Positions 1-64,000 of a DNA stretch of 64,000 nt are shown here, one piece after another. The translations under genes and the position numbers were made by a program. The notes beneath the pieces were generated by a model, which was given only the letters and a program-made list of their open reading frames with translations, ran no database searches and was not told the DNA's origin. Position 1 is the stretch's first letter. Each line of letters opens with the position of its first letter. The stretch spans positions 877,001 through 941,000 of the forward strand of contig NZ_PZZM01000001.1 in the NCBI RefSeq assembly GCF_003046175.1, read 5' to 3'. The stretch is from Bosea sp. 124. GTDB taxonomy: Bacteria; Pseudomonadota; Alphaproteobacteria; Rhizobiales; Beijerinckiaceae.

Positions 1-2
1 AA

Positions 3-1190
3 CAGGTCGCGCTGCTGCAGCAGAAGGAACAGGCCGCCGCGGCGGCGCGCCTGGCGCGGGCGCAGTCGATGGAGGCCGTGGTCTCCGATGTCGGCGAGGT
101 CGTGGCAGCGGCTGCGGCCGGCGACTTCTCGGCCAGGCTCCAGATCGACCAGGCCGACGAGCAGATGCAGAAGCTCGTCGCCGGCATCAACGAGATCAAC
201 GCGGTTGTTGATTCGGCGACGAGCGAGTTCGCGCGGACGCTGTCGGCCGTGGCGGGCGGCGACCTGACGGTGCGGGTCGATGCGGCCTATCGCGGCAAGT
301 TCGCCGAACTCAAGGGCGCGATCAACGAGACGGTGGACCGCCTGTCCTCGACGGTGCGCACGATCCAGGTGACCTCGGCCGATGTCGGGCTGGCGGCGCG
401 CGAGATCAACATGGGCGCCGACGATCTGTCGAAGCGCACCGAGGAGCAGGCCTCCTCGCTGGAGGAGACCGCCGCCACCACCGAGGAGCTCGCAGCCTCG
501 GTCAAGGCCTCGGCCCAGGCCTCGCGGGATGCCGCCGCGATCGCCAATGATGCGATGCAGGCGGCCCAGTCGGGTGGCGCCATCGCCGGCCAGGCGGTCG
601 ACGCCATGGCCCGCATCGAGACCGCCTCGCAGAAGATCTCCGACATCATCCGGGTGATCGACGACATCGCCTTCCAGACCAATCTGCTGGCGCTGAACGC
701 CGCCGTCGAGGCAGCCCGGGCCGGCGATGCCGGCAAGGGCTTCGCCGTCGTCGCCTCGGAGGTGCGCACCCTGGCGCAGCGCTCCAGCGCCGCCGCCAAG
801 GACATCTCCGGCCTGATCTCGTCGTCCAACATGGAGGTCGGCGAGGGCGTCAAGCTGGTGCGCCAGGCCGGCGACCAGCTCAGCCAGATCCTCAGCCACT
901 CGCAGAAGGTCGCCGCCACCATCGCCGACATCTCGGCCGCCTCCGGCGAACAGGCCAACGGCATCGACGAGATGAGCCAGGCCGTCGCCCATCTCGACGA
1001 GATGACCCAGCAGAACGCAGCCCTCGCCGAACAGAGCGCCGCATCCGCCGGCTCGCTCTCGGGACGCATCGGACAGCTCAACGACCTCGTCGCAGCCTTC
1101 AGGACAGGGCCGGAGAGCGAGGGCGCCCTGGCCGGCGCGGTGCGCCAGCCTTCCTCTTCCCAGCATGGCGGCACGCGCCGGGCGGCCTGA
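3..1190 (+). CDS. Methyl-accepting chemotaxis protein, C-terminal part (5' end outside window)
   Basis: Chemoreceptor signalling region. The frame is open from the first bases, so the sensor and membrane segments lie upstream of the window. Visible parts are a HAMP-like stretch (GDLTVRVDAAYRGKF) and the long antiparallel coiled coil whose hairpin tip, DDIAFQTNLLALNAAVEAAR, is the highly conserved CheA/CheW contact of this family. Flanking Glu/Gln/Ala-rich heptads carry the likely methylation sites. The tail after the coiled coil is short, without a CheR-docking pentapeptide. It is ordinary chromosomal sequence left of the tRNA insertion site. The family is certain; the ligand cannot be told from this fragment. 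Confidence 0.94.
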   Translation, partial: QVALLQQKEQAAAAARLARAQSMEAVVSDVGEVVAAAAAGDFSARLQIDQADEQMQKLVAGINEINAVVDSATSEFARTLSAVAGGDLTVRVDAAYRGKFAELKGAINETVDRLSSTVRTIQVTSADVGLAAREINMGADDLSKRTEEQASSLEETAATTEELAASVKASAQASRDAAAIANDAMQAAQSGGAIAGQAVDAMARIETASQKISDIIRVIDDIAFQTNLLALNAAVEAARAGDAGKGFAVVASEVRTLAQRSSAAAKDISGLISSSNMEVGEGVKLVRQAGDQLSQILSHSQKVAATIADISAASGEQANGIDEMSQAVAHLDEMTQQNAALAEQSAASAGSLSGRIGQLNDLVAAFRTGPESEGALAGAVRQPSSSQHGGTRRAA

Positions 1191-1279
1191 ACACCCCGCC
1201 GCGGCACCGGCTGCCGCGGCGACTGATCCGCCCCTCGCGGTGAAAATTGGACAATCTCCAACTATTCTCTCCGGAGGCG

Positions 1280-1308
1280 TTGACAGTCCCGCGGCGCCTC
1301 CGTAAACG
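1280..1308 (+). promoter_or_regulatory. Sigma-70-type promoter for tRNA-Leu
   Basis: TTGACA at 1280-1285 and TAAACG at 1303-1308 are separated by 17 bp, and the predicted start lies a few bases before the mature tRNA. The -35 hexamer is perfect; the -10 is a weaker match. Confidence 0.6.
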
Positions 1309-1318
1309 AACCGCCGTT

Positions 1319-1405
1319 GCCCAGGTGGCGGAATTGGTAGACGCACCAGCTTCAGGTGCTGGCGCTCGCAAGGGCGTGGAGGTTCGAGTCCTCTCCTGGG
1401 CACCA
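1319..1405 (+). tRNA. tRNA-Leu (anticodon CAG)
   Basis: Acceptor arms GCCCAGG (1319-1325) and CCTGGGC (1395-1401) pair fully. The anticodon stem CCAGC/GCTGG encloses the loop TTCAGGT with anticodon CAG, reading CUG codons. There is a long class-II variable arm, a T arm with GGTTCGAGTCC, and an encoded CCA end at 1403-1405. The integrase gene begins shortly downstream, so the 3' end of this tRNA is the likely attachment site. Confidence 0.97.
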
Positions 1406-1487
1406 CTTTTCTTCCTGTTTGATCGCAGGGAGTTAAGTGAAAACAAGGGTTTCCGTGAGATCAACTCTCACTCAGGAAGCTCACTCA

Positions 1488-3227
1488 ATGGCTCTACGAA
1501 TGGCCAGACCGATCAAGCGGGGAACCAGCGCCAACTGGCTCCTCAAAGTCCGCGTTCCATCCGACATCATCGACAAGGTCCAGGGACATGTCGTCCTGCC
1601 CATTGGTGGCAGGCGCACGCCGGTCGCCATAAGCGCCGGCTACGTCGAAGTCAGCCTGCGCACGTCCGATCCCGACGAAGCGGCTCTGCGCTATGCGGAA
1701 GCCCACGATGCCCTCCTTCAGCATTGGAAGGCCGTAAAGACCGGCCCCAAGCCGGTTTCGAAGCGCCAAGCCGTCGCTTTATCCGCCGACGCCTACCGTG
1801 AACGAATCAGCGAGATCGACGACGCGTCGATGGTCGCCGAGCGGGAGGCCATGAATGCCGAATTCGACGAATTCATCGTCCGACGCGCAGAGACCGAATC
1901 AGAGGAGCGCGACCAACTCGTCCTGGGTTGGTTCGAAGACGTCATCGCCGAACAGGGCGTCGATTTCATCGCGGTCATCGCGGCGCTCCTCCCTGGCTCC
2001 TTCCCCGCCGACCAGGAGGATCTTGCCCTCGAGAGCCGCTATGGCGCCCGCGTCGATGCGGCGCTGGCTTTGAGAGGCGCCCAGTGCGACGACGCCAGCC
2101 GCCCTTCCCTCCTCAAGGAGTTCCGCCGGGCGGAGCTTGCCGGAAGCAAAGCGCTCGGCCGCATGCTCGAGGGCGATTTCAGCGACGAGGAGAAGCCGGC
2201 CTACTTTCCCCCATTCGAGCCGCCTCAGCCCCCGGTCGCAGCATCCGCTCGGGTGCAGGCGCCAGCCTCAGAAGGCGGCGACGGCATGAGCATCGCGCAG
2301 CTCTTCAAGGCCATGCGCGAAGCCATGCTCGAGTTCGTCAAGCCTTCGACACTCCGTCGCTACCAGTCGACGATCGAGAAGCTGTCGGCGTTCACCGACC
2401 ACGCCGATTTCCGCACGCTGACCCGAGAACGCGTCAAGGAGTGGATCAAGCACCGGACGACCGAGGAGGGCATCAGCAAGAAGACGGTCAGGAACAACGA
2501 CCTCGTCGCCGTCCAATCGGTGTTGAATTTTGCGACCACGGATGAGGGCGGCGAACGGCTCAAGAAGAACCCGATCCAGGGCCTGACGATCAAACTGCCG
2601 AGGGCCTCCAAAACGAAGCACGAAAGACGCCTTTATCATGAGGAGATCGTCTCGATCCTCAAGGCCGCTAATGCGGTCGAGATCGGCGGTCGCTATCCGA
2701 AGTCCTCTGCGGGTAACCGTTGGACGCCCTGGCTCGCGGCCTATTCCGGCGCCCGCATCCAGGAACTTGTCAGCCTCGAGGCCGAGCATATTCGCAACGA
2801 GGGTGGCGCGTGGGTCATGGACCTCACGAAGACCAAGATGGATGAAGACCGCACGGTCCCTCTGCACGAGCACGTCATCGCGATCGGCTTCCTCGATTAC
2901 GTCCGAAGCGTCGGCAAGGGCCCGCTCTTCATCGATCCGCCTGAGGTCTCCGGTCGGACCGAGGCCGCGTCACGGGACGCATCCGAGGTTCGCGCATCCG
3001 GCGTCGCCGTCTTTATGCGCAGCAAGGCCAAGCTACGGAAGAATGTCGACCCGAACCACGGCTGGCGCGGCACCTGGAAGTCGATCGCGGCGAGCTTGGG
3101 CATCGAGGAGCGGTACCGCGACGCGATCACCGGGCACACGCCCGGCTCGGTCGGGCGCAAGTATGAAGCGCCCACGACCGCAGAGCTGGTCGAGGTCATG
3201 CAAAAGTTTCGCCGCTACGCCGTTTAG
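1488..3227 (+). CDS. Tyrosine recombinase (element integrase)
   Basis: Site-specific recombinase of the phage-integrase family, predicted to insert and excise the element at the adjacent tRNA-Leu. The ATG at 1488 (MALRMARPIKRG) is preceded by AGGAAG and is preferred to an in-frame start at 1437. About 579 residues, long for the family. The N-terminal half resembles the DUF6538-type domain of proteobacterial island integrases. An SAM-like core-binding region starts near residue 270. The C-terminal catalytic domain shows Arg423 (SGARIQEL), His524-Gly-Trp-Arg527, a second His in TGHTPGS and the nucleophile Tyr559 (GRKYEAP). Family assignment is firm; the substrate is inferred from position. Confidence 0.93.
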   Translation: MALRMARPIKRGTSANWLLKVRVPSDIIDKVQGHVVLPIGGRRTPVAISAGYVEVSLRTSDPDEAALRYAEAHDALLQHWKAVKTGPKPVSKRQAVALSADAYRERISEIDDASMVAEREAMNAEFDEFIVRRAETESEERDQLVLGWFEDVIAEQGVDFIAVIAALLPGSFPADQEDLALESRYGARVDAALALRGAQCDDASRPSLLKEFRRAELAGSKALGRMLEGDFSDEEKPAYFPPFEPPQPPVAASARVQAPASEGGDGMSIAQLFKAMREAMLEFVKPSTLRRYQSTIEKLSAFTDHADFRTLTRERVKEWIKHRTTEEGISKKTVRNNDLVAVQSVLNFATTDEGGERLKKNPIQGLTIKLPRASKTKHERRLYHEEIVSILKAANAVEIGGRYPKSSAGNRWTPWLAAYSGARIQELVSLEAEHIRNEGGAWVMDLTKTKMDEDRTVPLHEHVIAIGFLDYVRSVGKGPLFIDPPEVSGRTEAASRDASEVRASGVAVFMRSKAKLRKNVDPNHGWRGTWKSIAASLGIEERYRDAITGHTPGSVGRKYEAPTTAELVEVMQKFRRYAV

Positions 3228-3390
3228 GATAGCGGTTTGGTGGGGATATCCAACAGCTCCTGCCTCATGGCGTCGAGGCAGGTGATATAGCGTTCGGGGT
3301 GCGGCAGGACCACGCGTGGCCCCGCTCATGCCGGAGCGCTGAAGGCGTGTCATAACCGCATTCTGATGCCGATTCTGGGCGGAATTTGAT

Positions 3391-4299
3391 TTGGACGAGA
3401 CGCAGACCAGCTTCTACGGCATGAGGTTCGAAATTGCCTTCCTTCGCGAGAAGGGCAAGGCATTCGAGGGCGTTTTTGCACGTATAATGGGCCACGCGTT
3501 TCCAGGCGACTTCGAGCCCGTGCGGCCTTATGGCTCCAAGGGCGACTTGAAGTGCGACGGCTACCGCGGAAGCGATGGAACGGTCTTCCAGTGCTACGCT
3601 CCTGACGCCATGAACCTGGCCCAGCTTCTCGCGAAGATCGATGAGGACTTTCACGGTGCTCTCGCGCACTGGGGTTCCCGCATGCATCGCTGGTGCTTCG
3701 TGCACAACGACGGGCGGGGGCTGCCGGCACAGGCCACCCAGAAGCTGGTGGATCTTCGCGCAGCGAACCCCAGCCTTGCCATCGACGTGATGGGCGATCC
3801 GGAGTTGCGTCAGATTGCCATGGGACTGGCGCTGCACCAGCTTCAGGATCTGTTCGGCGATGTTCCCTCTCAGCGCACGATGGAAAAGCTCGACTTCGCT
3901 GCGCTAAGCCCCGTCTTGGCTGCCATCCAGCGGCGCGAGCCCGAAGCAGAACCACCCTTGACTGCGCCGTCGCCGGAGAAGCTCGAAGCCAACGCCTTGT
4001 CGACCGACGCCGCTGGCATGCTGCGTCAGGGTCGACGGCGCGAGAAGCTGGTCGAGGATTTTTTCGTGGCATGGCCCGACCCGGACTTCGGCGAGGCGAT
4101 CGCAGAGGCTTTCAGGCAGCACTACGCGAAGCTCAAGGCAGTTGGACTTGGCCCAGACGATATTTTCGGCGAACTACAGCTTTTCGCCGGCGGCATGAGC
4201 GGCCCCCCATCACGTCAGGCTGCGGTTCTGGCCGTGATGTCCTACTTCTTCGAGCGGTGCGACATCTTTGAGGATGCCGTTTCAGGCACGCCGGCATGA
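3391..4299 (+). CDS. ABC-3C system effector-like component
   Basis: First gene of a three-gene ABC-three-component (ABC-3C) conflict system, a group predicted from comparative genomics in which an SMC-like ATPase, a small middle component and a variable effector act together. The N-terminal 70 residues carry GSKGDLKCDG followed by VFQCYAPD, a pattern seen at the start of ABC-3C effectors and resembling a restriction-nuclease-like fold; I infer a nuclease but cannot prove it. The remainder is mostly helical. The start is a TTG at 3391; an in-frame ATG at 3421 (MRFEIAFLREKG) is equally plausible. Its stop overlaps the next gene by 4 bp (ATGA). Confidence 0.78.
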   Translation: MDETQTSFYGMRFEIAFLREKGKAFEGVFARIMGHAFPGDFEPVRPYGSKGDLKCDGYRGSDGTVFQCYAPDAMNLAQLLAKIDEDFHGALAHWGSRMHRWCFVHNDGRGLPAQATQKLVDLRAANPSLAIDVMGDPELRQIAMGLALHQLQDLFGDVPSQRTMEKLDFAALSPVLAAIQRREPEAEPPLTAPSPEKLEANALSTDAAGMLRQGRRREKLVEDFFVAWPDPDFGEAIAEAFRQHYAKLKAVGLGPDDIFGELQLFAGGMSGPPSRQAAVLAVMSYFFERCDIFEDAVSGTPA

Positions 4300-4541
4300 T
4301 CCTCCCCACCAAGCATCTCCGGCCCGAGCGAGCCCTCCTGACCGTTGGCGGCGAGCTCCTGGGCTGCCTGCGGGAGCCTATGACGGTGTCACGGCTCTGG
4401 GACGAGCTGCGCCGTCGGCGCGGCGACGCCGGCGAGCCGGCGTCGATCAACTACGACTGGTTCATCTTGGCCTTGGATCTGCTATTCCTCGTCGGCGCCA
4501 TCGATCTGGAGCGTGGACTGATACGGAAGGCCGCGACATGA
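4296..4541 (+). CDS. ABC-3C system middle component
   Basis: Small protein of 81 residues between the effector-like gene and the ATPase, overlapping both by 4 bp, so the three are translationally coupled. It begins MILPTKHLRPERALL and contains a short winged-helix-like pattern (TVSRLWDELRR, then NYDWFILALDLLFLVGAI). Size, position and this pattern match the middle components of ABC-3C systems, which are thought to bridge ATPase and effector. The subtype (likely middle component 6) is judged from memory only. Confidence 0.75.
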   Translation: MILPTKHLRPERALLTVGGELLGCLREPMTVSRLWDELRRRRGDAGEPASINYDWFILALDLLFLVGAIDLERGLIRKAAT

Positions 4542-6301
4542 TCCACGGTGTCAGCAGCGACCTCCCCAGCTTCAAGTCCCTCACCTTCGGCCCGGGCCTC
4601 AACATCGTATTGGCGGACAAGAGCGCAGGCGCGACGGATCGCCAGTCACGCAACGGTGCCGGCAAGACCAGCCTGCTCGAGCTCATCCATTTCGTGTTTG
4701 GCGCCAACGCCGATCCCGACAGTATCTTCCGATCGCCGGAGCTGATGCCCTGGACCTTCGAGGCTCGCGTCGACATCGGTGGCGGCGTCGTGGACGTCGG
4801 GAGATCCGGCAAGAAGCCCTCGCGCATCATGCTTCAGGGCGACACCTCGTCATGGCCCATTCAGCCGTCACTTGATGCGAAGTCGGGCGACCAGATCCTC
4901 TCCAACGAGCGTTGGCGCGCTCTCCTTGGCGCGGTCCTTTTTGGGTTGCCTGTAGACGCTGACGAAGAGCGTCTTCGCTTTTCCCCGACGTTCAGGTCGC
5001 TATTTTCCTATTTTGCCCGGCGCCAGAACAGCGGGGGGCTGCTGGCGCCGACTCAACAAGCCGACAAGCAGCCACCTTGGGACCAACAGGTGGCGATTTC
5101 TTATCTGCTGGGCCTTGATTCCAGCATTCCGCGCGAACTCCAGGAGGTGCGGACGCAGGAGAAGGCGATGACCGAATTGCGCAAGGCCGCCAAGGAAGGC
5201 GGGCTTGGGCGCTACTTCGGAACGGCAGCCGACATCCGCACCCGCCTCACGATCGCCGAGGCCAGAGCGAAGCGCCTTCGCGAACAGATCGCGGTCTTCA
5301 ACGTCGTTCCGGAATATGCCGAGATGGAACGCGAGGCGTCCATCATCACGCGACAGATATCCGGCCTGAACGATGAGAACACGATCGACCGAGAGCTCAT
5401 CCTCCAGCTCCAGAACGCGCTGGCCAGCGAGCAGGCGCCGGCGATCGCGAACCTGGACCGCCTCTACAAGGAGGCCGGGGTGGTATTGCCTGGCTCCGTG
5501 GGGCGCCGGTTCGAAGAAGTGGCCGAATTCCATGACGCCGTGGTCCAGAACCGCCGATCTCATCTTTCCTCCGAGCTTCAGTCGGCGGAGGATCGCATTG
5601 CTCGCCGCGGCCTCGAACGTGCTCGGCTCGATGAACGCCGTCGCCAGCTCATGGGCATCCTGCAGTCCGGTGGCGCGCTCGACCACTATGCCCAGTTGCA
5701 AGAGGAGACAGGACGGGCCGAAGCCGACGCCGAGGGCTTGCGTCAACGGCTTATCACTGCGGAACGGATCGAGAGCACCAAAGCCGAACTCGACATCGAT
5801 CGGGCGCGCTTGTTGAAAGCTCTGCAGACTGACCTGCATGAACGCGAGGGCGTCGTCACCGAAGCGATTCTGGTTTTCGAAGAACTTTCGAACGCGCTGT
5901 ATGAGAAGGCCGGGAGCCTGACGATCAGCGCGACGTCGAATGGGCCGACCGTTGACGTCCGCATCGATGCCCAGCGTAGCAAGGGCATCACCAACATGCA
6001 GATCTTCTGCTTCGATCTGATGCTCGCCGATCTGGCGACACGCCGTGGCCTCGGCCCGGGGTTCCTGGTCCACGACAGCCATCTCTTCGATGGCGTCGAC
6101 GAGCGACAGGTCGCCAAGGCACTTCAACTTGGGGCTGATCACGCCGCTGCGGTCGGATTCCAGTACATCGTGACCATGAATTCCGACGCACTTCCGCGCG
6201 ATGGCTTTCGCCCAGACTTCGACGTCGACGCCTTCGTATGCCCTACGAAGCTGACCGATGCCACCGAGACGGGCGGGCTGTTCGGTTTACGTTTTAACTA
6301 G
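4538..6301 (+). CDS. ABC-3C SMC-like ATPase (DUF2326 family)
   Basis: ATPase of the ABC-3C system. The ATG at 4538 overlaps the preceding stop. The N-terminal ABC/SMC half has a Walker A in NGAGKTSLLELI and begins with the family's typical SDLPSFKSLTFGPGLNI pattern. About 300 central residues form a coiled coil rich in Arg, Glu and Leu. The C-terminal half carries the DUF2326 signature FDLMLADLATRR ... FLVHDSHLFDGVDERQ, the counterpart of Walker B and D-loop, then IVTMNSD. About 587 residues, usual for the family. Predicted to sense foreign nucleic acid or replication and to license the effector. Family assignment is strong; the biological trigger is unknown. Confidence 0.88.
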   Translation: MIHGVSSDLPSFKSLTFGPGLNIVLADKSAGATDRQSRNGAGKTSLLELIHFVFGANADPDSIFRSPELMPWTFEARVDIGGGVVDVGRSGKKPSRIMLQGDTSSWPIQPSLDAKSGDQILSNERWRALLGAVLFGLPVDADEERLRFSPTFRSLFSYFARRQNSGGLLAPTQQADKQPPWDQQVAISYLLGLDSSIPRELQEVRTQEKAMTELRKAAKEGGLGRYFGTAADIRTRLTIAEARAKRLREQIAVFNVVPEYAEMEREASIITRQISGLNDENTIDRELILQLQNALASEQAPAIANLDRLYKEAGVVLPGSVGRRFEEVAEFHDAVVQNRRSHLSSELQSAEDRIARRGLERARLDERRRQLMGILQSGGALDHYAQLQEETGRAEADAEGLRQRLITAERIESTKAELDIDRARLLKALQTDLHEREGVVTEAILVFEELSNALYEKAGSLTISATSNGPTVDVRIDAQRSKGITNMQIFCFDLMLADLATRRGLGPGFLVHDSHLFDGVDERQVAKALQLGADHAAAVGFQYIVTMNSDALPRDGFRPDFDVDAFVCPTKLTDATETGGLFGLRFN

Positions 6302-6500
6302 GCCTACGCGGCGCTCTCTATGCGACTGAGGGGGAGCACAATAGCGCCGCCCCTCTTACCGGCCTTACACGCAGTCCCTGGCCGCCTTGAAGGCCTGCCA
6401 GACGCGGGCTTGCCGGCATTGATCTCGCAGCCATCCACTGCCCTGATGCGCATGTGCGCCGGCAGAGACGCCGACGCGCGATACGAGATGCCCGAGCTTG

Positions 6501-7442
6501 CTATACGTTCCCTGCCCACTCACCCAACTGGGCCTCGACGAACAGATGCGATGCGCCCCGGGAGACGGTTCCGGTAAAGGTGAATCCATGCCGGATCGCC
6601 GCTTGCATGTGCAGCGGATCGGCCGTCTTGGCGCGCCCGTTGACGAGTTCCTGAACGGCGAGCTTAGCATCGCGGTCGCCGGTCCCGCGTCGCGCGGGCC
6701 AGACGGCGATCTGGGCACATGCGAGGTAGGCAGCGATCAGCGCGCCCTCGGCCGCGAGCCGCGTCCGATGCATCGCTGGGCTGGGACGAAGCGCTTCCGC
6801 GAACAGGCGATCGGCGGCGGCGAAATAGTCCCGCGCTTTCTCCAGCACAGCCCTCATGTCGAGCCCCTCAGCCGCGAAGGCAGCCAGAACGGGGAGTTGC
6901 TCGGGCGTGTAGATCTGACGGGTGGGAAGGTTTTCTACCTCGGCGTCGAGGTCGAACCCGTTGACGGGCCAAGGGTAGAGGGCACTCTCCCGTTCGCTGA
7001 CGTCTGGCCGCGGCGGTACAGCGAGTTGGCCCGGATTGAAGGCCGCGTGGACGATGCGGCCTCGAACGAAGTCACCGGTGCCCTGCCAGCTTTCAAGCCA
7101 TTTTCGGGTCGGCTGCATGGCAACCTTGGCGTCAACGTCGTCCAGATTCCCTACAGGGAAGATCGCGACGATCATGGCATGTGCCCCGGAGATGGTGAGC
7201 AGGGCGATCCGTTCGAGCGCACCGACGCCATCCTGGCTGACGCTCCAGCCGTAAGCGTTGCGATGGGCCTCGGCCTTGACGGCGGCATCGCGCAAATCCG
7301 GCCTCGACTGACGCAGCGCCACCATGTCGGCGATCGCGGGGTCGTCATGAAGCCGGGCGAGGATCGCCATGATCGGATCGGCGTGCTCGCGGACCTCGCG
7401 ATCGTCTGACGGGCCAGGCTGGAACTCGAGTTTGTTGATCAT
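6501..7442 (-). CDS. Hypothetical protein, element backbone
   Basis: I do not recognise this 313-residue protein. It starts MINKLEFQPGPSDD, has no signal peptide or membrane segment, and is rich in Ala, Arg and Asp with a helical C-terminal half. It is the last gene of the minus-strand run that begins at the relaxase. The 200 bp between it and the convergent ABC-3C ATPase hold no gene I can support. Coding status is supported by length, codon texture and alignment with its neighbours. Confidence 0.7.
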   Translation of the reverse strand: MINKLEFQPGPSDDREVREHADPIMAILARLHDDPAIADMVALRQSRPDLRDAAVKAEAHRNAYGWSVSQDGVGALERIALLTISGAHAMIVAIFPVGNLDDVDAKVAMQPTRKWLESWQGTGDFVRGRIVHAAFNPGQLAVPPRPDVSERESALYPWPVNGFDLDAEVENLPTRQIYTPEQLPVLAAFAAEGLDMRAVLEKARDYFAAADRLFAEALRPSPAMHRTRLAAEGALIAAYLACAQIAVWPARRGTGDRDAKLAVQELVNGRAKTADPLHMQAAIRHGFTFTGTVSRGASHLFVEAQLGEWAGNV

Positions 7443-7503
7443 GTGGAAAAGTCCTGTTTTTGGGGGTGAAAACCAGTTGGCCTCATCGCCTCCCTCTCAA
7501 GAC

Positions 7504-7532
7504 AAAGGGCGCCCCACAGCGGGACGCCCCTT
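7504..7532 (-). terminator. Possible intrinsic terminator or attenuator
   Basis: G+C-rich hairpin (AAGGGCG...CGCCCCTT arms with inner CCC/GGG pairing) between the stop at 7556 and the next minus-strand gene. On the minus strand it is followed by TTTGTCTT, a poor T-tract, so termination may be partial. Confidence 0.4.
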
Positions 7533-7555
7533 CCTCTCGTGGCTCTTGCGGCTGC

Positions 7556-8464
7556 TCAGGCGAGCGGGTGCGCCGCGAGCATGTCGCGCAGGGATTCGCG
7601 CATCTTCGCGGCCAGCGTCAGCGTCGCGGCGAACTTTGGCGTCGGGTGTGGGATGACCTCGCCGGCGAGCCTCCACCAGCGCTCGATCTCCATGTGGGCT
7701 GGAGCGACGGCGATGCGCAGGAGCGCGATCCGTATCTGGAGCTGCGCGCCCTCGAGCGCCATGGCGATGTCGTCGTGCTGCTGGCGCGCGAGGTCGCCCT
7801 CGACGAGCATCGCCGCCAGCCGCGTGGCCGCCCGGGCATGGACATCGACGTCGCGATAGAGGGCCTCGAAGTCCGGGACCTGCACGACGAAGGCGCGCAG
7901 CGATGCCGCGTCCTCGACGCGATGCACGGTCGCCGCGCTTTGGGCCGAGGCCAACTCGCGATAGCGCGACACGGCGTGGGCGAGCGCGTTCGTGGCGACG
8001 GCCCCGGCTGTGGTCGCTGAGAGGGTCTCGATCCCGAACGCCGCCCGGGCGTTCGGTTCAAGCGTCGGGTCATCGAGTTCCTGGACCGCGCGGAGGAGGG
8101 CAAAGCCATGCTCACGCTGCGCGTGCCGGTCTGCTGCCGTGCGCGCCGGCAGCAGCGCGAGCGCGAGCGTCGCCTCCTCGTTCAGGATGGCCAGGGCATG
8201 GGGCGTCGCGACGTGATTGCGGACGAGGTAGGGAGCGGACACTTGCGCGAGTTCGATGAAGCGCTCGAGTTCCGAGGTGCGCTGGGTGCAGCGCGCCGCG
8301 ATGGCGACGAGCGAGGGGCTGTCCCGGATGAACCCGGCATAGTCGCGGTCGGTCGGGTTTGAGAGGCTCACAGCGGCGAGCTCACCGACCACGGGACGGA
8401 TCGTGTCGTCGAACGCGATGTGGTGCAGGGAGATCGGGCTGAAATGGCTGCTGGCGGTGGTCAT
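7556..8464 (-). CDS. Hypothetical protein, paralogue of the 11350-12246 product
   Basis: Unrecognised 302-residue helical protein. Its N-terminal 120 residues align closely with the protein encoded at 11350-12246: both have LRPV/IRPV-(x)2-ELAAV-(S/T)LS-x-PT-x-RDYAGF, then ERFI-x-L, then PAR-x2-ADRHA-x-RE-x-G. Both end with the pattern ATL-x-LA-x-(K/V)-x-R-x-LRDM-(L/A)-AAHP. The pair therefore derives from a duplication inside the element. No catalytic motif, signal peptide or membrane span is visible. It lies between two other unknowns, in the same operon direction. Confidence 0.72.
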   Translation of the reverse strand: MTTASSHFSPISLHHIAFDDTIRPVVGELAAVSLSNPTDRDYAGFIRDSPSLVAIAARCTQRTSELERFIELAQVSAPYLVRNHVATPHALAILNEEATLALALLPARTAADRHAQREHGFALLRAVQELDDPTLEPNARAAFGIETLSATTAGAVATNALAHAVSRYRELASAQSAATVHRVEDAASLRAFVVQVPDFEALYRDVDVHARAATRLAAMLVEGDLARQQHDDIAMALEGAQLQIRIALLRIAVAPAHMEIERWWRLAGEVIPHPTPKFAATLTLAAKMRESLRDMLAAHPLA

Positions 8465-8536
8465 GTCTGTCTCTGGATCGATGATGGATGAGGATGCGAG
8501 GAGGAGCCGGGCGCGGCGAGCGCCCGACGTGAGCGA

Positions 8537-9391
8537 TCAGGCCACGGCCGTCTGCGGGCCTGCGGATGTGTGATGCCGCAGCGCATGCTGGCTCGGGCTC
8601 GCCCAGCTCTGGCAGGCGGCGGGCGCGATGCCGGTGACGTGCTCAAAGAGGATCTGCTCGATGATGGCGAGCAGGCGATCGGCGTCCTCGCCACGCGGGC
8701 GGAAGATGTAGAGCTCGTCGGCGGGCGAGATCCGCGTCGCGCGTCCGAAGCGGTAGACCGTGGCGCGATGCAGGTCCTGCGGCGCAAGGCCGAGCAGCGC
8801 GCAGTGTGCCGTTCCCGCTGGCGAGATCAGCCACCCGTTCAGGCTGGCGTTCTCCATGGCGGCGTGGAGCCGCTTGTCGAACGCGCGGGCCGAGAGGTCG
8901 TGCGGGAGAACGACAGAGATCGCGCGCGGCTGCAGCTCGATCGGCGCACCGTCCTTGGGTGCGCGGGTTGGAAGGATCTGCTGCAGCATCCAGGCGTTGA
9001 AGCCGAGGTCGTTGACCGGGCCCGTGGACGTCTCGCGATACGATCCGTAGCGGTCGGCGTTCATCGCCCTGAGACGATCACGGGGATCGGCGCACTGGGT
9101 CGAGGACACTTTGTAGATCGGCAGCTGGAGATCGCGCGCGACGCCGAGGAGACCGGTGCGGACACCCGGGTTTGCGTAGCTCTCGCCGCAGGCTCCGACG
9201 TAGACGTTCACGACGTAGCCCGCCTGGTAGGCTTCGGCGAAGCGCGACTGGCTAAACGCGTCGGCCGGGAGATCGGCGATGTCGTCGCCGCCGATGTGCT
9301 CCCAGTCGGTCGGGTACCACTTCGTAACGGCGGCGGCGGAATGGGTGGGCTGGATCGGACGGCCGATCCGGGCCGAGGTCTTCTTGGTCAT
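8537..9391 (-). CDS. Hypothetical protein, element backbone
   Basis: Unrecognised protein of 284 residues starting at MTKKTSARIGRP (ATG at 9391). An upstream in-frame ATG at 9559 would add an arginine-rich, low-complexity tail and is rejected. A segment VVNVYVGACGESYANPGVR then LQLPIYKVSSTQC looks like alternating beta strands and helices, and the same globular texture continues to the end. No motif allows a function to be named. It is separated from the AAA+ ATPase gene upstream by about 165 bp with no visible gene. Confidence 0.68.
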   Translation of the reverse strand: MTKKTSARIGRPIQPTHSAAAVTKWYPTDWEHIGGDDIADLPADAFSQSRFAEAYQAGYVVNVYVGACGESYANPGVRTGLLGVARDLQLPIYKVSSTQCADPRDRLRAMNADRYGSYRETSTGPVNDLGFNAWMLQQILPTRAPKDGAPIELQPRAISVVLPHDLSARAFDKRLHAAMENASLNGWLISPAGTAHCALLGLAPQDLHRATVYRFGRATRISPADELYIFRPRGEDADRLLAIIEQILFEHVTGIAPAACQSWASPSQHALRHHTSAGPQTAVA

Positions 9392-9555
9392 GGTCTTTGA
9401 TCTTTTCTGCTTGGGATGTCGGGTAAGGCTTTTCGGGGGTTCTTTGGTCCGATGCCTCGATCTCCAGGCTCGTCTTGACCTCTTTGCGGCGCAGCCGCCC
9501 CGGCTTGGACGAGCCGCTCCCGATCGACCGGAGGTCGCCAGGGCCTCCTCTCTCA

Positions 9556-10761
9556 TCACGGCAGCAGTTCCGGACCACGGTCGCGAGCACCCGCCAGGAA
9601 GCCGATCGGTCGCGGCTGATCCGATCCGGCAGCCAGCCCCTCGGCTGCGACGACATCGGCAATGATCAATGCGTCGCGGCCGTCCGCAGCGGCAAAGCCA
9701 AAGGCCAGGCGCAGCAGCTTGCCGATGCGGCGCGGATTGTACCGCGCCGCCCGGCGCAGGACGTGGTCAGTGGGCATGGCGACGCCACCGCGAAGCTCGG
9801 CGACGATGTCGGCAGCGATCAGGCCGGCGATGGCCAGAAGCTGCTCGTCGCGAGGGCGGGCGATGGTGAAGACCGTCAGCCGGTCGATGATGAAGTCCGG
9901 GAGCGCGACCGCGTCATTGGCAGTGGCGATGAAGATGACGCCGGACAGGTCGAACGGGACCCGGAGGAACTCATCCAGGAGCGCGCGGCTGTTCTCGCGT
10001 TCGAGGATGGTCAAGAGGGTGTGGTACGGTTTCTCTGACCAGTGGGTCACGAGCTTGTCGATCTCGTCGAGTAGGATGACGGGCTGCGCTGTCGCGCCCA
10101 TTGCGATCGCTTCGGTCAACTGTCCCATCCGCGCGCCCCTCCAGGTCGTCGGATGGCCGACCACCAACGCCTGGGCGTCGCTGTTGGTGGCGCAATTGAT
10201 CGCGTGGATTTCTCTGCCGAGCGCGCGCGCGATATGCTGGCTCGCATGGGTCTTGCCGGTGCCAGGAAGCCCGAGCAGCAGGATCGGCGGCACGAAGATC
10301 GGCGTGCCGGTGCGCCGGGACAGGATCGTGGCGCGGATGATCAGGTCGATGACCGCCTCGAAGCCGGGGCAGTTGAGGCGCGCCTGCGTCAGGGCGCTGA
10401 CCATACCATCCGTCCCGAACAGCAGCGGTCGGCGCCCCTCATGGGTGTCGTTGGAGAGCGCAACCAGGCGGTCGAAGCGGAGCTGGTCGGATTCGCTGAA
10501 GCCCGGCAGGGGGGAGCCGAGATACTCTTCGCGGTCGCCGTACCAGGGGCGACCGATCATCAGCTCAATTTGGCGGATGACAGCCGCGTGGTCGAAGACG
10601 GGGATGCTCGGGCCGATGTCGATAACGGGCTCGAGCATGGCGGTTTCAGCGGGCGGCTCGATCGTAACGGGCGGCTCTTCCGCTGCGAGCACGCGGTCCT
10701 CCACGTCAGCCGGTTCATATACATGGTGTTCCGGTGAGCCCTTGCGGCGATGGCTGGTCAT
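9556..10761 (-). CDS. AAA+ ATPase
   Basis: AAA+ ATPase of 401 residues with a clear Walker A (GLPGTGKTH, near residue 167), Walker B (VILLDEIDK), a sensor-1 Asn (FIATAND) and a Lon/FtsH-like arrangement. The lid continues to the C terminus and there is no protease domain. The N-terminal 110 residues are acidic and probably an adaptor-binding region. As a backbone gene beside relaxase, nuclease and repeat DNA, it may act in element maintenance or transfer; this is inference. The four-palindrome array at 10886-10983 lies 125 bp upstream of the start and probably controls it. Confidence 0.88.
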   Translation of the reverse strand: MTSHRRKGSPEHHVYEPADVEDRVLAAEEPPVTIEPPAETAMLEPVIDIGPSIPVFDHAAVIRQIELMIGRPWYGDREEYLGSPLPGFSESDQLRFDRLVALSNDTHEGRRPLLFGTDGMVSALTQARLNCPGFEAVIDLIIRATILSRRTGTPIFVPPILLLGLPGTGKTHASQHIARALGREIHAINCATNSDAQALVVGHPTTWRGARMGQLTEAIAMGATAQPVILLDEIDKLVTHWSEKPYHTLLTILERENSRALLDEFLRVPFDLSGVIFIATANDAVALPDFIIDRLTVFTIARPRDEQLLAIAGLIAADIVAELRGGVAMPTDHVLRRAARYNPRRIGKLLRLAFGFAAADGRDALIIADVVAAEGLAAGSDQPRPIGFLAGARDRGPELLP

Positions 10762-10885
10762 GTCTGGTCGCGTCCGAGGTGCCGCGGCGGGAACGTCCTG
10801 CTGCGGGGTGGCCGGTCCGGCCCTCCACGCGCGCGGCTCTAACGGAAACAGGCGACGCCTTGCGGCGCCGCCTGTGGTCGGGTTT

Positions 10886-10983
10886 CGAACGATGTTCGTT
10901 TTCCGAACGAACTCCCGCCGAACGTTGTTCGCTGACCGTAGAACATTGTTCGGAGAGCCAATTTCGTTGTCGAACGCCGTTCG
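10886..10983. promoter_or_regulatory. Array of four CGAAC-N3-GTTCG palindromes
   Basis: Four near-identical dyads: CGAACGATGTTCG at 10886, CGAACGTTGTTCG at 10919, AGAACATTGTTCG at 10940 and CGAACGCCGTTCG at 10971. Their centres are 33, 21 and 31 bp apart, close to 3, 2 and 3 helical turns, so bound dimers would sit on one face of the DNA. The array lies upstream of the minus-strand AAA+ ATPase gene. It fits a repressor/activator operator or a partition-like site. The protein that binds it is not identified. Confidence 0.72.
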
Positions 10984-11065
10984 GGCCGTCTGGATGTGAC
11001 CAGCCTAGCGCCATACGAAGAAGGCAGGATTCAGGGGCATGAATGTCCCTGCGCGACGCCAACGC

Positions 11066-11314
11066 GCTTCCACGGGCAAGCCCCGGCCTTCCCACGGGCC
11101 TGTGGACCAGACGCCGCAGGGACCGGCGAGGGAGACCGTCCTTGTTTGGCTTCCACGGGCAAGCCACGGCCTTCCCACGGGCCTCTGGACCAGACGGCGC
11201 TGGGAGCGGCCAGGGAGTCCGTCCTTCTTTGGCTTCCACGGGCAAGCCACGGCCTTCCCACGGATTTTGTGGTGGGACGCCGTAGGGAGAGGCTAGGGAG
11301 ACGGTTGGTGTCTT
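11066..11314. repeat. Three tandem 83-bp repeats, non-coding
   Basis: Unit 1 is 11066-11148, unit 2 is 11149-11231 and unit 3 is 11232-11314. Units 1 and 2 match at 75 of 83 positions. Unit 3 keeps the first 33 bases and then diverges. Each unit opens with the hairpin GGCTT-CCACGGGC-AAGCC (or a one-base shorter form in unit 1) followed by GGCCTTCCCACGG. The unit length is not a multiple of three, so the repeats are not coding. They occupy most of the 588 bp between two minus-strand genes; the rest of that gap holds the palindrome array. Confidence 0.85.
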
Positions 11315-11349
11315 CGAGGCCTCCGCTTTGGCTATGGCCAGCCGTCGTG

Positions 11350-12246
11350 CTAGACGCGAGGCGGGTGGGCCGCGGCCATGTCTCGGAGCCGACTGCCAAC
11401 GGAGATCGCCAGGATGAGGGTTGCCGCCACCTGCGGCGGCGCATCGTTGATCGCCGCGTAGACGTGATCGAGGGCGGTATCGCGGTCGGGCAGGTGCGCG
11501 GCGAGGGCCAGCCTCGCCAGCGCGATGCGCTGCTGCAGCGTCGCCCCCTCCGCCGCCGCACCCGTCAGCCCCCTGTCCTCCGGCGACAGGTCACGACGGC
11601 GCAGGCTTGTCCTGAAGCGGTCGGCCATCTCGCCATGATGCTGCGCCTCGCGAACCAGCGCGTCGATATCCGGCTGGGCCTCATGATAGGCCAGCAGCGT
11701 GCCGCGCTCCTCCAGCCGGTGGGTGGTGGCCGGGCTCTCGGCGCCCGTCCCCAGCAGACGGGTGATGTAGGAGAGAATGTCCGAAGTGACTTCTTCGGCG
11801 TCGATGTCGCCGAGCTCGAAGGCGATCTCGATCACCTCACGAAGATCGTTGGTTTCCGGCTCCTCGAGCCGGTGCAGCATGGCGTGGCCCTGCTCGCGGC
11901 GGGCATGCCGGTCTGCACCGCTCCGGGCCGGGATCAGCGCCACCGCGATGCTGGCGACGGAGTTCAGCCGGACGACAGCGTGGAGCTGGCCGACATTCCG
12001 GAAGAAGATGTCGGGATCGCTGCCGTCGGTCAGCGCGATGAAGCGCTCGTGCTCCCGGGCGTGCTGGAATGCGCGCGTGGTCATCGCGACGATGGCCGGC
12101 GGATGGGAGAAGAATCCGGCATAGTCGCGCAGCGTCGGCGCGCTCAGCGTTACGGCGGCGAGCTCGTCGATGACGGGACGCAGGGTCCTGTCGATCCTGA
12201 GGTCGCGCAGGGTCGCTGGCGCTCGGCCACGATGGGATTTTGTCAT
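11350..12246 (-). CDS. Hypothetical protein, paralogue of the 7556-8464 product
   Basis: Unrecognised 298-residue protein, sister of the protein at 7556-8464 (shared N-terminal RDYAGF and ADRHA-x-RE blocks and shared C terminus). The start is placed at the ATG 12246 (MTKSHRGRAPATL), which is preceded by AGGAC and gives the same length as the paralogue; an in-frame start 105 bp upstream would add an unrelated tail. Mostly helical, no membrane span. The duplication suggests two specialised subunits or a heteromer, but that is conjecture. Confidence 0.72.
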   Translation of the reverse strand: MTKSHRGRAPATLRDLRIDRTLRPVIDELAAVTLSAPTLRDYAGFFSHPPAIVAMTTRAFQHAREHERFIALTDGSDPDIFFRNVGQLHAVVRLNSVASIAVALIPARSGADRHARREQGHAMLHRLEEPETNDLREVIEIAFELGDIDAEEVTSDILSYITRLLGTGAESPATTHRLEERGTLLAYHEAQPDIDALVREAQHHGEMADRFRTSLRRRDLSPEDRGLTGAAAEGATLQQRIALARLALAAHLPDRDTALDHVYAAINDAPPQVAATLILAISVGSRLRDMAAAHPPRV

Positions 12247-12352
12247 GATATGATCGTCCTGGAATGTCGGCCTGAGTTCCCCGGGGTGTGGTCCCCTTCG
12301 CCTCGCCACTTCCTCGTCTCGCCTGCTCAAGCCGGTCCCGTGCCCCGTCATG

Positions 12353-12385
12353 AGAAAAGGGCGCGGACCTCGCGGCCGCGCCCTT
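12353..12385 (-). terminator. Intrinsic terminator after the exonuclease gene
   Basis: Perfect 10-bp stem AAGGGCGCGG/CCGCGCCCTT with a 9-base loop, followed on the minus strand by TTTTCTC. It lies just after the stop at 12412, which marks the end of the transcript from the exonuclease gene. Confidence 0.7.
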
Positions 12386-12411
12386 CCGTCGTCGTCATCT
12401 GCGGAAGACCC

Positions 12412-13842
12412 TCAGGAAGCTGCCAGGGCGGGTACTTCCTCCAACTCTTGCGGCAGCGCGTCGCGGCGCTGCAGGAGCCAGGCCCTGATCTGATCGAGCG
12501 CAGCCCCCGAGCCAGGTTCGATCGTCGCGGCCAGTTCGTCGCAGCGCGCCAACGCCTTGGGGATGGTCAACCACGGCACCTCATCCTCGGTCGCGAGGCG
12601 GTGCCGCATCCAGTCCTGGCCCCGGCGCCGAGCCTCGGGCGAGAGCGCCTCCGGCGCGTTCAGGAAGATCTGCCGGAGCGCCAGGCTGCGCAGCCGTGGA
12701 TCTCTGATGTGCCAGGCGGTGAAGTTCTCGCGGAACTTCCACTCGATCTCGTGGAAGCGCTGGCAAGCAGCGACATCGGCGTCCGAGACGAAGCCGCCCG
12801 AATAAAGCTGCGCTTCGGGCCAGGGCGATGCCTCGCGATCGGCATACTGGTCCTTGAGCGCGAGGGCGAGCTGACGAAGGAATGTCGGGTGAGCCCATAG
12901 TGCCCGGGCCCGATCGCGATAGACATGATCGGGTTCGGGATCGACCAGGGCATGGGCGGCCTGGTGCCAGGCGAACAGGATGGGCATGGCGTTCGTCTTC
13001 ACCTGTCGCACCGGCGACCTGCTCGACCGGATCCGCGCGAGCAGGTCCTGTGCGGCCAGGTCGATGAACCCGGCTGGGTCCAGACTGAGGTCGATGCAAA
13101 CCCGGGCGTTGGGATTGGTTGGCGAACCAATCATGGGCAGCACCGGCGTCAGGCGCGACGTTCCGCCCAGGATTAGCGGCTCTCCTGGTTCCATCAGAGC
13201 GATCGGGCCTGATTTCTTGGCGTGACCGAGCATCGTCGCCATTGTCATCGGCGCCCGGTCGAGCAACAGCATGAACAGCTCGCGGGTCGCCCGGACGTCG
13301 GCGAGCGCGTCATGGGCGTCGTTCTCGCTGAGCGCTATTCCATTCGCCCTGCACACCGCGCCGAGCTTGAGCACGGCCTTGCCGGCGGCGTCGCGCGGGA
13401 TCACGACGGCCTCCGGTTCGGCCATCACGATCGCGCGCAGGCTCGTCAGCACGTCCAGTCGGCCGTGACCGGTCATCGAGGCTGCGTAGGGCGGCAGTAG
13501 TGTCTGAAACAGGGATGCCCTAAGCATTTCGTCGTCATAGCGGATAGAATTGTAGCCGACTAACATAGTTGGCTTGCAATCGGCGAGGATGCGGGCGATC
13601 TGCGCCATCATCTCAAGATGGCTCAGCGGCTGGTGTTCCAGCATCGCCGGCGTGACGCCGGTGGTGAGCAGCGCATCCGGCGACGGCACGACATGCGCGG
13701 GAACGCGACAACGGAGCACCAGTTCGCGCTGAAGGCGGTGGTCCGCGTCGGTCTGCAGAAAGGCAGCCTGCAGTGGCACGTCCCAGCAAGGGGCGAGACC
13801 CGAGGTCTCCAGATCATAGAAGAGGAATCCCATGGCGGTCAC
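12412..13842 (-). CDS. Exodeoxyribonuclease I-like 3'-5' exonuclease
   Basis: DEDDh-type exonuclease of about 476 residues, the length of exonuclease I (SbcB). Exo motif I is FYDLETSG at the N terminus, motif II lies in LVGYNSIRYDDEMLR, and motif III is HDALADVRAT with the catalytic His and Asp. The C-terminal half has the extended SH3-like and helical region of ExoI, which clamps single-stranded DNA. The GTG at 13842 overlaps the upstream gene's stop by 4 bp; an ATG nine bases further in (MGFLFYDLETSG) is also possible. As cargo of a mobile element it may process single-stranded transfer intermediates; that role is inferred. Confidence 0.85.
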   Translation of the reverse strand: MTAMGFLFYDLETSGLAPCWDVPLQAAFLQTDADHRLQRELVLRCRVPAHVVPSPDALLTTGVTPAMLEHQPLSHLEMMAQIARILADCKPTMLVGYNSIRYDDEMLRASLFQTLLPPYAASMTGHGRLDVLTSLRAIVMAEPEAVVIPRDAAGKAVLKLGAVCRANGIALSENDAHDALADVRATRELFMLLLDRAPMTMATMLGHAKKSGPIALMEPGEPLILGGTSRLTPVLPMIGSPTNPNARVCIDLSLDPAGFIDLAAQDLLARIRSSRSPVRQVKTNAMPILFAWHQAAHALVDPEPDHVYRDRARALWAHPTFLRQLALALKDQYADREASPWPEAQLYSGGFVSDADVAACQRFHEIEWKFRENFTAWHIRDPRLRSLALRQIFLNAPEALSPEARRRGQDWMRHRLATEDEVPWLTIPKALARCDELAATIEPGSGAALDQIRAWLLQRRDALPQELEEVPALAAS

Positions 13843-14288
13843 TGCGTCCGGCCGAAGGGCTGGTCGAGCGGCATGAGCACGATGCCCAGACGCTCCGCGT
13901 CGGCCTTCATCGCCGCCTCCAGCATGATCACGGCATGGGAACGGGCCACCTCGCCCTCGAGCTGACCCATGGCTTCATAAGCATGGACCTTCAGGGCCAG
14001 AACCTCGCGGAGTGGGGTGGGTGTCTCGCCCATCAGCAGCGCCATCCGGCGCGCCGCGATCCTCGCGCCCTCGGCCAGCTGCCGGCCGTTGAGGCCATGG
14101 TCGCTGAAGACGCGCTCGGGCGACGCTTCCAGGAGCATCGCATGCGCATGGGCCCCCTCCCATTTGAGAAAGAGGGCATCGGCACTTTGCGGGGACGCAT
14201 AGGCCCGAGCATACAGCCTCATCTCGGTGTCTTCTGGCAGCGCCTCGTCGCCGCCGGCAAAATTCTTGGTCGTCATCTCGTCGTCCAT
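13839..14288 (-). CDS. Small hypothetical protein upstream of the exonuclease gene
   Basis: Unrecognised helical protein of about 149 residues. The start is placed at MDDEMTTKNF (ATG 14288; a second ATG lies 12 bases further in). The longer version starting at 14435 is arginine-rich and unlikely. Contains RLYARAYASPQSADALFLKW and a helical C terminus. Stop and next start overlap (GTGA), so it is co-translated with the exonuclease and may be its partner. A strong G+C hairpin lies just upstream around 14290-14320. Confidence 0.6.
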   Translation of the reverse strand: MDDEMTTKNFAGGDEALPEDTEMRLYARAYASPQSADALFLKWEGAHAHAMLLEASPERVFSDHGLNGRQLAEGARIAARRMALLMGETPTPLREVLALKVHAYEAMGQLEGEVARSHAVIMLEAAMKADAERLGIVLMPLDQPFGRTQ

Positions 14289-14521
14289 CGGAGCGCGGAC
14301 CCGGGGGCCCGCTCCATGGGCTCTACTTCTCCGGGGGTGACCCCTGAGGGGTTCCGCTTTCCGACTTTCTCGCTGTCCTTTACGCAAACGGCGCTCCGGT
14401 GGGCACGAACGGGACGGTTGTGACGGATTGGTCATAGCTGTGGCTACTGGCTATCGCGCCGCTCTCCTCCTGCTCCGGTTCGACTGGTGATCAGGTGAAT
14501 TTGGCTCCGATCCCGGACCGC

Positions 14522-15355
14522 CTAATTTGAACGCGCATTCAGCAGGATGCGGTTGGGGTCCAGCACACGGGCCTGCACGACGTCGCCCGGCTTGAAGTGC
14601 TGCTGAAACCAATCGGCTATCTGCCGGTTTCGGCCGACGATCCGGACGGACCCACTCGCGTTGGCTTTTCGGTTGATGCTCGACATGACGGGCTCTGCGC
14701 CGTCGTCGAACGAAACCTGGATAGGCTCGCCGTCCTCGCCGAGATGATGGCTGGCCGCGACACCCGGGTTGATGAAGCCCTGGTGATAGTAGGCCTGCCC
14801 GAGGGTGATCTCGAATGGGAAGGCAGGCCCTTGGTGGAATGAGAGCTTTGCCTGCTCCGCCGCCGTTGGCGCTTCCACCTCTTCCTCCGCCTTCTCGCGC
14901 TCGGCTTCCTCGGTGACCGGCTTGCCCTTGTCGCGGCCGTTCCACGGCGGGTCGAACGCCTTGATCAGAGCGTCCTCTAGACCGGCTGCAAGGTTGATGT
15001 CGTAGTCGCCGTAGCGGAGGTCCGGGATAGGTGTGAAGACCAGGATGCGGACCTCGTCGCCCGCCGCCAGGACCTCCCTGATTTTGGCGTTGCAGCGAAG
15101 GTTCGTGCGCTGCCCCTGGCCGGGATTGCGATATCCGGCGAACCGCTTCCGCAGGCTCTGCGTGGTCTTCCCTATATATTGAACCACATCGCCCCGAACG
15201 AAGGCGTAGAGTGCGTTGGGGGTGTCGACGAGGACATCGTTGACCGTCGCCTTCTCGCCGTCGAGCTTGACGGCGATGGTTTGCCTGGAAGTCAGCCAGG
15301 CACCCACGTCGGCGAAGCCGATCAGTGTTAGGTTCTCTTTTGTCAGAGAGGTCAT
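14522..15355 (-). CDS. GIY-YIG nuclease-like protein (second of a pair)
   Basis: Protein of 277 residues starting at ATG 15355 (MTSLTKENLTLIGFADVG). Residues 45-85 contain a GIY-YIG core, ALYAFVRGDVVQYIGKTTQSL followed by RKRFAGYRNPG, with the catalytic Arg in RKRF. The C-terminal third has VRIVGRNRQIADWFQQHF, likely DNA-binding. The preceding gene's stop overlaps this start by one base (TAATG), so the two are translated together. A two-subunit restriction-like role is possible but unproven. Confidence 0.75.
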   Translation of the reverse strand: MTSLTKENLTLIGFADVGAWLTSRQTIAVKLDGEKATVNDVLVDTPNALYAFVRGDVVQYIGKTTQSLRKRFAGYRNPGQGQRTNLRCNAKIREVLAAGDEVRILVFTPIPDLRYGDYDINLAAGLEDALIKAFDPPWNGRDKGKPVTEEAEREKAEEEVEAPTAAEQAKLSFHQGPAFPFEITLGQAYYHQGFINPGVAASHHLGEDGEPIQVSFDDGAEPVMSSINRKANASGSVRIVGRNRQIADWFQQHFKPGDVVQARVLDPNRILLNARSN

Positions 15356-16188
15356 TAGTTCTTGTTCAATCCCATCTCGCGGCTCTGCAGCTTCCGCTTC
15401 CAAAGGGTCTCCATGGCAAGGATCTCGTCGATCGTCGCGGCCGAGCCAGCGACCTCCAGAATGGAGACCTGGTAGTCACTCGGGTCACGGCTCTTGAGTC
15501 CGACATTCCCGCCGTGGCCGTCCCGGACGTAAGACATCCACCTACCATGGAAGCTTTCAGCGCCGGTCGCCGAGCCCACATATTGCTCGCGCGTCTTCGG
15601 GCAGGTCAGGAGGTAGATGCCCCTGGACGCTCGGAGGACGGCGATCCACGCGACCGGCAGACCCTCGATCTTCGACAGGGGCGAGATGAAGCGCGCGAAA
15701 CCGGGGAAGTCCGGTTCCCGGAATCCCTGCCGCACCTCGAGGACGACCTTGTCCTGGTTGTCGGCGCGTTGAATCCAGGATCGCTCGCCGTCGCCCCACG
15801 CGATCACCAGACGCCCCGCGAGGTCGTTGAGACGCTCATCCAGCGTCAGGGCGTAGATATCGCATGTGCCGGCCGGATCGAACCCTACTGCGTGCGGCCA
15901 TTGCCGGTCGGTCTCGTTGATGCCGTCGTGTCGTGCCGCATAGAAGCCGGCCAGAAGCGTCTCGCCTGCCGGCGTCACGACGAAAGACGCCCAATAGCCC
16001 GCGTTCAGCTTGGCCCGGTTCGCGAAGCTCTGGACCTCTTGATAAAACTCGAACGCGGGTCGGTCGTCACGCCATAACTCGTACGGCGTCTTGCCTTTGG
16101 CAGCGCGACTGTCCTGGTGCCGCAGGAGCCGGACATCGCGAGAAGCGATGCCGGCCTGGCCAAGCAAAGAGTTGAAGCGAATAGGCAC
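15355..16188 (-). CDS. GIY-YIG nuclease-like protein (first of a pair)
   Basis: Protein of 277 residues. The C-terminal 100 residues hold a GIY-YIG core, RGIYLLTCPKTREQYVGSAT, with the following Arg in SFHGRWMSYVRDGHGG and a conserved Glu near the C terminus (AMETLWKRKLQ). The N-terminal 170 residues are a separate domain (LLGQAGIASRDVRLLRHQD) that I recall from GIY-YIG restriction-type proteins but cannot name securely. Coupled to the next gene, which is also GIY-YIG. Two different GIY-YIG domains in adjacent coupled genes suggest a restriction or DNA-processing module on the element. Confidence 0.78.
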   Translation of the reverse strand: MPIRFNSLLGQAGIASRDVRLLRHQDSRAAKGKTPYELWRDDRPAFEFYQEVQSFANRAKLNAGYWASFVVTPAGETLLAGFYAARHDGINETDRQWPHAVGFDPAGTCDIYALTLDERLNDLAGRLVIAWGDGERSWIQRADNQDKVVLEVRQGFREPDFPGFARFISPLSKIEGLPVAWIAVLRASRGIYLLTCPKTREQYVGSATGAESFHGRWMSYVRDGHGGNVGLKSRDPSDYQVSILEVAGSAATIDEILAMETLWKRKLQSREMGLNKN

Positions 16189-16269
16189 AGCGACCCTCAG
16201 AGCTCGATCTTCCAGTAGGCTATGGCCTCGCGGGCTGCTTTGGGCTTAGGCCAAAGCAAAGGCGTTGTC

Positions 16270-18795
16270 CTATCGTTCCCATGACCGGTCTCGCCCACGC
16301 TGCGCCAGGATCGCCCTCTGGCGCTTCTTGCCCCGGTCTCGCTTGTTGCGCTTTGGCGCGGGCGCGGGCGCGTCCTCGTCGACGTCGGTCGGCGGCTCGG
16401 TGGCGATGACCGGCTCGGGAAGCCTGACTGGGCTTATCCTCATCGGTGCCGTCTCCCCTGGAGCCTGGATCAACGCGACCGGCGCGCGCTCGAGCGGCGT
16501 CAGCTCCAGCGGGTAGGGCTTGACCTCGCCGGGCTGCGGCTTGGGCATGCGGGCGCGCTGCTTGAAGGCCGGTTCCGGTGGCCCCTCTTGTTGGGCGGCT
16601 GCGGCCGGCGCTGGGCGCCAGGGCGGCGGCGCGCCGGGCTGGGGCACCTCGCGGCCGTCTTGGTAGGACATGATCAGCTCCTCGGCCTTGAGCGGATGCT
16701 GCTTGACGGCGGCGATCAGCTTGTCGGCCAGGTCCTGGGGTGTCCGGCCGGGCACGTTGGGATCGGCGTTGTCGAGGATGAACTGGCCGTACCGCTTCGT
16801 GGTGTTCCACATGAACTTCTGGAAGCCGGTCTTGAACACCGTGTCGACCAGGTCGTCGTAGGACGCCCACATCGGGTGCTCGATCTGGGGCTTTCGCTTG
16901 AGCTCGACCGGCTTCTGCGGCGCGATGCTGATCGCCATTCCGCCCGTCCTGATTGCGGCCGGCGCGGCCGTCGGCGTCAGGTCGGGCCGAGCGCCGAGCG
17001 CGGCTGCGCGCCAGTCGCGCAGTGCCTGACGGACCTTGGCCATGCGGACAAGGCCGCTACGCTCGTGGCGCGCGGCGAGGATCTCGACCTCCTTGAGGGC
17101 AACCTGGTTGAGGAGCTTGGCGTGGGCCGTCTTGGGGACGGTCTCCATCTCCTTCTTCAGGCGGGCGACCTCTTTAGCGTTTCCGCTAGAGCGCGCCTTG
17201 ACGAGGCTCTCGGCCAGGCGCCCGCGCAGCTTGGCGATAACCTCCGGCTTGGTCGCCTCGATGATGCGCTCGACTGAGCGAATCTCCTGGTCGGCCTCGA
17301 TCGAGCGCACGATGTGGAGTGCGCGGGTGCGGGCATAGTCGAGCGCCTTGCGCTTGACCAAGGACTTCACCGCGTGGGCGCTGCGCCGCAGGATCGGCGT
17401 CTTCTTGAGGAAGGAGCCCTCCTTCTCCAGCGCGCGCAGCTCACGGTCGCCAGCCCGCACCGCGGCGCGGACCTTCGAGACCTCGGAGAACTCGGGCGCC
17501 CGCTCGCGGGCGAGGCGCTGCACCTCGGCCTCAATGTCGCGTTTGGTGCGGTCCTCGTCGAGGACGACGCGCTTGTTGGCCCTGGCCTTGTCGGTAATGA
17601 TCCGTGAGATCGAGCGCATCGCCTCGACCTCGAGGCCCATGGCCTTGTAGCTGCGCGCGTCGTAGCGGAGCGGATTGCCGGCCTCTTGCATGACGTCGTT
17701 GACGATCTGGGCGAGGCGCTTGCGCTCGTCAGGAATGAAATTCTTCTCGCGTGTGTCGGGATCGACATTCTTTCGATGAGGGTATGTTCGCCTGCGATGT
17801 TTGCTCCCGTCCGGGAGGTAGGCAACAGCGGCGAAGTCCCAGACTAGTCCTTGGGGCTTGGAGGTTCCGTCGTCCAGGCCATCAAAGGCGAAGGGCACCT
17901 TCTTTGCAGGGCGCGCCATATAGATGACGTGAGCGTGGAAGTTGCGCGGGTCGTTCTTGTCAGTCGGGGCGTGCAGGGCAGCGTGGAAGCGCAGTCCGCG
18001 CTTCTCCAGTCCGGCGGTGTAGCGTTTGACGATCTCGTGGCGCTGCGCCGGCGTCGACTCGACCGGCAGTTCCAGGATGATGCGGCTTTGCAGGCGCGCG
18101 TTGCCGCGCTCGGGATGGGCCTCGACCAGCTCCCAGAACGCCCTGCGCTCCTCCTTAGTGTGGCCGATGTTGCCGAAGGAGAAGGCGAGAGGCACGGGCG
18201 CTTGGCCCGGTGCGACCGCTTTGGCAGCCTCGACCTTCGCGGCGTCCTCGATGTAGGCCTGCATCCGGTCGGCCGGGTCGCGGCCGAAGGCCTCTTCGTC
18301 GATCTCATGGGATGAGAGCGTCAGGTCCACGCCTTCCTCCAGCATCGCCTGCTCGACGGCCGAGTCGCGATCGATGTAGCTCATGTGAGCGGCCGTCGTG
18401 CCGGTCTTGTGGGCCGACGCCCCCTCGGTGGCGTTGACGGTGGTGTGCGAGAAGTGGAAGGGGCGGCCGCCGGTGTCGGGCGCCGTCATCCTGATCGACG
18501 GCCGCGGGCCGGAGTTGTTGGCGTGGAAGTTGAGCGCCCCCTTGAGGGCGTTGGTGAGAGCCTTCTCAATGCCGCCCACCCGGGCGTTGGCGTGCCGGGA
18601 GAAGGGGTTGCGCCCGGCGTTCTTCCACTTGCGCTTAGCGTCCTTGGTGGCCTGGTCGGCGGCCTTCTTCAGCAGGCGCTCGACCTGCTTCTGATTGCCG
18701 CCGCCAAGGATTGACTTGCCCTCTACGAGATTGACGCTCTTGTCTGGTGCCTTCGCCACGCAGCTCACGCCCCGCCGTAACCGCATCGGTTCCAT
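16270..18795 (-). CDS. MobA/MobL-type relaxase
   Basis: Large relaxase-like protein (841 residues). The conserved core around residues 125-340 includes HMSYIDRDSAVEQ, an HEIVKRYTAG helix and the metal-binding NFHAHVIYMARP, the three-histidine type signature of MobA/MobL relaxases. After it come basic coiled-coil regions and a Pro/Ala-rich tail ending in a Lys/Arg cluster. It is expected to nick the element's oriT and pilot the strand. The gene starts next to the palindrome-rich 18.8-20.2 kb region, the natural place for its oriT. Start ATG 18795, with an alternative ATG nine bases later. Confidence 0.85.
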   Translation of the reverse strand: MEPMRLRRGVSCVAKAPDKSVNLVEGKSILGGGNQKQVERLLKKAADQATKDAKRKWKNAGRNPFSRHANARVGGIEKALTNALKGALNFHANNSGPRPSIRMTAPDTGGRPFHFSHTTVNATEGASAHKTGTTAAHMSYIDRDSAVEQAMLEEGVDLTLSSHEIDEEAFGRDPADRMQAYIEDAAKVEAAKAVAPGQAPVPLAFSFGNIGHTKEERRAFWELVEAHPERGNARLQSRIILELPVESTPAQRHEIVKRYTAGLEKRGLRFHAALHAPTDKNDPRNFHAHVIYMARPAKKVPFAFDGLDDGTSKPQGLVWDFAAVAYLPDGSKHRRRTYPHRKNVDPDTREKNFIPDERKRLAQIVNDVMQEAGNPLRYDARSYKAMGLEVEAMRSISRIITDKARANKRVVLDEDRTKRDIEAEVQRLARERAPEFSEVSKVRAAVRAGDRELRALEKEGSFLKKTPILRRSAHAVKSLVKRKALDYARTRALHIVRSIEADQEIRSVERIIEATKPEVIAKLRGRLAESLVKARSSGNAKEVARLKKEMETVPKTAHAKLLNQVALKEVEILAARHERSGLVRMAKVRQALRDWRAAALGARPDLTPTAAPAAIRTGGMAISIAPQKPVELKRKPQIEHPMWASYDDLVDTVFKTGFQKFMWNTTKRYGQFILDNADPNVPGRTPQDLADKLIAAVKQHPLKAEELIMSYQDGREVPQPGAPPPWRPAPAAAAQQEGPPEPAFKQRARMPKPQPGEVKPYPLELTPLERAPVALIQAPGETAPMRISPVRLPEPVIATEPPTDVDEDAPAPAPKRNKRDRGKKRQRAILAQRGRDRSWER

Positions 18796-19200
18796 TCCAG
18801 AAGGAAACGGTGCTTGCCTTCGAATTCGAGGGGCCTAGGTGCGTAAGCCGCAGGCAGATTAGGACTGGTGGCCACGTCGATGGCCTCCTGGCCCGAATCA
18901 GCACGTCAATCCCATTGTCGCAATCGTCCACAGACTTCGCCAGATGACTCTCTTGGCCATGGTTTACGGCTGGGAGGTGGTTCTACTGTCGGCATGACCG
19001 GGTGTCGCCCGGATCAGCCGACGCTCCTCGAAGGTCCCGCAGCCGCCCTATCAGGGCGGCGCGATCCATGCCAATGGAGCGCGCGGGACAAGGCCGATCA
19101 GGCCGGTTTCGAGGGCCTGATGACGGCCTCCGAGAGCGCGGCCGGAACCCGTCGGGAGACCCCTCGGAGAGCACAAGTGAGGAGCAACAGCGATGCGCGC

Positions 19201-19242
19201 CAAAAGTGTGCGTGAGTTGCGTTGCAACTAGCGCCACTTTTG
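19201..19242. repeat. Nested inverted repeat
   Basis: Outer arms CAAAAGTGTGCG and CGCCACTTTTG pair with one bulge. Between them is a second perfect dyad GTTGC-GTT-GCAAC (19216-19228). It is a strong cruciform/hairpin candidate about 400 bp upstream of the relaxase start. Confidence 0.7.
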
Positions 19243-19390
19243 AGGTAGCGTGCCCTCTCTTCTCCCTCCTTGCTGGGCCTCTATCCCCTTCGATCGTACC
19301 CAATCGAGGCCCAATAGCTAACCCATTGAAATGGCACGTTGTAGTGCCTTGGCGAAGCCCGATTTCATGGGTTTTGAGGGATATTTCCAC

Positions 19391-19695
19391 GGCTCGTCGT
19401 TGAGCCGCCCCTGGCCGTCGTAGGCCTCTCTTGCGATCAGCAAGAATCGCCGTTTTTGCAGATTCAGGCCGTCCGTTGAGGACGATTTTCGTGATTCACC
19501 GTAAACTCTGGATCCTGCTGATTCACGTAGCATTTGGGGCAAGGAATCTGCAAATTCTGCAAAAATGGCGATTCAACCCGCCGATGTTGGCTTCGCGTCG
19601 TGCTTATGACGATGGCTGTCCAACGCTTGAGCGGGGCGCCTTCCGCTAGGACTTTCCCAAGGCTCGCATAGAGCCGCCTCTGGCCGTCGTATGCC
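19391..19695. repeat. Pair of diverged ~36-bp direct repeats
   Basis: Copies at 19391-19426 and 19661-19695 share GGCTCG-x(4-5)-GAGCCGCC then CTGGCCGTCGTA-x-GCC. Each copy contains a GGCTC/GAGCC hairpin. The stretch between them includes six GAWTC sites. Confidence 0.6.
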
Positions 19696-19744
19696 ACTAT
19701 GGCGTAGCCATAATGGCCGCATTTTAGAGAATCTTTCGCAGCGA

Positions 19745-19821
19745 CCCGGTGATTTAAAAAATCACCGGGAAATCGTGAAAATCCAGAGAATCTTTGCCTC
19801 TCGACGGCAAAGATTCTCTGG
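19745..19821. repeat. Two perfect inverted repeats side by side
   Basis: 19745-19769 is an 11-bp dyad (CCCGGTGATTT / AAATCACCGGG) with a 3-base loop. 19783-19821 is a 16-bp dyad (CCAGAGAATCTTTGCC / GGCAAAGATTCTCTGG) with a 7-base loop and a GANTC in each arm. Both are perfect. Neither is followed by a T-tract, so they are not ordinary terminators. Confidence 0.85.
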
Positions 19822-20052
19822 TTTCCCGCCTCTTCGGGAGAATCCGTCAGACAAAAGATTCGTCGCGTTCGGATTGGACCTGCTTATCTCATTCAGACGC
19901 GCCCTTGAGCTTGACTGCGGTCTCCGTACGACGGCCACTTCAAGCAGCAGGAAAAGAACCCAATCGTGGGATTCACGTAGCGAGAATGCACCGTTCTGGA
20001 TGAATCCCACCAATCTGGCGAACGCTGGTAGTAGGCCGCCTTTTGGCGCGGC

Positions 20053-20083
20053 GAATCCCAGCCTGTTGATCGGCCTGGGATTC
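20053..20083. repeat. Inverted repeat GAATCCCAG ... CTGGGATTC
   Basis: Nine-base perfect arms around a 13-base spacer, each arm beginning or ending with a GANTC site. It is the right-most element of the GANTC-rich region and lies 125 bp before the defence-like operon, so it could also be an operator for it. Confidence 0.6.
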
Positions 20084-20207
20084 AATCTTCGGGCTCGATC
20101 GACGGGATATCGGCTGGACCTAAAATCTGAAGGACTTGTACCTCCGGTTGTGCCTTTGTAGATTTGCCATCGCCCACTCCGGGGCCGAGGCGGGACCGCT
20201 CGATCTC

Positions 20208-22033
20208 ATGTTTGGCGAAGATGATCGACCGCGGTGGGTGCGCGACCTTGTTCGCTTTCTTCCTCTGAAAAGCCAGTTCGTCCTTACTGGAAACGTCAGA
20301 GATCTCCAGATCCGTAGGCTCGGCGAGCACGTCATTGCGCAGCCGATGACGGCGGTTCTAACGGCGACCTTGGTCGAGGCGGGTTACGGCCACGTCATAG
20401 GATATGACCCGCTCGCGGGCTTCTCAGTGTTATCGCAATTCAATGACCGTTCAGATGATGCCGATGCCATCTTGACGAGGTTGGGGCTGACTGCAGCAGG
20501 AGGGCGTGCTCCGGCTGGTCCCGACCTCTTTGGAATCACGCTTGAGCGACTGGTCGGGCTCGAGGGTTCACCCGTCGCGCTTGTGGTCGATTTCGCCGCT
20601 CGCCTAACGATCCGGCCCGAGGCGCTTTCGGCAGCGGAGCATCAACTTTTTACCCGCGCCTTGGTTCTGGGCCAAACGGCGAGCGCCAGACCGTTAGGGC
20701 CTGACCGCGCTCCCCGGTTCAACGCCGTGATCTGGCTTGCCGACAAGGAGGGAGACCTTCCGGATTGGCTGACGATCGGAAATCCTCGGCTGCGGCACAT
20801 ATCGGTCGCTCCTCCAGACCGCGCTGCCAGGCGAGCCGTTGCGCCCTCGCTCGTCCGTGGACTTCCGGGCGCCAAGGACGCCACGTCAGAAGCCATCGGC
20901 GAGGCCGAGGACGACATCGTCGATGCGACAGAGGGGATGCTCCTCAGCGACCTCAGCGCCGTCATCCAATTGGCGCGAACCGAGGTGTTGCGGTTGCCGA
21001 GGTTTCGGAGGCCGTGCGCCGGTACAAGGTCGGCGTCACGGAGGATGCCTGGCTGAAGATCGAGACCGATCGGATCCGCAACGGCGCAGATGCCCTGTCC
21101 CGGCGCGTGATGGGCCAGGACCACGCGGTCGTCCACATGCTCGACATCGTCAAGCGCGCTGCCACGGGGATCGGTGGCCGCCGCGGTTCAGGAAGGCCCC
21201 GGGGTATCGCGTTCCTCGCCGGCCCGACAGGGGTAGGCAAGACCGAGCTTGCCAAGTCGGTGACGGAGCTCCTCTTCGGCGACGAGAGCGCCTACATCCG
21301 TTTCGACATGTCCGAGTTCAGCACGGAGCACGCGGACCAGCGTCTCGTCGGTGCACCGCCCGGATACGTCGGCTATGACGTCGGCGGGGAACTGACCAAC
21401 GCAATCCGTGAGAAGCCGTTCAGTGTTGTCCTGTTCGACGAAATCGAAAAGGCGCACCCTCGAATCTTGGACAAGTTCCTCCAGATCCTCGACGACGGGG
21501 TTCTGACGTCGGGTCGGGGCGAACGCGTGTATTTTTCCGAGGCCCTGATCGTTTTCACGTCGAATCTCGGCATCTACTCCACGACGCCTGACGGGGCGCG
21601 AGTCGCCAACGTGCTGCCCGAACAGCCGTACGACGAGGTGCGCTCGCGCGTGCGCGTCGAGATCGCCAACCACTTCAAACTCGTGCTCAACCGGCCGGAG
21701 ATCCTGAATCGGTTTGGCGAAAACGTGATCGTCTTCGACTTCATCCGTCCCGCCGTCGCCGAGCGGATCTTCGCGTCGATGATAGACGCCGTCCTCCGCG
21801 ATGCTGCCGCGGCCGGCCACGTCGTGTCGATTGATGACGGGCCCCTTGATGCGCTTCGGCAGCTCTGCACGTCCGACCTTTCGAACGGCGGGCGGGGTAT
21901 CCGCAATCAGATCGAGGCCCATCTGCTCAACCCGCTCGCCCGCGCCCTCTTCGACAGAGGCGGCCGAGGTTCGGTCCAAGTAACCGCCATCCGGCCTGGC
22001 GCCGTCACCGAGCTGGAGCTCGCCGACGCGTGA
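20208..22033 (+). CDS. ClpB-like AAA+ ATPase, reading frame broken by a -1 shift near 20984
   Basis: First gene of the four-gene candidate defence operon. The N-terminal part (MFGEDDRPRWVRDLVRFLPL) reads in one frame to about 20984. The rest, from GVAVAEVSEAVRRYK to 22033, reads in the -1 frame. Joining TE to GVAVAEV restores a smooth protein of about 608 residues. The second half is a ClpB/ClpA D2-type module: Walker A GPTGVGKTEL, pore loop PPGYVGYD, Walker B VVLFDEIEKAHP, sensor 1 FTSNLG, arginine finger RPEILNRF and a sensor-2 region NGGRGIRNQIE. The first half looks like a degenerate ATPase without Walker A. The break is a 1-base deletion (real or sequencing) or a recoding site; no obvious slippery heptamer is seen. 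An earlier TTG at 20136 is possible but less likely as the start. Confidence 0.75.
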
Positions 22034-22674
22034 AAGTGGCCGTTTCGCGATTGCACTTTCCGGTGACTGCCCTGGGACCGGGCCGGCGCGTCGGCCTTTG
22101 GTTCCAGGGCTGTTCGATCCGTTGCCCAGGCTGCATCTCCGTTGACACATGGGATGCCGGGATCGGCGAGACTGCAGTCGCCAACTTGTTGGATGCCATC
22201 GACACATTGGCGGCAGACGCGGACGGGCTCACGGTCTCTGGTGGGGAGCCCTTCGGGCAGCCGGAAGCGCTCGCCGAGGTGCTGCGGTTCTGGCGGCGAC
22301 GCTATACCGGGTCCGTCCTCGTCTACACCGGCCACGAGTTGGGTGACGTTGAGCCTTGGCTCGGCGAGAACCAGGGCCTCATCGACGGGCTCATGACCGG
22401 GCCATTCCGAGCGGACTTAAGCCAAACCATGGCGCTGCGAGGCAGCGACAATCAGCGCCTTCACGTCCTCTCGCCCCTAGGTCGCGAGTTCGCGCCTTTC
22501 GACAGGCCGGCGGGAAAGAAGGACCGCACCCTGGACGTGATGTTCGATGACCAGGGTCGGGCGTGGCTTGCCGGTATTCCCGCGCGCGGAGATCTCGCGC
22601 ACCTCCGCCGCGCCCTCTCGGCCGCCGGCCATGAGGTTCAGATGTCGGACTCGATCCGGAACTTGCCACGATGA
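22030..22674 (+). CDS. NrdG-like radical-SAM 4Fe-4S protein
   Basis: Protein of 214 residues. It shows the radical-SAM cluster motif C-x3-C-x2-C (GCSIRCPGC, near residue 28), the SAM-binding SGGEPFGQPEAL and the short barrel typical of glycyl-radical-activase-like enzymes such as NrdG. There is no ribonucleotide reductase or other glycyl-radical enzyme in the window, so its substrate is probably a partner in this operon. It starts with GTG overlapping the previous stop by 4 bp, and its stop overlaps the next ATG. The family is clear, the role is unknown. Confidence 0.88.
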   Translation: MKVAVSRLHFPVTALGPGRRVGLWFQGCSIRCPGCISVDTWDAGIGETAVANLLDAIDTLAADADGLTVSGGEPFGQPEALAEVLRFWRRRYTGSVLVYTGHELGDVEPWLGENQGLIDGLMTGPFRADLSQTMALRGSDNQRLHVLSPLGREFAPFDRPAGKKDRTLDVMFDDQGRAWLAGIPARGDLAHLRRALSAAGHEVQMSDSIRNLPR

Positions 22675-25600
22675 TGCGCTACTGCCCGAATTGCGAGTCC
22701 GAGCGTCCGGTCACGGAACTCCTCTGCGAAGGCGAAGTCGATGGCGTCGCATGCGGCTGGGACCTGTCCGGACAGCCCGTACGCCCGGAGGGGTGGAGGC
22801 CCGGAGCAGCACCGATCCCGGCCACGCCTGCACGGACTTACGTCTGTGAGAATGGCCATGCCGTTGATGCTGGTGACCTGATTTGCCCGGAGTGTGGAGG
22901 CGACGTCGGCCTCGCAGCGCCGTCGCCTACGGCGATATTGGTCGCAAGCGAAGGAGCCGGTGGCCTCGCCGGATCTGACGCCGTTGATGATGCACCACTC
23001 CCTCCCGACGGGTGGCGCATCATCAGTAGGCTACCTCTGGTGGGCCGCGTGCGGGAGAGCTTCGTCGCCGAGCGCTCGGTCGACGGCCGCAAGGGCATGT
23101 ACTCGCTCTACGCCGCCGGCAGCGATCCTGATCCGGAGGTGTACCAGGCGCTGCGGGCTATTTCAGTCGGACACGTGCCGGAGATCCTGGAAACGGGCCG
23201 GTTGGATGATCGGGCGTACGAGGTCACTGAGTACGTAGATGGTGGGACCCTCGCAGACGTCGGTCTTCCGATCGGCGACCTGGGGCACCTGCGCGAAGTT
23301 CTGGCAGAAGTCGGCTCCGCTCTGGCTGCCTTGGCAGAATGCGGGCTGCGCCATCGTGACCTGCGGCCAGACGCGATCCTGGTCCGGACGCGACGGCCAC
23401 TCGACCTGGTCATCGCCGACTTCGGCTCGGCGCGGCTCTCGGACTACGACCTCGACGTGGTGTCGCCCCTGGAGACGACCCGATACACCGCTCCTGAAGC
23501 TCTCGCCGGCGGCGTCGCCGCGGCCAGCGACTGGTGGTCCCTTGGGATCATCCTGCTGGAGCTGATGACGGGGGGCGAGTGCTTCGGCGGGGCCGACGAC
23601 CAGTCGTTTCTGATCAACGTGTTGACCAACGGCGCGCCGATCCCCGAAGGCCTGCCGCCCGACGTCGAGGTCCTCTTGCGGGGCCTGCTCTCGCTCGACC
23701 GTCGCACGCGGTGGGCGTGGCCGGAGGCCCAAAGGTGGATCGCTGGCGACATCCCAGATGCGCCGGCCGCCACGCGCGTTTCGGAAGCGACGGACGCTCG
23801 ACGGGCGATCGTGTTGGGTGGGGTCAGGCACGCCGGCCCGAGGGCGTTCGCCTTGGCCGCAGCCGAGGCGCAGCGGTGGGAGGAGGCGAAGGCCCTGCTC
23901 GAGCGTGGGGAATTGTCGACCTGGGCGGAGGAGGCTGGACTCGACGCAGCGTTGCGTCGGTCTCTGCGCGCGATCATCGCCCTTGAAGACGTCTCGCCCG
24001 ACATTCGTCTCGCCCTGGCGCTGAAGGCGATGAACCCGCTGATGCCGCTCGTCGTCCGCGGAGAGATCGTCACCCCAGGATGGCTGCTCGAACACCTCGA
24101 CGAGGGCTACGCGCTGATCACGGGGCCGGTACCCGAGAGGCTCGAGCGCGAGGGGAGCGAGGGATGGCTGGGGCGCCTACAGCGCAGGGAGGCCCGCGTG
24201 CGCGAAAGGGCACGCCAACTCGACGTCGAGCTCGACGAGGCGGAGTTGCGCGTCGCTGCGCTCTCAACGTCCCGCAGCAGGCTGGCTGCGGTCTGGGAGG
24301 ATAGGCGCCGCATCCTGCCAGACACCGACCACCCCGGTTTGCTGGCCCTGATCGAACGCCGCGTGACCGAGGAGGAGGACCTGATCCTGCTCCTCAGCGC
24401 CGCGATCGGCCAGTTCCGGGCAGCTGATGCCATCGTCGACGAGGCCGCGACGACGGCGGAGCGCGCCGGCGTGAGCACCTTCAACCGGGAGGAGGCGCTC
24501 GCGCAGATCGCTAGGCCCCGCCGGGACATCCACGCGGAGATCGAGCTCAGGCTCGAGGGCTTTGCCCGATGTGGCCTCGACCGGGTCGACGAATGGGCCG
24601 ATCAGTTCCGCCTGGAGCGGCGCCTACCGCTGAGCCGGTCGCTTGCGCTCCTTGCCGTCCCGGCAGAAGCTTGGACACCGCCCCCGCGCCAGACCTACGT
24701 CGCGGCCCTGCTCGATTTCTTCGCCAAGCGCATCACCGGCGCGATCATGCGCGGTCCGCTGACCCGCATGGTCATCGGCAAGGCCGCGGCGAGGATAGAC
24801 CTGCCGGAGCTCGACAGCGAGAGGCGCCCTGCTGCTGGCATCCTCGACCACCTGCTCCTGCGCAACGACCAGCCCATCGACATCGACCCTGCCGTGTTCG
24901 CCGCCAATCCGCAGATCGAGCGCAGGATCCGGACGCTGCATTCCCACGCCACCCTGTACAGGCGCGACACGGGCATCGACGGGCTCTACATGGCCTTCCC
25001 GTTCCTGGTCATGCAGGAGGCGCGCGCCACGACGCGCCCGCGGATCGCGCCGGTCATACTCTGGCCGGTGCGGATCACGCCCGAGGTCGGCGCGCGCGGC
25101 CGCATCTCGGTGTCATTCGACCGGGACCGGGAAGAGGTGCGCGTGAACCCTGCCCTCGAGGCGCTCCTCGGCATCGACGCGGCCCGGCGCTGGCAGGACG
25201 TCTGCGACGACCTCCTGCGGCGAGCGACGGTTACGGCAGCGGAAGTCGTCGACGCGTTCGCGGACCTGGCCAAAGTCGGCAGCGACGCCCTCAGACCCCT
25301 TCCGCCCACGGACCTGCGCGTCACGCCCGGGGAGGATCGGGTCGAGGCATGCGCTGCCTTGTTTCACCTCGGCTTCATGGGGCAGGCGGTCATGGAGGAC
25401 CTCCGCCAGCTCAAGTCGCGGCCGCCGGAGGGCACCAGCCTCGAAACGGCGCTGAGGATGAGCGAAGTCGGACCTGCGGACGAAACCCCATCCGAGCACG
25501 TGCCGGAGAGGCTGCGGTACTTCACGTCCGAGAGCGACCCTTCTCAGGAAGCCGCTGTCCTTGAAGCCCGCTCGGGTAAGGGACTGGTCGTCGAGGGCCC

Positions 25601-28600
25601 GCCGGGGACCGGCAAGAGCCAGACGATTGTCAACATGGTCGCCGACGCCATCGGCACCGGCCGGACGCTGCTCGTCGTCTGCCAGAAGCAGGCCGCGCTT
25701 GAGGTCGTGAACAAGCGCCTTGAGGCCGCCGGCCTCGGCGGGCGCGTGGTCATGGTCAACGACGTCAACAAGGACAGGGAGCCCGTACTGCGGGCCGTCC
25801 GAGAACAACTCGAAGAACTCTTGCAGAGGCCGCGCGGCCCCACGGGATGGCAGCAGCAAAGGGAGCAGGCCGCGGCCCGCGTCGAGACACTCGAGCGCAA
25901 CCTCGATGATCATCACCGCGCGCTCCATGCTCTCGATGACCAGACAGGCCTCTCGTACCGATTGATGCTGGGGGACCTGATCGATCTCGCGCGCGACGGC
26001 GATACGCCCTCGCTCCCGTCCCTTCGCCAGTTGCTCGCCGGACTGGATACTGGCGGCCTCGCGATGCTCCAGGAGGACTGCGCGCCGACTGCACGCCTAT
26101 GGTTGTCCGCTCGCTACGAGAACAACCCGCTCGCCGAGACCAAGGCGTTCGCCACCGACCCCGGCACGGTCGAGGTCTTCTCCACGGCTCTTCGCGAATT
26201 TGCCCAAGCCGAGAAGGAGCGCCTCGCTGTCGTCGAGCGGACGCCTGGTGCCCTCGCGATCGACGACCCCGAGCCCTACCGGACCTTCGCCACGAACCAC
26301 GGCGCTGTCTTGCGGGAACTCGACGACGAGGCGCGAACCTCGTTGGCCAAGTGGCTCGACCTCTTGGCCGGCGCGGCGGATCGGGGCCTCGGCAAAACGC
26401 CGGTACAGGTCGAGTTGGGGGCCTTGCAGCGAGCTCTTGGAGAGCTGCCCCCCGACAACGCCCCTGAGGACGCCGTCGCCTTCGTCCAGTCGCTCGATGA
26501 CGTCGCCCTGGCGCGATGGCTGGCAACGTCCGATCGCCTCCTCGCGCGTCCGACCTTCGTCCAGAAGCTATCACCGGGACGCTGGCTCGCAGTCTGGCGC
26601 CGCCGTTCTCTGATGAAGGCCGCCGACCTCAGAGATGTGGCGGCGCTGGGAATGGCTTTGCATCGGGAGGGCTCGCTCCGCCCGCTCCGGAGCCGAATCA
26701 AGGCAGCCCAGGCGACCATCGGCGAACCCGATGGCGACTTGGCCAAGCGCCGCGTGCCGCACCTACTCCAGGCTACGCAGAGCGTCTCGGCGCGCCTATC
26801 AGCGAGCGAGACGCTCGTGGCGCGCTTGGAGGACTATCCGTCGAAGGACGCGGCTTACGCCGTCGCCCGCACGGCCACAGCTGCTGCGGTCGACGACCTG
26901 CTCCTTTCGATTGGCCGGGGTCTCATGCGCCACATTGCACGTGAGAAGAGCCGTGCGGCGCTGGCGGACCTACAGCCCTGGATGGCCGACGATTGGACTG
27001 AGAGCTGCTCTTCCGCGATCGCAGGCGACATCTCGAACATGGCCAAGATCGACGCCATCCTCGGGGCCCTCCCGCAGACCGCCGCGTACCAGCGCTTCCG
27101 GGCCCGCGCGTCCCAACTCGGGCAAGGGACCATGGTGGTCTTCGCCCGGCTGGCATCAATCAGGACCCTCTTAGAGTCGCTCACCCCCGAAGCTCTGGAG
27201 TCGACGGTCAGACGGATCATCGGCACCGAGGCCAGGCTGGCTTGGAAAGCGAGGATCGAGCAGGCCCATCCCGCGCTTCTCCTCGACGCGGGCGAACTCG
27301 AGAGCAAGGCGCAGTTGCTGGCTTCGGCGGACCGGGACATGCGCGCCTTCAACAAGCGCCTACTGGTCGATGGGATCGACGTCGCGAAGCTGCGCCCCTT
27401 GCGGGAATGGGAAGACATCACCCGGCTGCGCGGGGCCCGGGCGAGGCGGATGCGCGAGTTCGTCGAGCGCGGAGCCGATCTCGGCCTCATGACCCTGCGT
27501 CCGGTGTGGCTCGTCAATCCTGACGTGGCAAGCCGCCTGCTGCCGCTCCGCAAAGGCTTCTTCGACACCGTCATCTTCGACGAGGCTTCCCAGATGCCGA
27601 TCGAGTACGCGCTCGCGGCGCTCTACCGAGGCAAGACGATGATCGTCAGCGGCGACGAGAAGCAGATGCCACCGACCGCCTTCTTCTCGAGCAGGGTCGA
27701 GAACGACGAGGCCGGCATCTTCGAGGGAGCCGCGGCCGAGGAGGACCTCGGCGAGGACGAGCGCGAGGCGGCCCAGGAGACGTGGAATCGGCGCGAGATC
27801 AAGGATTGCCCGGACCTGCTGCAACTTGCCAAGATCGTCCTGCCCTCGCGCACCCTCGAGATCCACTACCGCTCGGCCTATAGGGAGCTCATCGCTTTCA
27901 GCAACGCGTCGTTCTACGCCGGGCGGCTGAACGTGCCGGCGCGGCATCCTGGGGACGAGATCCGACGCATCCAGCCTATCGAGGTCGTGCGGGTTGACGG
28001 GACCTATGCCGACCAGACCAATCCGGCCGAGGCCGAGCGGGTGGTCGACATCGTGCGCGACGTCTGGCTTGATGGGTCCGGCGTGCCTCCGACGCTGGGC
28101 GTGGTGAGCTTCAACCGCAAGCAGGCGGATCTGATCGAAGAGGCCCTCGAGGCGCGCGCCGAGATCGACCAGGCCTTCCGCCTCGCCCTGGCGCGCGAGC
28201 GCGACCGCGTCGAGGGCGGCGAGGACATGGGGTTCTTCGTCAAGAACGTCGAGAACGTCCAAGGTGACGAGCGCGACATCATCGTGTTCTCGTCGACCTT
28301 CGGCCGGAATGCGCAAGGGACGTTCCGGCGGTCGTTCGGCGTCCTGGGGCAGGTCGGCGGTCAGCGGCGCCTGAACGTCGCGGTGACCCGCGCCAAGAAG
28401 AAGGTCGTCCTCGTCACGTCCATGCCGATCCCCCTGATCTCGGACTTCCTGTCGACGCGCAGGCAGGCGGCGAGCGCCCGCGACTTCCTTCAGGCGTATT
28501 TCGAATATGCCAGCCTCGTCTCCAGCGGCGACCTCGATAGCGCTGGTTCGCTCCTTTCCAGACTCTCGCCGGAACGGTCCCGCTCGAGCAAATACGATGG

Positions 28601-28931
28601 CGCCGCCGACGGATTGGAGGCGGCCGTCTCGGATGAACTGAAGGCGCTGGGGTGGGAACCGGCCACGGTCTCGGAGGACGGCGCGTTCGGCATCGACCTT
28701 GCGGTCGAGGATCCCCGTACGGGACTTTTCGGAATCGGCATCGAGTGTGACGCTCCTCGCCATCCCCTCCTCGATCGCGCCAAGGCGAGGGAGGTCTGGC
28801 GCCCGCAGGTGCTCCAACGGTCCGTGAAGGTCATGCACCGGGTCTCGTCTCATCGCTGGTATCATGAGCCGGAGGTCGAGAGGACGAGGCTTCGCGACGC
28901 GGTTGCGCGAGCACTTGGAGAACGCTTGTGA
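22671..28931 (+). CDS. Zinc-ribbon / kinase-like / SF1 helicase / REase fusion protein
   Basis: 2086 residues. Cys5, Cys8, Cys19, Cys28 and then Cys59, Cys72, Cys75 form zinc ribbons. Residues ~120-370 are a Ser/Thr kinase-like domain with HRD (228-230), DFG (250-252), APE and DWWSLG, but the usual beta-3 lysine is not evident. A long helical region follows. The SF1 helicase of the Upf1/DNA2 type has Walker A GPPGTGKSQT (976 on), Walker B DEAS (1637 on), GDEKQMPP, and motifs V-VI in NVQGDERDIIVFSST and NVAVTRAKKK. The last ~100 residues are a Vsr/MTES_1575-like nuclease with Asp2009 and Glu2025-Cys-Asp2027 plus a trailing HRWYHEP. This domain order recalls Mokosh-type defence helicases, which pair a kinase-helicase with a PLD nuclease. 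Coupled by 4-bp overlaps to its neighbours. Confidence 0.88.
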   Translation: MMRYCPNCESERPVTELLCEGEVDGVACGWDLSGQPVRPEGWRPGAAPIPATPARTYVCENGHAVDAGDLICPECGGDVGLAAPSPTAILVASEGAGGLAGSDAVDDAPLPPDGWRIISRLPLVGRVRESFVAERSVDGRKGMYSLYAAGSDPDPEVYQALRAISVGHVPEILETGRLDDRAYEVTEYVDGGTLADVGLPIGDLGHLREVLAEVGSALAALAECGLRHRDLRPDAILVRTRRPLDLVIADFGSARLSDYDLDVVSPLETTRYTAPEALAGGVAAASDWWSLGIILLELMTGGECFGGADDQSFLINVLTNGAPIPEGLPPDVEVLLRGLLSLDRRTRWAWPEAQRWIAGDIPDAPAATRVSEATDARRAIVLGGVRHAGPRAFALAAAEAQRWEEAKALLERGELSTWAEEAGLDAALRRSLRAIIALEDVSPDIRLALALKAMNPLMPLVVRGEIVTPGWLLEHLDEGYALITGPVPERLEREGSEGWLGRLQRREARVRERARQLDVELDEAELRVAALSTSRSRLAAVWEDRRRILPDTDHPGLLALIERRVTEEEDLILLLSAAIGQFRAADAIVDEAATTAERAGVSTFNREEALAQIARPRRDIHAEIELRLEGFARCGLDRVDEWADQFRLERRLPLSRSLALLAVPAEAWTPPPRQTYVAALLDFFAKRITGAIMRGPLTRMVIGKAAARIDLPELDSERRPAAGILDHLLLRNDQPIDIDPAVFAANPQIERRIRTLHSHATLYRRDTGIDGLYMAFPFLVMQEARATTRPRIAPVILWPVRITPEVGARGRISVSFDRDREEVRVNPALEALLGIDAARRWQDVCDDLLRRATVTAAEVVDAFADLAKVGSDALRPLPPTDLRVTPGEDRVEACAALFHLGFMGQAVMEDLRQLKSRPPEGTSLETALRMSEVGPADETPSEHVPERLRYFTSESDPSQEAAVLEARSGKGLVVEGPPGTGKSQTIVNMVADAIGTGRTLLVVCQKQAALEVVNKRLEAAGLGGRVVMVNDVNKDREPVLRAVREQLEELLQRPRGPTGWQQQREQAAARVETLERNLDDHHRALHALDDQTGLSYRLMLGDLIDLARDGDTPSLPSLRQLLAGLDTGGLAMLQEDCAPTARLWLSARYENNPLAETKAFATDPGTVEVFSTALREFAQAEKERLAVVERTPGALAIDDPEPYRTFATNHGAVLRELDDEARTSLAKWLDLLAGAADRGLGKTPVQVELGALQRALGELPPDNAPEDAVAFVQSLDDVALARWLATSDRLLARPTFVQKLSPGRWLAVWRRRSLMKAADLRDVAALGMALHREGSLRPLRSRIKAAQATIGEPDGDLAKRRVPHLLQATQSVSARLSASETLVARLEDYPSKDAAYAVARTATAAAVDDLLLSIGRGLMRHIAREKSRAALADLQPWMADDWTESCSSAIAGDISNMAKIDAILGALPQTAAYQRFRARASQLGQGTMVVFARLASIRTLLESLTPEALESTVRRIIGTEARLAWKARIEQAHPALLLDAGELESKAQLLASADRDMRAFNKRLLVDGIDVAKLRPLREWEDITRLRGARARRMREFVERGADLGLMTLRPVWLVNPDVASRLLPLRKGFFDTVIFDEASQMPIEYALAALYRGKTMIVSGDEKQMPPTAFFSSRVENDEAGIFEGAAAEEDLGEDEREAAQETWNRREIKDCPDLLQLAKIVLPSRTLEIHYRSAYRELIAFSNASFYAGRLNVPARHPGDEIRRIQPIEVVRVDGTYADQTNPAEAERVVDIVRDVWLDGSGVPPTLGVVSFNRKQADLIEEALEARAEIDQAFRLALARERDRVEGGEDMGFFVKNVENVQGDERDIIVFSSTFGRNAQGTFRRSFGVLGQVGGQRRLNVAVTRAKKKVVLVTSMPIPLISDFLSTRRQAASARDFLQAYFEYASLVSSGDLDSAGSLLSRLSPERSRSSKYDGAADGLEAAVSDELKALGWEPATVSEDGAFGIDLAVEDPRTGLFGIGIECDAPRHPLLDRAKAREVWRPQVLQRSVKVMHRVSSHRWYHEPEVERTRLRDAVARALGERL

Positions 28932-30256
28932 GCGGACCGAAAGTCGTCAGGATCGTCACCCGCGAGGAGAGCGAGGCCATCTGCCGCGGGCTGCTGGCGC
29001 GCATCGACGCAGCTTTGGAGCAATGGACGCGGGCGGGGCGCCTGCACGATTGCATCGACGACGCCGCGATCGCCGCCGCCGAACGCCGTCGCGACAGCCT
29101 CTCGGCGCTGGTGAGCCAAGGTCGGTTCGCAGACATGCAGACCCAGGCACCGGCCGAAGTGTCATTTCTTCGAGCGGACATGACCACGAGGCTGGCGAAG
29201 GTGGTCGCGGCGAAGGCGGTCGCCCGGACCCATGCCCGGCGCCGCGTCGAGGCGGCCACGACCTTGCTGCGAGCCCTCCGGGAGGCTGGCATCGACGTTG
29301 GAGCGGAGACGGTGCGCGGCCTTGAGCAAGGTGATCAGGGAGCGCTCGCCGAGGGCTTTCGCGCGCTCGCCGGTAACCGCGCGCCATCCGAGACCAGCAG
29401 CGCCCTTGCTCACAAGTTGCGGCTCGGCGAGACGCCCGCGTCATTCGCTGACTGGCTCGCAGGCCAGCCTGCGCCGGAGGTTGATCCCGGGATCGCAAGG
29501 ATCGAGGCGCGACTGGACGAGCTGGCGACCCTAGAGGTCGCCACTCCCATCGAAGGCCTCCACGCTCGCCTCGAAGAAGCCCGACGTGCGCAACCGTCTC
29601 GACGGTCGCTCATTCTCGACGGCTTGGAGGTCGAGACAGGACGGGTCCTAGCCGACGCGCGCAGGGTGGCCCAGCTGCTTTCGGAGCTGCGTCTACGGGT
29701 AGCCGAGCTGAAAGAAGTGGGCCTGCCTTGCGACGCCTTTGACGAGGCGGGCGCAGCCACGCCGTCGGAGGCGTTAGAGCGGGCCCTAGCGGCGGCGGAT
29801 ATGGCTCTGGCAGAGCACAGCGCCAAGGCGGCGGCCGACTCGCGCCGGGCCGCCGTGATGAAGGGACTAGCAGGCCTGGGTTACGAGGTCCGAGAGGGAA
29901 TGACGACGACGTTCGCTCGAAGTGGCAAGCTCGTAGTCGCCGACTCCGCCAGGCCGGGCTACGGCGTCGAACTGAGCGGGGCCGCAGACGCCCGCCAGCT
30001 GCAGATGCGCCCCGTCGCGCTCGAAAGGGCCGGGCAGGCCTCGGACCCATCGCGAGACCGCGACGCAGAGACCATTTGGTGTGGCCAGGTTACCCAGCTT
30101 GCGAAGGCGCTTGCCGATGCGGGCGGTGGGCTCGAGATCATCAGATCGTTGCCCATAGGCGCCACGCCTCTCAAGCGGATCACCGAGGCGGCCTCGAAGG
30201 AAAACGAACGCGTCGAAACTGAGAAAATGGTCGAACGCAAGCTTCGGTCGACGTGA
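28928..30256 (+). CDS. Coiled-coil protein of the candidate defence operon
   Basis: Unrecognised 442-residue protein with a GTG start overlapping the helicase stop by 4 bp. It begins SGPKVVRIVTREESEAICR, the same kind of opening as other short Arg/Glu-rich adaptor proteins encoded beside large helicase systems. Most of the chain is Ala/Glu/Arg-rich helix predicted to form coiled coils (28-130, 200-310). A more globular C-terminal stretch (GLGYEVREGMTTTFARSGKL then QLQMRPVAL) may be a binding domain. No enzymatic motif is visible. Likely a structural or sensor subunit of the complex; inferred from operon position. Confidence 0.75.
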   Translation: MSGPKVVRIVTREESEAICRGLLARIDAALEQWTRAGRLHDCIDDAAIAAAERRRDSLSALVSQGRFADMQTQAPAEVSFLRADMTTRLAKVVAAKAVARTHARRRVEAATTLLRALREAGIDVGAETVRGLEQGDQGALAEGFRALAGNRAPSETSSALAHKLRLGETPASFADWLAGQPAPEVDPGIARIEARLDELATLEVATPIEGLHARLEEARRAQPSRRSLILDGLEVETGRVLADARRVAQLLSELRLRVAELKEVGLPCDAFDEAGAATPSEALERALAAADMALAEHSAKAAADSRRAAVMKGLAGLGYEVREGMTTTFARSGKLVVADSARPGYGVELSGAADARQLQMRPVALERAGQASDPSRDRDAETIWCGQVTQLAKALADAGGGLEIIRSLPIGATPLKRITEAASKENERVETEKMVERKLRST

Positions 30257-30308
30257 CGTCCCGCTACGGTGTTCTCCCGCTGATTTGCATGAGAGAACGG
30301 AACGGGTT

Positions 30309-31058
30309 CTAACTGGTGCGCGCCCGAGCCTCTAGGCGGTCTGCAGCAATGTCCCCGCCCCACTTCCTGAGGAATGCAATCGCTTGCTGTGTAAGGCTGG
30401 GAGCCATAGCGCGTCTCGCTGCCCGCAGGGTCGCCGACTGCGCAGGGACGATATCAAGCTTCCGCATCGACGGACTGTGCCAATTGCCAAGGTCAAAAAT
30501 GAAGCTCAGCGATATAAGGACGAATACCGTATCATCATCCAAAGGACAGAAATGCGATTCACCATCAATAGAATGATCTGCTACAACCGATATGTTTTTA
30601 TATCCAGCGTAGCCGGCATCAGAAATATACAACGAAAACTCAGAGTCTGCCGGAATTTTGATATAATTTGAATCTTCTGCAATAACGCATTCAACGATCG
30701 ATGTGATTTCCTGATTATCGAAATTAGAAAATCTCGCCGCAATATATTCATCAATACACATCGACATGCGTGGCCCGATTTGCCATTCGACCGTCGTATC
30801 AGGAGGAATATAATAAGTTTCTTCCCATTCAGTATTAATATTAATGCGCAAATTTGAAAGCCAGTTTTGTGTATTGTTATTCTCAATTCCCGTCGAAAAA
30901 TAAAACACTGACCTCATAGCTTCGAGCGCAGCTGTTGAAGCAGCCTCTCGCGACGAAGTAACGCCTACCCAGATGAAGACAGGCTCGACGGAGCCATCTT
31001 TTATTATGACCACTTTTCTCGTGGTCGATATCAACAAACTCTCGTGCGTCGATGACAT
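30309..31058 (-). CDS. Orphan hypothetical protein, A+T-rich
   Basis: Unrecognised protein of about 249 residues (ATG 31058, MSSTHESLLISTTRK; a longer start at 31106 exists). Base composition is clearly lower in G+C than every neighbour, with Asn, Ile and Tyr-rich segments (GIENNNTQNWLSNLRI), indicating recent foreign origin. No signal peptide; one hydrophobic stretch (TVFVLISLSFIFDLG) near residue 190. It converges on the candidate defence operon, 53 bp apart. It could be an independent cargo gene such as an immunity or abortive-infection protein, but nothing in the sequence shows that. Confidence 0.6.
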   Translation of the reverse strand: MSSTHESLLISTTRKVVIIKDGSVEPVFIWVGVTSSREAASTAALEAMRSVFYFSTGIENNNTQNWLSNLRININTEWEETYYIPPDTTVEWQIGPRMSMCIDEYIAARFSNFDNQEITSIVECVIAEDSNYIKIPADSEFSLYISDAGYAGYKNISVVADHSIDGESHFCPLDDDTVFVLISLSFIFDLGNWHSPSMRKLDIVPAQSATLRAARRAMAPSLTQQAIAFLRKWGGDIAADRLEARARTS

Positions 31059-31145
31059 GAGCGATCTCCCGCAATGAATAGGGTGAGATCGCGCCAGGTC
31101 GAACATCGCCTGTCGTACGGCTGTATTGTGCTCCGGGCGCCCGGT

Positions 31146-31346
31146 CTAAGCCACCTCGATAGTGGCGCACTCACCGCGTCTGGCCAGGGCTCTGATCCCG
31201 CATACCCTGTTGCCTGCACCATCGGCTTGATGCAGTTGCCACCTGTTGGGAGGCAAGAAAGCCGGCCCCGAATCAACATCAACCCATTGTCTCGCTCGAA
31301 TCTGAGCTTGGCAACCACCCACAGCGAACGCCGCCAGAGACAGCAT
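31146..31346 (-). CDS. Possible small lipoprotein (weak)
   Basis: A 66-residue frame beginning MLSLAAFAVGGCQAQ, which looks like a lipoprotein signal peptide with lipobox AVGGC. The rest has two further Cys residues and no known domain. It lies in the otherwise empty 31107-31619 stretch, where I see no other gene. It may be an accidental frame. Confidence 0.22.
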   Translation of the reverse strand: MLSLAAFAVGGCQAQIRARQWVDVDSGPAFLPPNRWQLHQADGAGNRVCGIRALARRGECATIEVA

Positions 31347-31619
31347 ACTATGGGTTAATCGGTTTGAACTGTTGAATGGTGCTTGAAGGGCCACTCCCCG
31401 AGATCTTGGCGCACTCATTCAAGCAGCCCATGCCGTCCTCCTTGTTGCATCCGCGTACCGGTTCCTCGAAATGACGTCTCATCGCCTCGCGCCTTCCTGG
31501 CCCGCAACTGAGCCTCCGTGCTCGGGCACCATATCCAAACATTCAGGCCTGACCGTCCAAATTCCATAAAACCAGAAATATGGCTTGACGAGTCTGGGAA
31601 CCTCGTTCAGCATACCCTC

Positions 31620-31937
31620 ATGGATACGAACGAGGTAGCTTCACAACTTGAGGCGCTGGGGAGCCCGACCCGGCTTTTGCTCTATCGGACTTTGGTCAGA
31701 GCCGGGCATGGCGGACTCTCGGTCGGCGAGTGTCAGCAGCGCCTCGCCATAGCGGGATCGACTCTTTCGTTTCATTTGAAGGCGCTAATCCATGCAGGGC
31801 TGGTCACGCAGGAACGACAGAGCCGAACTCTGATCTGCCGAGCCAACTACGATGTCATGAACGCGCTGGTTGGTTTCCTCGTCGCCGAATGCTGTGTCGA
31901 TGAACGGTGCCATGCGGCGGAGCCAAACGCCGCCTAA
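31620..31937 (+). CDS. arsR: ArsR-family arsenic-responsive repressor
   Basis: Winged-helix repressor of 105 residues, start ATG 31620 (MDTNEVASQLEALGSPTRLLL). The HTH recognition region is in STLSFHLKALIHAGLV. C-terminal cysteines in AECCVDERCH form a probable As(III) site like those of C-terminal-Cys ArsR types. A dyad CCATA-N10-TATGG at 31564-31583 and TTGACG at 31585 lie just upstream. It heads the operon with the Cys-rich flavoprotein and the MFS pump. Confidence 0.88.
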   Translation: MDTNEVASQLEALGSPTRLLLYRTLVRAGHGGLSVGECQQRLAIAGSTLSFHLKALIHAGLVTQERQSRTLICRANYDVMNALVGFLVAECCVDERCHAAEPNAA

Positions 31938-31981
31938 TTTTTGCCAGTAATTTCGATAATTCCGGAAAGACGGAGAGTGAG

Positions 31982-33388
31982 ATGGCCTATACCAAGACGA
32001 TCGCGATCATCGGTGCCGGGCCCGTAGGTCTGGCCGCAGCCGCCCATGCCGTCGAGCGTGGCTTAACACCTATCGTTTTCGAGCGAGGTCCGACCGTCGG
32101 CCATGCCGTGCGGCAGTGGTCCCATGTACCGATGTTCTCGCCGTGGGCCTATGACGTCGATGCAGCAGCCGAACGACTGCTCATGGCCACCGGCTGGAAC
32201 CGTCCATCCCCGGACGCATATCCGACCGGCGGCGACCTCCTCGACCAGTATCTCATCCCATTGGCGGAAAGGACGCCTCTGCGGGACGCCATCCATGTGA
32301 ACATCAGTGTCCTCGCGGTTTCGCGCCTGGGGTTCGACAAGGTGAAGTCGGCCGGCCGGGAACATGCGCCGTTTGCCGTGCGCTATCGCAACGGCGCCGG
32401 CGACAAGACGGTTTTGGCAGATGCCGTCATCGACACTTCTGGGACTTGGTTCTCGCCCAATCCGGCCGGCGCAGGTGGGCTGCCGGCCATCGGCGAGACG
32501 GAGGCAGCCGAGCGGATCAGCTACGGCATGCCCGATATCCTCGGCGATGACCGTATGCGCTATGCCGGCCGCAGCATCGCCGTCCTGGGCGGCGGGCACT
32601 CCGCGATCGGCACGCTGACTGCCCTGACCGAACTGCAGGACGAAGCACCCGGCACGACGATCACATGGCTCTATCGCGGGCCGGATGTCGCCAAGGCGTT
32701 CGGCGGAGGGGCCGCCGACCAGCTCTCGGCGCGAGGCGAGCTGGGCATGCGGATCGCAAATCTCGTCCAAAAGGGGCGCATCGCCGTCACCACGGCATTC
32801 AGTCTCGACCGGATCGAGACGAGTGAGAGCGGTTTGCGCCTGATCGCCGATGATGGTCGCTCCATCCCCGCGGATGAACTCGTCGTCGCTACCGGCTTCC
32901 GACCGGAGCTCGGCTTCCTGCGGGAGCTGCGCGTCCAGCTCGATCCGGCGCTCGAATGCACACCGGCGCTGGCCCCGCTGATCGACCCGAACGAGCATTC
33001 CTGCGGCACCGTCCGCCCGCATGGCGCGGCCGAGCTCGCCCATCCTGAGCCCGGCTTCTACATCGCCGGGATGAAGTCCTATGGGCGGGCGCCGACTTTC
33101 CTGCTCGCGACCGGACACGAACAGGTTCGCTCGATCGTTGCGGAGATTGCCGGGGATCATGAAGCGGCCCGACGCGTCGAGCTGGTCCTGCCGGAGACCG
33201 GCGTCTGCAGTGCGACGCCGGGCGGCACTAAAACGACCGCGTCGAGCTGCTGCGGCGGCCCGGCTCCGGCAGCGACGGATGCCTGCTGTGCCGACGACGC
33301 CCGGGCCAAGGAGGCTGGCCATTCGGGCTGCGGCTGCAGCACCAAGGTCGAGCCGGTGGAACCAGCATCGGCGCGCTGCTGCGCATGA
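31982..33388 (+). CDS. FAD/NAD(P)-binding flavoprotein with Cys-rich C-terminal tail
   Basis: Flavin-dependent oxidoreductase of 468 residues, ATG 31982 preceded by GGAGAG. The FAD dinucleotide-binding motif is IAIIGAGPVGLAAAAH and the NADPH motif is IAVLGGGHSAIGTL; the overall layout is that of flavin monooxygenases. The last 60 residues hold pairs of cysteines (SSCCGGP, DACCAD, GCGCS and a terminal RCCA), a likely arsenite or metal-binding tail. It sits between arsR and an MFS pump with a 4-bp overlap to the pump, so a role in arsenic handling is inferred. It is different from the ArsO-type protein at 34681. Confidence 0.83.
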   Translation: MAYTKTIAIIGAGPVGLAAAAHAVERGLTPIVFERGPTVGHAVRQWSHVPMFSPWAYDVDAAAERLLMATGWNRPSPDAYPTGGDLLDQYLIPLAERTPLRDAIHVNISVLAVSRLGFDKVKSAGREHAPFAVRYRNGAGDKTVLADAVIDTSGTWFSPNPAGAGGLPAIGETEAAERISYGMPDILGDDRMRYAGRSIAVLGGGHSAIGTLTALTELQDEAPGTTITWLYRGPDVAKAFGGGAADQLSARGELGMRIANLVQKGRIAVTTAFSLDRIETSESGLRLIADDGRSIPADELVVATGFRPELGFLRELRVQLDPALECTPALAPLIDPNEHSCGTVRPHGAAELAHPEPGFYIAGMKSYGRAPTFLLATGHEQVRSIVAEIAGDHEAARRVELVLPETGVCSATPGGTKTTASSCCGGPAPAATDACCADDARAKEAGHSGCGCSTKVEPVEPASARCCA

Positions 33389-34569
33389 GCTTGCCTGGCC
33401 GACCGACGACCGCGATCGTAATGTCCCTGGGCACGGCGCAGACCGTGTCCTGGGCTTCGACCTACTACCTGCCCGCCGTGCTGGCGACGCCGATGGCGTC
33501 CGATCTCGGCATCAGCCCAGTCATGGTCTTCGCCGCGTTCTCAGCGGCGATGGTCGTCTCTGCGATCGTCGGCCCCTGGGCCGGCATGATGATCGACCGC
33601 CATGGCGGCCGAGGCATCTTGATCGCGTCCAACCTGATCTTCGCCACCGGGCTCGCCTGCATGGCACTGGCGCAGGGATCTCTTCTGCTCTGGCTCGGCT
33701 GGCTCATCGTCGGGCTCGGGATGGGTATCGGGCTGTACGAGGCGGCCTTCGCCACTTTGGCCTGCATCTATGGGCGCGAGGCACGGTCTCCGATCACGGG
33801 GATCACGCTGATCGCCGGCTTCGCCAGCACCGTCGGCTGGCCGCTCTCGGCGCTGATGGAAGCCCGCTATGGCTGGCGCGTCGCCTGTTTCGGATGGGCA
33901 GGCCTTCACCTTTTTCTGGCCCTGCCGCTCAACGCTTGGCTTCCGGCTGGGAACCTCGCCGTGCCGACTGCTTCCGTGACCAAGGCAGATGCGGGCGAAG
34001 CCGTGCCCGCCCGCGCGCGGCTCACCATGGTGCTGCTCGCCTTCGTCTTCGCAGTGACCTGGTTCAGCAGCACGGCGATGGCGGCTCATCTTCCAAGGCT
34101 GCTCGAAGCGGCGGGAGCAACGACGGCCGTCGCGGTCGGCGCTGGCGCACTGATCGGGCCTGCCCAGGTCGCGGCGCGCATTTTGGAATTCACGTTGCTG
34201 CGGCGTTTCCATCCGCTGGTCTCGACGCGGCTTGCGACGTTGACGCACCCGATTGGTGCTGCCGTCCTTCTCTGGCTGGGGGCGCCCGGCGCCTACGCCT
34301 TCGCCTTTCTGCACGGGGCCGGAAACGGCGTGCTGACCATCGCGAAGGGGACGCTCCCGCTCGCCCTGTTTGGGCCCGTGGGATATGGGCTGACGCAAGG
34401 CCTCATTGGAGGGCCCGGGCGTGCCCTCCAGGCGGCAGCCCCGCTGATCTTCGGCTTCGCCCTCGATCGCTATGGCGTCCACGCCATCTGGCTCACCAGT
34501 GGGCTCGGAATCCTTGCGCTGATTGCTCTCCTCTGCGTTCACGCCCGAGAGCGCGAGCCACGGCCTTAG
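33385..34569 (+). CDS. MFS transporter, ArsK-like arsenic efflux
   Basis: Major-facilitator protein of 394 residues with 12 hydrophobic segments and the MFS signature between TM2 and TM3 (GMMIDRHGGRGIL). Its start overlaps the flavoprotein stop (ATGA). Length and ars-operon position resemble ArsK, a rhizobial MFS pump for arsenite and organoarsenicals. ArsK identity is judged from context and memory, not from an alignment. Confidence 0.75.
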   Translation: MSLPGRPTTAIVMSLGTAQTVSWASTYYLPAVLATPMASDLGISPVMVFAAFSAAMVVSAIVGPWAGMMIDRHGGRGILIASNLIFATGLACMALAQGSLLLWLGWLIVGLGMGIGLYEAAFATLACIYGREARSPITGITLIAGFASTVGWPLSALMEARYGWRVACFGWAGLHLFLALPLNAWLPAGNLAVPTASVTKADAGEAVPARARLTMVLLAFVFAVTWFSSTAMAAHLPRLLEAAGATTAVAVGAGALIGPAQVAARILEFTLLRRFHPLVSTRLATLTHPIGAAVLLWLGAPGAYAFAFLHGAGNGVLTIAKGTLPLALFGPVGYGLTQGLIGGPGRALQAAAPLIFGFALDRYGVHAIWLTSGLGILALIALLCVHAREREPRP

Positions 34570-34680
34570 GCTTCTCTAACGATCGCCGCTCTTTCCCCAT
34601 CGCGGCAGGTCTGCTGACAAGACAGCGCATCCCCGATGCCAGGTTGCCTGACATCGCAGTTCCACGAGCCCGGTATGGCG

Positions 34681-35733
34681 TTAGGCCAAGGCCTCTACGA
34701 TCTCGGCCACCGTCGTCCGGGCGGTCCGCATCACGCCGATCAATGTGGCGGAGGCGGCACCGGTCCAGTCTCCATAGCCGACGAGCCAGAGCAACGGCTC
34801 GTCCACCGATCGTGTGCCGTTTGTCGTGACGCTGCCATTGTCCTGAGCCAATGCGAGTGGCGTCAGATGCGCAAGCGCAGGGCGGAATCCCGTGCACCAG
34901 ATCACGGCATCGACATGGGACCGGCTGCCATCGCGCCACACCACGCCATCTTCTACGAACCGAGCAAAGGGCGAGACGGAGTGCAGAATTCCTCTCGCCC
35001 GGGCTTCCTTGACGGGGGGCACCATCACGATGTCGCCGAACCCGCCGGCTGGTACATCGATCGAACGGCCTTCCTGTGCCGCCCGCCAACGCGCAGTTGC
35101 GCGTTCGAACAGGACGCGGCCGTCCACGTCGTCGGCCAGGAACGAAGGTGGCGTCGGCGTCACCCACGTGACGTCAGCGACCAGTGACAGCTCGGCCAGG
35201 ATCTGGGCCCCGGAGTTGCCGCCGCCCACGACGAGCACGCGCTGGCCTGCGAATTCGCCTGGAGACCGGTACTGCGCCGAATGAAGCTGACGACCCTGGA
35301 AGAGATGTTGGTCCGGGTAGGCCGGCCGAAACGGATGCCTCCACGTGCCGGTGGCACTGATCACGGCGCGCGCCTGCCGCAGTCCCCTGTTGGTCGCGAG
35401 CGTGAACCGGCCGCCATCTCGCGTGACACCTTCCACTTCGACCGGGCGTTCTACGGCCAGGCCATAGCGATCCTCGTATCGGCTGAGATAATCGATGACC
35501 GCATCGCGTGTGGGATAGCCGTCCTCGGTCGCCGGCATCGGCCAGCCGGGCAGAGAGCTCCATTGTGCCGGTGAGAAGAGGCGCAGCGAATCCCAGGCAT
35601 GGAGCCAAGCGCCGCCCGCTCTCTGCTCGCCATCCAGGATGGTGAAGCCGAGACCGGCCCTCCGCAGGAAATAGGCACAGGCGAGCCCAGCCTGTCCGCC
35701 CCCGATGACGGCCACGTCGAGCACGTCGCTCAT
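34681..35733 (-). CDS. arsO: ArsO-type flavin monooxygenase
   Basis: 350 residues. FAD motif [21 protein letters not shown] at the N terminus and NADPH motif [13 protein letters not shown] in the middle, with the pattern [18 protein letters not shown] typical of the ArsO group of NAD(P)H-dependent flavin monooxygenases found in ars operons. It follows arsC, arsH and arsB on the minus strand, 55 bp after arsB. The exact reaction of ArsO is not firmly established. Confidence 0.85.
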
Positions 35734-35788
35734 AGGTGTCCATTACCTGTACGGACGCGGAATTCGTTCCCTCGCGCTCTCGCCGCCA

Positions 35789-37093
35789 TCACGAGATGAC
35801 CGGCAGCCAGAGCCAGAGCGCCACGAGCGTGACGAGCAGGACTGGCGGCGTGATGACGAGGCCGACCTTCATGTACTGGCCCCAGGTGATGGTCTGGCCC
35901 TTGCCCGCAAGGACATGGAGCCACAGCAGCGTTGCGAGCGAGCCGATGGGCGTGAACTTCGGCCCGAGGTCGTTGCCGATGACGTTGGCGTAGACCATCA
36001 GTTCCTGGGTCAAGGGGGCGACGTCGGCCCGGTCGATGGCGAGGGCGCCGACCAGGGTGGCGGGCATATTGTTCATCACCGAGGCCAGCAGGGCGACGAC
36101 GAACCCGGTCCCGACCGTCGCGACAAAGGTGCCCTTGTCGGCGAGCCAAACCAGCACGCCCGCCGCGATGTCAGTCAGGCCGGCGTTCCCGAGGCCGTAG
36201 ACCACGAGATACATCCCGATCGAGAACAGGACGATCTGCCACGGAGCCTCGCGCACGACCTTCGGCACCGAGACGATGGCACCTTCCCCCCCAGTGAACC
36301 AGCGCCCTGCGATGGCGACGAGGACCAGCGCGGCCGCGCCTGTCACGAATGCGATCGGGATGCCCAGCGGCGCGGTCGCGAAATACGCGCCGAGCAGGAT
36401 CCCGAGCAGCGGGAAGGCCGCGCGGAAGACGGCCTTGTCCTTGATCGCGGCGCTGGGCTCTTCGAGATCACCGACCGCATACGACGTCGGGATGTCGTGG
36501 CCATAGTAGATCCACAGCACGACGAGCGTGGCCGCAAGCGACACCAGATTGACCGGCACCATAACCGCCGCGTAGCGGGCAAAGGAGATCTGAAAGTAGT
36601 TGGCTGTGACGATGTTGACGAGGTTAGAGATGACCAGTGGCAGCGAGGTCGTGTCCGCGACGAAGCCGCAGGCGACGATGAAGGCCATCGCGCCCGCTGG
36701 CGGAAAATCCAGGCGCAGCAAGATGGCGAGGACGATCGGGGTAAGCAGAAGGGCCGCGCCGTCATTGGCGAAGAAGGCCGCGATTGCGGCGCCGAGCAGA
36801 ACGACGAGCGGGAAGAGTCGCCGCCCATTGCCGCCGCCCCAGCGCGCGACATGCAATGCCGCCCAGGCAAAGAAGCCGGCCTCGTCGAGGATGAGTGAGA
36901 TGACGATCAGCGCGACGAAGGTGAAAGTCGCGTCCCAGACGATGTGCCAGACCGTGCCGAGATCGGCCCAGCCGACGACACCGGCGAGCATGGCAACCCC
37001 TGCGCCGCCGAGTGCCGACCAGCCGATGCCGAGACCTTTAGGCTGCCAAATGACAAGGATGAGCGTGGCCACGAAGATGGCGAGAGCAAGCAT
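35789..37093 (-). CDS. arsB: ArsB arsenite efflux permease
   Basis: Inner-membrane As(III)/Sb(III) exporter, 434 residues with 11-12 hydrophobic segments, the usual ArsB length. Family-typical stretches include GVVGWADLGTVWHIVWDATF, FFANDGAALLLTPIV and the half-way loop NNMPATLVGALAI. Works without an ATPase subunit here, since no arsA is present in the window. In operon arsR-arsC-arsH-arsB-arsO, minus strand. Confidence 0.94.
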   Translation of the reverse strand: MLALAIFVATLILVIWQPKGLGIGWSALGGAGVAMLAGVVGWADLGTVWHIVWDATFTFVALIVISLILDEAGFFAWAALHVARWGGGNGRRLFPLVVLLGAAIAAFFANDGAALLLTPIVLAILLRLDFPPAGAMAFIVACGFVADTTSLPLVISNLVNIVTANYFQISFARYAAVMVPVNLVSLAATLVVLWIYYGHDIPTSYAVGDLEEPSAAIKDKAVFRAAFPLLGILLGAYFATAPLGIPIAFVTGAAALVLVAIAGRWFTGGEGAIVSVPKVVREAPWQIVLFSIGMYLVVYGLGNAGLTDIAAGVLVWLADKGTFVATVGTGFVVALLASVMNNMPATLVGALAIDRADVAPLTQELMVYANVIGNDLGPKFTPIGSLATLLWLHVLAGKGQTITWGQYMKVGLVITPPVLLVTLVALWLWLPVIS

Positions 37094-37166
37094 GGAGATA
37101 TCCGACTGAAACTGCGCCGCAAAGCCGACGCATGAGGAGGCTCACCGGTCCGGTGTGAGGCGTGTG

Positions 37167-37898
37167 TCAGATCGCTCGCTGATTGACCCGCCTCATGAGC
37201 GCTTCCGCGCTCTCGACGCGCTCAGAGTAGCGATCCGTGAGATAGCTGGAACGCCCCCGTGTCAGATGGGTGAACTTCACCAGCTCTTCGCAGACATCGA
37301 CGATGCGGTCGTAGAGCGGCGACGCCTTCATGCGGCCGGCCTCGTCGAATTCGAGAAACGCCTTCGGCACGGAGGACTGGTTGGGTATGGTGATCATCCG
37401 CATCCAGCGGCCGAGGATGCGCATCTGGTTGACAGCGTTGAAGCTCTGCGAGCCGCCGCTGACCTGAATGAGAGCCAGCGTCTTGCCCTGCGTCGGGCGT
37501 TTGGCGCCGAGGCTGAGAGGAATCCAGTCGATCTGTGCCTTCATGATCGCCGTCATGGCGCCATGGCGCTCAGGGCTGACCCAGACCATACCCTCAGCCC
37601 AGTCGGCGAGATCGCGCAGCTCCGCGACTTTGGGATGATCGGGCTCGGCGCCGTCGGGGAGCGGCAGGCCTCGGGGGTCGAATGTCCTGACCTCGCAGCC
37701 GAACCAGTGCAGCAGGCGCCCGGCTTCCTCCGCGGCAAGGCGCGAATAGGAGCGCTCCCGGATCGAGCCACAGAGCACCAGGATGCGTGGCGGGTGATCG
37801 GTGGCATCGTCGCCGGCAAGCGTCGGCACATCGATCGGCTTCAGTTGACAGACGGCAACGTTCGGAAGGTCGTTCCCGTTTGGGATCATCGCGGTCAT
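37167..37898 (-). CDS. arsH: ArsH organoarsenical oxidase (FMN-dependent)
   Basis: 243 residues, flavodoxin-like fold. Signature segments [20 protein letters not shown] (FMN phosphate loop), [18 protein letters not shown] and [14 protein letters not shown] are those of ArsH, an NADPH-FMN enzyme that oxidises trivalent methylarsenicals. Its ATG overlaps the arsC stop by 4 bp. The family is beyond reasonable doubt. Confidence 0.95.
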
Positions 37899-38308
37899 GG
37901 CCTCCTGCCCGCTGAGCCGACGACCTGGCCGTCTTCCTTTGTGAAGCTTGCAACGGGCCGAACGAGCAGGTCGAGCACCAGCTCGGAGGGGCGGCAGAGC
38001 CTGACGCCCTTGTCTGTCACGACGATAGGCCGGTTGATCAGGATTGGGTGCGCCATCATCGCATCCAGGAGCGCATCGTCGCTCAGAGACAGGTCATCGA
38101 GGCCAAGCTCGGCATAGGGTGTGCCCTTTTCGCGCAGAATGTCGCGGGGCTTGAGCTTCATTGCCGCCAACAGCGCGACCAGGGTTTCCCGGGTCGGCGG
38201 CGTCTTCAGGTACTCGATCACCCAAGGCTCCTCACCGGAATGCCGGATCATCGCCAACGTGTTGCGCGAGGTCCCGCAGGCGGGGTTGTGGTAGACCGTG
38301 ATCGTCAT
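37895..38308 (-). CDS. arsC: Arsenate reductase, glutaredoxin-dependent type
   Basis: 137 residues of the ArsC/Spx-like thioredoxin-fold family. The catalytic Cys is in [13 protein letters not shown], and the arginines that bind arsenate are in [18 protein letters not shown]. It reduces As(V) with glutathione and glutaredoxin, in contrast to the two phosphatase-type ArsC domains encoded at 38837-40248. Overlaps arsH. Confidence 0.95.
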
Positions 38309-38411
38309 GACGAACCTTTGTAGTCAGGAAGGTGCACGCGCGGGCGGGGGCGATAGCGCCTCGGTCGGATGGCTGGAGGGGGCTGCTCCGAATAGGTCGC
38401 CCCAGGACCAG

Positions 38412-38759
38412 TCAGCTCCTCGCCGGACTGCAGGACGGGCTGGCGAGAGAGACAAGATCCCCGCAGAAGGCCGCGTCACCACCGCAGCAGTCCTCGGTGA
38501 TGAAGCTGAGGAGCTTCCGCATGTCATTGTAGCTTGCGGCGTAGAGAACCCTGCGGCCGTCGCGACGTGACGCCACGAGCCCCGATCGCTCCAGCGTCGC
38601 AAGATGGAAGCTCATGCGGGTCGGCGGAATGGCAAGGCGTTCTGCGATCTCGCCGGAAGGCAGCCCTTCCGGGCCCGCCTTCACCATCAGGCGAAAAGCG
38701 GCCAGGCGGTCGACATGGGCTAGCGCAGAGAGAGAGGCTACAGCCTGATCATCGTTCAT
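38412..38759 (-). CDS. arsR: ArsR-family repressor
   Basis: 115 residues, ATG 38759 (MNDDQAVASLSALAHVDRLAAF); the much longer frame upstream is spurious. Helix-turn-helix in PPTRMSFHLATLERSGLV; cysteines in TEDCCGGDAAFCG form the probable As(III) site. A dyad operator (38770-38787) sits 11 bp upstream, so autoregulation is expected. Leads arsC-arsH-arsB-arsO. Confidence 0.9.
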   Translation of the reverse strand: MNDDQAVASLSALAHVDRLAAFRLMVKAGPEGLPSGEIAERLAIPPTRMSFHLATLERSGLVASRRDGRRVLYAASYNDMRKLLSFITEDCCGGDAAFCGDLVSLASPSCSPARS

Positions 38760-38769
38760 ACGATCAATA

Positions 38770-38787
38770 CTACAAATATAATTGTAG
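38770..38787 (-). promoter_or_regulatory. ArsR operator overlapping the arsR-arsC-arsH-arsB promoter
   Basis: CTACAA-ATATAA-TTGTAG dyad. On the minus strand TTGTAT and TAGTAT, 16 bp apart, form a promoter whose spacer and -10 fall within the dyad, a classic repressor arrangement. Confidence 0.7.
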
Positions 38788-38836
38788 GATACAAGTATTT
38801 TTATCGGTGCCATTCGGCGGCCTTCCCGGGACGGGC

Positions 38837-39733
38837 TCAGGCCGCCTGATCGAGCGACTTTTCCGTCGCACCGTCCATCCGGCCGATGGCCGACAGTACC
38901 GGCTGGAGTTCCCCCAGAGACATCTCCTCGAAGGGGAGGTTCACGAAAGCGGTGACGCGCGCTGTCAGGTCGCGATAGCTCTGCAAGAAGGCGGCACGCT
39001 TGGCCGATGCCGGTCCCGATGCGGCAGCCGGATCGTCCAGCCCCCAGTGCACCCGCATCGGCACACCCGGGAAGGAAGGACACTCCGCCTCCGCCGCGTC
39101 GTCGCAGACCGTGATAACGAGATCGAGTTCGATCGCCTCCGGCCCAAGGAACTCGTCCCACGACTTTGAGCGCATAGCCGAGACGTCGTAGCCGAGCTCT
39201 TCCAGCAGGCCGAGCGCAAGCGGATGCGGTGCCTCCTGTGGGCGGCTTCCCGCCGAGAAGGCATGGATCCGACCGAGGCCTTCTCGGTTGAGGACAGCTT
39301 CGGCCATGATCGAACGCGCGGAATTGCCGGTGCAGACGACGAGCACCCGCAAGGGATGATCGCTCGCGACGTATTCTCGACGTGTTGGAATGGCGGCAGC
39401 GTCGCCCATGCGTACCGCCGGTCGTTCGGTGCAGCAGGCGTCCGAGAGGAAGGCTACGAGAGCGTCGGCGCGAGGGGCCTGGGCGGCGAAGATGATGTGA
39501 CGGCCCTCGCGTCGCGACACCAAAAGTCCGACTTGTTCGAGCGCGCCGAGATGCGAGGACAGCGTGTTGTGAGCGACGGCGAGGAGCCGGCCGATGTCGC
39601 CGGCGGCGAGGCCATGAGGTCGATACCGCATCAGGAGCCGAAAGATCTCCAGCCGCGTCGGCTGCGCCAACGCAGCGAGCAACCCGACCGCGTCGGTGGA
39701 ATCGAGCCTCACGGCCTCGGGCCCTAACGTCAC
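38837..39733 (-). CDS. ArsR-ArsC fusion protein (regulator plus LMW-PTPase-type arsenate reductase)
   Basis: 298 residues. Residues 15-100 are an ArsR winged helix (HTH in AHNTLSSHLGALEQVGLL) ending with a Cys100-Cys101 pair. Residues 128-290 are an LMW-phosphatase-type ArsC with the P-loop CTGNSARSI (Cys134) and a downstream cysteine in ITVCDDAAEAECP. GTG start overlapping the previous stop by 4 bp. The fusion could sense arsenic and reduce arsenate, or tether the enzyme; function beyond the domains is inferred. Both domains look intact. Confidence 0.92.
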   Translation of the reverse strand: MTLGPEAVRLDSTDAVGLLAALAQPTRLEIFRLLMRYRPHGLAAGDIGRLLAVAHNTLSSHLGALEQVGLLVSRREGRHIIFAAQAPRADALVAFLSDACCTERPAVRMGDAAAIPTRREYVASDHPLRVLVVCTGNSARSIMAEAVLNREGLGRIHAFSAGSRPQEAPHPLALGLLEELGYDVSAMRSKSWDEFLGPEAIELDLVITVCDDAAEAECPSFPGVPMRVHWGLDDPAAASGPASAKRAAFLQSYRDLTARVTAFVNLPFEEMSLGELQPVLSAIGRMDGATEKSLDQAA

Positions 39734-40248
39734 GCGGCGTCTTCCTTCTCTGTTGTGTCCTTCCCGATCGCGTCGAGCCTGTGCTGCAAGGCCATGCCCT
39801 TGAGAGTTGCCAGCGGCAGACTTGAGAAGATCGAGATGCGGTTGTTGAGCATGCGATAGGCATCCGCGAAGGCAAGGGCCTTCTGGACGTCTTCGCCCTC
39901 GAACGCGGCCGGATCGGGCAACGTCCAGAGCGCGGTCATCGGGTTGCCTGGCCAGGACGGAGGAACCGCGTTGGCGGCGGTCTCCGACAACGTGAATACG
40001 AAGTCGAGATCCGGCGAGTCGGCCTTAGCGAACTCGTTCCAGCTCTTGGGATGCAGGGTGGTCATGTCGTGGTTCAGGGACTGCAGAAGCCGGACGACGA
40101 ATGGGCTGATCTCGGGCCGGGGCTGCGAGCCGGCACTGAAGACGGTGAACTTGTCGCCGGCGAGCCGCCGCATGATGGATTCCGCCATGATCGAGCGTGC
40201 ATGGTTGCCCTTGCAGACGAAGAGAACCTTGAGAGGAGCCGTTTCCAT
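39730..40248 (-). CDS. arsC: Arsenate reductase, LMW-PTPase type
   Basis: 172 residues with the P-loop CKGNHARSIMAES at the N terminus, like the C-terminal half of the next protein (they share the blocks RSIMAE, SAGS and KSWNEF/KSWDEF). It reduces As(V) to As(III) with cysteine/thioredoxin-type electron donors. First gene of a two-gene minus-strand operon with the ArsR-ArsC fusion, divergent from the GAPDH/ArsJ operon across a region with two operators. Confidence 0.9.
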   Translation of the reverse strand: METAPLKVLFVCKGNHARSIMAESIMRRLAGDKFTVFSAGSQPRPEISPFVVRLLQSLNHDMTTLHPKSWNEFAKADSPDLDFVFTLSETAANAVPPSWPGNPMTALWTLPDPAAFEGEDVQKALAFADAYRMLNNRISIFSSLPLATLKGMALQHRLDAIGKDTTEKEDAA

Positions 40249-40262
40249 GTTTCTATCTCGTC

Positions 40263-40320
40263 ATGTCGGTTGATGTCGACATAAATGCTGCTCGAATTAC
40301 ATGTCGTCGTCAAGCGACAT
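40263..40320. promoter_or_regulatory. Two ArsR-type operators in the arsC / GAPDH-arsJ divergent promoter
   Basis: 40263-40282 and 40301-40320 both read ATGTCG-N8-CGACAT, 38 bp centre to centre. They lie between the divergent starts at 40248 and 40383, so one regulator, perhaps the ArsR-ArsC fusion, can control both operons. Confidence 0.75.
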
Positions 40321-40382
40321 ATTGACATTATGCCCCCGTTCAGGTGATTCACCACTCGGGATCATCGGATGGAGCATGAATC

Positions 40383-41426
40383 ATGCGGGTCGGCATCAAC
40401 GGCATGGGGCGCATCGGGCGCCTGGCTCTGAGGGCGGCGCTCGGCGCGGCGCAGCGGCAGGGCGATGATCCGCGCGCCGGCAACCGGCTCGATGTCGTGC
40501 ATCTCAACGAGATCAAGGGCGGTGCGACCGCGACCGCCCATCTGCTCGAATTCGACAGCATGCAGGGGCGCTGGCGTGCCGATATCGGGCCTGAAGGCGA
40601 GGCCGCGGTCCGGATCGACGGGCGGCGGATGGGTTTCTCCGCAGAGGCTGCACCGGGCGACATTCCCTGGGGTGATCTCGGCGTCGATGTCGTGCTCGAA
40701 TGCACCGGCAAATTCCTGACGCCGGCCGTTATCGAAGGCCATCTGAAGCGCGGCGCCAGACGCGTCATCGTGGCCGCGCCGGTGAAGGACGCATCCGTCC
40801 TGAACGTCGTCGTCGGGATAAATGAGCACCTTTACGATCCGGCAGCGCACCCGATCGTCACGGCCGCCTCATGTACCACCAACTGCCTGGCGCCCGTGGT
40901 GAAGGTCGTGCACGAGAATCTGCGGATCCGGCACGGCCAGATCACCACGATCCATGATCCGACGAACACCAACGTGGTTGTGGACGCACCTCACAAGGAT
41001 CTGCGCCGGGCGCGCTCGGCGATGCTCTCGCTCCAGCCGACGACGACGGGCAGCGCCACCGCGATCGCGCTGATCTACCCCGAGCTCAAGGGCAAGCTAG
41101 ATGGCCACGCCGTGCGCGCCCCCGTCCTTAACGCCTCGCTGACCGACTGCGTCTTCGAGCTCGAGCGCGCGACGACGGCCGCCGAGGTCAACGCCCTGTT
41201 CGAGGACGCGGCACGGGGACCGCTCGCCGGCATCCTCGGGTTCGAGCCGAGGCCGCTCGTGTCGATCGACTACCAGCGCGACACGCGCTCCTCGATCGTC
41301 GACGGGCTCTCGACGCTGGTCACCGACGGGACGATGTTGAAGGTCTACGCCTGGTACGACAACGAGATGGGCTACGCCTGCCGCATGGTCGATCTCGCCT
41401 GCCATCTCGAACAGGTCGGGATCTGA
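40383..41426 (+). CDS. ArsJ-associated glyceraldehyde-3-phosphate dehydrogenase
   Basis: GAPDH of 347 residues. N-terminal NAD fold [20 protein letters not shown], catalytic Cys in [15 protein letters not shown]-terminal [15 protein letters not shown]. Known from ars operons: it uses arsenate in place of phosphate to make unstable 1-arseno-3-phosphoglycerate, which ArsJ exports. The arsJ gene follows by 5 bp. Distinct from a housekeeping GAPDH by its context. Confidence 0.93.
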
Positions 41427-41431
41427 CGCGT

Positions 41432-42682
41432 ATGACCGAGGGCTCGCGCAACTATGCCATCGTCACCGCGGCCTATTGGGGCTTCACCCTAACCGACGGC
41501 GCGTTGCGCATGCTCGTGCTGCTGCACTTCTTCCGGCTCGGCTACTCGCCCTTCACGCTGGCCTTGCTCTTCCTGCTCTACGAGGCGGCGGGCATCGCCG
41601 CCAACCTGATCGGCGGCTGGCTCGCGGCGCGCTACGGCATCACGCGCATGCTGGCGGTCGGATTGACCACGCAGATCCTCGGCTTCCTCCTGCTCTCGGG
41701 CCTATCTCCCGAATGGACGGCGGCGGCCTCGGTCGCCTGGGTGGTGATGGCGCAAGGCATCTGTGGCGTCGCCAAGGACCTGACCAAGACGGCCTCGAAA
41801 TCGGCAATCAAGGTGGCCGAGGCCAACGCGAAGGCGGAGGAAGCCGAAGGCCGGCTGTTCCGATGGGTCGCCTGGTTCACCGGCTCGAAGAACGCGATGA
41901 AGGGCATCGGCTTCTTCCTCGGCGGGCTGTTGCTGGAAGCGCTGGGGTTCAGGGGCGCACTCTGGGCGATGGCGGTCATGCTTGCGCTGATCCTATTCGG
42001 CGTCGTCACCTCTCTGCCGGCGATGTTGGGCAAGGCCAAGGCAAGCAAGAGCGCGCGCGAGCTGTTCGCCAAGAACCGCAGCGTCAACCTGCTGGCTCTC
42101 GCACGCGTCGCGCTGTTCGGCGCGCGGGATGTCTGGTTCGTCGTGGGTGTCCCGGTGTTCCTCTACGCCTCGGGCTGGACCTTCACGATGGTCGGCACAT
42201 TCCTGGCGGTCTGGACGATCGGCTACGGGCTGGTCCAGGCGGCCGCGCCGTCCTTCGTCCGTCGCAGCCGCGACGGCCTGTCGAGCGAGGTCCCGGCCGC
42301 GCGGGGCTGGTCGCTCGGATTGGCGCTCATACCCTTCGCCATCGCGGCCCTTCTTGCTTGCGGCACCAGCCTGCGGCCCGACCTCGTCCTGATTTTTGGT
42401 TTGGGGCTGTTCGGCTTCGCCTTCGCGGTGAACTCCTCGGTCCACTCCTACCTCATCCTGGCCTATGCCGGCTCGGAGAAGTCGGCCGAGGACGTCGGCT
42501 TCTACTACGCCGCCAACGCGCTCGGGCGGTTCAGCGGCACCCTTCTGTCTGGGCTGCTCTACCAGGCGGGCGGGCTCTATGCGTGCCTGCTTGGGTCAGG
42601 TCTGATGCTGATGGCCTGCTTCATCGCGACGATGGCCCTGCCTCTGCAGATCAAGCCCAGCGAGGCCGGTGCTTCAAGCTAA
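41432..42682 (+). CDS. arsJ: ArsJ organoarsenical (1-arseno-3-phosphoglycerate) exporter
   Basis: MFS permease of 416 residues with about 12 hydrophobic segments. Opening NYAIVTAAYWGFTLTDGALR and the internal DLTKTASKSAIKVAEANAKA are family features of ArsJ. Co-transcribed with the GAPDH upstream. Confidence 0.92.
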   Translation: MTEGSRNYAIVTAAYWGFTLTDGALRMLVLLHFFRLGYSPFTLALLFLLYEAAGIAANLIGGWLAARYGITRMLAVGLTTQILGFLLLSGLSPEWTAAASVAWVVMAQGICGVAKDLTKTASKSAIKVAEANAKAEEAEGRLFRWVAWFTGSKNAMKGIGFFLGGLLLEALGFRGALWAMAVMLALILFGVVTSLPAMLGKAKASKSARELFAKNRSVNLLALARVALFGARDVWFVVGVPVFLYASGWTFTMVGTFLAVWTIGYGLVQAAAPSFVRRSRDGLSSEVPAARGWSLGLALIPFAIAALLACGTSLRPDLVLIFGLGLFGFAFAVNSSVHSYLILAYAGSEKSAEDVGFYYAANALGRFSGTLLSGLLYQAGGLYACLLGSGLMLMACFIATMALPLQIKPSEAGASS

Positions 42683-42814
42683 TCTGCTCCTTGGAGCGTA
42701 CGAGTGCGCAGCGTCGCTCGTCTTGCGACCAAGATTGCGCCGTCTCTGTTGCTTTGCCTCTCGCTGCTCGCGGTCGCGCCTGGGTGAGAACCGGCTAACA
42801 GAGGGCGCGAAACC

Positions 42815-43417
42815 CTAGCTGTCGCCGGCGGGGTCGGCGGCCCGTCGTTCCCGGGCGATCTCGCGGTAGAACGCCTCCGCGGTCACACCGATTTCGGTCG
42901 CGATCATGTGCCATTGCCCCCTGGGCGGCAGAGCGCCGTTCCAGACGATCCAGGCCCTCAGCCGCGCCTTCACCGTCTTGAGCGAGAGTATCTCGGACAG
43001 AAGCCGCGCGCGCTGAACCTCATGCGCCAGATGGCTCGCCCAGGCGGAGGCGACCGCGACATCGGTCTCCAGCGCCCGCAACAGGTCCGGCTTGAGCACC
43101 ATCCCTGTTCTGACGTGCGTCTCGGCACGGGCATCGCAATGGTACCGGGCGGAATAAAGCGACGCCTCGGCGAGGACGGCGCCGGGCCGCGCGCGCTGCA
43201 GGATCAGGGCAGCGCCGTCGTCCTGATGGCGGATCAGGTGAGCCGTGCCTTCGCGCATGATGTGCAGGCCAACCACGCTGTCGCCCCGGTGGAACAGGGC
43301 CGCCCCGGCCGAAAACTCGCAGTCATGCAGCGGCAGCCGGGCAAGGATCGGGGCGAGCGTGGCGAACATGATCACGATCATGTTGGAGGACGCCGCGACA
43401 TGCAAAGCGTCTGTCAC
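42815..43417 (-). CDS. Crp/Fnr-family transcription regulator
   Basis: 200 residues: cyclic-nucleotide-type beta-barrel (HRGDSVVGLHIMREGTAHLIR, then PGAVLAEASLYSARYHCDA) and a C-terminal HTH (MIATEIGVTAEAFYREIARER). GTG start at 43417; ATGs at 43381 and 43369 are alternatives. It has no obvious FNR-type iron-sulphur cysteine set. Divergent from the His-rich periplasmic protein gene, which it may control. Confidence 0.82.
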   Translation of the reverse strand: MTDALHVAASSNMIVIMFATLAPILARLPLHDCEFSAGAALFHRGDSVVGLHIMREGTAHLIRHQDDGAALILQRARPGAVLAEASLYSARYHCDARAETHVRTGMVLKPDLLRALETDVAVASAWASHLAHEVQRARLLSEILSLKTVKARLRAWIVWNGALPPRGQWHMIATEIGVTAEAFYREIARERRAADPAGDS

Positions 43418-43431
43418 ACAGGGAGATCATC

Positions 43432-44013
43432 ATGATCCGCGCACTTGCTCTCATCGCCTCGCTCGTTCCAGCCGCTGCGTTGGCTCAGTCTCATCCTGGT
43501 CATTCTCATGGCGGCCATGCTTCGCCCCCTGCCCAGCAGATGGGTCAACAACATGGCGTCGTAGCCGCCTCACCGGTTCAGCCGGGACAGGGTGCTTTCG
43601 CAGCCATTCAGGAGATCGTCGAAATCCTGGAAGCCGATCCGAAGACCGATTGGTCGACGGTCAACATCGAGGCGCTCCGGCAGCATCTCGCGGATATGAG
43701 CGCCGTCACGCTTCTCTCCGAGGTCAAGGCCGAGCCCATCGATGGCGGGATGATGTTCACTGTGACAGGCGAGCCACCGGTGAGGGATGCCATTCGCCGC
43801 ATGGCGCTCGCCCACGCCGCCACGATGAACAACGTCGGTGGCTGGCAGCTTGCTGCGGCTCAAATTGAGGGCGGGGCGACCACGTCGGTCAGGGTTCCAG
43901 CCGCGGACCTGGCCAAGCTGAAGGGGCTGGGGTTCATCGGGGTCATGACGCGCGGCATGCACCATCAGGACCATCACCTGATGATCGCACGGGGCGCCCA
44001 TCCTCATCATTGA
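43432..44013 (+). CDS. His-rich periplasmic protein of unknown function
   Basis: 193 residues with a Sec signal peptide (MIRALALIASLVPAAALAQ) followed by SHPGHSHGGHAS and a C-terminal HHQDHHLMIARGAHPHH. Likely a metal-binding periplasmic protein; copper or zinc are possible ligands. The middle is a compact domain (AFAAIQEIVEILEADPKTDW). AGGGAG precedes the ATG. Its place between ars operons suggests metal handling, but I cannot name it. Confidence 0.78.
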   Translation: MIRALALIASLVPAAALAQSHPGHSHGGHASPPAQQMGQQHGVVAASPVQPGQGAFAAIQEIVEILEADPKTDWSTVNIEALRQHLADMSAVTLLSEVKAEPIDGGMMFTVTGEPPVRDAIRRMALAHAATMNNVGGWQLAAAQIEGGATTSVRVPAADLAKLKGLGFIGVMTRGMHHQDHHLMIARGAHPHH

Positions 44014-44105
44014 GGGCCGCGTTCGTATTCATCCGTCGCGCAGTGACCTCAGGCGAAGAGGCAGGTGGTCTGGGCAGTCTTGTAAACGATCGGGCGCCTT
44101 ATTAG

Positions 44106-44121
44106 ATGCGCTTAAGCGCAT
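44106..44121 (+). promoter_or_regulatory. Perfect palindromic ArsR operator
   Basis: ATGCGCTTAAGCGCAT is a perfect 16-bp palindrome 14 bp before the arsR start at 44136. It contains an ATG in frame with arsR, which would otherwise be taken as the start. Confidence 0.7.
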
Positions 44122-44135
44122 ATTCGGATGTCTTC

Positions 44136-44462
44136 ATGATCGACCTCTCGACCTTCATGTCTGCCTTGTCGGAACCAACGCGGCTGAGGGCGATGCGCCT
44201 GCTGGCCGATGGGCGCGAGCACTGCGTTTGCGAGCTGATGGAGCTCCTGAGCGCCACGCAGTCGCGCATGTCGCGGCATATGGCGGTACTCAAGGCCGCG
44301 GGGGTCGTGACCGACAGGCGCGATGCGCAATGGGTGCGCTACCGGCGCCATCCCGACCTGGCTCCAGAGCTCGATGCGATCCTCGACGCCGTTTTGACGG
44401 CGATCAATGCACGAGAGGCCCTGTCGGTGGCATCAGATGCAAAACGAAAGAACGCAACATGA
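44136..44462 (+). CDS. arsR: ArsR-family repressor
   Basis: 108 residues from ATG 44136 (MIDLSTFMSALSEPTRLRAM). Metal-binding motif HCVCEL in the third helix as in classic ArsR, unlike the C-terminal-Cys type of the other ArsR proteins in the window. HTH in TQSRMSRHMAVLKAAGVV. ATGA overlap with the permease. An upstream ATG at 44106 lies in the operator and is rejected. Confidence 0.9.
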   Translation: MIDLSTFMSALSEPTRLRAMRLLADGREHCVCELMELLSATQSRMSRHMAVLKAAGVVTDRRDAQWVRYRRHPDLAPELDAILDAVLTAINAREALSVASDAKRKNAT

Positions 44463-45523
44463 CCCCCAATGTCGCCGAGCCGCGCCGGGACACAACCCCG
44501 GAACCCAGTGAGCTCGCCTGGGCCGGCGGTGTCCTGGCCTTCGTCGCGCTCTGGTTCCTGGTTTACGGCCAACTCCTCCCGTTTTCGGAATGGGCGGTAA
44601 CAGAGCTCCCCCTTGCGCCGGGGACCCAGGCTTTTGAGGCCGCCAAGTTCTTTCTCTACGACACGCCGAAGGTGCTGATGCTGCTGACGCTGGTCGTCTT
44701 CGGCATGGGCATGGTGCGCAGCTTCTTCTCGCCCGAACGGACGCGCGCGCTGCTGGCCGGGCGTCGCGAGGGAGTCGGTAACGTCGCTGCGGCGACGCTG
44801 GGGATCTTCACGCCGTTCTGCTCCTGCTCGGCCGTGCCGCTCTTCGTCGGTTTCGTCTCGGCGGGCGTTCCGCTTGGGATCACCTTCTCCTTCCTGATCG
44901 CCGCTCCGATGATCAACGAGGTCGCGCTCGGCCTGCTTTTCGCGCTGCTCGGCTGGAAGGTGGCGCTCACCTATCTCGCCTTCGGGCTTGGCATCGCCAT
45001 CCTGTCGGGTTGGGTCATCGGTCGGCTACGTCTTGAAGGCTGGTTGGAAGAATGGGTGAGGGACGTGCGCCTGGGCGAGGTCGATCTGCCGATCGACCGG
45101 CTGACGATCGTCGACAGGATCAAGGCCGGAATCGAGGCCGTCCGCGAGATCGTCGGCAAGGTCTGGGCCTGGATCATCGCCGGCATCGCGGCCGGCGCGT
45201 TTATCCACGGCTATGTGCCGGCCGAGCTGCTGGCGACCATCATGGGCAGGGATGCTTGGTGGTCGGTTCCTGCCGCCGTCCTCCTCGGCGTGCCGATGTA
45301 TTCCAATGCCGCAGGGATCATCCCGGTCGTCGAGGCGTTGCTAGGCAAGGGCGCGGCGCTGGGAACGGTGCTCGCCTTCATGATGAGCGTGATCGCGCTG
45401 TCGCTGCCGGAAATGATCATCCTGCGAAAGGTGCTCAGCCTAAAGCTGATCGCGGTCTTCGTCGGCGTCGTCGCCACCGGCATCCTCGCCGTGGGCTTAC
45501 TCTTCAACCTCCTCTTCACCTGA
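44459..45523 (+). CDS. Permease of the ArsP/SO_0444 group
   Basis: 354 residues, about 8-10 membrane segments. Contains the cysteine motif FTPFCSCSAVPLF typical of the DUF318/ArsP group, some of which export trivalent methylarsenicals. Here it is downstream of a classic ArsR and upstream of a thioredoxin-like protein, the common arsR-arsP-like-thioredoxin arrangement. Substrate (organoarsenical or metal) is inferred. Confidence 0.85.
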   Translation: MTPNVAEPRRDTTPEPSELAWAGGVLAFVALWFLVYGQLLPFSEWAVTELPLAPGTQAFEAAKFFLYDTPKVLMLLTLVVFGMGMVRSFFSPERTRALLAGRREGVGNVAAATLGIFTPFCSCSAVPLFVGFVSAGVPLGITFSFLIAAPMINEVALGLLFALLGWKVALTYLAFGLGIAILSGWVIGRLRLEGWLEEWVRDVRLGEVDLPIDRLTIVDRIKAGIEAVREIVGKVWAWIIAGIAAGAFIHGYVPAELLATIMGRDAWWSVPAAVLLGVPMYSNAAGIIPVVEALLGKGAALGTVLAFMMSVIALSLPEMIILRKVLSLKLIAVFVGVVATGILAVGLLFNLLFT

Positions 45524-45539
45524 CCGAAGGCTCAACACC

Positions 45540-45776
45540 ATGAAGCAAGTCAAAGTGCTCGGCCCCGGCTGCAAGCGCTGCCAGGCGACCGAAGAAATGG
45601 TGACGGCCGAAGCCGCCCGCCAAGGTGTGGCCGTCTCGGTCGAGAAGGTGACCGACTACGCCGCGATCGCCGGCTACGGCATCATGTCGACGCCGGGTAT
45701 CGTGATCGACGGCAAGGTCGTCCATGCCGGCGGCCTGCCCAAGGCGGAGGATCTCGCGAAATGGCTGTCGGCATAA
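45540..45776 (+). CDS. Small thioredoxin-like redox protein
   Basis: 78 residues with the redox motif GPGCKRCQATEEM and a cis-Pro segment GIMSTPGIVIDGKV. Member of the small redox-active disulfide protein group encoded beside ArsP-like permeases. Overlaps the OsmC gene by 16 bp. Confidence 0.9.
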   Translation: MKQVKVLGPGCKRCQATEEMVTAEAARQGVAVSVEKVTDYAAIAGYGIMSTPGIVIDGKVVHAGGLPKAEDLAKWLSA

Positions 45777-46183
45777 ACCTGGAGTACCGCGTCGAGGCGC
45801 GACGCGTCGACGCGCATGGCGGCGTCGCGTCGACGAAGCAGGCCGAGATGGTGCTCGACACCGATCTGGCCGGGCGACCGGACGCGTTCAACCCAGCGGA
45901 ACTGCTGCTTGCGGCCGTCGCGGCCTGCATGCTCAAAGGCATCGAGCGGGTGACGCCGATGATCCAGTTCGCGCTGCGCGGCGTTGAGGTGAAGCTGCAC
46001 GGCGTCCGCCAGGACAGCCCGCCGAAGATCGTCAGCATCGACTATGAGCTCGTCGTCGATACCGACGAAACCGATCAGCGCCTCGAACTGCTGCATAAGA
46101 ACGTCCGCAAATACGGGACGATCTCCAATACGATCGCGCAAGCCGTGCGGCTGCAGGGTCTGATCCGCAGGTCGACGATATAG
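45761..46183 (+). CDS. OsmC-family protein
   Basis: 140 residues of the OsmC/Ohr fold, starting inside the previous gene. Contains FNPAELLLAAVAACMLKGIERV, where the Cys is the peroxidatic-type residue of this family. A single Cys is seen, so the usual two-Cys Ohr chemistry may not apply. Probably a redox-stress function linked to the permease operon. Confidence 0.85.
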   Translation: MAVGINLEYRVEARRVDAHGGVASTKQAEMVLDTDLAGRPDAFNPAELLLAAVAACMLKGIERVTPMIQFALRGVEVKLHGVRQDSPPKIVSIDYELVVDTDETDQRLELLHKNVRKYGTISNTIAQAVRLQGLIRRSTI

Positions 46184-46195
46184 CTGACCATAAGA

Positions 46196-48760
46196 ATGGC
46201 TCCAGACGGCCCAGGATGTCTTGGACCGGGCATGGTGGCGCCTTCGCCCCGAGCCGGGAAAGATACCAACGATTTGACCCCATCCATCTTTGAACGGCTT
46301 CGACTGGACCTGCCCGTCCTTCTTCCCGAACTGCCCGACGAGAAGGATGCCTGCGTCGGCCGCCTCGTCGAGGAACTGGCCGGCCGGCAGGGCGTGTTAG
46401 ACGTCCATGTCATCCCGATGTCCGGCGACGATCCGGCCAGGCTCTGTCTGCATTATGATCCCGACGCCTTGAGCGTCAGCCGCATCCGGGAGATCGCAGA
46501 GGCGGCTGGCGCGCGCCTGACGAAGCGCTTTGGTCATCTGCTCCTGAAGACCGACGGGGTGCGTTATGCGACCCGGGCCCGCACCGTTTCGATGAATCTG
46601 CAGCGACTGCCCGGTGTCATCGAGGCTGTCGCCACGGTCGGTGGGCCAGTGCGCGTCGAGTTCGACCGTGAACTGACGACCGAGACCGTTATTCGCCAGT
46701 CCTTGGCAGACCAGGGCCTTGTGGTTGCTGAGCCTTCGCCACCCGCCGCGAAGCCTGTCTCAGACGATGACCATGGGCATGGGCACGAAGATGACCACGA
46801 ACACGGACATGGCGGGCCCTTCGGAGAGAACAGCGAGCTGATCTTCGCCATCGCCTGCGGCGTGCTGCTGGCGGGCGGCTTTACCTTCTCTTTCATGTCC
46901 GGGCTGCCCGCCTGGCTGCCGCTTGCATTGTATCTCGGCGCCTATGCGACAGGAGGCTATTTTCCATTGCGCGAGGCGATCGACACCCTGCGCGCCGGGC
47001 GCTTTGAGATCGACATTCTGATGCTGGTTGCCGCGGCCGGCGCGGCGGCGCTCGACGAGTGGGCCGAAGGGGCGCTGCTGCTATTCCTGTTCAGCATCGG
47101 CCATGCGCTGGAACATTATGCGATGGGTCGTGCCAGGCGCGCGATCACGGCTTTGACCGACTTGGCGCCACCGACGGCCGAGGTTCGCCGCGACGGCTCC
47201 GTCCGAGAGGTCCCGATTGCCGATCTCGCCATCGGCGAAACGATTGTCATCCGGCCCAACACACGCATTCCCGCCGACGGTTTCGTGACTTGGGGATCCA
47301 GCAGCGTCGACCAGGCCCCCGTCACTGGCGAGAGCGTGCCGGTCGACAAGCAACCCGTGGACGATATCGCGCGGGCGGGCCTCAACCCGCAGGGGATACG
47401 GCTCGACAGCATTGTCTTCGCCGGCACGATCAATGGCCCTGGCGCATTGGATGTTCAGGTCACGCGCGCTGCCGCCGACAGCACGTTGGCGCGTCTCGTC
47501 CGCATGGTCAGCGAAGCCGAAACGCAGAAATCGCCGACCCAGCGGTTTACCGACCGGTTCGAGCGGATCTTCGTTCCTGTGGTCCTTCTCGGTGTGGGTC
47601 TTCTTCTCCTGGCCTGGCTCGTGATCGACGAGCCCTTCGCGGCCAGCTTCTACCGCGCCATGGCCGTGCTGGTGGCCGCCAGCCCCTGTGCGCTGGCGAT
47701 CTCGACCCCCAGCGCCGTTCTCTCAGGGATCGCCCGTGCGGCGCGGGGCGGCGTCCTCGTCAAGGGCGGTGGGCCTTTGGAGAGTCTCGGCAGGATTGCG
47801 GCGATTGCCTTCGACAAGACCGGCACCCTCACCGAGGGCAAGCCGCGACTGACGGATGTGATCGCGATGACAGGCGTGACCGAGGCCGAGCTTCTGACCG
47901 TGGCCATCGCCGTCGAGGATCTCAGCGATCACCCCCTCGCCGCGGCGGTTGTCAGGGATGGACGCCTGCGCCTGGCGAACGACGCACCCTCTGCAAAGGC
48001 GGAAGACCTCCGCAGCATCACCGGACGCGGTCTGGCGGCGCGCATCGGCAGCGATGATGTCTTCGTCGGCAAGGCCGCACTGTTCGACGAGATCGACGGC
48101 CCCAGCCTGCCGCCCGATCTCCAGGCCCATGTCAAAGGGCTCGAACAGCAGGGGCGGACCACCATGGTGGTCCGGAGCGGGCAGCGTTATCTCGGCGTGC
48201 TGGGCTTGATGGATACGCCCCGTCCGAATGCGGCGGGCGTGATCACGCAACTGCGCGCGCTCGGCATCTCGCGGATGATCATGATCTCCGGGGACAACAA
48301 GCAGGTCGCCGACGCCGTCGCCAAGCAGGTCGGGCTCGATGAGGCATGGGGCGATCTCATGCCCGATGGCAAGGTCGAGCTGATCAAACAGCTCCGATCG
48401 CAGCAGGACGTCGCGATGGTGGGCGATGGCGTCAATGACGCGCCCGCCATGGCCCATGCATCGGTCGGCATCGCCATGGGCGCCGCTGGCTCCGACGTCG
48501 CGCTGGAAACCGCAGATGTCGCACTGATGGGCGACGAGCTCAGCCGCTTGCCCTTCGTTATCGGCCTCAGCCGGCAAGCGACCCGGACGATCAAGCAGAA
48601 CCTGTGGATCAGCCTCGGCATGGTCGCCGTGCTGGTGCCAGCAACACTCTTCGGCCTGCAACTCGGTGCCGCCGTCGTCTTCCACGAGGGCTCGACGCTT
48701 CTTGTGGTGGCGAATGCACTGCGCCTGCTGGCATACCGCGACCGGAGCGCGAAAGCGTGA
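46196..48760 (+). CDS. P1B-type heavy-metal ATPase
   Basis: 854 residues. P-type features: TGES actuator loop, phosphorylation motif DKTGTLTEGK, transmembrane AASPCALAIS metal site, GDGVNDAPAMAHA. The N terminus holds two ferredoxin-like modules that lack the usual CxxC of metal-binding domains, followed by a His/Asp-rich linker DDHGHGHEDDHEHGHGG. The SPC motif suggests a soft divalent ion such as Zn/Cd/Pb or Cu; substrate not certain. Last gene of the plus-strand run. Confidence 0.92.
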   Translation: MAPDGPGCLGPGMVAPSPRAGKDTNDLTPSIFERLRLDLPVLLPELPDEKDACVGRLVEELAGRQGVLDVHVIPMSGDDPARLCLHYDPDALSVSRIREIAEAAGARLTKRFGHLLLKTDGVRYATRARTVSMNLQRLPGVIEAVATVGGPVRVEFDRELTTETVIRQSLADQGLVVAEPSPPAAKPVSDDDHGHGHEDDHEHGHGGPFGENSELIFAIACGVLLAGGFTFSFMSGLPAWLPLALYLGAYATGGYFPLREAIDTLRAGRFEIDILMLVAAAGAAALDEWAEGALLLFLFSIGHALEHYAMGRARRAITALTDLAPPTAEVRRDGSVREVPIADLAIGETIVIRPNTRIPADGFVTWGSSSVDQAPVTGESVPVDKQPVDDIARAGLNPQGIRLDSIVFAGTINGPGALDVQVTRAAADSTLARLVRMVSEAETQKSPTQRFTDRFERIFVPVVLLGVGLLLLAWLVIDEPFAASFYRAMAVLVAASPCALAISTPSAVLSGIARAARGGVLVKGGGPLESLGRIAAIAFDKTGTLTEGKPRLTDVIAMTGVTEAELLTVAIAVEDLSDHPLAAAVVRDGRLRLANDAPSAKAEDLRSITGRGLAARIGSDDVFVGKAALFDEIDGPSLPPDLQAHVKGLEQQGRTTMVVRSGQRYLGVLGLMDTPRPNAAGVITQLRALGISRMIMISGDNKQVADAVAKQVGLDEAWGDLMPDGKVELIKQLRSQQDVAMVGDGVNDAPAMAHASVGIAMGAAGSDVALETADVALMGDELSRLPFVIGLSRQATRTIKQNLWISLGMVAVLVPATLFGLQLGAAVVFHEGSTLLVVANALRLLAYRDRSAKA

Positions 48761-48777
48761 GAGGCCAGCCAATCTCG

Positions 48778-49596
48778 TTAAGTGGAGGTAGATGGCAGCC
48801 TGACGACTTCGCCCTTCGATAGGGCGATTATCTCCCCTTCAGCGACAATCTCCCATGCGTCGTTGGACAACGGCGTGCTTGCGACCAACGTCACGGCCTG
48901 ATTGGCGCCACCGATTGAAAGGGCCTGGCCGAGATCAGCCTGGGTGCCTTGCACGCACTCCCGACGCAGGAAAACAAGGCCGGGCGGACTGACCTTCCCG
49001 GTGACGGCATTCTTGCGCCTGTCGCCGTGTGCGAAGAGTGTGTCGCCATCAGAGTAGAGGAAATTGGCTGGCCCCAATTGCCTCAGTGCCGCTGCATAAG
49101 TTGATATGATCGCCAGCCTGACATCCAGGGGCGGGACTTCACGAGCGCGATCCCAAGCATCCCGCAGACGTTCAAGCAGCGCACAGAACGCCTGTTCGGA
49201 GTCGGTTTCACCGATCCGACGGTAGCGGCTGGTCCGAAAGGCCACGGACTCCATGATTCCGGGCAGCCAACCATTGTGGGCAAACAGATGCGTCCGTCCG
49301 GCAAGCTCCCGGATAAACGGCTGTGCGTTTGCGTAGGAGCGCTCGCCCATCGTCGCCTTGCGTATATGCGAGACGATGATGTGGCTTCTCAGGTCGTGAC
49401 CATCGACGAACCGAAGCCATTCGCTGTCATCGACCGCTGCAGAATCCTTGATGAGCCGGACATCAGACCCCTCGTAGAAGCCTACACCCCAGCCATCCCT
49501 GATCGAGAACGGCGGGCCGCCATGTTCGGCAAGCTTCCTCAATGACAAGGTCAGCGTTGACGGCAGATTGCTTGACAATCCGAGGAGCTCACACAC
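48778..49596 (-). CDS. Class II glutamine amidotransferase-like protein
   Basis: 272 residues starting MCELLGLSSN; Cys2 is the Ntn nucleophile after Met removal, and RKATMGERSYANAQPF and FAHNGWLPGIM are glutaminase-site motifs of the YafJ type. It is a glutaminase domain alone, so the acceptor reaction is unknown. Converges with the metal ATPase gene. The 170 bp between it and the cytochrome gene show no gene. Confidence 0.88.
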   Translation of the reverse strand: MCELLGLSSNLPSTLTLSLRKLAEHGGPPFSIRDGWGVGFYEGSDVRLIKDSAAVDDSEWLRFVDGHDLRSHIIVSHIRKATMGERSYANAQPFIRELAGRTHLFAHNGWLPGIMESVAFRTSRYRRIGETDSEQAFCALLERLRDAWDRAREVPPLDVRLAIISTYAAALRQLGPANFLYSDGDTLFAHGDRRKNAVTGKVSPPGLVFLRRECVQGTQADLGQALSIGGANQAVTLVASTPLSNDAWEIVAEGEIIALSKGEVVRLPSTST

Positions 49597-49768
49597 AGGG
49601 CTGTTTGGTTTCTCGCTGGCTGCCGGTCAGGAATCTTGTCAATGAATGGCTTCCAAGGCCAGCTAATCCGCGGACGGAAGAGCCGCCCGGGCGTCATTGG
49701 GGCCAATCTGATGATTGTCCCCGTGCAGCAATGCAACGCCGGTTATCGTATATCCGATCCGCGCTCTG

Positions 49769-50155
49769 TCATGAGCCCTTTTTGCCGTCAGTGGCGAACT
49801 GCTTGAGAAAGGCCGTGAGGTCCCTGATCTCCTGCTCGTTCTTGATGCCGGCGAAGACCATCTTCGTGCCCGGGATTTTGGCCCTGGGATCCTTGATGTA
49901 ATCAGCGAAGATGGCGTCGTCCCAGGTGATGCCGGAGTTTCTGTTGGCGGCCGAGTAGCTGTAACCGTCGACCGCACCGGAGTGGCGGCCGAACAGGCCG
50001 TTGAGCTGCGGGCCGACGCCGTTCTTGGCGGTCTCCCCGACTTGGTGGCAAGCGCGGCACTTATTCCAGGATCGCTCTCCGGCCGAGATGTCCTGCGCGA
50101 CGGCACCTGTCGAAGACAAGGCAAGGAAGGCAAGGGCAGGCCAAACGGATTTCAT
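49769..50155 (-). CDS. Periplasmic cytochrome c, likely arsenite-oxidase electron acceptor
   Basis: 128 residues with a Sec signal peptide (MKSVWPALAFLALSSTGAVA), haem motif CRACH (Cys33, Cys36, His37) and the axial Met in PGTKMVFAG. Class I, c2/c552 like. Encoded at the end of the aio operon, as in rhizobia, where it carries electrons from arsenite oxidase to the respiratory chain. Confidence 0.9.
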   Translation of the reverse strand: MKSVWPALAFLALSSTGAVAQDISAGERSWNKCRACHQVGETAKNGVGPQLNGLFGRHSGAVDGYSYSAANRNSGITWDDAIFADYIKDPRAKIPGTKMVFAGIKNEQEIRDLTAFLKQFATDGKKGS

Positions 50156-50182
50156 ATCGAAAGATGCTCCTGAAGGGTGGGG

Positions 50183-51448
50183 TCAGACGACGAAGCCGTC
50201 GCGGAAGGGATGGAACAGAACCGTGTCGCCTGGTTGGACGCCGGCGTTCTCCGCCGCGATCTCGGCCAGGCCGTCGGCCTGGACCAGCGGTCTCAACCGG
50301 GCCGACCCGCCTCGACCGAGGATCTCGACGCCGCCATCGTCCGCCAACCGCGCCGGGACGAATTCGGCCCGCCCTGGACGCCGATCGAAACGCGAGCGGC
50401 TCGTCATCGGGCAACCCAGCCGCTGCCGAGACGGCCGGCCCTCGAGAGCGCTCACCATGGCGTGACCGAGGATGAGCCACGAGACGAGGCTGGAGACCGG
50501 ATTGCCGGGAAGGCCGAGATAGGCGGCTGCGCCGATCGCGCCGACGACGGCCGGCTTCCCGGGCTTCAGGGCGATCTTGAGCGTTTCTCCTTGGCCCCCC
50601 GCCTGTCGGAGCGCGACCAGGGCATGGTCCTCTTCGCCGACCGACGCGCCGCCGCTCGTGATCACGAGGTCGGCGTCGGCAGCGAGTCCCCGCATTCGGG
50701 CGGCGAGTCGTCCGGCGTCATCGGGCACCCAGCCGCCATCGATCGCCGTCAAACCGGCTTGGGCGATCAATGCGAGCAACATCGGCCTGTTGGAATCATA
50801 GATCGCGGCCGCCTCAAGGCCCAAGCCGGGCTGCCGAAGCTCGTCCCCCGTGGAGATCACCGCAACGCGGGGGCGGATGCGGACATTGACGCGCTCGATC
50901 CCTTGGGCGGCGAGCAGAGCGATGTGGCGCGCATCGAGCCGATCCCCGACCTCCAACAGCGGCTCCAGCGGCTCGATGTCCTCGCCACGGTGCCGGATGT
51001 TGTCTCCAGCCCGGATGGGCCGACGCAGGATGATTGCGCTTCCCTCGCGCTCGACGTGCTCTTGCATGATGACGGCATCGGCGCCGCCGGGCAGTGGTGC
51101 CCCTGTGAAGAGGCGTGACGTCTCGCCGCGCCCCAGCTTTCTTCCGACCGAGCCTGCCGCGATCCGGTCGACGACGTCCAATCGCGAGCCGGGAGGTATC
51201 CCTTCGCCGGCCGTAAGCGCGTATCCATCCATGGCCGACTGGGTAAAGGGAGGCATGGCAAGCCTGGCCACGATGGGCTCGGCCAAGGTGCGGCGTGCGG
51301 CCTCCAGAACCATGACCGTTTCGCTCGCATGCAGGCGCCTGACATACGTGGTCGCGCGAGCGCACGCTTGGGGGATCGTCAGCAAGATTTTGTCGGCGTC
51401 GATGCTGCTTGGCGGCATCGAAGCCTGGGATACGGTCGCCATCGTCAT
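50183..51448 (-). CDS. moeA: MoeA-type molybdopterin molybdotransferase
   Basis: 421 residues from ATG 51448; the longer start at 51514 is unlikely. Domains: N-terminal MoeA (AMPPFTQSAMDGYALTAGEG), central molybdopterin-binding MoCF (RPRVAVISTGDELRQPG, ITSGGASVGEEDHALVALR), C-terminal MoeA domain IV. Inserts molybdate into molybdopterin. Located just after aioA, so it supplies cofactor for arsenite oxidase. Followed by the cytochrome gene after 27 bp. Confidence 0.93.
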   Translation of the reverse strand: MTMATVSQASMPPSSIDADKILLTIPQACARATTYVRRLHASETVMVLEAARRTLAEPIVARLAMPPFTQSAMDGYALTAGEGIPPGSRLDVVDRIAAGSVGRKLGRGETSRLFTGAPLPGGADAVIMQEHVEREGSAIILRRPIRAGDNIRHRGEDIEPLEPLLEVGDRLDARHIALLAAQGIERVNVRIRPRVAVISTGDELRQPGLGLEAAAIYDSNRPMLLALIAQAGLTAIDGGWVPDDAGRLAARMRGLAADADLVITSGGASVGEEDHALVALRQAGGQGETLKIALKPGKPAVVGAIGAAAYLGLPGNPVSSLVSWLILGHAMVSALEGRPSRQRLGCPMTSRSRFDRRPGRAEFVPARLADDGGVEILGRGGSARLRPLVQADGLAEIAAENAGVQPGDTVLFHPFRDGFVV

Positions 51449-51483
51449 CGAGGTACCTGCCGCGTTGTGAGAGATACGGGAAC

Positions 51484-51511
51484 GACGGCCGCTCGCAAGC
51501 GAGCGGCCGTC
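51484..51511 (-). terminator. Perfect hairpin between aioA and moeA
   Basis: 13-bp perfect arms (GACGGCCGCTCGC / GCGAGCGGCCGTC) with a 2-base gap, placed 11 bp after the aioA stop. There is no T-tract, so it is a partial terminator or a stabilising 3' structure that would lower moeA and cytochrome expression relative to aioBA. Confidence 0.65.
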
Positions 51512-51522
51512 CAAGGTGCCGA

Positions 51523-53985
51523 CTAGACGGCGTATTCCTGGCTCTTGAACGACAGGTGCTTGGTGCCTTCCGGCGCGTTGGCGATCTTCCGGATGTTGCC
51601 CCAGGTCTGCTTGTAGTTCGGGATCACGAACTCGTTGACGCCGGCCGAGACGACGTTCCCCTGCACGCCGGTCGGATATGCGAAGAGCATGAAGGCCTGC
51701 TTCCGCTTCGCCGACGGAGTCGGGTACGCCATCGCCTGCGTCGATCCGTTATCGTTGAAGACCTCGACGAGGTCCCCCGGCTTCAAGCCGAGCTCGGCCA
51801 TATCGTCCGGGTTCAGGTCGATGAACGGGTACGGCAGACGATCCATGACGAAGTCGTCCTGCTTGTCGAGATAGGCGCTCTGCCAGACGAGGTTCGCTCG
51901 GCCGTTGTTGATCAGGAACGCGAACTTGTCCTTCTCGGCCTGCTTGCCGGCGGCCTGGAGGCCGCGCCATTGCGTCTCCATGAAGGTCGCCTTGCCATCC
52001 TTGCCGCCGAACTTGCCATCGGCGAACAGGCGCTTGGTGCCCACGATCTTGCCATCGGCGAAGCCCGTGGCAGGCTCCTGGAAGCCGTTGGTGCCCATCG
52101 CCTTCAGCCTTGCATAGGTGACGTGCTCGCCGCCCTTCTCATGCTTGGCGTAGCCGTCCATGAAGGCGTCTTCTTCGGTCGTCCAGTCGAAGCCTTTGAA
52201 GTTGTCGGCGACCTGCGCCATGCCCATCTCGCGATAGACGCGCTCCATATGGTTGGCGATGCGCGCCGCGATCAGGCAGTCCGGCATCGCGCGGCCCGGG
52301 GGGTCCATGTAGCGCTCAACGAGGCGCATGCGGCGCTCGCCATTCATAGAGGTCAGGTTCATCTCTCCGGACGTCGCAGCGGGCAGCCAGACATGGGCGG
52401 CTTGCCCGATCTGCGTCGGCACGATGTCGACGTCGACCGAGAACAACCCGCCCTTCTTGATGGCCTCGACGATCGCCGTGACCAGCGCGGCGCGGTCGCC
52501 GAACGGCACCGAGTCCATCGCCTCCTTCACCATGTCGGTGCGCTTCTTGTAGTTGCGCTTGAACTGATGCGCGTTGAGCGTGGTCTTGTAGTGGTCGCAG
52601 GCCCAGATGTGATGGACGCCGCCCTTACCCTCGAGCAGCAGCTTGTCGACATAGGCCGACGGGCGACCGACATGGGCGTCGGAGGGCCGCGAGTAGCCTT
52701 CCTGGTGGCCGCCAAGGCGCACGCAGCCCCCACCCGGCCGGCCGATGTTGCCGGTGGCGAGCGCGACATTCACGAGAGCGCCGTTGGTGCGGTAGTTGTC
52801 GTTGCCCCAGATCAAGCCCTTCTCATATGCGAACATCGTGCGGCGGCGGGCATTCCCCTCCTTCGGCATCGCGATCCATTCCGCCGACTGGCGGATCTGG
52901 TCGACCGTGAGTCCCGTCAGGGTTGCCGCTTGCTGGAGCGTGGTCTTGTTGGCGGCGACCATTTTGTCGAAGCCGTTCGTAGAGGCTGCGATCAGTGCCT
53001 TGTCCGTCCAGCCCTTCTCCGCGATGTAGGTCATCCAGGCGTTGAACAGGGCGAGGTCCGTGCCCGAGTTGATCGCGAGGTGCATCACGTTGTCCTTGCC
53101 CGCCTCGACCTCGCAGGCATTCACCGTGACGGTGCGGCGCGGATCGACGATGACGATCCGTGCTGCCGCATGGGCCTCATTGGGGAGTTCGGTCTTCTTC
53201 TTGTCGATCGAGGTGCCCCGCAGGTTCGGTACCCAGTGGTTGAGGAAGTAGTTGGTCTGGGTCTCCAGCGAGTTCGCGCCGACCATGACGATTGTGTCGG
53301 CCAGCTGGGCGTCCTCGTAGCAATTGTTGAGCTCGCCAATGCCCATGTCGCGGGTGGCGTGGACCTCGGAGTTGTAAGCCGGCCGGTTGTGGATCCGGAT
53401 GTTCTTCACCTTCATGGCGCCGAAGTAGAGCTTCCCGGTGCCCCAGGTGTTCTCGTAGCCGCCGCCGGCGCCGCCATGGTCGAAGGCGGAGACGAACAGG
53501 CCGTCCTCTCCTTGCTCCTTCACGACCTGGCAGGTGACGCGGGCGACGAGATCAAGGGCGTCATCCCATGATGTCGGCGACATCGTGCCATAGCGCCAGA
53601 CCATCGGATCGGTCAGGCGCTGGGCCTGCGTCGAGCGTGCCTCGGAGAAGGAGGTCTCGGCCATCCGGGCCCCGCGGATCGACCCTAATCCCGAGTTCAC
53701 CGAGCAGCCCTTGTCGGGCATGATCACCAAGTGGACGTCCTTACCGCCCTGCTTGACGATGTTGTACATCGACGGGGAGTACCAGGCGCCGCTGTCGGCG
53801 CCCTCCTGCTTCGACAGGTCGGCCTTGAACTTGTTCTGCCGCGGCTCGGTGCCGCCCTGCTTGTTGATGTCCCAGGTGTAGGCCTTGTAGCCGCAGCCGA
53901 CGATGCAGAAGTGGCAGGTGACGTTGTGTTCCTTGGCGTCCGCTGGGACGATCGGGAGACGGTCGATCTGGCGCTTGTAGGTCAT
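51523..53985 (-). CDS. aioA: Arsenite oxidase large (molybdopterin) subunit
   Basis: 820 residues, the full AioA length. N-terminal 3Fe-4S motif Cys24-x2-Cys27-x3-Cys31 (CHFCIVGCGYK), with Ser/Gly instead of a fourth Cys as in AioA. Molybdopterin-binding stretches such as GANSLETQTNYFLNHWVPNL and GGGCVRLGGHQEGYSRPSDA are present. It oxidises As(III) to As(V) in the periplasm, exported as a complex with AioB. Start preceded by AGGGAGG. The frame is intact. Confidence 0.98.
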   Translation of the reverse strand: MTYKRQIDRLPIVPADAKEHNVTCHFCIVGCGYKAYTWDINKQGGTEPRQNKFKADLSKQEGADSGAWYSPSMYNIVKQGGKDVHLVIMPDKGCSVNSGLGSIRGARMAETSFSEARSTQAQRLTDPMVWRYGTMSPTSWDDALDLVARVTCQVVKEQGEDGLFVSAFDHGGAGGGYENTWGTGKLYFGAMKVKNIRIHNRPAYNSEVHATRDMGIGELNNCYEDAQLADTIVMVGANSLETQTNYFLNHWVPNLRGTSIDKKKTELPNEAHAAARIVIVDPRRTVTVNACEVEAGKDNVMHLAINSGTDLALFNAWMTYIAEKGWTDKALIAASTNGFDKMVAANKTTLQQAATLTGLTVDQIRQSAEWIAMPKEGNARRRTMFAYEKGLIWGNDNYRTNGALVNVALATGNIGRPGGGCVRLGGHQEGYSRPSDAHVGRPSAYVDKLLLEGKGGVHHIWACDHYKTTLNAHQFKRNYKKRTDMVKEAMDSVPFGDRAALVTAIVEAIKKGGLFSVDVDIVPTQIGQAAHVWLPAATSGEMNLTSMNGERRMRLVERYMDPPGRAMPDCLIAARIANHMERVYREMGMAQVADNFKGFDWTTEEDAFMDGYAKHEKGGEHVTYARLKAMGTNGFQEPATGFADGKIVGTKRLFADGKFGGKDGKATFMETQWRGLQAAGKQAEKDKFAFLINNGRANLVWQSAYLDKQDDFVMDRLPYPFIDLNPDDMAELGLKPGDLVEVFNDNGSTQAMAYPTPSAKRKQAFMLFAYPTGVQGNVVSAGVNEFVIPNYKQTWGNIRKIANAPEGTKHLSFKSQEYAV

Positions 53986-53999
53986 GGTCGATCCTCCCT

Positions 54000-54521
54000 T
54001 CAGAGCACGTTGGACAGGCGGCCGTAGAGGAGCTCGTCGAGCCCCTCTGCGACGATGTCGCCGTTGGCTTCGACGCGTAGCGCGTATTGCGGGAGGTTTT
54101 GGGTCGCCTGGCCCCAGATCTGCTGGCCGCCGGCCTCACAGTCGAAGCGCGAGTAGTGACCGGGGCAGTTCAGCGTCTTGTCAGTCGCATTGAAAGCGAG
54201 CGGGTAGCCCTTGTGCGGGCACAGCGTCGCGAACCCGACGATGTCGCCATCGGGGCCTACGCCCCCGGGGACGCGCTTGCCGAGCTTGAGCAGGACACCA
54301 GGCGCGTCTGCGTCGGGGTACGAGACGTCCTTGGGCTCGTTGACCTTGAGCTCCCCGAGGGTGCCAAGCCGATTCACGGGATAGTCGACCCGGGCGGAGG
54401 CAGGCTTGGCATGGGCTGAGCCTGGGACCATCGTGGTCGCCGCGGCCCCTGCCGCGGCGATGCCGGCTCCGGACAGGAAACGGCGACGGCCGATATCAAC
54501 CATCAGATCGCACTTTTTCAT
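54000..54521 (-). CDS. aioB: Arsenite oxidase small (Rieske) subunit
   Basis: 173 residues. Tat signal with GRRRFLSGAGIAAAG. Rieske 2Fe-2S ligands Cys101-x-His103 (CPHKG) and Cys119-x2-His122 (CPGHYS). Rare in lacking the extra disulfide cysteines seen in bc1 Rieske proteins (position after the first His is Lys), a known feature of some AioB. Start preceded by GGAGG; 14 bp before aioA. Confidence 0.97.
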   Translation of the reverse strand: MKKCDLMVDIGRRRFLSGAGIAAAGAAATTMVPGSAHAKPASARVDYPVNRLGTLGELKVNEPKDVSYPDADAPGVLLKLGKRVPGGVGPDGDIVGFATLCPHKGYPLAFNATDKTLNCPGHYSRFDCEAGGQQIWGQATQNLPQYALRVEANGDIVAEGLDELLYGRLSNVL

Positions 54522-54560
54522 CGCGTGTCCTCCAGACCTGCTTCTTTGAGCTGGAGGGAC

Positions 54561-54576
54561 TGCAGGGGCCGTGCCG
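54561..54576 (-). promoter_or_regulatory. Sigma-54 promoter of aioBA
   Basis: Minus-strand CGGCACGGCCCCTGCA has GG and GC exactly 10 bp apart, matching the -24/-12 consensus TGGCACG-N4-TTGCA at most positions. It lies 40 bp before the aioB ATG. Confidence 0.82.
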
Positions 54577-54638
54577 AATAAAGCCGGCTTTAGAACTGTT
54601 TTAATTTCAGAGACATGGGCCGACTACGGGGGTGGGCC

Positions 54639-54658
54639 ATGTTCGGATTTCCGAACAT
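54639..54658 (-). promoter_or_regulatory. Upstream activator palindrome, probable AioR site
   Basis: ATGTTCGGA-TT-TCCGAACAT is a perfect 9+2+9 dyad about 80 bp upstream of the -24/-12 element, the usual distance for an enhancer of a sigma-54 activator. A further dyad CCGGATATCCGG lies at 54676-54687. Confidence 0.72.
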
Positions 54659-54687
54659 GTTGCGCCCGCGAAGGTCCGGATATCCGG

Positions 54688-56007
54688 TCAGGACGACGGC
54701 GCCGGGATTCCGTGACGCCTCATCTTCTCCCACAAGGTGGTCCGCGAGACTCCCAGGACCTTTGCGGTTGCCTGCACGGCTCCACCATTCTCGGCCAAGA
54801 CCCGAACGATGTACCGACGCTCGGCTTCATCTCGTACCCCTTCCAGTCCTTCGCGCATTCCTATTGCCATCATGGGGGCCAGATCAGGGAAAAGGTCCCC
54901 TGGCATCAGGAGAGGTCCATCTCCCAGAGAGATCCCTCGCTGCACGCGGTTTCGAAGTTCGCGGACGTTACCAGGCCAACTATGGGCAAGAGCGGCTTCG
55001 AGCGCCAAGGCGCTCATCCCCTGGATCCGGTCACCCGACTGCTCCTCGAATTCCGCGAAGAAGCGGTCGATGAGCCAGATGATGTCGTCGCCGCGGTCTC
55101 TCAGTGGCGGGAGCGGCACGTTGACGACGTTGATGCGATAAAGGAGATCCTCTCGAAAACTCCCTGCCTTCACCTTCGCGATGAGGTCTGCATTGGTCGC
55201 GCAGACGATGCGGGCCTTGAACGACAGGGCTTGCTCGCCCCCGACGCGGGTGAATGTCCTCTCCTCGAGAAGACGCAGTAGCTTGGCCTGGAGCCGAGGC
55301 GCCAGGTCACCGATCTCGTCGAGGAAAAGGGTGCCCGTGCCTGCGCGCTCGGCGTAACCGACATGGCGGCCCTGAGCGCCGGTGAATGCTCCTTTCTCGT
55401 GACCGAAAAGCTCGCTCTCCATAAGCTCGGCCGGGATCGCCGCGCAGTTCACCGCCATGAACGGGCCGGCTCCATGTCCCCGGGACGCATGCAGAAGACG
55501 TGCGCAGACTTCCTTGCCGCTGCCCGTCTCTCCTGTGAGGAGGACGGGCGCGCTGACCGTCGCCAAACGGAGCAGCGTGCGCTCAACGGCGCGGATCGCA
55601 GGCGATACACCCAGAACACCCTGCCCATCCCCCTCAAGAGGATCGACCAGCGTCTCGAGGCGCTCCAGGAAGGACGTCATGTCGAACGGCTTGGTGACGT
55701 AGTCGCCCGCCCCGCAACGCATGAGCCGGACCGCCTGATCGATTTCGCCATACGCGGTCATGAACAGGAACGGCGGCGAGCCCTCGGACTTCGCGGCTTC
55801 GAAGAATATGTCTTCGCCGGTGCCGTCAGGCAGCTTCAGATCGCAGATCACGGCGTGGTGGCGGCGGCGCGCAAGCCCCGTGACGGCCTCTGCCTTAGTT
55901 CGCCACCAAGTGACTTCAGCACCCTCTAGAGCGAGCCGCTGGACCAGCGATTCCCCCATGATCGGATCGTCCTCGATGACCCCTATCGACCGGTGCTCAA
56001 GCGACAT
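54688..56007 (-). CDS. aioR: AioR sigma-54-dependent response regulator
   Basis: NtrC-family regulator, about 439 residues, ATG 56007 overlapping aioS by 11 bp. Receiver domain with Asp in [11 protein letters not shown] and Lys in [11 protein letters not shown]+ domain with Walker [10 protein letters not shown] and the sigma-54-contact GAFTGA loop; C-terminal Fis-type HTH ([20 protein letters not shown]). It activates aioBA when As(III) is sensed by AioX and AioS. Confidence 0.95.
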
Positions 56008-57451
56008 CGCGCATCTCCTCGACAGCCACAAGCGGGATGGTGACGCGTATCAGGGCGCCACCGATGGGAGACGTCTCGACGGCGATGCGGCCGCGGAGAT
56101 CGTGCACGAGGCGCCGTGTCATCCACAGCCCCAGGCCACTGCCGTAGCCTGAGGAGACTGGCTTGCCGACACCGTCCAGCACCGCCTGGCCTTCTGGGCT
56201 AAGGCCAGGGCCCTGATCGTGTACTGACAGCTCGAACTGGTCGCCTGATGCCGAGGCCACGAAGTGTAGCCGAGCGCCCGAGGGTGAGGCCTGCAAGGCG
56301 TTCAGCAGCAGGTTCAGGGCGATCTGGCGCACCGCGGAGGCCGGCACGGGCAGGTCGCGCTCGATCGCGTTGCTCCAGTCGAGGGTCAATGCGCGACGCC
56401 CCATCTCGGGCCCGAGCAGGAGCTGCAGGTCGTCCAGGTCGGCAGCACTGAGGTTCCGCGGATCACGATCGGCGCGGTAGGTGGCGAGCGTGGCGCGGAC
56501 GACATCGCGTATGCCCCTCAGTCCGCGTTCGATCAGGTCGAGCGAGGCATTGCGCACCGTAGGCTTTTCGCCGTGTCGCTTGATGGTGTCGATGGCGTTG
56601 AAAAGCCCACCAAGCGGGTTGTTGATCTCGTGTGCCATGCCCGACGCGAGACGCCCGAGGCTCGCCAGGCGTTCCTCGTTCGCCAGCTCCTTCGCGATCG
56701 CCTCGCGGTCGTTGACAGCGTCTGCCATGACGTTGAACCGCCGGAAGAGGCGACTGAATTCGGAGGTGGCACCCTGGACCTCGGCGGCGGGAATGGGCTG
56801 GACGGCACCTGCGACACCCAGATCGAGATGCCGAGAGAGCGTACGCAGGGGCCCGAGCATCCGCCGGATGATCCAGTAGCCGACGGCCGCAAGAAGGACT
56901 GCGATCGCCGCGTTGGTCCCGACGAGGGTTCGCAGGACGTCCTCGCGCTCTCGCAGCAGGTGGCGTACGTCGTAGTCGACGTAGATCGCGCCGATGCGCC
57001 GATCCTGGTAGATGAGGGCGCGACGGGCGTAAGCCCTCGCATCGGCGACATCCACGATCAACGTGCTCTCGCCCTGGAAAGCATTCTCCCTATCGGCCTG
57101 CTGACTCAGCACTGGAGCCCTCTTCGGATCGCTGGCCGCGAGTGTCTGACCATTTGTGTCGACCACGACGATGGTCGCACGGCCGAAGCCGCCTTCGAGA
57201 CTCGCGCCGCGGTCGATGGTGTCGAAGACCTCCCAGATGTCATCCCTAAGGACATGAGGGATTAGGGCCGCGGCGAGGCCGTTCAGGTAGATCGTCGACA
57301 TCGCGGTGAGGTGGCGCTCCTGCGTATCGCGCAGGCGGGAAAGAACCGCGTTCGTCATGACGCCGCTGACGACAAGCATGAAGGCAGCCACGAGCAGAGG
57401 AGCCTTGAAAGCGAGCGGCCACTGCCGCGGATCGAGGGAAGATGGCTTCAT
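55997..57451 (-). CDS. aioS: AioS sensor histidine kinase
   Basis: 484 residues from ATG 57451, which overlaps the aioX stop by 4 bp. The longer start at 57670 runs through aioX and is rejected. Two membrane spans ([15 protein letters not shown] near residue 16 and [16 protein letters not shown]), a periplasmic domain between, HAMP, H-box [14 protein letters not shown], and HATPase motifs [16 protein letters not shown] and [10 protein letters not shown]. Signals AioX-bound As(III) to AioR. Confidence 0.94.
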
Positions 57452-58344
57452 CCCGATGCCCTCACGAGATCGACTCTTCGGGCAATACTGTCGAATAGCG
57501 AGGGCTCGCCCTTCGCGAAGCCATCCAGGCGGAGCAGACTGAGGACGTCGCGACCGACGGGGTCGAGCGGCATCGCCAGCAGGGCCCTGCGAAACTTTGC
57601 GATCCCTTCGCTTGCGGCGTTGTTGCCAGCGGTCGCGATGGGTGGGAAACCCATCCAGTCCGACCGCCACGCCGGCCTCGTCTGACGGGTAAGCTCGGCC
57701 TCCGTCTCGGTCATGACCTCCCAGACGTAGCCGTCGACGCTGCCGGATTGGGCGAGGCCCGCCGCAACGGCTCGCACGACGTTGCGGTGGCCATAGGTGA
57801 AGAACGTCCTCCTGAAGAAATCCTTGGGCTTGATTCCCCTCTCCGCCAGGAGTGCTCGCGTCACGAGGTAACCCGAGTTCGAATCCGGATCGGAGAGGGC
57901 GTGGATGTCGCCACGCAGATCGTCGACGGCGGAGGCCTCCCGCTCACCTGAGACGATGAGGTAGCTTTGGTAGGTCATCCGTCCCCGCCAGATCGGTACG
58001 GCGACGAGTTCGAGTTCGCGGCGGTAGGCGATGAAGGGGAAGCCGCAGATCCAGGCCGCATCGAGAAGCCCGGAGACGAGCTGAGAGGTGATCTCCTGGT
58101 AGGTACGCTTGAGGACGAGCTGCACCTCGGTCCCCATCGCAGCGCTCAGATACCTCTGAAGCGTCTCGAGCAATTCCAGATCGGAGCTCAGGAAAACGGG
58201 TGTGAGGCCGAACCGGAACGGCTGCGCCGCGCGCAGGACGGATGCTCGCGAAACCGTCAGCGCGACCGTCATCCTCGCCAGCAACGCCCTCCGCGTTGGC
58301 GCTCGCGGCGTTGATCTCCCTGGTCGGCGTGGACCGACTTCCAC
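57448..58344 (-). CDS. aioX: AioX periplasmic arsenite-binding protein
   Basis: 298 residues (an ATG at 58272 would also give a signal-peptide-like start). PhnD-type periplasmic binding fold ([35 protein letters not shown]). The As(III)-binding Cys is in [14 protein letters not shown] (residue 100 from this start), as in rhizobial AioX. It acts upstream of AioS. Its upstream gap 58345-58637 holds no gene I can support. Confidence 0.92.
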
Positions 58345-58637
58345 TAGAGATCTCCTCCTACAACTCTGTTTTTGTCGATAATGAGCCCTCCGACGCCGCC
58401 GTCAAATTTATCCCGGTCGCTTAGGACTTCCTTTTCCTCGCGCCCATCCTGCGGGCCGCGCATGGATCAGTTGCCTTTAGGAGAGGGGCAGTTGGTAGGC
58501 TTAAAAAGTCTCGCGGGAGGGTAATCGTTGTCCCGCTTCATTAAGCATGATCAGGATCGGCAGCGGACCAGCATCAGCCTACGGCCGGCTTATGGCAATA
58601 TAGCTCAGCGCCGAATCACGATGCCAGACGGACCTAG

Positions 58638-60170
58638 ATGCGACCGCCCCGCCATACACACGTCACGCCCGTGATGTTTCAGGATCTGGAAAAACGGCGT
58701 TTTGATGCGCTAGAGCCGGAGCACCTCGCTCGACTCGAGGCAGAGCGAATTGGCCGAAACGACTCGCGGATGCGGTTCTTGGGACGTCTCTTGGCCGAGC
58801 AGGGCATGACCGAGCAGGCCGATGAAGTACTGGCCATTCGTAACGACTGCGCGGCAAAAGGCACAGACGCCGGCGGCGACTTGAGAATCCACCGGCTTAT
58901 CGACGACGCAAAGCACAATCTCATTGACCCAAAACTTCGATTAGCAATCCCCGAGCCTTATATAAACATTGAAGATTTGATTGATCGCCTTAACTGGAAC
59001 AAATTTCGTTCGCTCTGGGAAGCATGGGAAAATATCGTTTCCATATTGGATCACAGACTAATCGCAATTTGCATCACGGGGCGGCCCGATGGGACAATAG
59101 TCGATTTCAAGGGTGAGCTCGATGATCTGCGTGATGAGGTCGTCACCGCGTTGAGGCCTTTCGCGCATTGGTACTCCTGGCATCTCGATGTCAGTGTGCT
59201 GCGCGATAATCGTCATCCGCATTACCATTGCCTGTTCGTCGTGCCGGCAACGGCGGATCGCGCCGTGTTTGATGTGGTGGAGGACCTGAGGCAGCGCGCC
59301 TTCTGGAACGACGACGGTCTCTACATCCAGTATCGTGATTGGCTGGACGGTGACCGTCGCCGCCGGATGCTCGACGTGGCCGAACGCCAGCGGTCCTGGA
59401 TCGCCGCCCTGGCCTATGCGACACGGGTCATTTCCTATCGCCCCCTGCCCAAGGCCAAGGTCAAGGCTGTCCCGACGCTCAGCTCGTTCCTCGATGTCGA
59501 TGACCACGTTGGTCAGGTTCGAAAGGAATGGGATGCGGCCTTGAATGAGGTCCTCAAGCGCAATGACCTCGAAAAGGCACTGGGTGCCCGCCGGATGGCG
59601 CTTTTCCTCCGCGAGGAGACAGGCCGACGGGTCGTCAGCTTTCGCCAATCACGGCGATGGAAGGCCCTCGAACCTGCAGTCCGACCGGGAAGGCCGCTTC
59701 CTGCGCCACTGCCCAGCCTTTCTGTTGCCGACGACGATGAAGGTGATCCGAACTCCTTGGTCAACACCCTTCACGCTGCGGTTCTCCTGTACGGGGCCGT
59801 GGCGCCGGTCGTCACCGACGGCGAGATCGAACGCGGTTCGGAAATGGCGGTGGAAGAATTGGAGCAAAATGATTCTCGACCGGCAGATGAGCCCGTTCCG
59901 GATGACGACTCTTTGCCGTCAATTGTTATTGAAAAGGGATTCGAGGAAAACCCGGTGGGGCGCCCCCACCGCGCAATCAGCCACCAAGAACTCATGCTGG
60001 CCATCATCAACGGAGGAACGTGCACGGCGGCTGCGGCAATCCTGGAGACTTCCACCAGGAAGGTCCGACAGGAGATGGAGGGCGCCGGTATCGCTCCGTT
60101 TCCACGAGGTCGACCGAAGGCCGGAGTCATGCGGGATCTGCCAAGCCGGCCCCGGCTCTTTTCTGCCTAG
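58638..60170 (+). CDS. HUH-like replication or transfer protein with C-terminal HTH (unrecognised)
   Basis: 510 residues, ATG 58638 (an ATG at 58674 gives MFQDLEKRRF). Residues 195-197 are His-Tyr-His in the hydrophobic strand RHPHYHCLFVVP, the HUH metal-binding pattern of rolling-circle Rep and relaxase nucleases, and a Tyr-bearing helix AALAYATRVISYR follows about 65 residues later. The C-terminal 80 residues have an HTH-like stretch (ISHQELMLAIINGGTCTAAA). The middle is acidic and low in complexity. I do not recognise the family by name; a replication or element-transfer function is inferred. It sits between the aio locus and umuC. Confidence 0.6.
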   Translation: MRPPRHTHVTPVMFQDLEKRRFDALEPEHLARLEAERIGRNDSRMRFLGRLLAEQGMTEQADEVLAIRNDCAAKGTDAGGDLRIHRLIDDAKHNLIDPKLRLAIPEPYINIEDLIDRLNWNKFRSLWEAWENIVSILDHRLIAICITGRPDGTIVDFKGELDDLRDEVVTALRPFAHWYSWHLDVSVLRDNRHPHYHCLFVVPATADRAVFDVVEDLRQRAFWNDDGLYIQYRDWLDGDRRRRMLDVAERQRSWIAALAYATRVISYRPLPKAKVKAVPTLSSFLDVDDHVGQVRKEWDAALNEVLKRNDLEKALGARRMALFLREETGRRVVSFRQSRRWKALEPAVRPGRPLPAPLPSLSVADDDEGDPNSLVNTLHAAVLLYGAVAPVVTDGEIERGSEMAVEELEQNDSRPADEPVPDDDSLPSIVIEKGFEENPVGRPHRAISHQELMLAIINGGTCTAAAAILETSTRKVRQEMEGAGIAPFPRGRPKAGVMRDLPSRPRLFSA

Positions 60171-60237
60171 GATGACGCAGCCGCTCCGGCGCCGCCGCGG
60201 CGTTGAGCTTCATTTCGACCATGAATGAACCTTGGCA

Positions 60238-61518
60238 TCACGCCTTCCCGACGACTGGCACCTCATCGATCCGCGTCGTGTAACGCGGCGACCGCATGTC
60301 GAATTTTGTGATCCATGCCTTCTTCTGCCGAGCGATGCCCGCCGCCGCAGGGAAGACAACGCCACGTCCGAGCTTCTGGTTGCAGGCGTCGAGGGCTACC
60401 ATGAGCCGCCCGCTCTTCTCTCGATCGAGCGGGCCGATCAGCGCGCGCTGCGAGAATTCCGGCGCAACCAAGTCGACCGTCATCAGGCCCGCCTTCGAAT
60501 AGCGGTAGCCGCTCTTCCAGATCCGCCTGGCTCCCCACTTGGCGGATCTGACTAGGACGAGGGTGTCGTTGGTGGCCTCGGGGAAATCCACGGTGGTGGA
60601 GACCGAGCGCGACGGCCCGTTGTCGAAGGGGCTGGTATGGAAAAAGACGGTCACGTGATCGGTCGCCAAGCCGTGGTGCCGGAGCTTCTCTCCGAGCCGG
60701 GTCGCATGCGCGGCGAGGGCCTCCTGCATCATCTCCAGGCTCTCGACCCTGCCGGCGAAGGATCGGGTCACCGCGCAGCCCTTGCGGGTCGGCGCCACGG
60801 TTTCCAGGTCGATGCAGGGCTGGCCGCGAAGCTCATGGACGATCCGCTCGCCAACCACTGTCAGCGTCTTCCTGGCGAGCTTCGGATCGAGCGCGGCAAC
60901 GTCGGCGGCCGTCTTGCAGCCGAAGGTCCCTAGCTTGGCCTGGCTCGCGCGCCCGATGCCCCAGACGTTCTCCAACGCCAGCAGAGGAAGCCATTCCCGC
61001 CGGGCCTCATCGCTGGTCAGGTCGCAGACGCCGCGCAGCTGTGGGGTACTCTTGGCGATCTTGTTGGCGAGCTTGGCCAGGGTTTTTGTCGGGCCAATGC
61101 CGACGCAGGTCGGGACGCCCGTCCAGGTCGACACCGTCGAGCGCAGGTCCCGTCCCATCTCCGCGCGCTGACCAGGCGCCACCGGGGTCATGTCGAGGAA
61201 GCTCTCGTCGATCGAATAGACCTCGATGTCCGAGGCAAACCGCTCGTAGACCGTGTTCATCCGGCGGCTCATGTCGCCATAGAGCGTGTAGTTCGACGAG
61301 AACACGACCACGCCCTCACGCTTGCAGAGCTCGCGGATCGTGAACATCGGCGCCCCCATCTTGATCCCGAGCGCCTTGGCCTCGGCCGTGCGCGCGACCG
61401 CGCAGCCGTCATTGTTCGAAAGCACGATCACCGGGCGCCGGCGCAGCCTCGGATCGAAGACCCGCTCGCAGGAGCAGTAGAAGCTGTTCCCATCGATCAG
61501 GGCGAAGGACCGCGTCAT
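60238..61518 (-). CDS. umuC: Y-family DNA polymerase, UmuC type
   Basis: 426 residues. Catalytic Asp in [17 protein letters not shown] and the SIDESFLD motif; UmuC-type C-terminal region. Error-prone translesion polymerase. Starts inside the umuD stop (4-bp overlap). Expressed under SOS control with umuD. Confidence 0.95.
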
Positions 61519-61937
61519 CGCCGGAAGCGCCGCACCGTGTTGGTGACAACGCCGAAAATCTCGATCTGGGCATCCCTCCCGGGGTCGTAGTCCGGATATC
61601 GCCGGTTGCCGAACGCGAGACTTGATCGGCCGCCGGCGATCCGGAAAATCTTGATCGAGCGCTCGCCGTTGACGTCGACCACGACGGCGTCGCCGTCCCG
61701 CGGCAACAGGCTGCGGTCGACCGTAATCAGGCTGCCGTCGAAGATCCCGACGTCGATGGCGCTGTCGCCGGCGACGGTCATGACGAAGGTCGCCGGGGCG
61801 TTTTGGATCAGGGTCCGTGAAAGGTCGATGGGCGCGTCCAGATAATCGTCCGCCGGCGACGGAAAGCCCGCTCGCACCGCCTTCAGGTAGAACGGCAGGA
61901 AGATCGGCGGTCCAAGGACGGCGGGCAACATGTGCAT
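61515..61937 (-). CDS. umuD: UmuD-type LexA-like protein
   Basis: 140 residues, S24 peptidase family. Cleavage site Ala-Gly in [12 protein letters not shown], catalytic Ser in [13 protein letters not shown] (where Met of the usual GDSM is Ala), catalytic Lys in RSIKIF. Processed form partners UmuC. Preceded by a LexA box. Confidence 0.94.
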
Positions 61938-61958
61938 CGGAAAGGGCTCCTATCGAAA

Positions 61959-61973
61959 GAACAAAATAGGAAC
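61959..61973 (-). promoter_or_regulatory. LexA box of alphaproteobacterial type
   Basis: Minus strand GTTC-CTATTTT-GTTC fits the GTTC-N7-GTTC direct repeat bound by LexA in alphaproteobacteria. It lies 21 bp before umuD and 79 bp before the divergent gene at 62053. Confidence 0.85.
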
Positions 61974-62052
61974 ATAGCCCCTCATCGAGTCAAGATGCGA
62001 GTTGGCAACACCAGGGCCGCGCCGCTAGCCTGCTGATGCTGGGGAGAGACGC

Positions 62053-62742
62053 ATGAGCACCGAAGACGCCGCCGTCGAGGTAAAGGATGGCAGGATCCTG
62101 ATCGACGGCGTCGATCAAGGTCTGGAGGTCGCCCACCATCAGGGCCTGCGCATGACTGTGACCGGCCTGCGTAAGTCCCGCACAGTCCAAATGCTCGATG
62201 GCCGCCGGCTCGACGACACGCGAATTCATGGGATGGGCATCCTGGACGGCACTCTCGGCATCGTCGGGGCGTCCGACAAGGTGAAGGCCGTCGCGGTCGT
62301 CGTGCAGTCGGCTCCCACCGGCGAGGAGCGACTGGATTGGCACACCTACGTCGGCTACTCGGCGGACGACGAATTTCCCGATGATACGCCTTGGGCAGTG
62401 CAGGCACGCCTGCCGCCGGAGGTCTGGGCGATGCTGATCGCTGAATTCGATGCGGGACGCGTGCAGCGGCTGAGCATGGACGTCGACGGTGGGATGTGGA
62501 GTAAGCCGACGCCGTTCTTCCATGACCCGAGGCCGCATTTGATGCTGCCACCGAAAGGAGGTGGTGCAGGTCATGCGATCGCGAAGACAATCTCCATCAC
62601 CTGGGGAACCGAGATCGTGACCATGCCGGACGAAGCAGCCGCTCCCCTCACGACGTCGGGGGCCGGCAGGGTCCGTCAGCTGCTGACCTGGGGACTGCCG
62701 GCGATCGTCGGGCTGCTTGCGATCATCGCGGCGAGAACCTGA
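62053..62742 (+). CDS. Tail-anchored hypothetical protein
   Basis: 229 residues. N-terminal beta-rich part (VKDGRILIDGVDQGLEVAHH) and a single C-terminal membrane span (LLTWGLPAIVGLLAIIAA) with a short cytoplasmic or external end, so it is likely tail-anchored. No known domain. Divergent from umuD across the LexA box, 2 bp before the next gene. Confidence 0.7.
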   Translation: MSTEDAAVEVKDGRILIDGVDQGLEVAHHQGLRMTVTGLRKSRTVQMLDGRRLDDTRIHGMGILDGTLGIVGASDKVKAVAVVVQSAPTGEERLDWHTYVGYSADDEFPDDTPWAVQARLPPEVWAMLIAEFDAGRVQRLSMDVDGGMWSKPTPFFHDPRPHLMLPPKGGGAGHAIAKTISITWGTEIVTMPDEAAAPLTTSGAGRVRQLLTWGLPAIVGLLAIIAART

Positions 62743-62744
62743 TC

Positions 62745-63302
62745 ATGGGCCCGCAGAAACACGACGTTCCCGATGAGGCCGAGGACGACGGCTGGGAAGA
62801 CGACGTCCCATGGGCAAATCCTCAGATCCAGAGCGACTATGAGGCCGCGCTGGGTCGGTTCCTGGTCGCGTTCAATCGGATCGACAACGAGGTCTCACAG
62901 CTGATCTCGACGGTGCTGCACCTCTCCGAGCGTGCGGACCTCATCGAGCCCATGACCATCCGAACGGATTTCGCCCGCAAGCTCCAGGTCCTGGACCTGC
63001 TGACGCTAGCGAAGCATTCCGGCCAGTTGGGCGACGCCCCCATCGAGGAGATGCGCAAGCTCGCCGGCGAGCGGAACGTCGTCGCCCATGGGCACTTCGA
63101 TCAGAACCCGTTCGACGGGGAGTATCAGCTGAAAGGCAAGGGTCGCTATTCGGACTATAGCGCCAAGCGCCTCGACGGCCTAACCGAACGCTGCAACAGG
63201 GCCTGGCAGAAGCTGCGGTTTGTCGACGCCTGCTTCCACTTTGAAGCCCTCGAAGTTGATGACGACGGCAATATCGTCCCATCGTCGGTGGTCGGCTCTT
63301 AA
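62745..63302 (+). CDS. HEPN-like hypothetical protein
   Basis: 185 residues, mostly helical. Arg110-x4-His115 (ERNVVAHG) matches the R-x4-6-H motif of HEPN ribonucleases and helical HEPN-like proteins, and an acidic N-terminal tail (DEAEDDGWEDD) is present. It is cotranscribed with the tail-anchored protein and next to an SOS-controlled operon. A toxin or abortive-infection role is possible, but HEPN membership is a motif-level call. Confidence 0.6.
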   Translation: MGPQKHDVPDEAEDDGWEDDVPWANPQIQSDYEAALGRFLVAFNRIDNEVSQLISTVLHLSERADLIEPMTIRTDFARKLQVLDLLTLAKHSGQLGDAPIEEMRKLAGERNVVAHGHFDQNPFDGEYQLKGKGRYSDYSAKRLDGLTERCNRAWQKLRFVDACFHFEALEVDDDGNIVPSSVVGS

Positions 63303-63390
63303 ACGTCTGACGGACGGTTCATTTCGCTGGGAATACCTGAATTCACCGAAGCCTGGGTTGTATAATACGGTCGCCCGGCAGCTCGTCGAA

Positions 63391-63642
63391 ATGTTGAAGG
63401 TCGTCGTTCAAATCGTGGATTACGCCGAGCACGGCAACGGGTCAGAGGCGTGGGCCAAGGTAGAGACCTTGACCGCAACGAGTTCCATGCATCGGCGGGT
63501 TGTGGAAGCGATGGTCGCAGGTGATCGAACGCAGGACATTGGGGGCGACGCTATCGCAACGTGCCTCTCCACCCTCAAGCATCATCAAGCCGACGTCGAT
63601 CTGAGCGGTTTCAAGACCCAAGAGACCATCGGACACTGGTAG
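63391..63642 (+). CDS. Possible small or truncated gene (weak)
   Basis: A frame of 84 codons from ATG 63391 (MLKVVVQIVDYAEHG) or longer from 63220, which would overlap the HEPN-like gene. It is mildly hydrophilic, without a recognisable domain. It could be a real small gene or a remnant; the rest of 63303-63748 shows nothing. Confidence 0.3.
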   Translation: MLKVVVQIVDYAEHGNGSEAWAKVETLTATSSMHRRVVEAMVAGDRTQDIGGDAIATCLSTLKHHQADVDLSGFKTQETIGHW

Positions 63643-63748
63643 TCGGTGGAGGTTCCCAGTCGTTCTGATCCTCAACGTATGGCGTCTATCTGCTCCGCTT
63701 CCGTGTGCTTAGCCGATCGCGCCCTGCCCGGCTAACCGCTTCATACGC

Positions 63749-64000
63749 TCAGTGTAACGACACGCTACGCAGCCTGAGCGCATTGCCGATCACGCTGACC
63801 GAGGAGAGGGCCATGGCGGCGGCAGCGATGATCGGGGACAGCAGGATGCCGAAGAAGGGGTAGAGCAGACCTGCGGCAATGGGCACCCCCGCCGCATTGT
63901 AGATGAAGGCGAAGAACAGGTTCTGACGGATGTTGCTCATGGTCGAACGGCTGAGCTGGAGCGCCGTCACGATGCCTTGCAAGTCGCCCTTGAGCAGGGT
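63749..64000 (-). CDS. Copper-type P1B ATPase, C-terminal end (runs out of window)
   Basis: Final part of a minus-strand P-type ATPase whose start is beyond the window. Contains [20 protein letters not shown] and [16 protein letters not shown], the last membrane segments and tail typical of CopA/copper exporters. Partial; metal specificity from tail motifs only. Confidence 0.85.

Follow-up and report, generated by a model that had tools for sequence, protein, structure and literature searches.

Four genes in a 64,000-nucleotide stretch of Bosea sp. 124 DNA (the whole stretch analyzed, hereafter the window) make up an operon which we take, with a probability of roughly 0.6, to be type I of a modular, horizontally moving conflict system, most likely directed against phages or rival elements. 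The operon is read as modular because relatives of its core genes sit beside different outputs, and its probable role is one of defense. The features of the window are as follows.

20208..20999, + strand: gene 1, N-terminal half, a Clp-D1-like AAA+ fold without a P-loop (alignment with 27 relatives)
20972..20986, + strand: frame break of gene 1, approximate position, placed by eye
20999..22033, + strand: gene 1, C-terminal half, Clp/Hsp100 D2 (AAA_2, E 2.6e-44)
22030..22674, + strand: gene 2, NrdG-like radical-SAM protein (Fer4_12, E 7.2e-23)
22671..28931, + strand: gene 3, 2086 residues, zinc ribbons/kinase-like/DUF4011/SF1 helicase/MTES_1575 nuclease
28928..30256, + strand: gene 4, MSGPK N-terminus, long helices, and a C-terminal alpha/beta domain
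1380..1407, + strand: attachment repeat of 28 bp at the 3' end of a tRNA-Leu gene
1437..3227, + strand: tyrosine integrase adjoining the tRNA (Phage_integrase, E 7.3e-6; 26.3 bits, just below the Pfam threshold of 27.1)
16270..18795, - strand: MobA/MobL relaxase of the same island (E 9.3e-17)

Re-reading of the window reproduced the frames of genes 2, 3, and 4 as given in the initial annotation, together with all of the 4-bp overlaps (22030/22033, 22671/22674, and 28928/28931). Gene 1, which had been presented as a single frame from 20208 to 22033, is not one: its N-terminal and ClpB-D2 halves lie in different frames, the open frame of the former running on to a stop at 21056 and that of the latter spanning 20765-22033. 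A programmed frameshift was ruled out, since gene 1 is a single open frame in 66 of the 67 relatives where both halves were found. Both halves in the window are under strong purifying selection (dN/dS about 0.09 versus three relatives), and the break is therefore a recent event or an assembly error. Because gene 1 is broken, the window copy of the operon may be inactive.

Within the first 285 residues of gene 1, a P-loop occurs in one of 66 relatives and is absent from the other 65. A model of the intact gene 1 of one relative (L002) resembles the D1-D2 portion of ClpC/ClpB, and the N-terminal half is Clp-D1-like in that model. The D2 motifs (P-loop, Walker B, GYVG pore loop, sensor, and Arg finger) are present in all 66 relatives. 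The earlier description of the protein as "ClpB D2" thus fits its D2 half and leaves out the Clp-D1-like N-terminal half. A ClpB protein (TIGR03346) should reach 1232 bits and have a P-loop in each of two ATPase domains; gene 1 of the window scored 246 bits. Among three Clp loci of the same genome taken as a control, two had two P-loops each and one, its frame unresolved, had none. A [LIVM]G[FL] docking loop marks unfoldases of the ClpA/ClpC/ClpX type that dock onto ClpP, and between the sensor and the RPE motif it was found in none of the 66 gene 1 relatives. The best PADLOC match of the D2 half was PDC-M37B, at 94 bits.

The CxxxCxxC motif is present in every one of 66 clean gene 2 copies, including that of the window, as befits a radical-SAM protein, and a GGEP motif is also found (conservation computed over 68 rows). 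Together with the Fer4_12 match, these motifs agree with the NrdG-like radical-SAM identity proposed earlier, while the score against NrdG proper (TIGR02491) was 72.6 bits versus a cut-off of 126.1.

The domain order previously claimed for gene 3 was recovered both by a Pfam scan and in an alignment of 66 rows, over which the cysteines of its two opening zinc ribbons were traced. Motifs I, II, and VI of the SF1 helicase, and most of III and V, are invariant in all 66 rows. At the C-terminus lies a Vsr/REase-like nuclease of the PD-(D/E)xK/MTES_1575 type, to which the MTES_1575 profile gave 59.5 bits (cut-off, 38.2); of its acidic residues, D2009 is conserved in 66, E2025 in 65, and D2027 in 63 of the 66 rows. 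An active Ser/Thr kinase is marked by an N-lobe Lys, the HRD Asp, a catalytic-loop Asn, and the DFG Asp. The HRD Asp was retained in 64 rows, the DFG Asp and the catalytic-loop Asn in 22 each, and at no position within residues 112-164 did Lys occur in more than half of the 66 rows. The window copy itself retains HRD and DFG and lacks the Asn. A kinase-like domain is present, then, as had been stated, and by these residues it is catalytically degenerate in most members.

Gene 4, for which 457 homologues were found at E 0.001, had been called a coiled-coil protein. Its model (pLDDT 91.8) is indeed helical, with a C-terminal alpha/beta domain that this label does not cover. The MSGPK start is invariant in an alignment of 45 sequences, as is G318-Y319, which is followed mostly by x-V. 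The latter is reminiscent of the glycyl-radical motif, but that motif has an upstream Arg, which is absent here, and LGYEV-type turns are common; the likeness is noted as a passing idea. A single-sequence search (phmmer) matched gene 4 to polyubiquitin chains with E values down to 2.4e-21, but the family profile gave no ubiquitin match and the model is helical there, so the similarity was put down to chance.

The initial annotation had proposed a search for conserved gene order elsewhere, and this search bore it out. All four genes stand in order at 65 of 73 related loci; six others end at contig ends, and two (L061 and L064) look broken. In the 65 complete loci, the overlap of genes 1 and 2 is kept in 42, that of genes 2 and 3 in 46, and that of genes 3 and 4 in 52. 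Distances co-vary between the genes (Mantel r 0.917-0.979 over 61 loci, with 0 of 500 permutations as high). The four genes are thus a genuine conserved unit, with hosts among the Alpha- and Gammaproteobacteria, Flavobacteriia, Verrucomicrobia, and Acidobacteria. Its distribution in the genus is patchy: the gene 4 profile matched six of 67 genomes, and gene 2, searched at E 1e-30, was found in five of 101 relatives, all five being among the six gene 4-positive genus genomes. Across the phylum, the gene 4 profile matched three of 398 genomes, our own included (four candidates scored per genome). The gene 1 search passed E 1e-80 in 364 of these 398, because ordinary ClpB does so too; a match above 500 bits was obtained in seven (G266, G220, G388, G076, G068, G000, and G243), in six of which it extends into the N-terminal half, that in G000 being the window's own C-terminal half. 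One of them, G266, has gene 1, gene 2, and part of gene 3, with no gene 4 in the stretch examined, which agrees with its absence from the gene 4 profile matches. At the DNA level, E. coli showed no site covering 80% of a type II Hsp100 gene. Three scans of viral contigs with a few peptide patterns found no relative of gene 3 or gene 4; carriage by phages was considered and set aside, two unannotated phage records being matched by the helicase or kinase part alone.

Relatives of genes 1 and 2, with a gene 4-like partner, recur beside other outputs. Five plasmids carry genes for helicase-like, PIN-domain, hypothetical, Hsp100, and radical-SAM proteins, and in other variant forms a kinase with FHA and PP2C proteins stands beside gene 1 and gene 2 relatives. 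All 11 variant Hsp100 proteins examined have one P-loop only, located in D2. The gene 4 profile detects just one of the variant gene 4-like proteins (G031); the remainder were recognized by a moderate profile match (hhalign 54%, E 1.3e-4) and by position. Sequence comparison thus points to output swapping by relatives of the gene 1/gene 2 core, which is newly found here and offers a ready comparison for finding the role of the common core.

A second proposed check, with defense-system profiles, gave partial PADLOC matches, and no antiphage cut-off of NCBIfam was reached. Mokosh, which had been named as the nearest family, is not the closest: PADLOC ranks PDC-S37 (481 bits) above Hhe (239 bits) and MkoA (159 bits) for gene 3. 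The best gene 3 stretch of MkoA lies in the SF1 helicase part, which the two share. Mokosh (MkoA and MkoB) employs a PLD-family nuclease and is not known to have a radical-SAM or an Hsp100 partner; in the Pfam scan none of the four proteins matched a PLD domain. The best-ranked candidate, PDC-S37, has a model of 1550 residues that gene 3 matches in three stretches (best, 771-1341) with a tool that sets no cut-off, and PDC-M37B is likewise matched in stretches only. ProA (NF058533), like Hhe a named antiphage protein, has a helicase and C-terminal nuclease part homologous to that of gene 3, but gene 3 reached 493.7 bits versus a cut-off of 1500, and the best stretch covers its residues 953-2082, with the zinc ribbons and kinase-like domain lying outside. 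Hhe (NF042953), described by NCBIfam as containing DUF4011, also shares the helicase-nuclease part, with 338.1 bits versus a cut-off of 2000. To judge from their single-protein models, ProA and Hhe probably work without Hsp100, radical-SAM, and gene 4 partners.

A likeness of another kind is to the FtsH ternary systems. As outlined by Kaur et al. (2020; PMC7159879), these comprise MoxR and vWA components and an FtsH-type AAA+ protein whose second ATPase domain is active while the first is dead; one subtype has a radical-SAM domain thought to modify a peptide effector, and effectors are exchangeable. The present operon resembles these systems in its dead-first/active-second AAA+ protein, its radical-SAM enzyme, and its exchangeable effectors. 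The four proteins gave no vWA match, and their best AAA match is the Clp-type AAA_2. In Pseudomonas aeruginosa, PA2725 (chaperone-like) and PA2726 (radical activating enzyme) are, we presume, situated at the right flank of the hotspot cDHS1. One report (PMC10250203) places a small hypothetical gene, a large DUF4011 gene, and a radical-SAM gene next to one another on that flank, treats the flank as the border of a core defense hotspot and not as a system, and gives the DUF4011 gene as present in every isolate. We liken this flank to the operon by its described gene make-up, the comparison being one of description and not of sequence identity. The four-gene set itself was found described nowhere in the open-license literature, a scope that leaves aside preprints and subscription papers.

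In the mechanism that we propose, three genes would make up the core. Gene 1 would form an Hsp100-like unfoldase ring whose first ATPase domain is dead and whose second works, gene 2 would be an NrdG-like radical-SAM enzyme, and gene 4, with its MSGPK start and alpha/beta tail, would serve as a helical adaptor. To this core would be joined an output module that can be exchanged, in the present case gene 3 with its 2086 residues. Gene 2 would carry out a radical-based modification of a partner, most likely gene 4, and gene 1 an ATP-driven threading or remodeling of the gene 4/gene 3 complex. Sensing or holding of this complex may fall to the degenerate kinase and zinc ribbons of gene 3; once triggered by foreign nucleic acid, the SF1 helicase would translocate and the C-terminal nuclease would cut. 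More tentatively, genes 1, 2, and 4 may be the core of an undescribed class of mobile conflict systems, in which the NrdG-type activase would place a protein radical or a radical-made modification on gene 4, whereupon the one-engine Hsp100 ring would arm interchangeable effectors (helicase-REase, helicase-PIN, or kinase/FHA/PP2C). It is equally conjectural that gene 3 would then carry the signaling-form kinase fused to a nuclease, as a pseudokinase in most type I members. If the conflict-system reading is right, a mobile system of several phyla is absent from the defense libraries used here, and an Hsp100 unfoldase, a glycyl-radical-activase-like enzyme, and a nucleic-acid effector are linked whose joint working we found described nowhere. 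With a radical-modified gene 4, radical chemistry would gate immunity. The DUF4011 and radical-SAM genes bordering the Pseudomonas hotspot might also acquire a possible role, if they are the same operon.

Beside the operon there recur SbcCD/YhaNO-like pairs (recognized by eye) and SNase-like and RecB-like proteins, and Pfam families in 142 neighbors include SMC_N (4), SNase (4), and Metallophos (3). Such company, together with the strong purifying selection on the gene 1 halves and a possible core status in P. aeruginosa (if the cDHS1-flank genes are the same operon), could suit a host genome-maintenance or stress-repair complex, in which the helicase-nuclease treats damaged DNA or RNA-DNA structures, the unfoldase clears stuck proteins, and the radical-SAM protein maintains a cofactor or radical. 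We regard this as unlikely: the operon is patchy within the genus (6/67), is found on plasmids and, in the window, on an island, and relatives of its core occur with outputs of very different kinds, as would be uncommon in a repair complex.

The window operon is situated on a tRNA-Leu island of about 96.6 kb with an integrase and a relaxase, the second copy of the 28-bp repeat lying 96,627 bp downstream, beyond the window (G000:C1, about 975007-975034). This island, and the plasmid copies, uphold the mobile setting suggested earlier; gene 4 was found in 11 plasmid records, five of them typed conjugative. The integrase and MobA/MobL relaxase, and the occurrence of relatives and variants on plasmids, would also be expected of a module that serves the fitness of a mobile element, acting against competing elements or for persistence or transfer and not against phages as such. 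However, mobile-element genes are scarce among the nearest neighbors (Resolvase in two of 142, among the 25 families listed), and we consider such a module improbable. That four housekeeping-like genes are adjacent by chance, as the wider relatives of genes 1-3 (Clp, NrdG, kinase, and helicase) might have suggested, is excluded because gene order is conserved over several phyla, with co-varying distances.

The defense-gene company of the operon is suggestive only. PADLOC matched 114 families in 142 neighboring ORFs versus 35 families in 121 control ORFs, counts in which a single protein can match many families, and the control ORFs also match MzaA and MkoA among the 25 families listed. Of ten long neighbors, three scored at 1e-10.

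The four genes, encoding an Hsp100/Clp-like AAA+ protein (gene 1), an NrdG-like radical-SAM protein (gene 2), a kinase-helicase-nuclease fusion (gene 3) and a helical protein (gene 4), form a real, conserved and modular system, which is mobile in the window. The initial annotation had proposed a search for the same gene order elsewhere. A genome-contig scan with gene 3 (best 80 of 81 relatives kept) yielded 73 distinct loci, with hosts mainly in Alphaproteobacteria and also in Flavobacteriia, Verrucomicrobia, Acidobacteria, a Riflebacteria bin and Hahella, and all four genes were detected in constant order and strand at 65 of them. Six of the eight incomplete loci end at contig edges (L005, L037, L039, L048, L052 and L060), and the remaining two, L061 and L064, appear broken; an ISKra4 transposase is annotated under the matched stretch of L061 in its plasmid record. 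Frames overlap at 42 (genes 1 and 2), 46 (genes 2 and 3) and 52 (genes 3 and 4) of the 65 loci, and non-overlapping gaps are at most 30 nt in all but four loci (L044, L062, L070 and L074); gene 3 was only partly picked up in L044 and L062. The pairwise-distance matrices of the four genes correlate strongly (r 0.917-0.979; 61 loci with all four genes at full length), a value reached in none of 500 permutations. A protein search with gene 3 alone added Pseudomonas asplenii, Burkholderia, Paraburkholderia, Teredinibacter and Tenacibaculum as carriers.

The genome carrying the window is a single contig of 5.47 Mb. Adjoining frames of the window operon overlap by 4 bp, and genes 2 to 4 read as originally annotated:

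22030-22674, plus strand: gene 2, open frame
22671-28931, plus strand: gene 3, open frame
28928-30256, plus strand: gene 4, open frame

Gene 1 had also been taken as one frame, a reading that failed: the N-terminal half terminates at a stop at 21056, while the ClpB-D2 half lies in a different frame and ends at 22033, with the break at about 20972-20986 as judged by eye. The halves share one open frame at 66 of the 67 relative loci in which both were detected, the sole exception being the degraded copy L064. Compared with three relatives, both halves of the window copy have dN/dS values of 0.083-0.103 (gene 2, 0.13-0.16; gene 3, 0.09-0.13; gene 4, 0.14-0.24). Since both halves are under strong purifying selection, the break is either recent or an assembly error. 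Unbroken copies of gene 1 occur in other genomes.

A model of gene 1 from a relative, L002 (pLDDT 80.6, pTM 0.58), aligns at full length with ClpC/ClpB D1-D2 (best E 3.9e-23). Only 1/66 relatives has a P-loop in the D1-like half. In D2, all 66 retain the P-loop, Walker B, pore loop, sensor and Arg finger, and a motif search found a ClpP-docking-like loop in 0/66. Given this ClpC/ClpB-like model, the near-confinement of the P-loop to D2 and the missing docking loop, we infer that gene 1 encodes a one-engine, disaggregase-like threading ring. Gene 2 carries CxxxCxxC in all 66 clean copies, as well as conserved GGEP and GSDNQ motifs, and scores below the NCBIfam NrdG cut-off though it is NrdG-like. 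The annotated domain order of gene 3 was borne out by a Pfam scan (kinase, DUF4011, helicase, MTES_1575), with two cysteine clusters, read as zinc ribbons, N-terminal to the kinase. Over 66 aligned rows (65 loci plus the window), the helicase motifs are invariant or almost so, and the nuclease acidic residues almost invariant. The kinase keeps the HRD Asp in 64 rows and APE in all 66; because the DFG Asp and the catalytic-loop Asn are each present in only 22 rows, and no N-lobe Lys is conserved over the 66, it is predicted to be degenerate in most members and may be active in some. Gene 4 begins with MSGPK in all 45 aligned rows. Its model, of high confidence (pLDDT 91.8), consists of helices and a C-terminal alpha/beta domain, for which structure comparison gave no clear known fold; the window copy matched no Pfam, NCBIfam or PADLOC family, and its relatives gave scattered weak Pfam matches (DUF6303 in 7/45, best E 1.5e-4).

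Relatives of genes 1 and 2 also occur beside other outputs. In G031, a divergent member of the genus, one locus (L114, 2158-12098) contains a gene-4-like gene together with Hsp100-like and radical-SAM ones; after them come a Zn-ribbon-FHA protein and a PP2C phosphatase (both by eye), a hypothetical protein, and a kinase that has HRDxxxxN, DFG and Sel1 repeats. The gene 3 profile finds the kinase part at E 6e-49, and the gene 4 profile finds the gene-4-like protein, with MSGPK behind a short upstream extension, at E 1e-22. A plasmid search with the G031 Hsp100 returned 1827 records; among the best 40, the lower of which are named Clp chaperones, at least 11 cover at least 80% of it. Eight were examined. 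Five (from Photobacterium, Polaromonas, Moellerella, Acinetobacter and Leisingera) encode, in order, an AAA-domain protein whose helicase motifs weakly match the gene 3 profile, a PIN-domain protein, a hypothetical protein, Hsp100 and radical SAM, and these operons (L120, L121, L123, L124 and L125) apparently represent a second type built on the same core. An Aristaeella plasmid encodes a DUF4011 protein, kinases, FHA, PP2C and an MSGPK protein. A Geminocystis plasmid (L122, 1-10974) encodes an Hsp100-like protein, a gene-4-like protein (MSGSPK) and several proteins whose P-loops look GTPase-like by eye, with a 4Fe-4S single cluster protein some kilobases upstream. The eighth is a Rhizobium operon of type I, the four-gene form of the window.

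Each of the eight Hsp100 variants compared scores against the gene 1 profile at E 2e-120 or below, and each of the seven radical-SAM variants compared scores against that of gene 2 at E 3e-26 or below. Only the G031 protein among the gene-4-like variants matches the gene 4 profile; a profile match of eight gene-4-like proteins to gene 4 was moderate (hhalign 54%, E 1.3e-4, 107 columns). Eleven variant Hsp100s have one P-loop, in D2, and eight have a GYVG pore loop, which was not found in the three Geminocystis-like ones. DFG is present in 4/4 variant kinases examined and HRDxxxxN in 2/4. Across the phylum, 7/398 genomes exceed 500 bits with the Hsp100 profile: three of type I (G000, the window's own genome, G220 and G388), one with genes 1 and 2 and part of gene 3 (G266), one of the kinase form (G076) and two Geminocystis-like (G068 and G243), in whose short contigs no 4Fe-4S/radical-SAM protein was seen. 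On actinobacterial and Paenibacillus plasmids (L161, L163 and L164), a different AAA ATPase occurs with DUF2997 and an NrdG-like radical-SAM protein, and L163 has DUF1257 in addition; the pairing of AAA and radical-SAM proteins on mobile DNA may therefore extend beyond the gene 1/gene 2 family.

A predicted threading ATPase and radical-SAM enzyme are common to the forms, as, so far as the weak link goes, is a helical adaptor, while the putative nucleic-acid or signalling output differs. In the simplest model, the core (gene 1, gene 2 and gene 4 type) would license or release the output. The radical-SAM step would probably modify the gene 4 adaptor, since gene 4 alone among the partners lacks a known catalytic domain, and its N-terminus is invariant. 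The kinase looks separate and active in the G031 and G076 forms; the type I kinase, by contrast, is part of the helicase-nuclease protein and in most members degenerate, and so may have turned into a docking or sensing part. The published FtsH ternary system offers a parallel: it has one dead and one active AAA domain and a radical-SAM domain proposed to act on a peptide effector (PMC7159879). It also contains MoxR and vWA parts and has no Clp-type motor.

A putative defence role is likely. Of the initial proposal of an undescribed antiphage or anti-plasmid system, the conserved unit stood; gene 1 is broken in the window, and most members have a degenerate kinase. In scans with defence profiles, also suggested then, the operon proteins match PADLOC models only in part and reach no NCBIfam antiphage cut-off. 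From 43 of the 73 loci, 162 near neighbours were chosen, 150 listed and 142 scanned (eight long ones left out). These matched 114 PADLOC families at 1e-10, including GajA, ZacA, PDC-S54, MTase_II, DruM and MkoA (among 25 listed), versus 35 for a control set of 121 ORFs, drawn from 17 arbitrarily chosen stretches in other genomes, chiefly kinase models of one protein, also MzaA and MkoA (among 25 listed); the counts are not a per-gene comparison, because many families can match one protein. Ten long neighbours scanned singly gave three matches. Near the DUF4011 gene of the P. aeruginosa hotspot cDHS1, PA2725 is annotated as a chaperone and PA2726 as a radical activating enzyme. At the right border of this hotspot, a small hypothetical gene, the large DUF4011 gene and a radical-SAM gene are reported to adjoin one another, and the DUF4011 gene is present in every isolate (PMC10250203).

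Island features are as follows:

1380-1407: 28 bp of the tRNA-Leu 3' end, repeated 96,627 bp downstream (to about 975034 of the contig, G000:C1)
1437-3227, adjoining tRNA-Leu: tyrosine integrase (Phage_integrase match at E 7.3e-6, slightly below the Pfam cut-off)
16270-18795: MobA/MobL relaxase, inside the island

The repeat pair, integrase and relaxase therefore place the operon on an island of about 96.6 kb. In the genus, 6/67 genomes match the gene 4 profile (three copies are nearly complete, one runs into a contig end, one is a fragment and one is divergent), and gene 2 was found at E 1e-30 in 5/101 relatives, each within these six. The fragment, in G039 (L115, 10341-10748), is isolated, with 82% identity over 137 residues, and a genome search found no gene 2 match in G039; it probably remains from an operon that has been lost. 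The gene 4 profile matched 3/398 genomes of the phylum (own genome counted; four candidates scored per genome) and 1/390 of the order of Hahella, namely Hahella itself. Three scans of viral contigs with few peptide patterns found no relatives of gene 3 or gene 4. Among 72,556 plasmid records, gene 3 was covered to at least 80% in eight, and gene 4 in nine.

The island also carries a DUF2326 and CTD10 protein of an ABC-three-component system (4268-6301), possibly a second conflict module. In the interval from the integrase to the relaxase, the minus strand encodes an AAA ATPase and an exonuclease-I-like protein (9556-10761 and 12412-13842). Other cargo comprises GAPDH and MFS (40383-42682), a P-type ATPase (46196-48760) and Rieske and molybdopterin proteins (51523-54521), which we take to be of metal/arsenic type.
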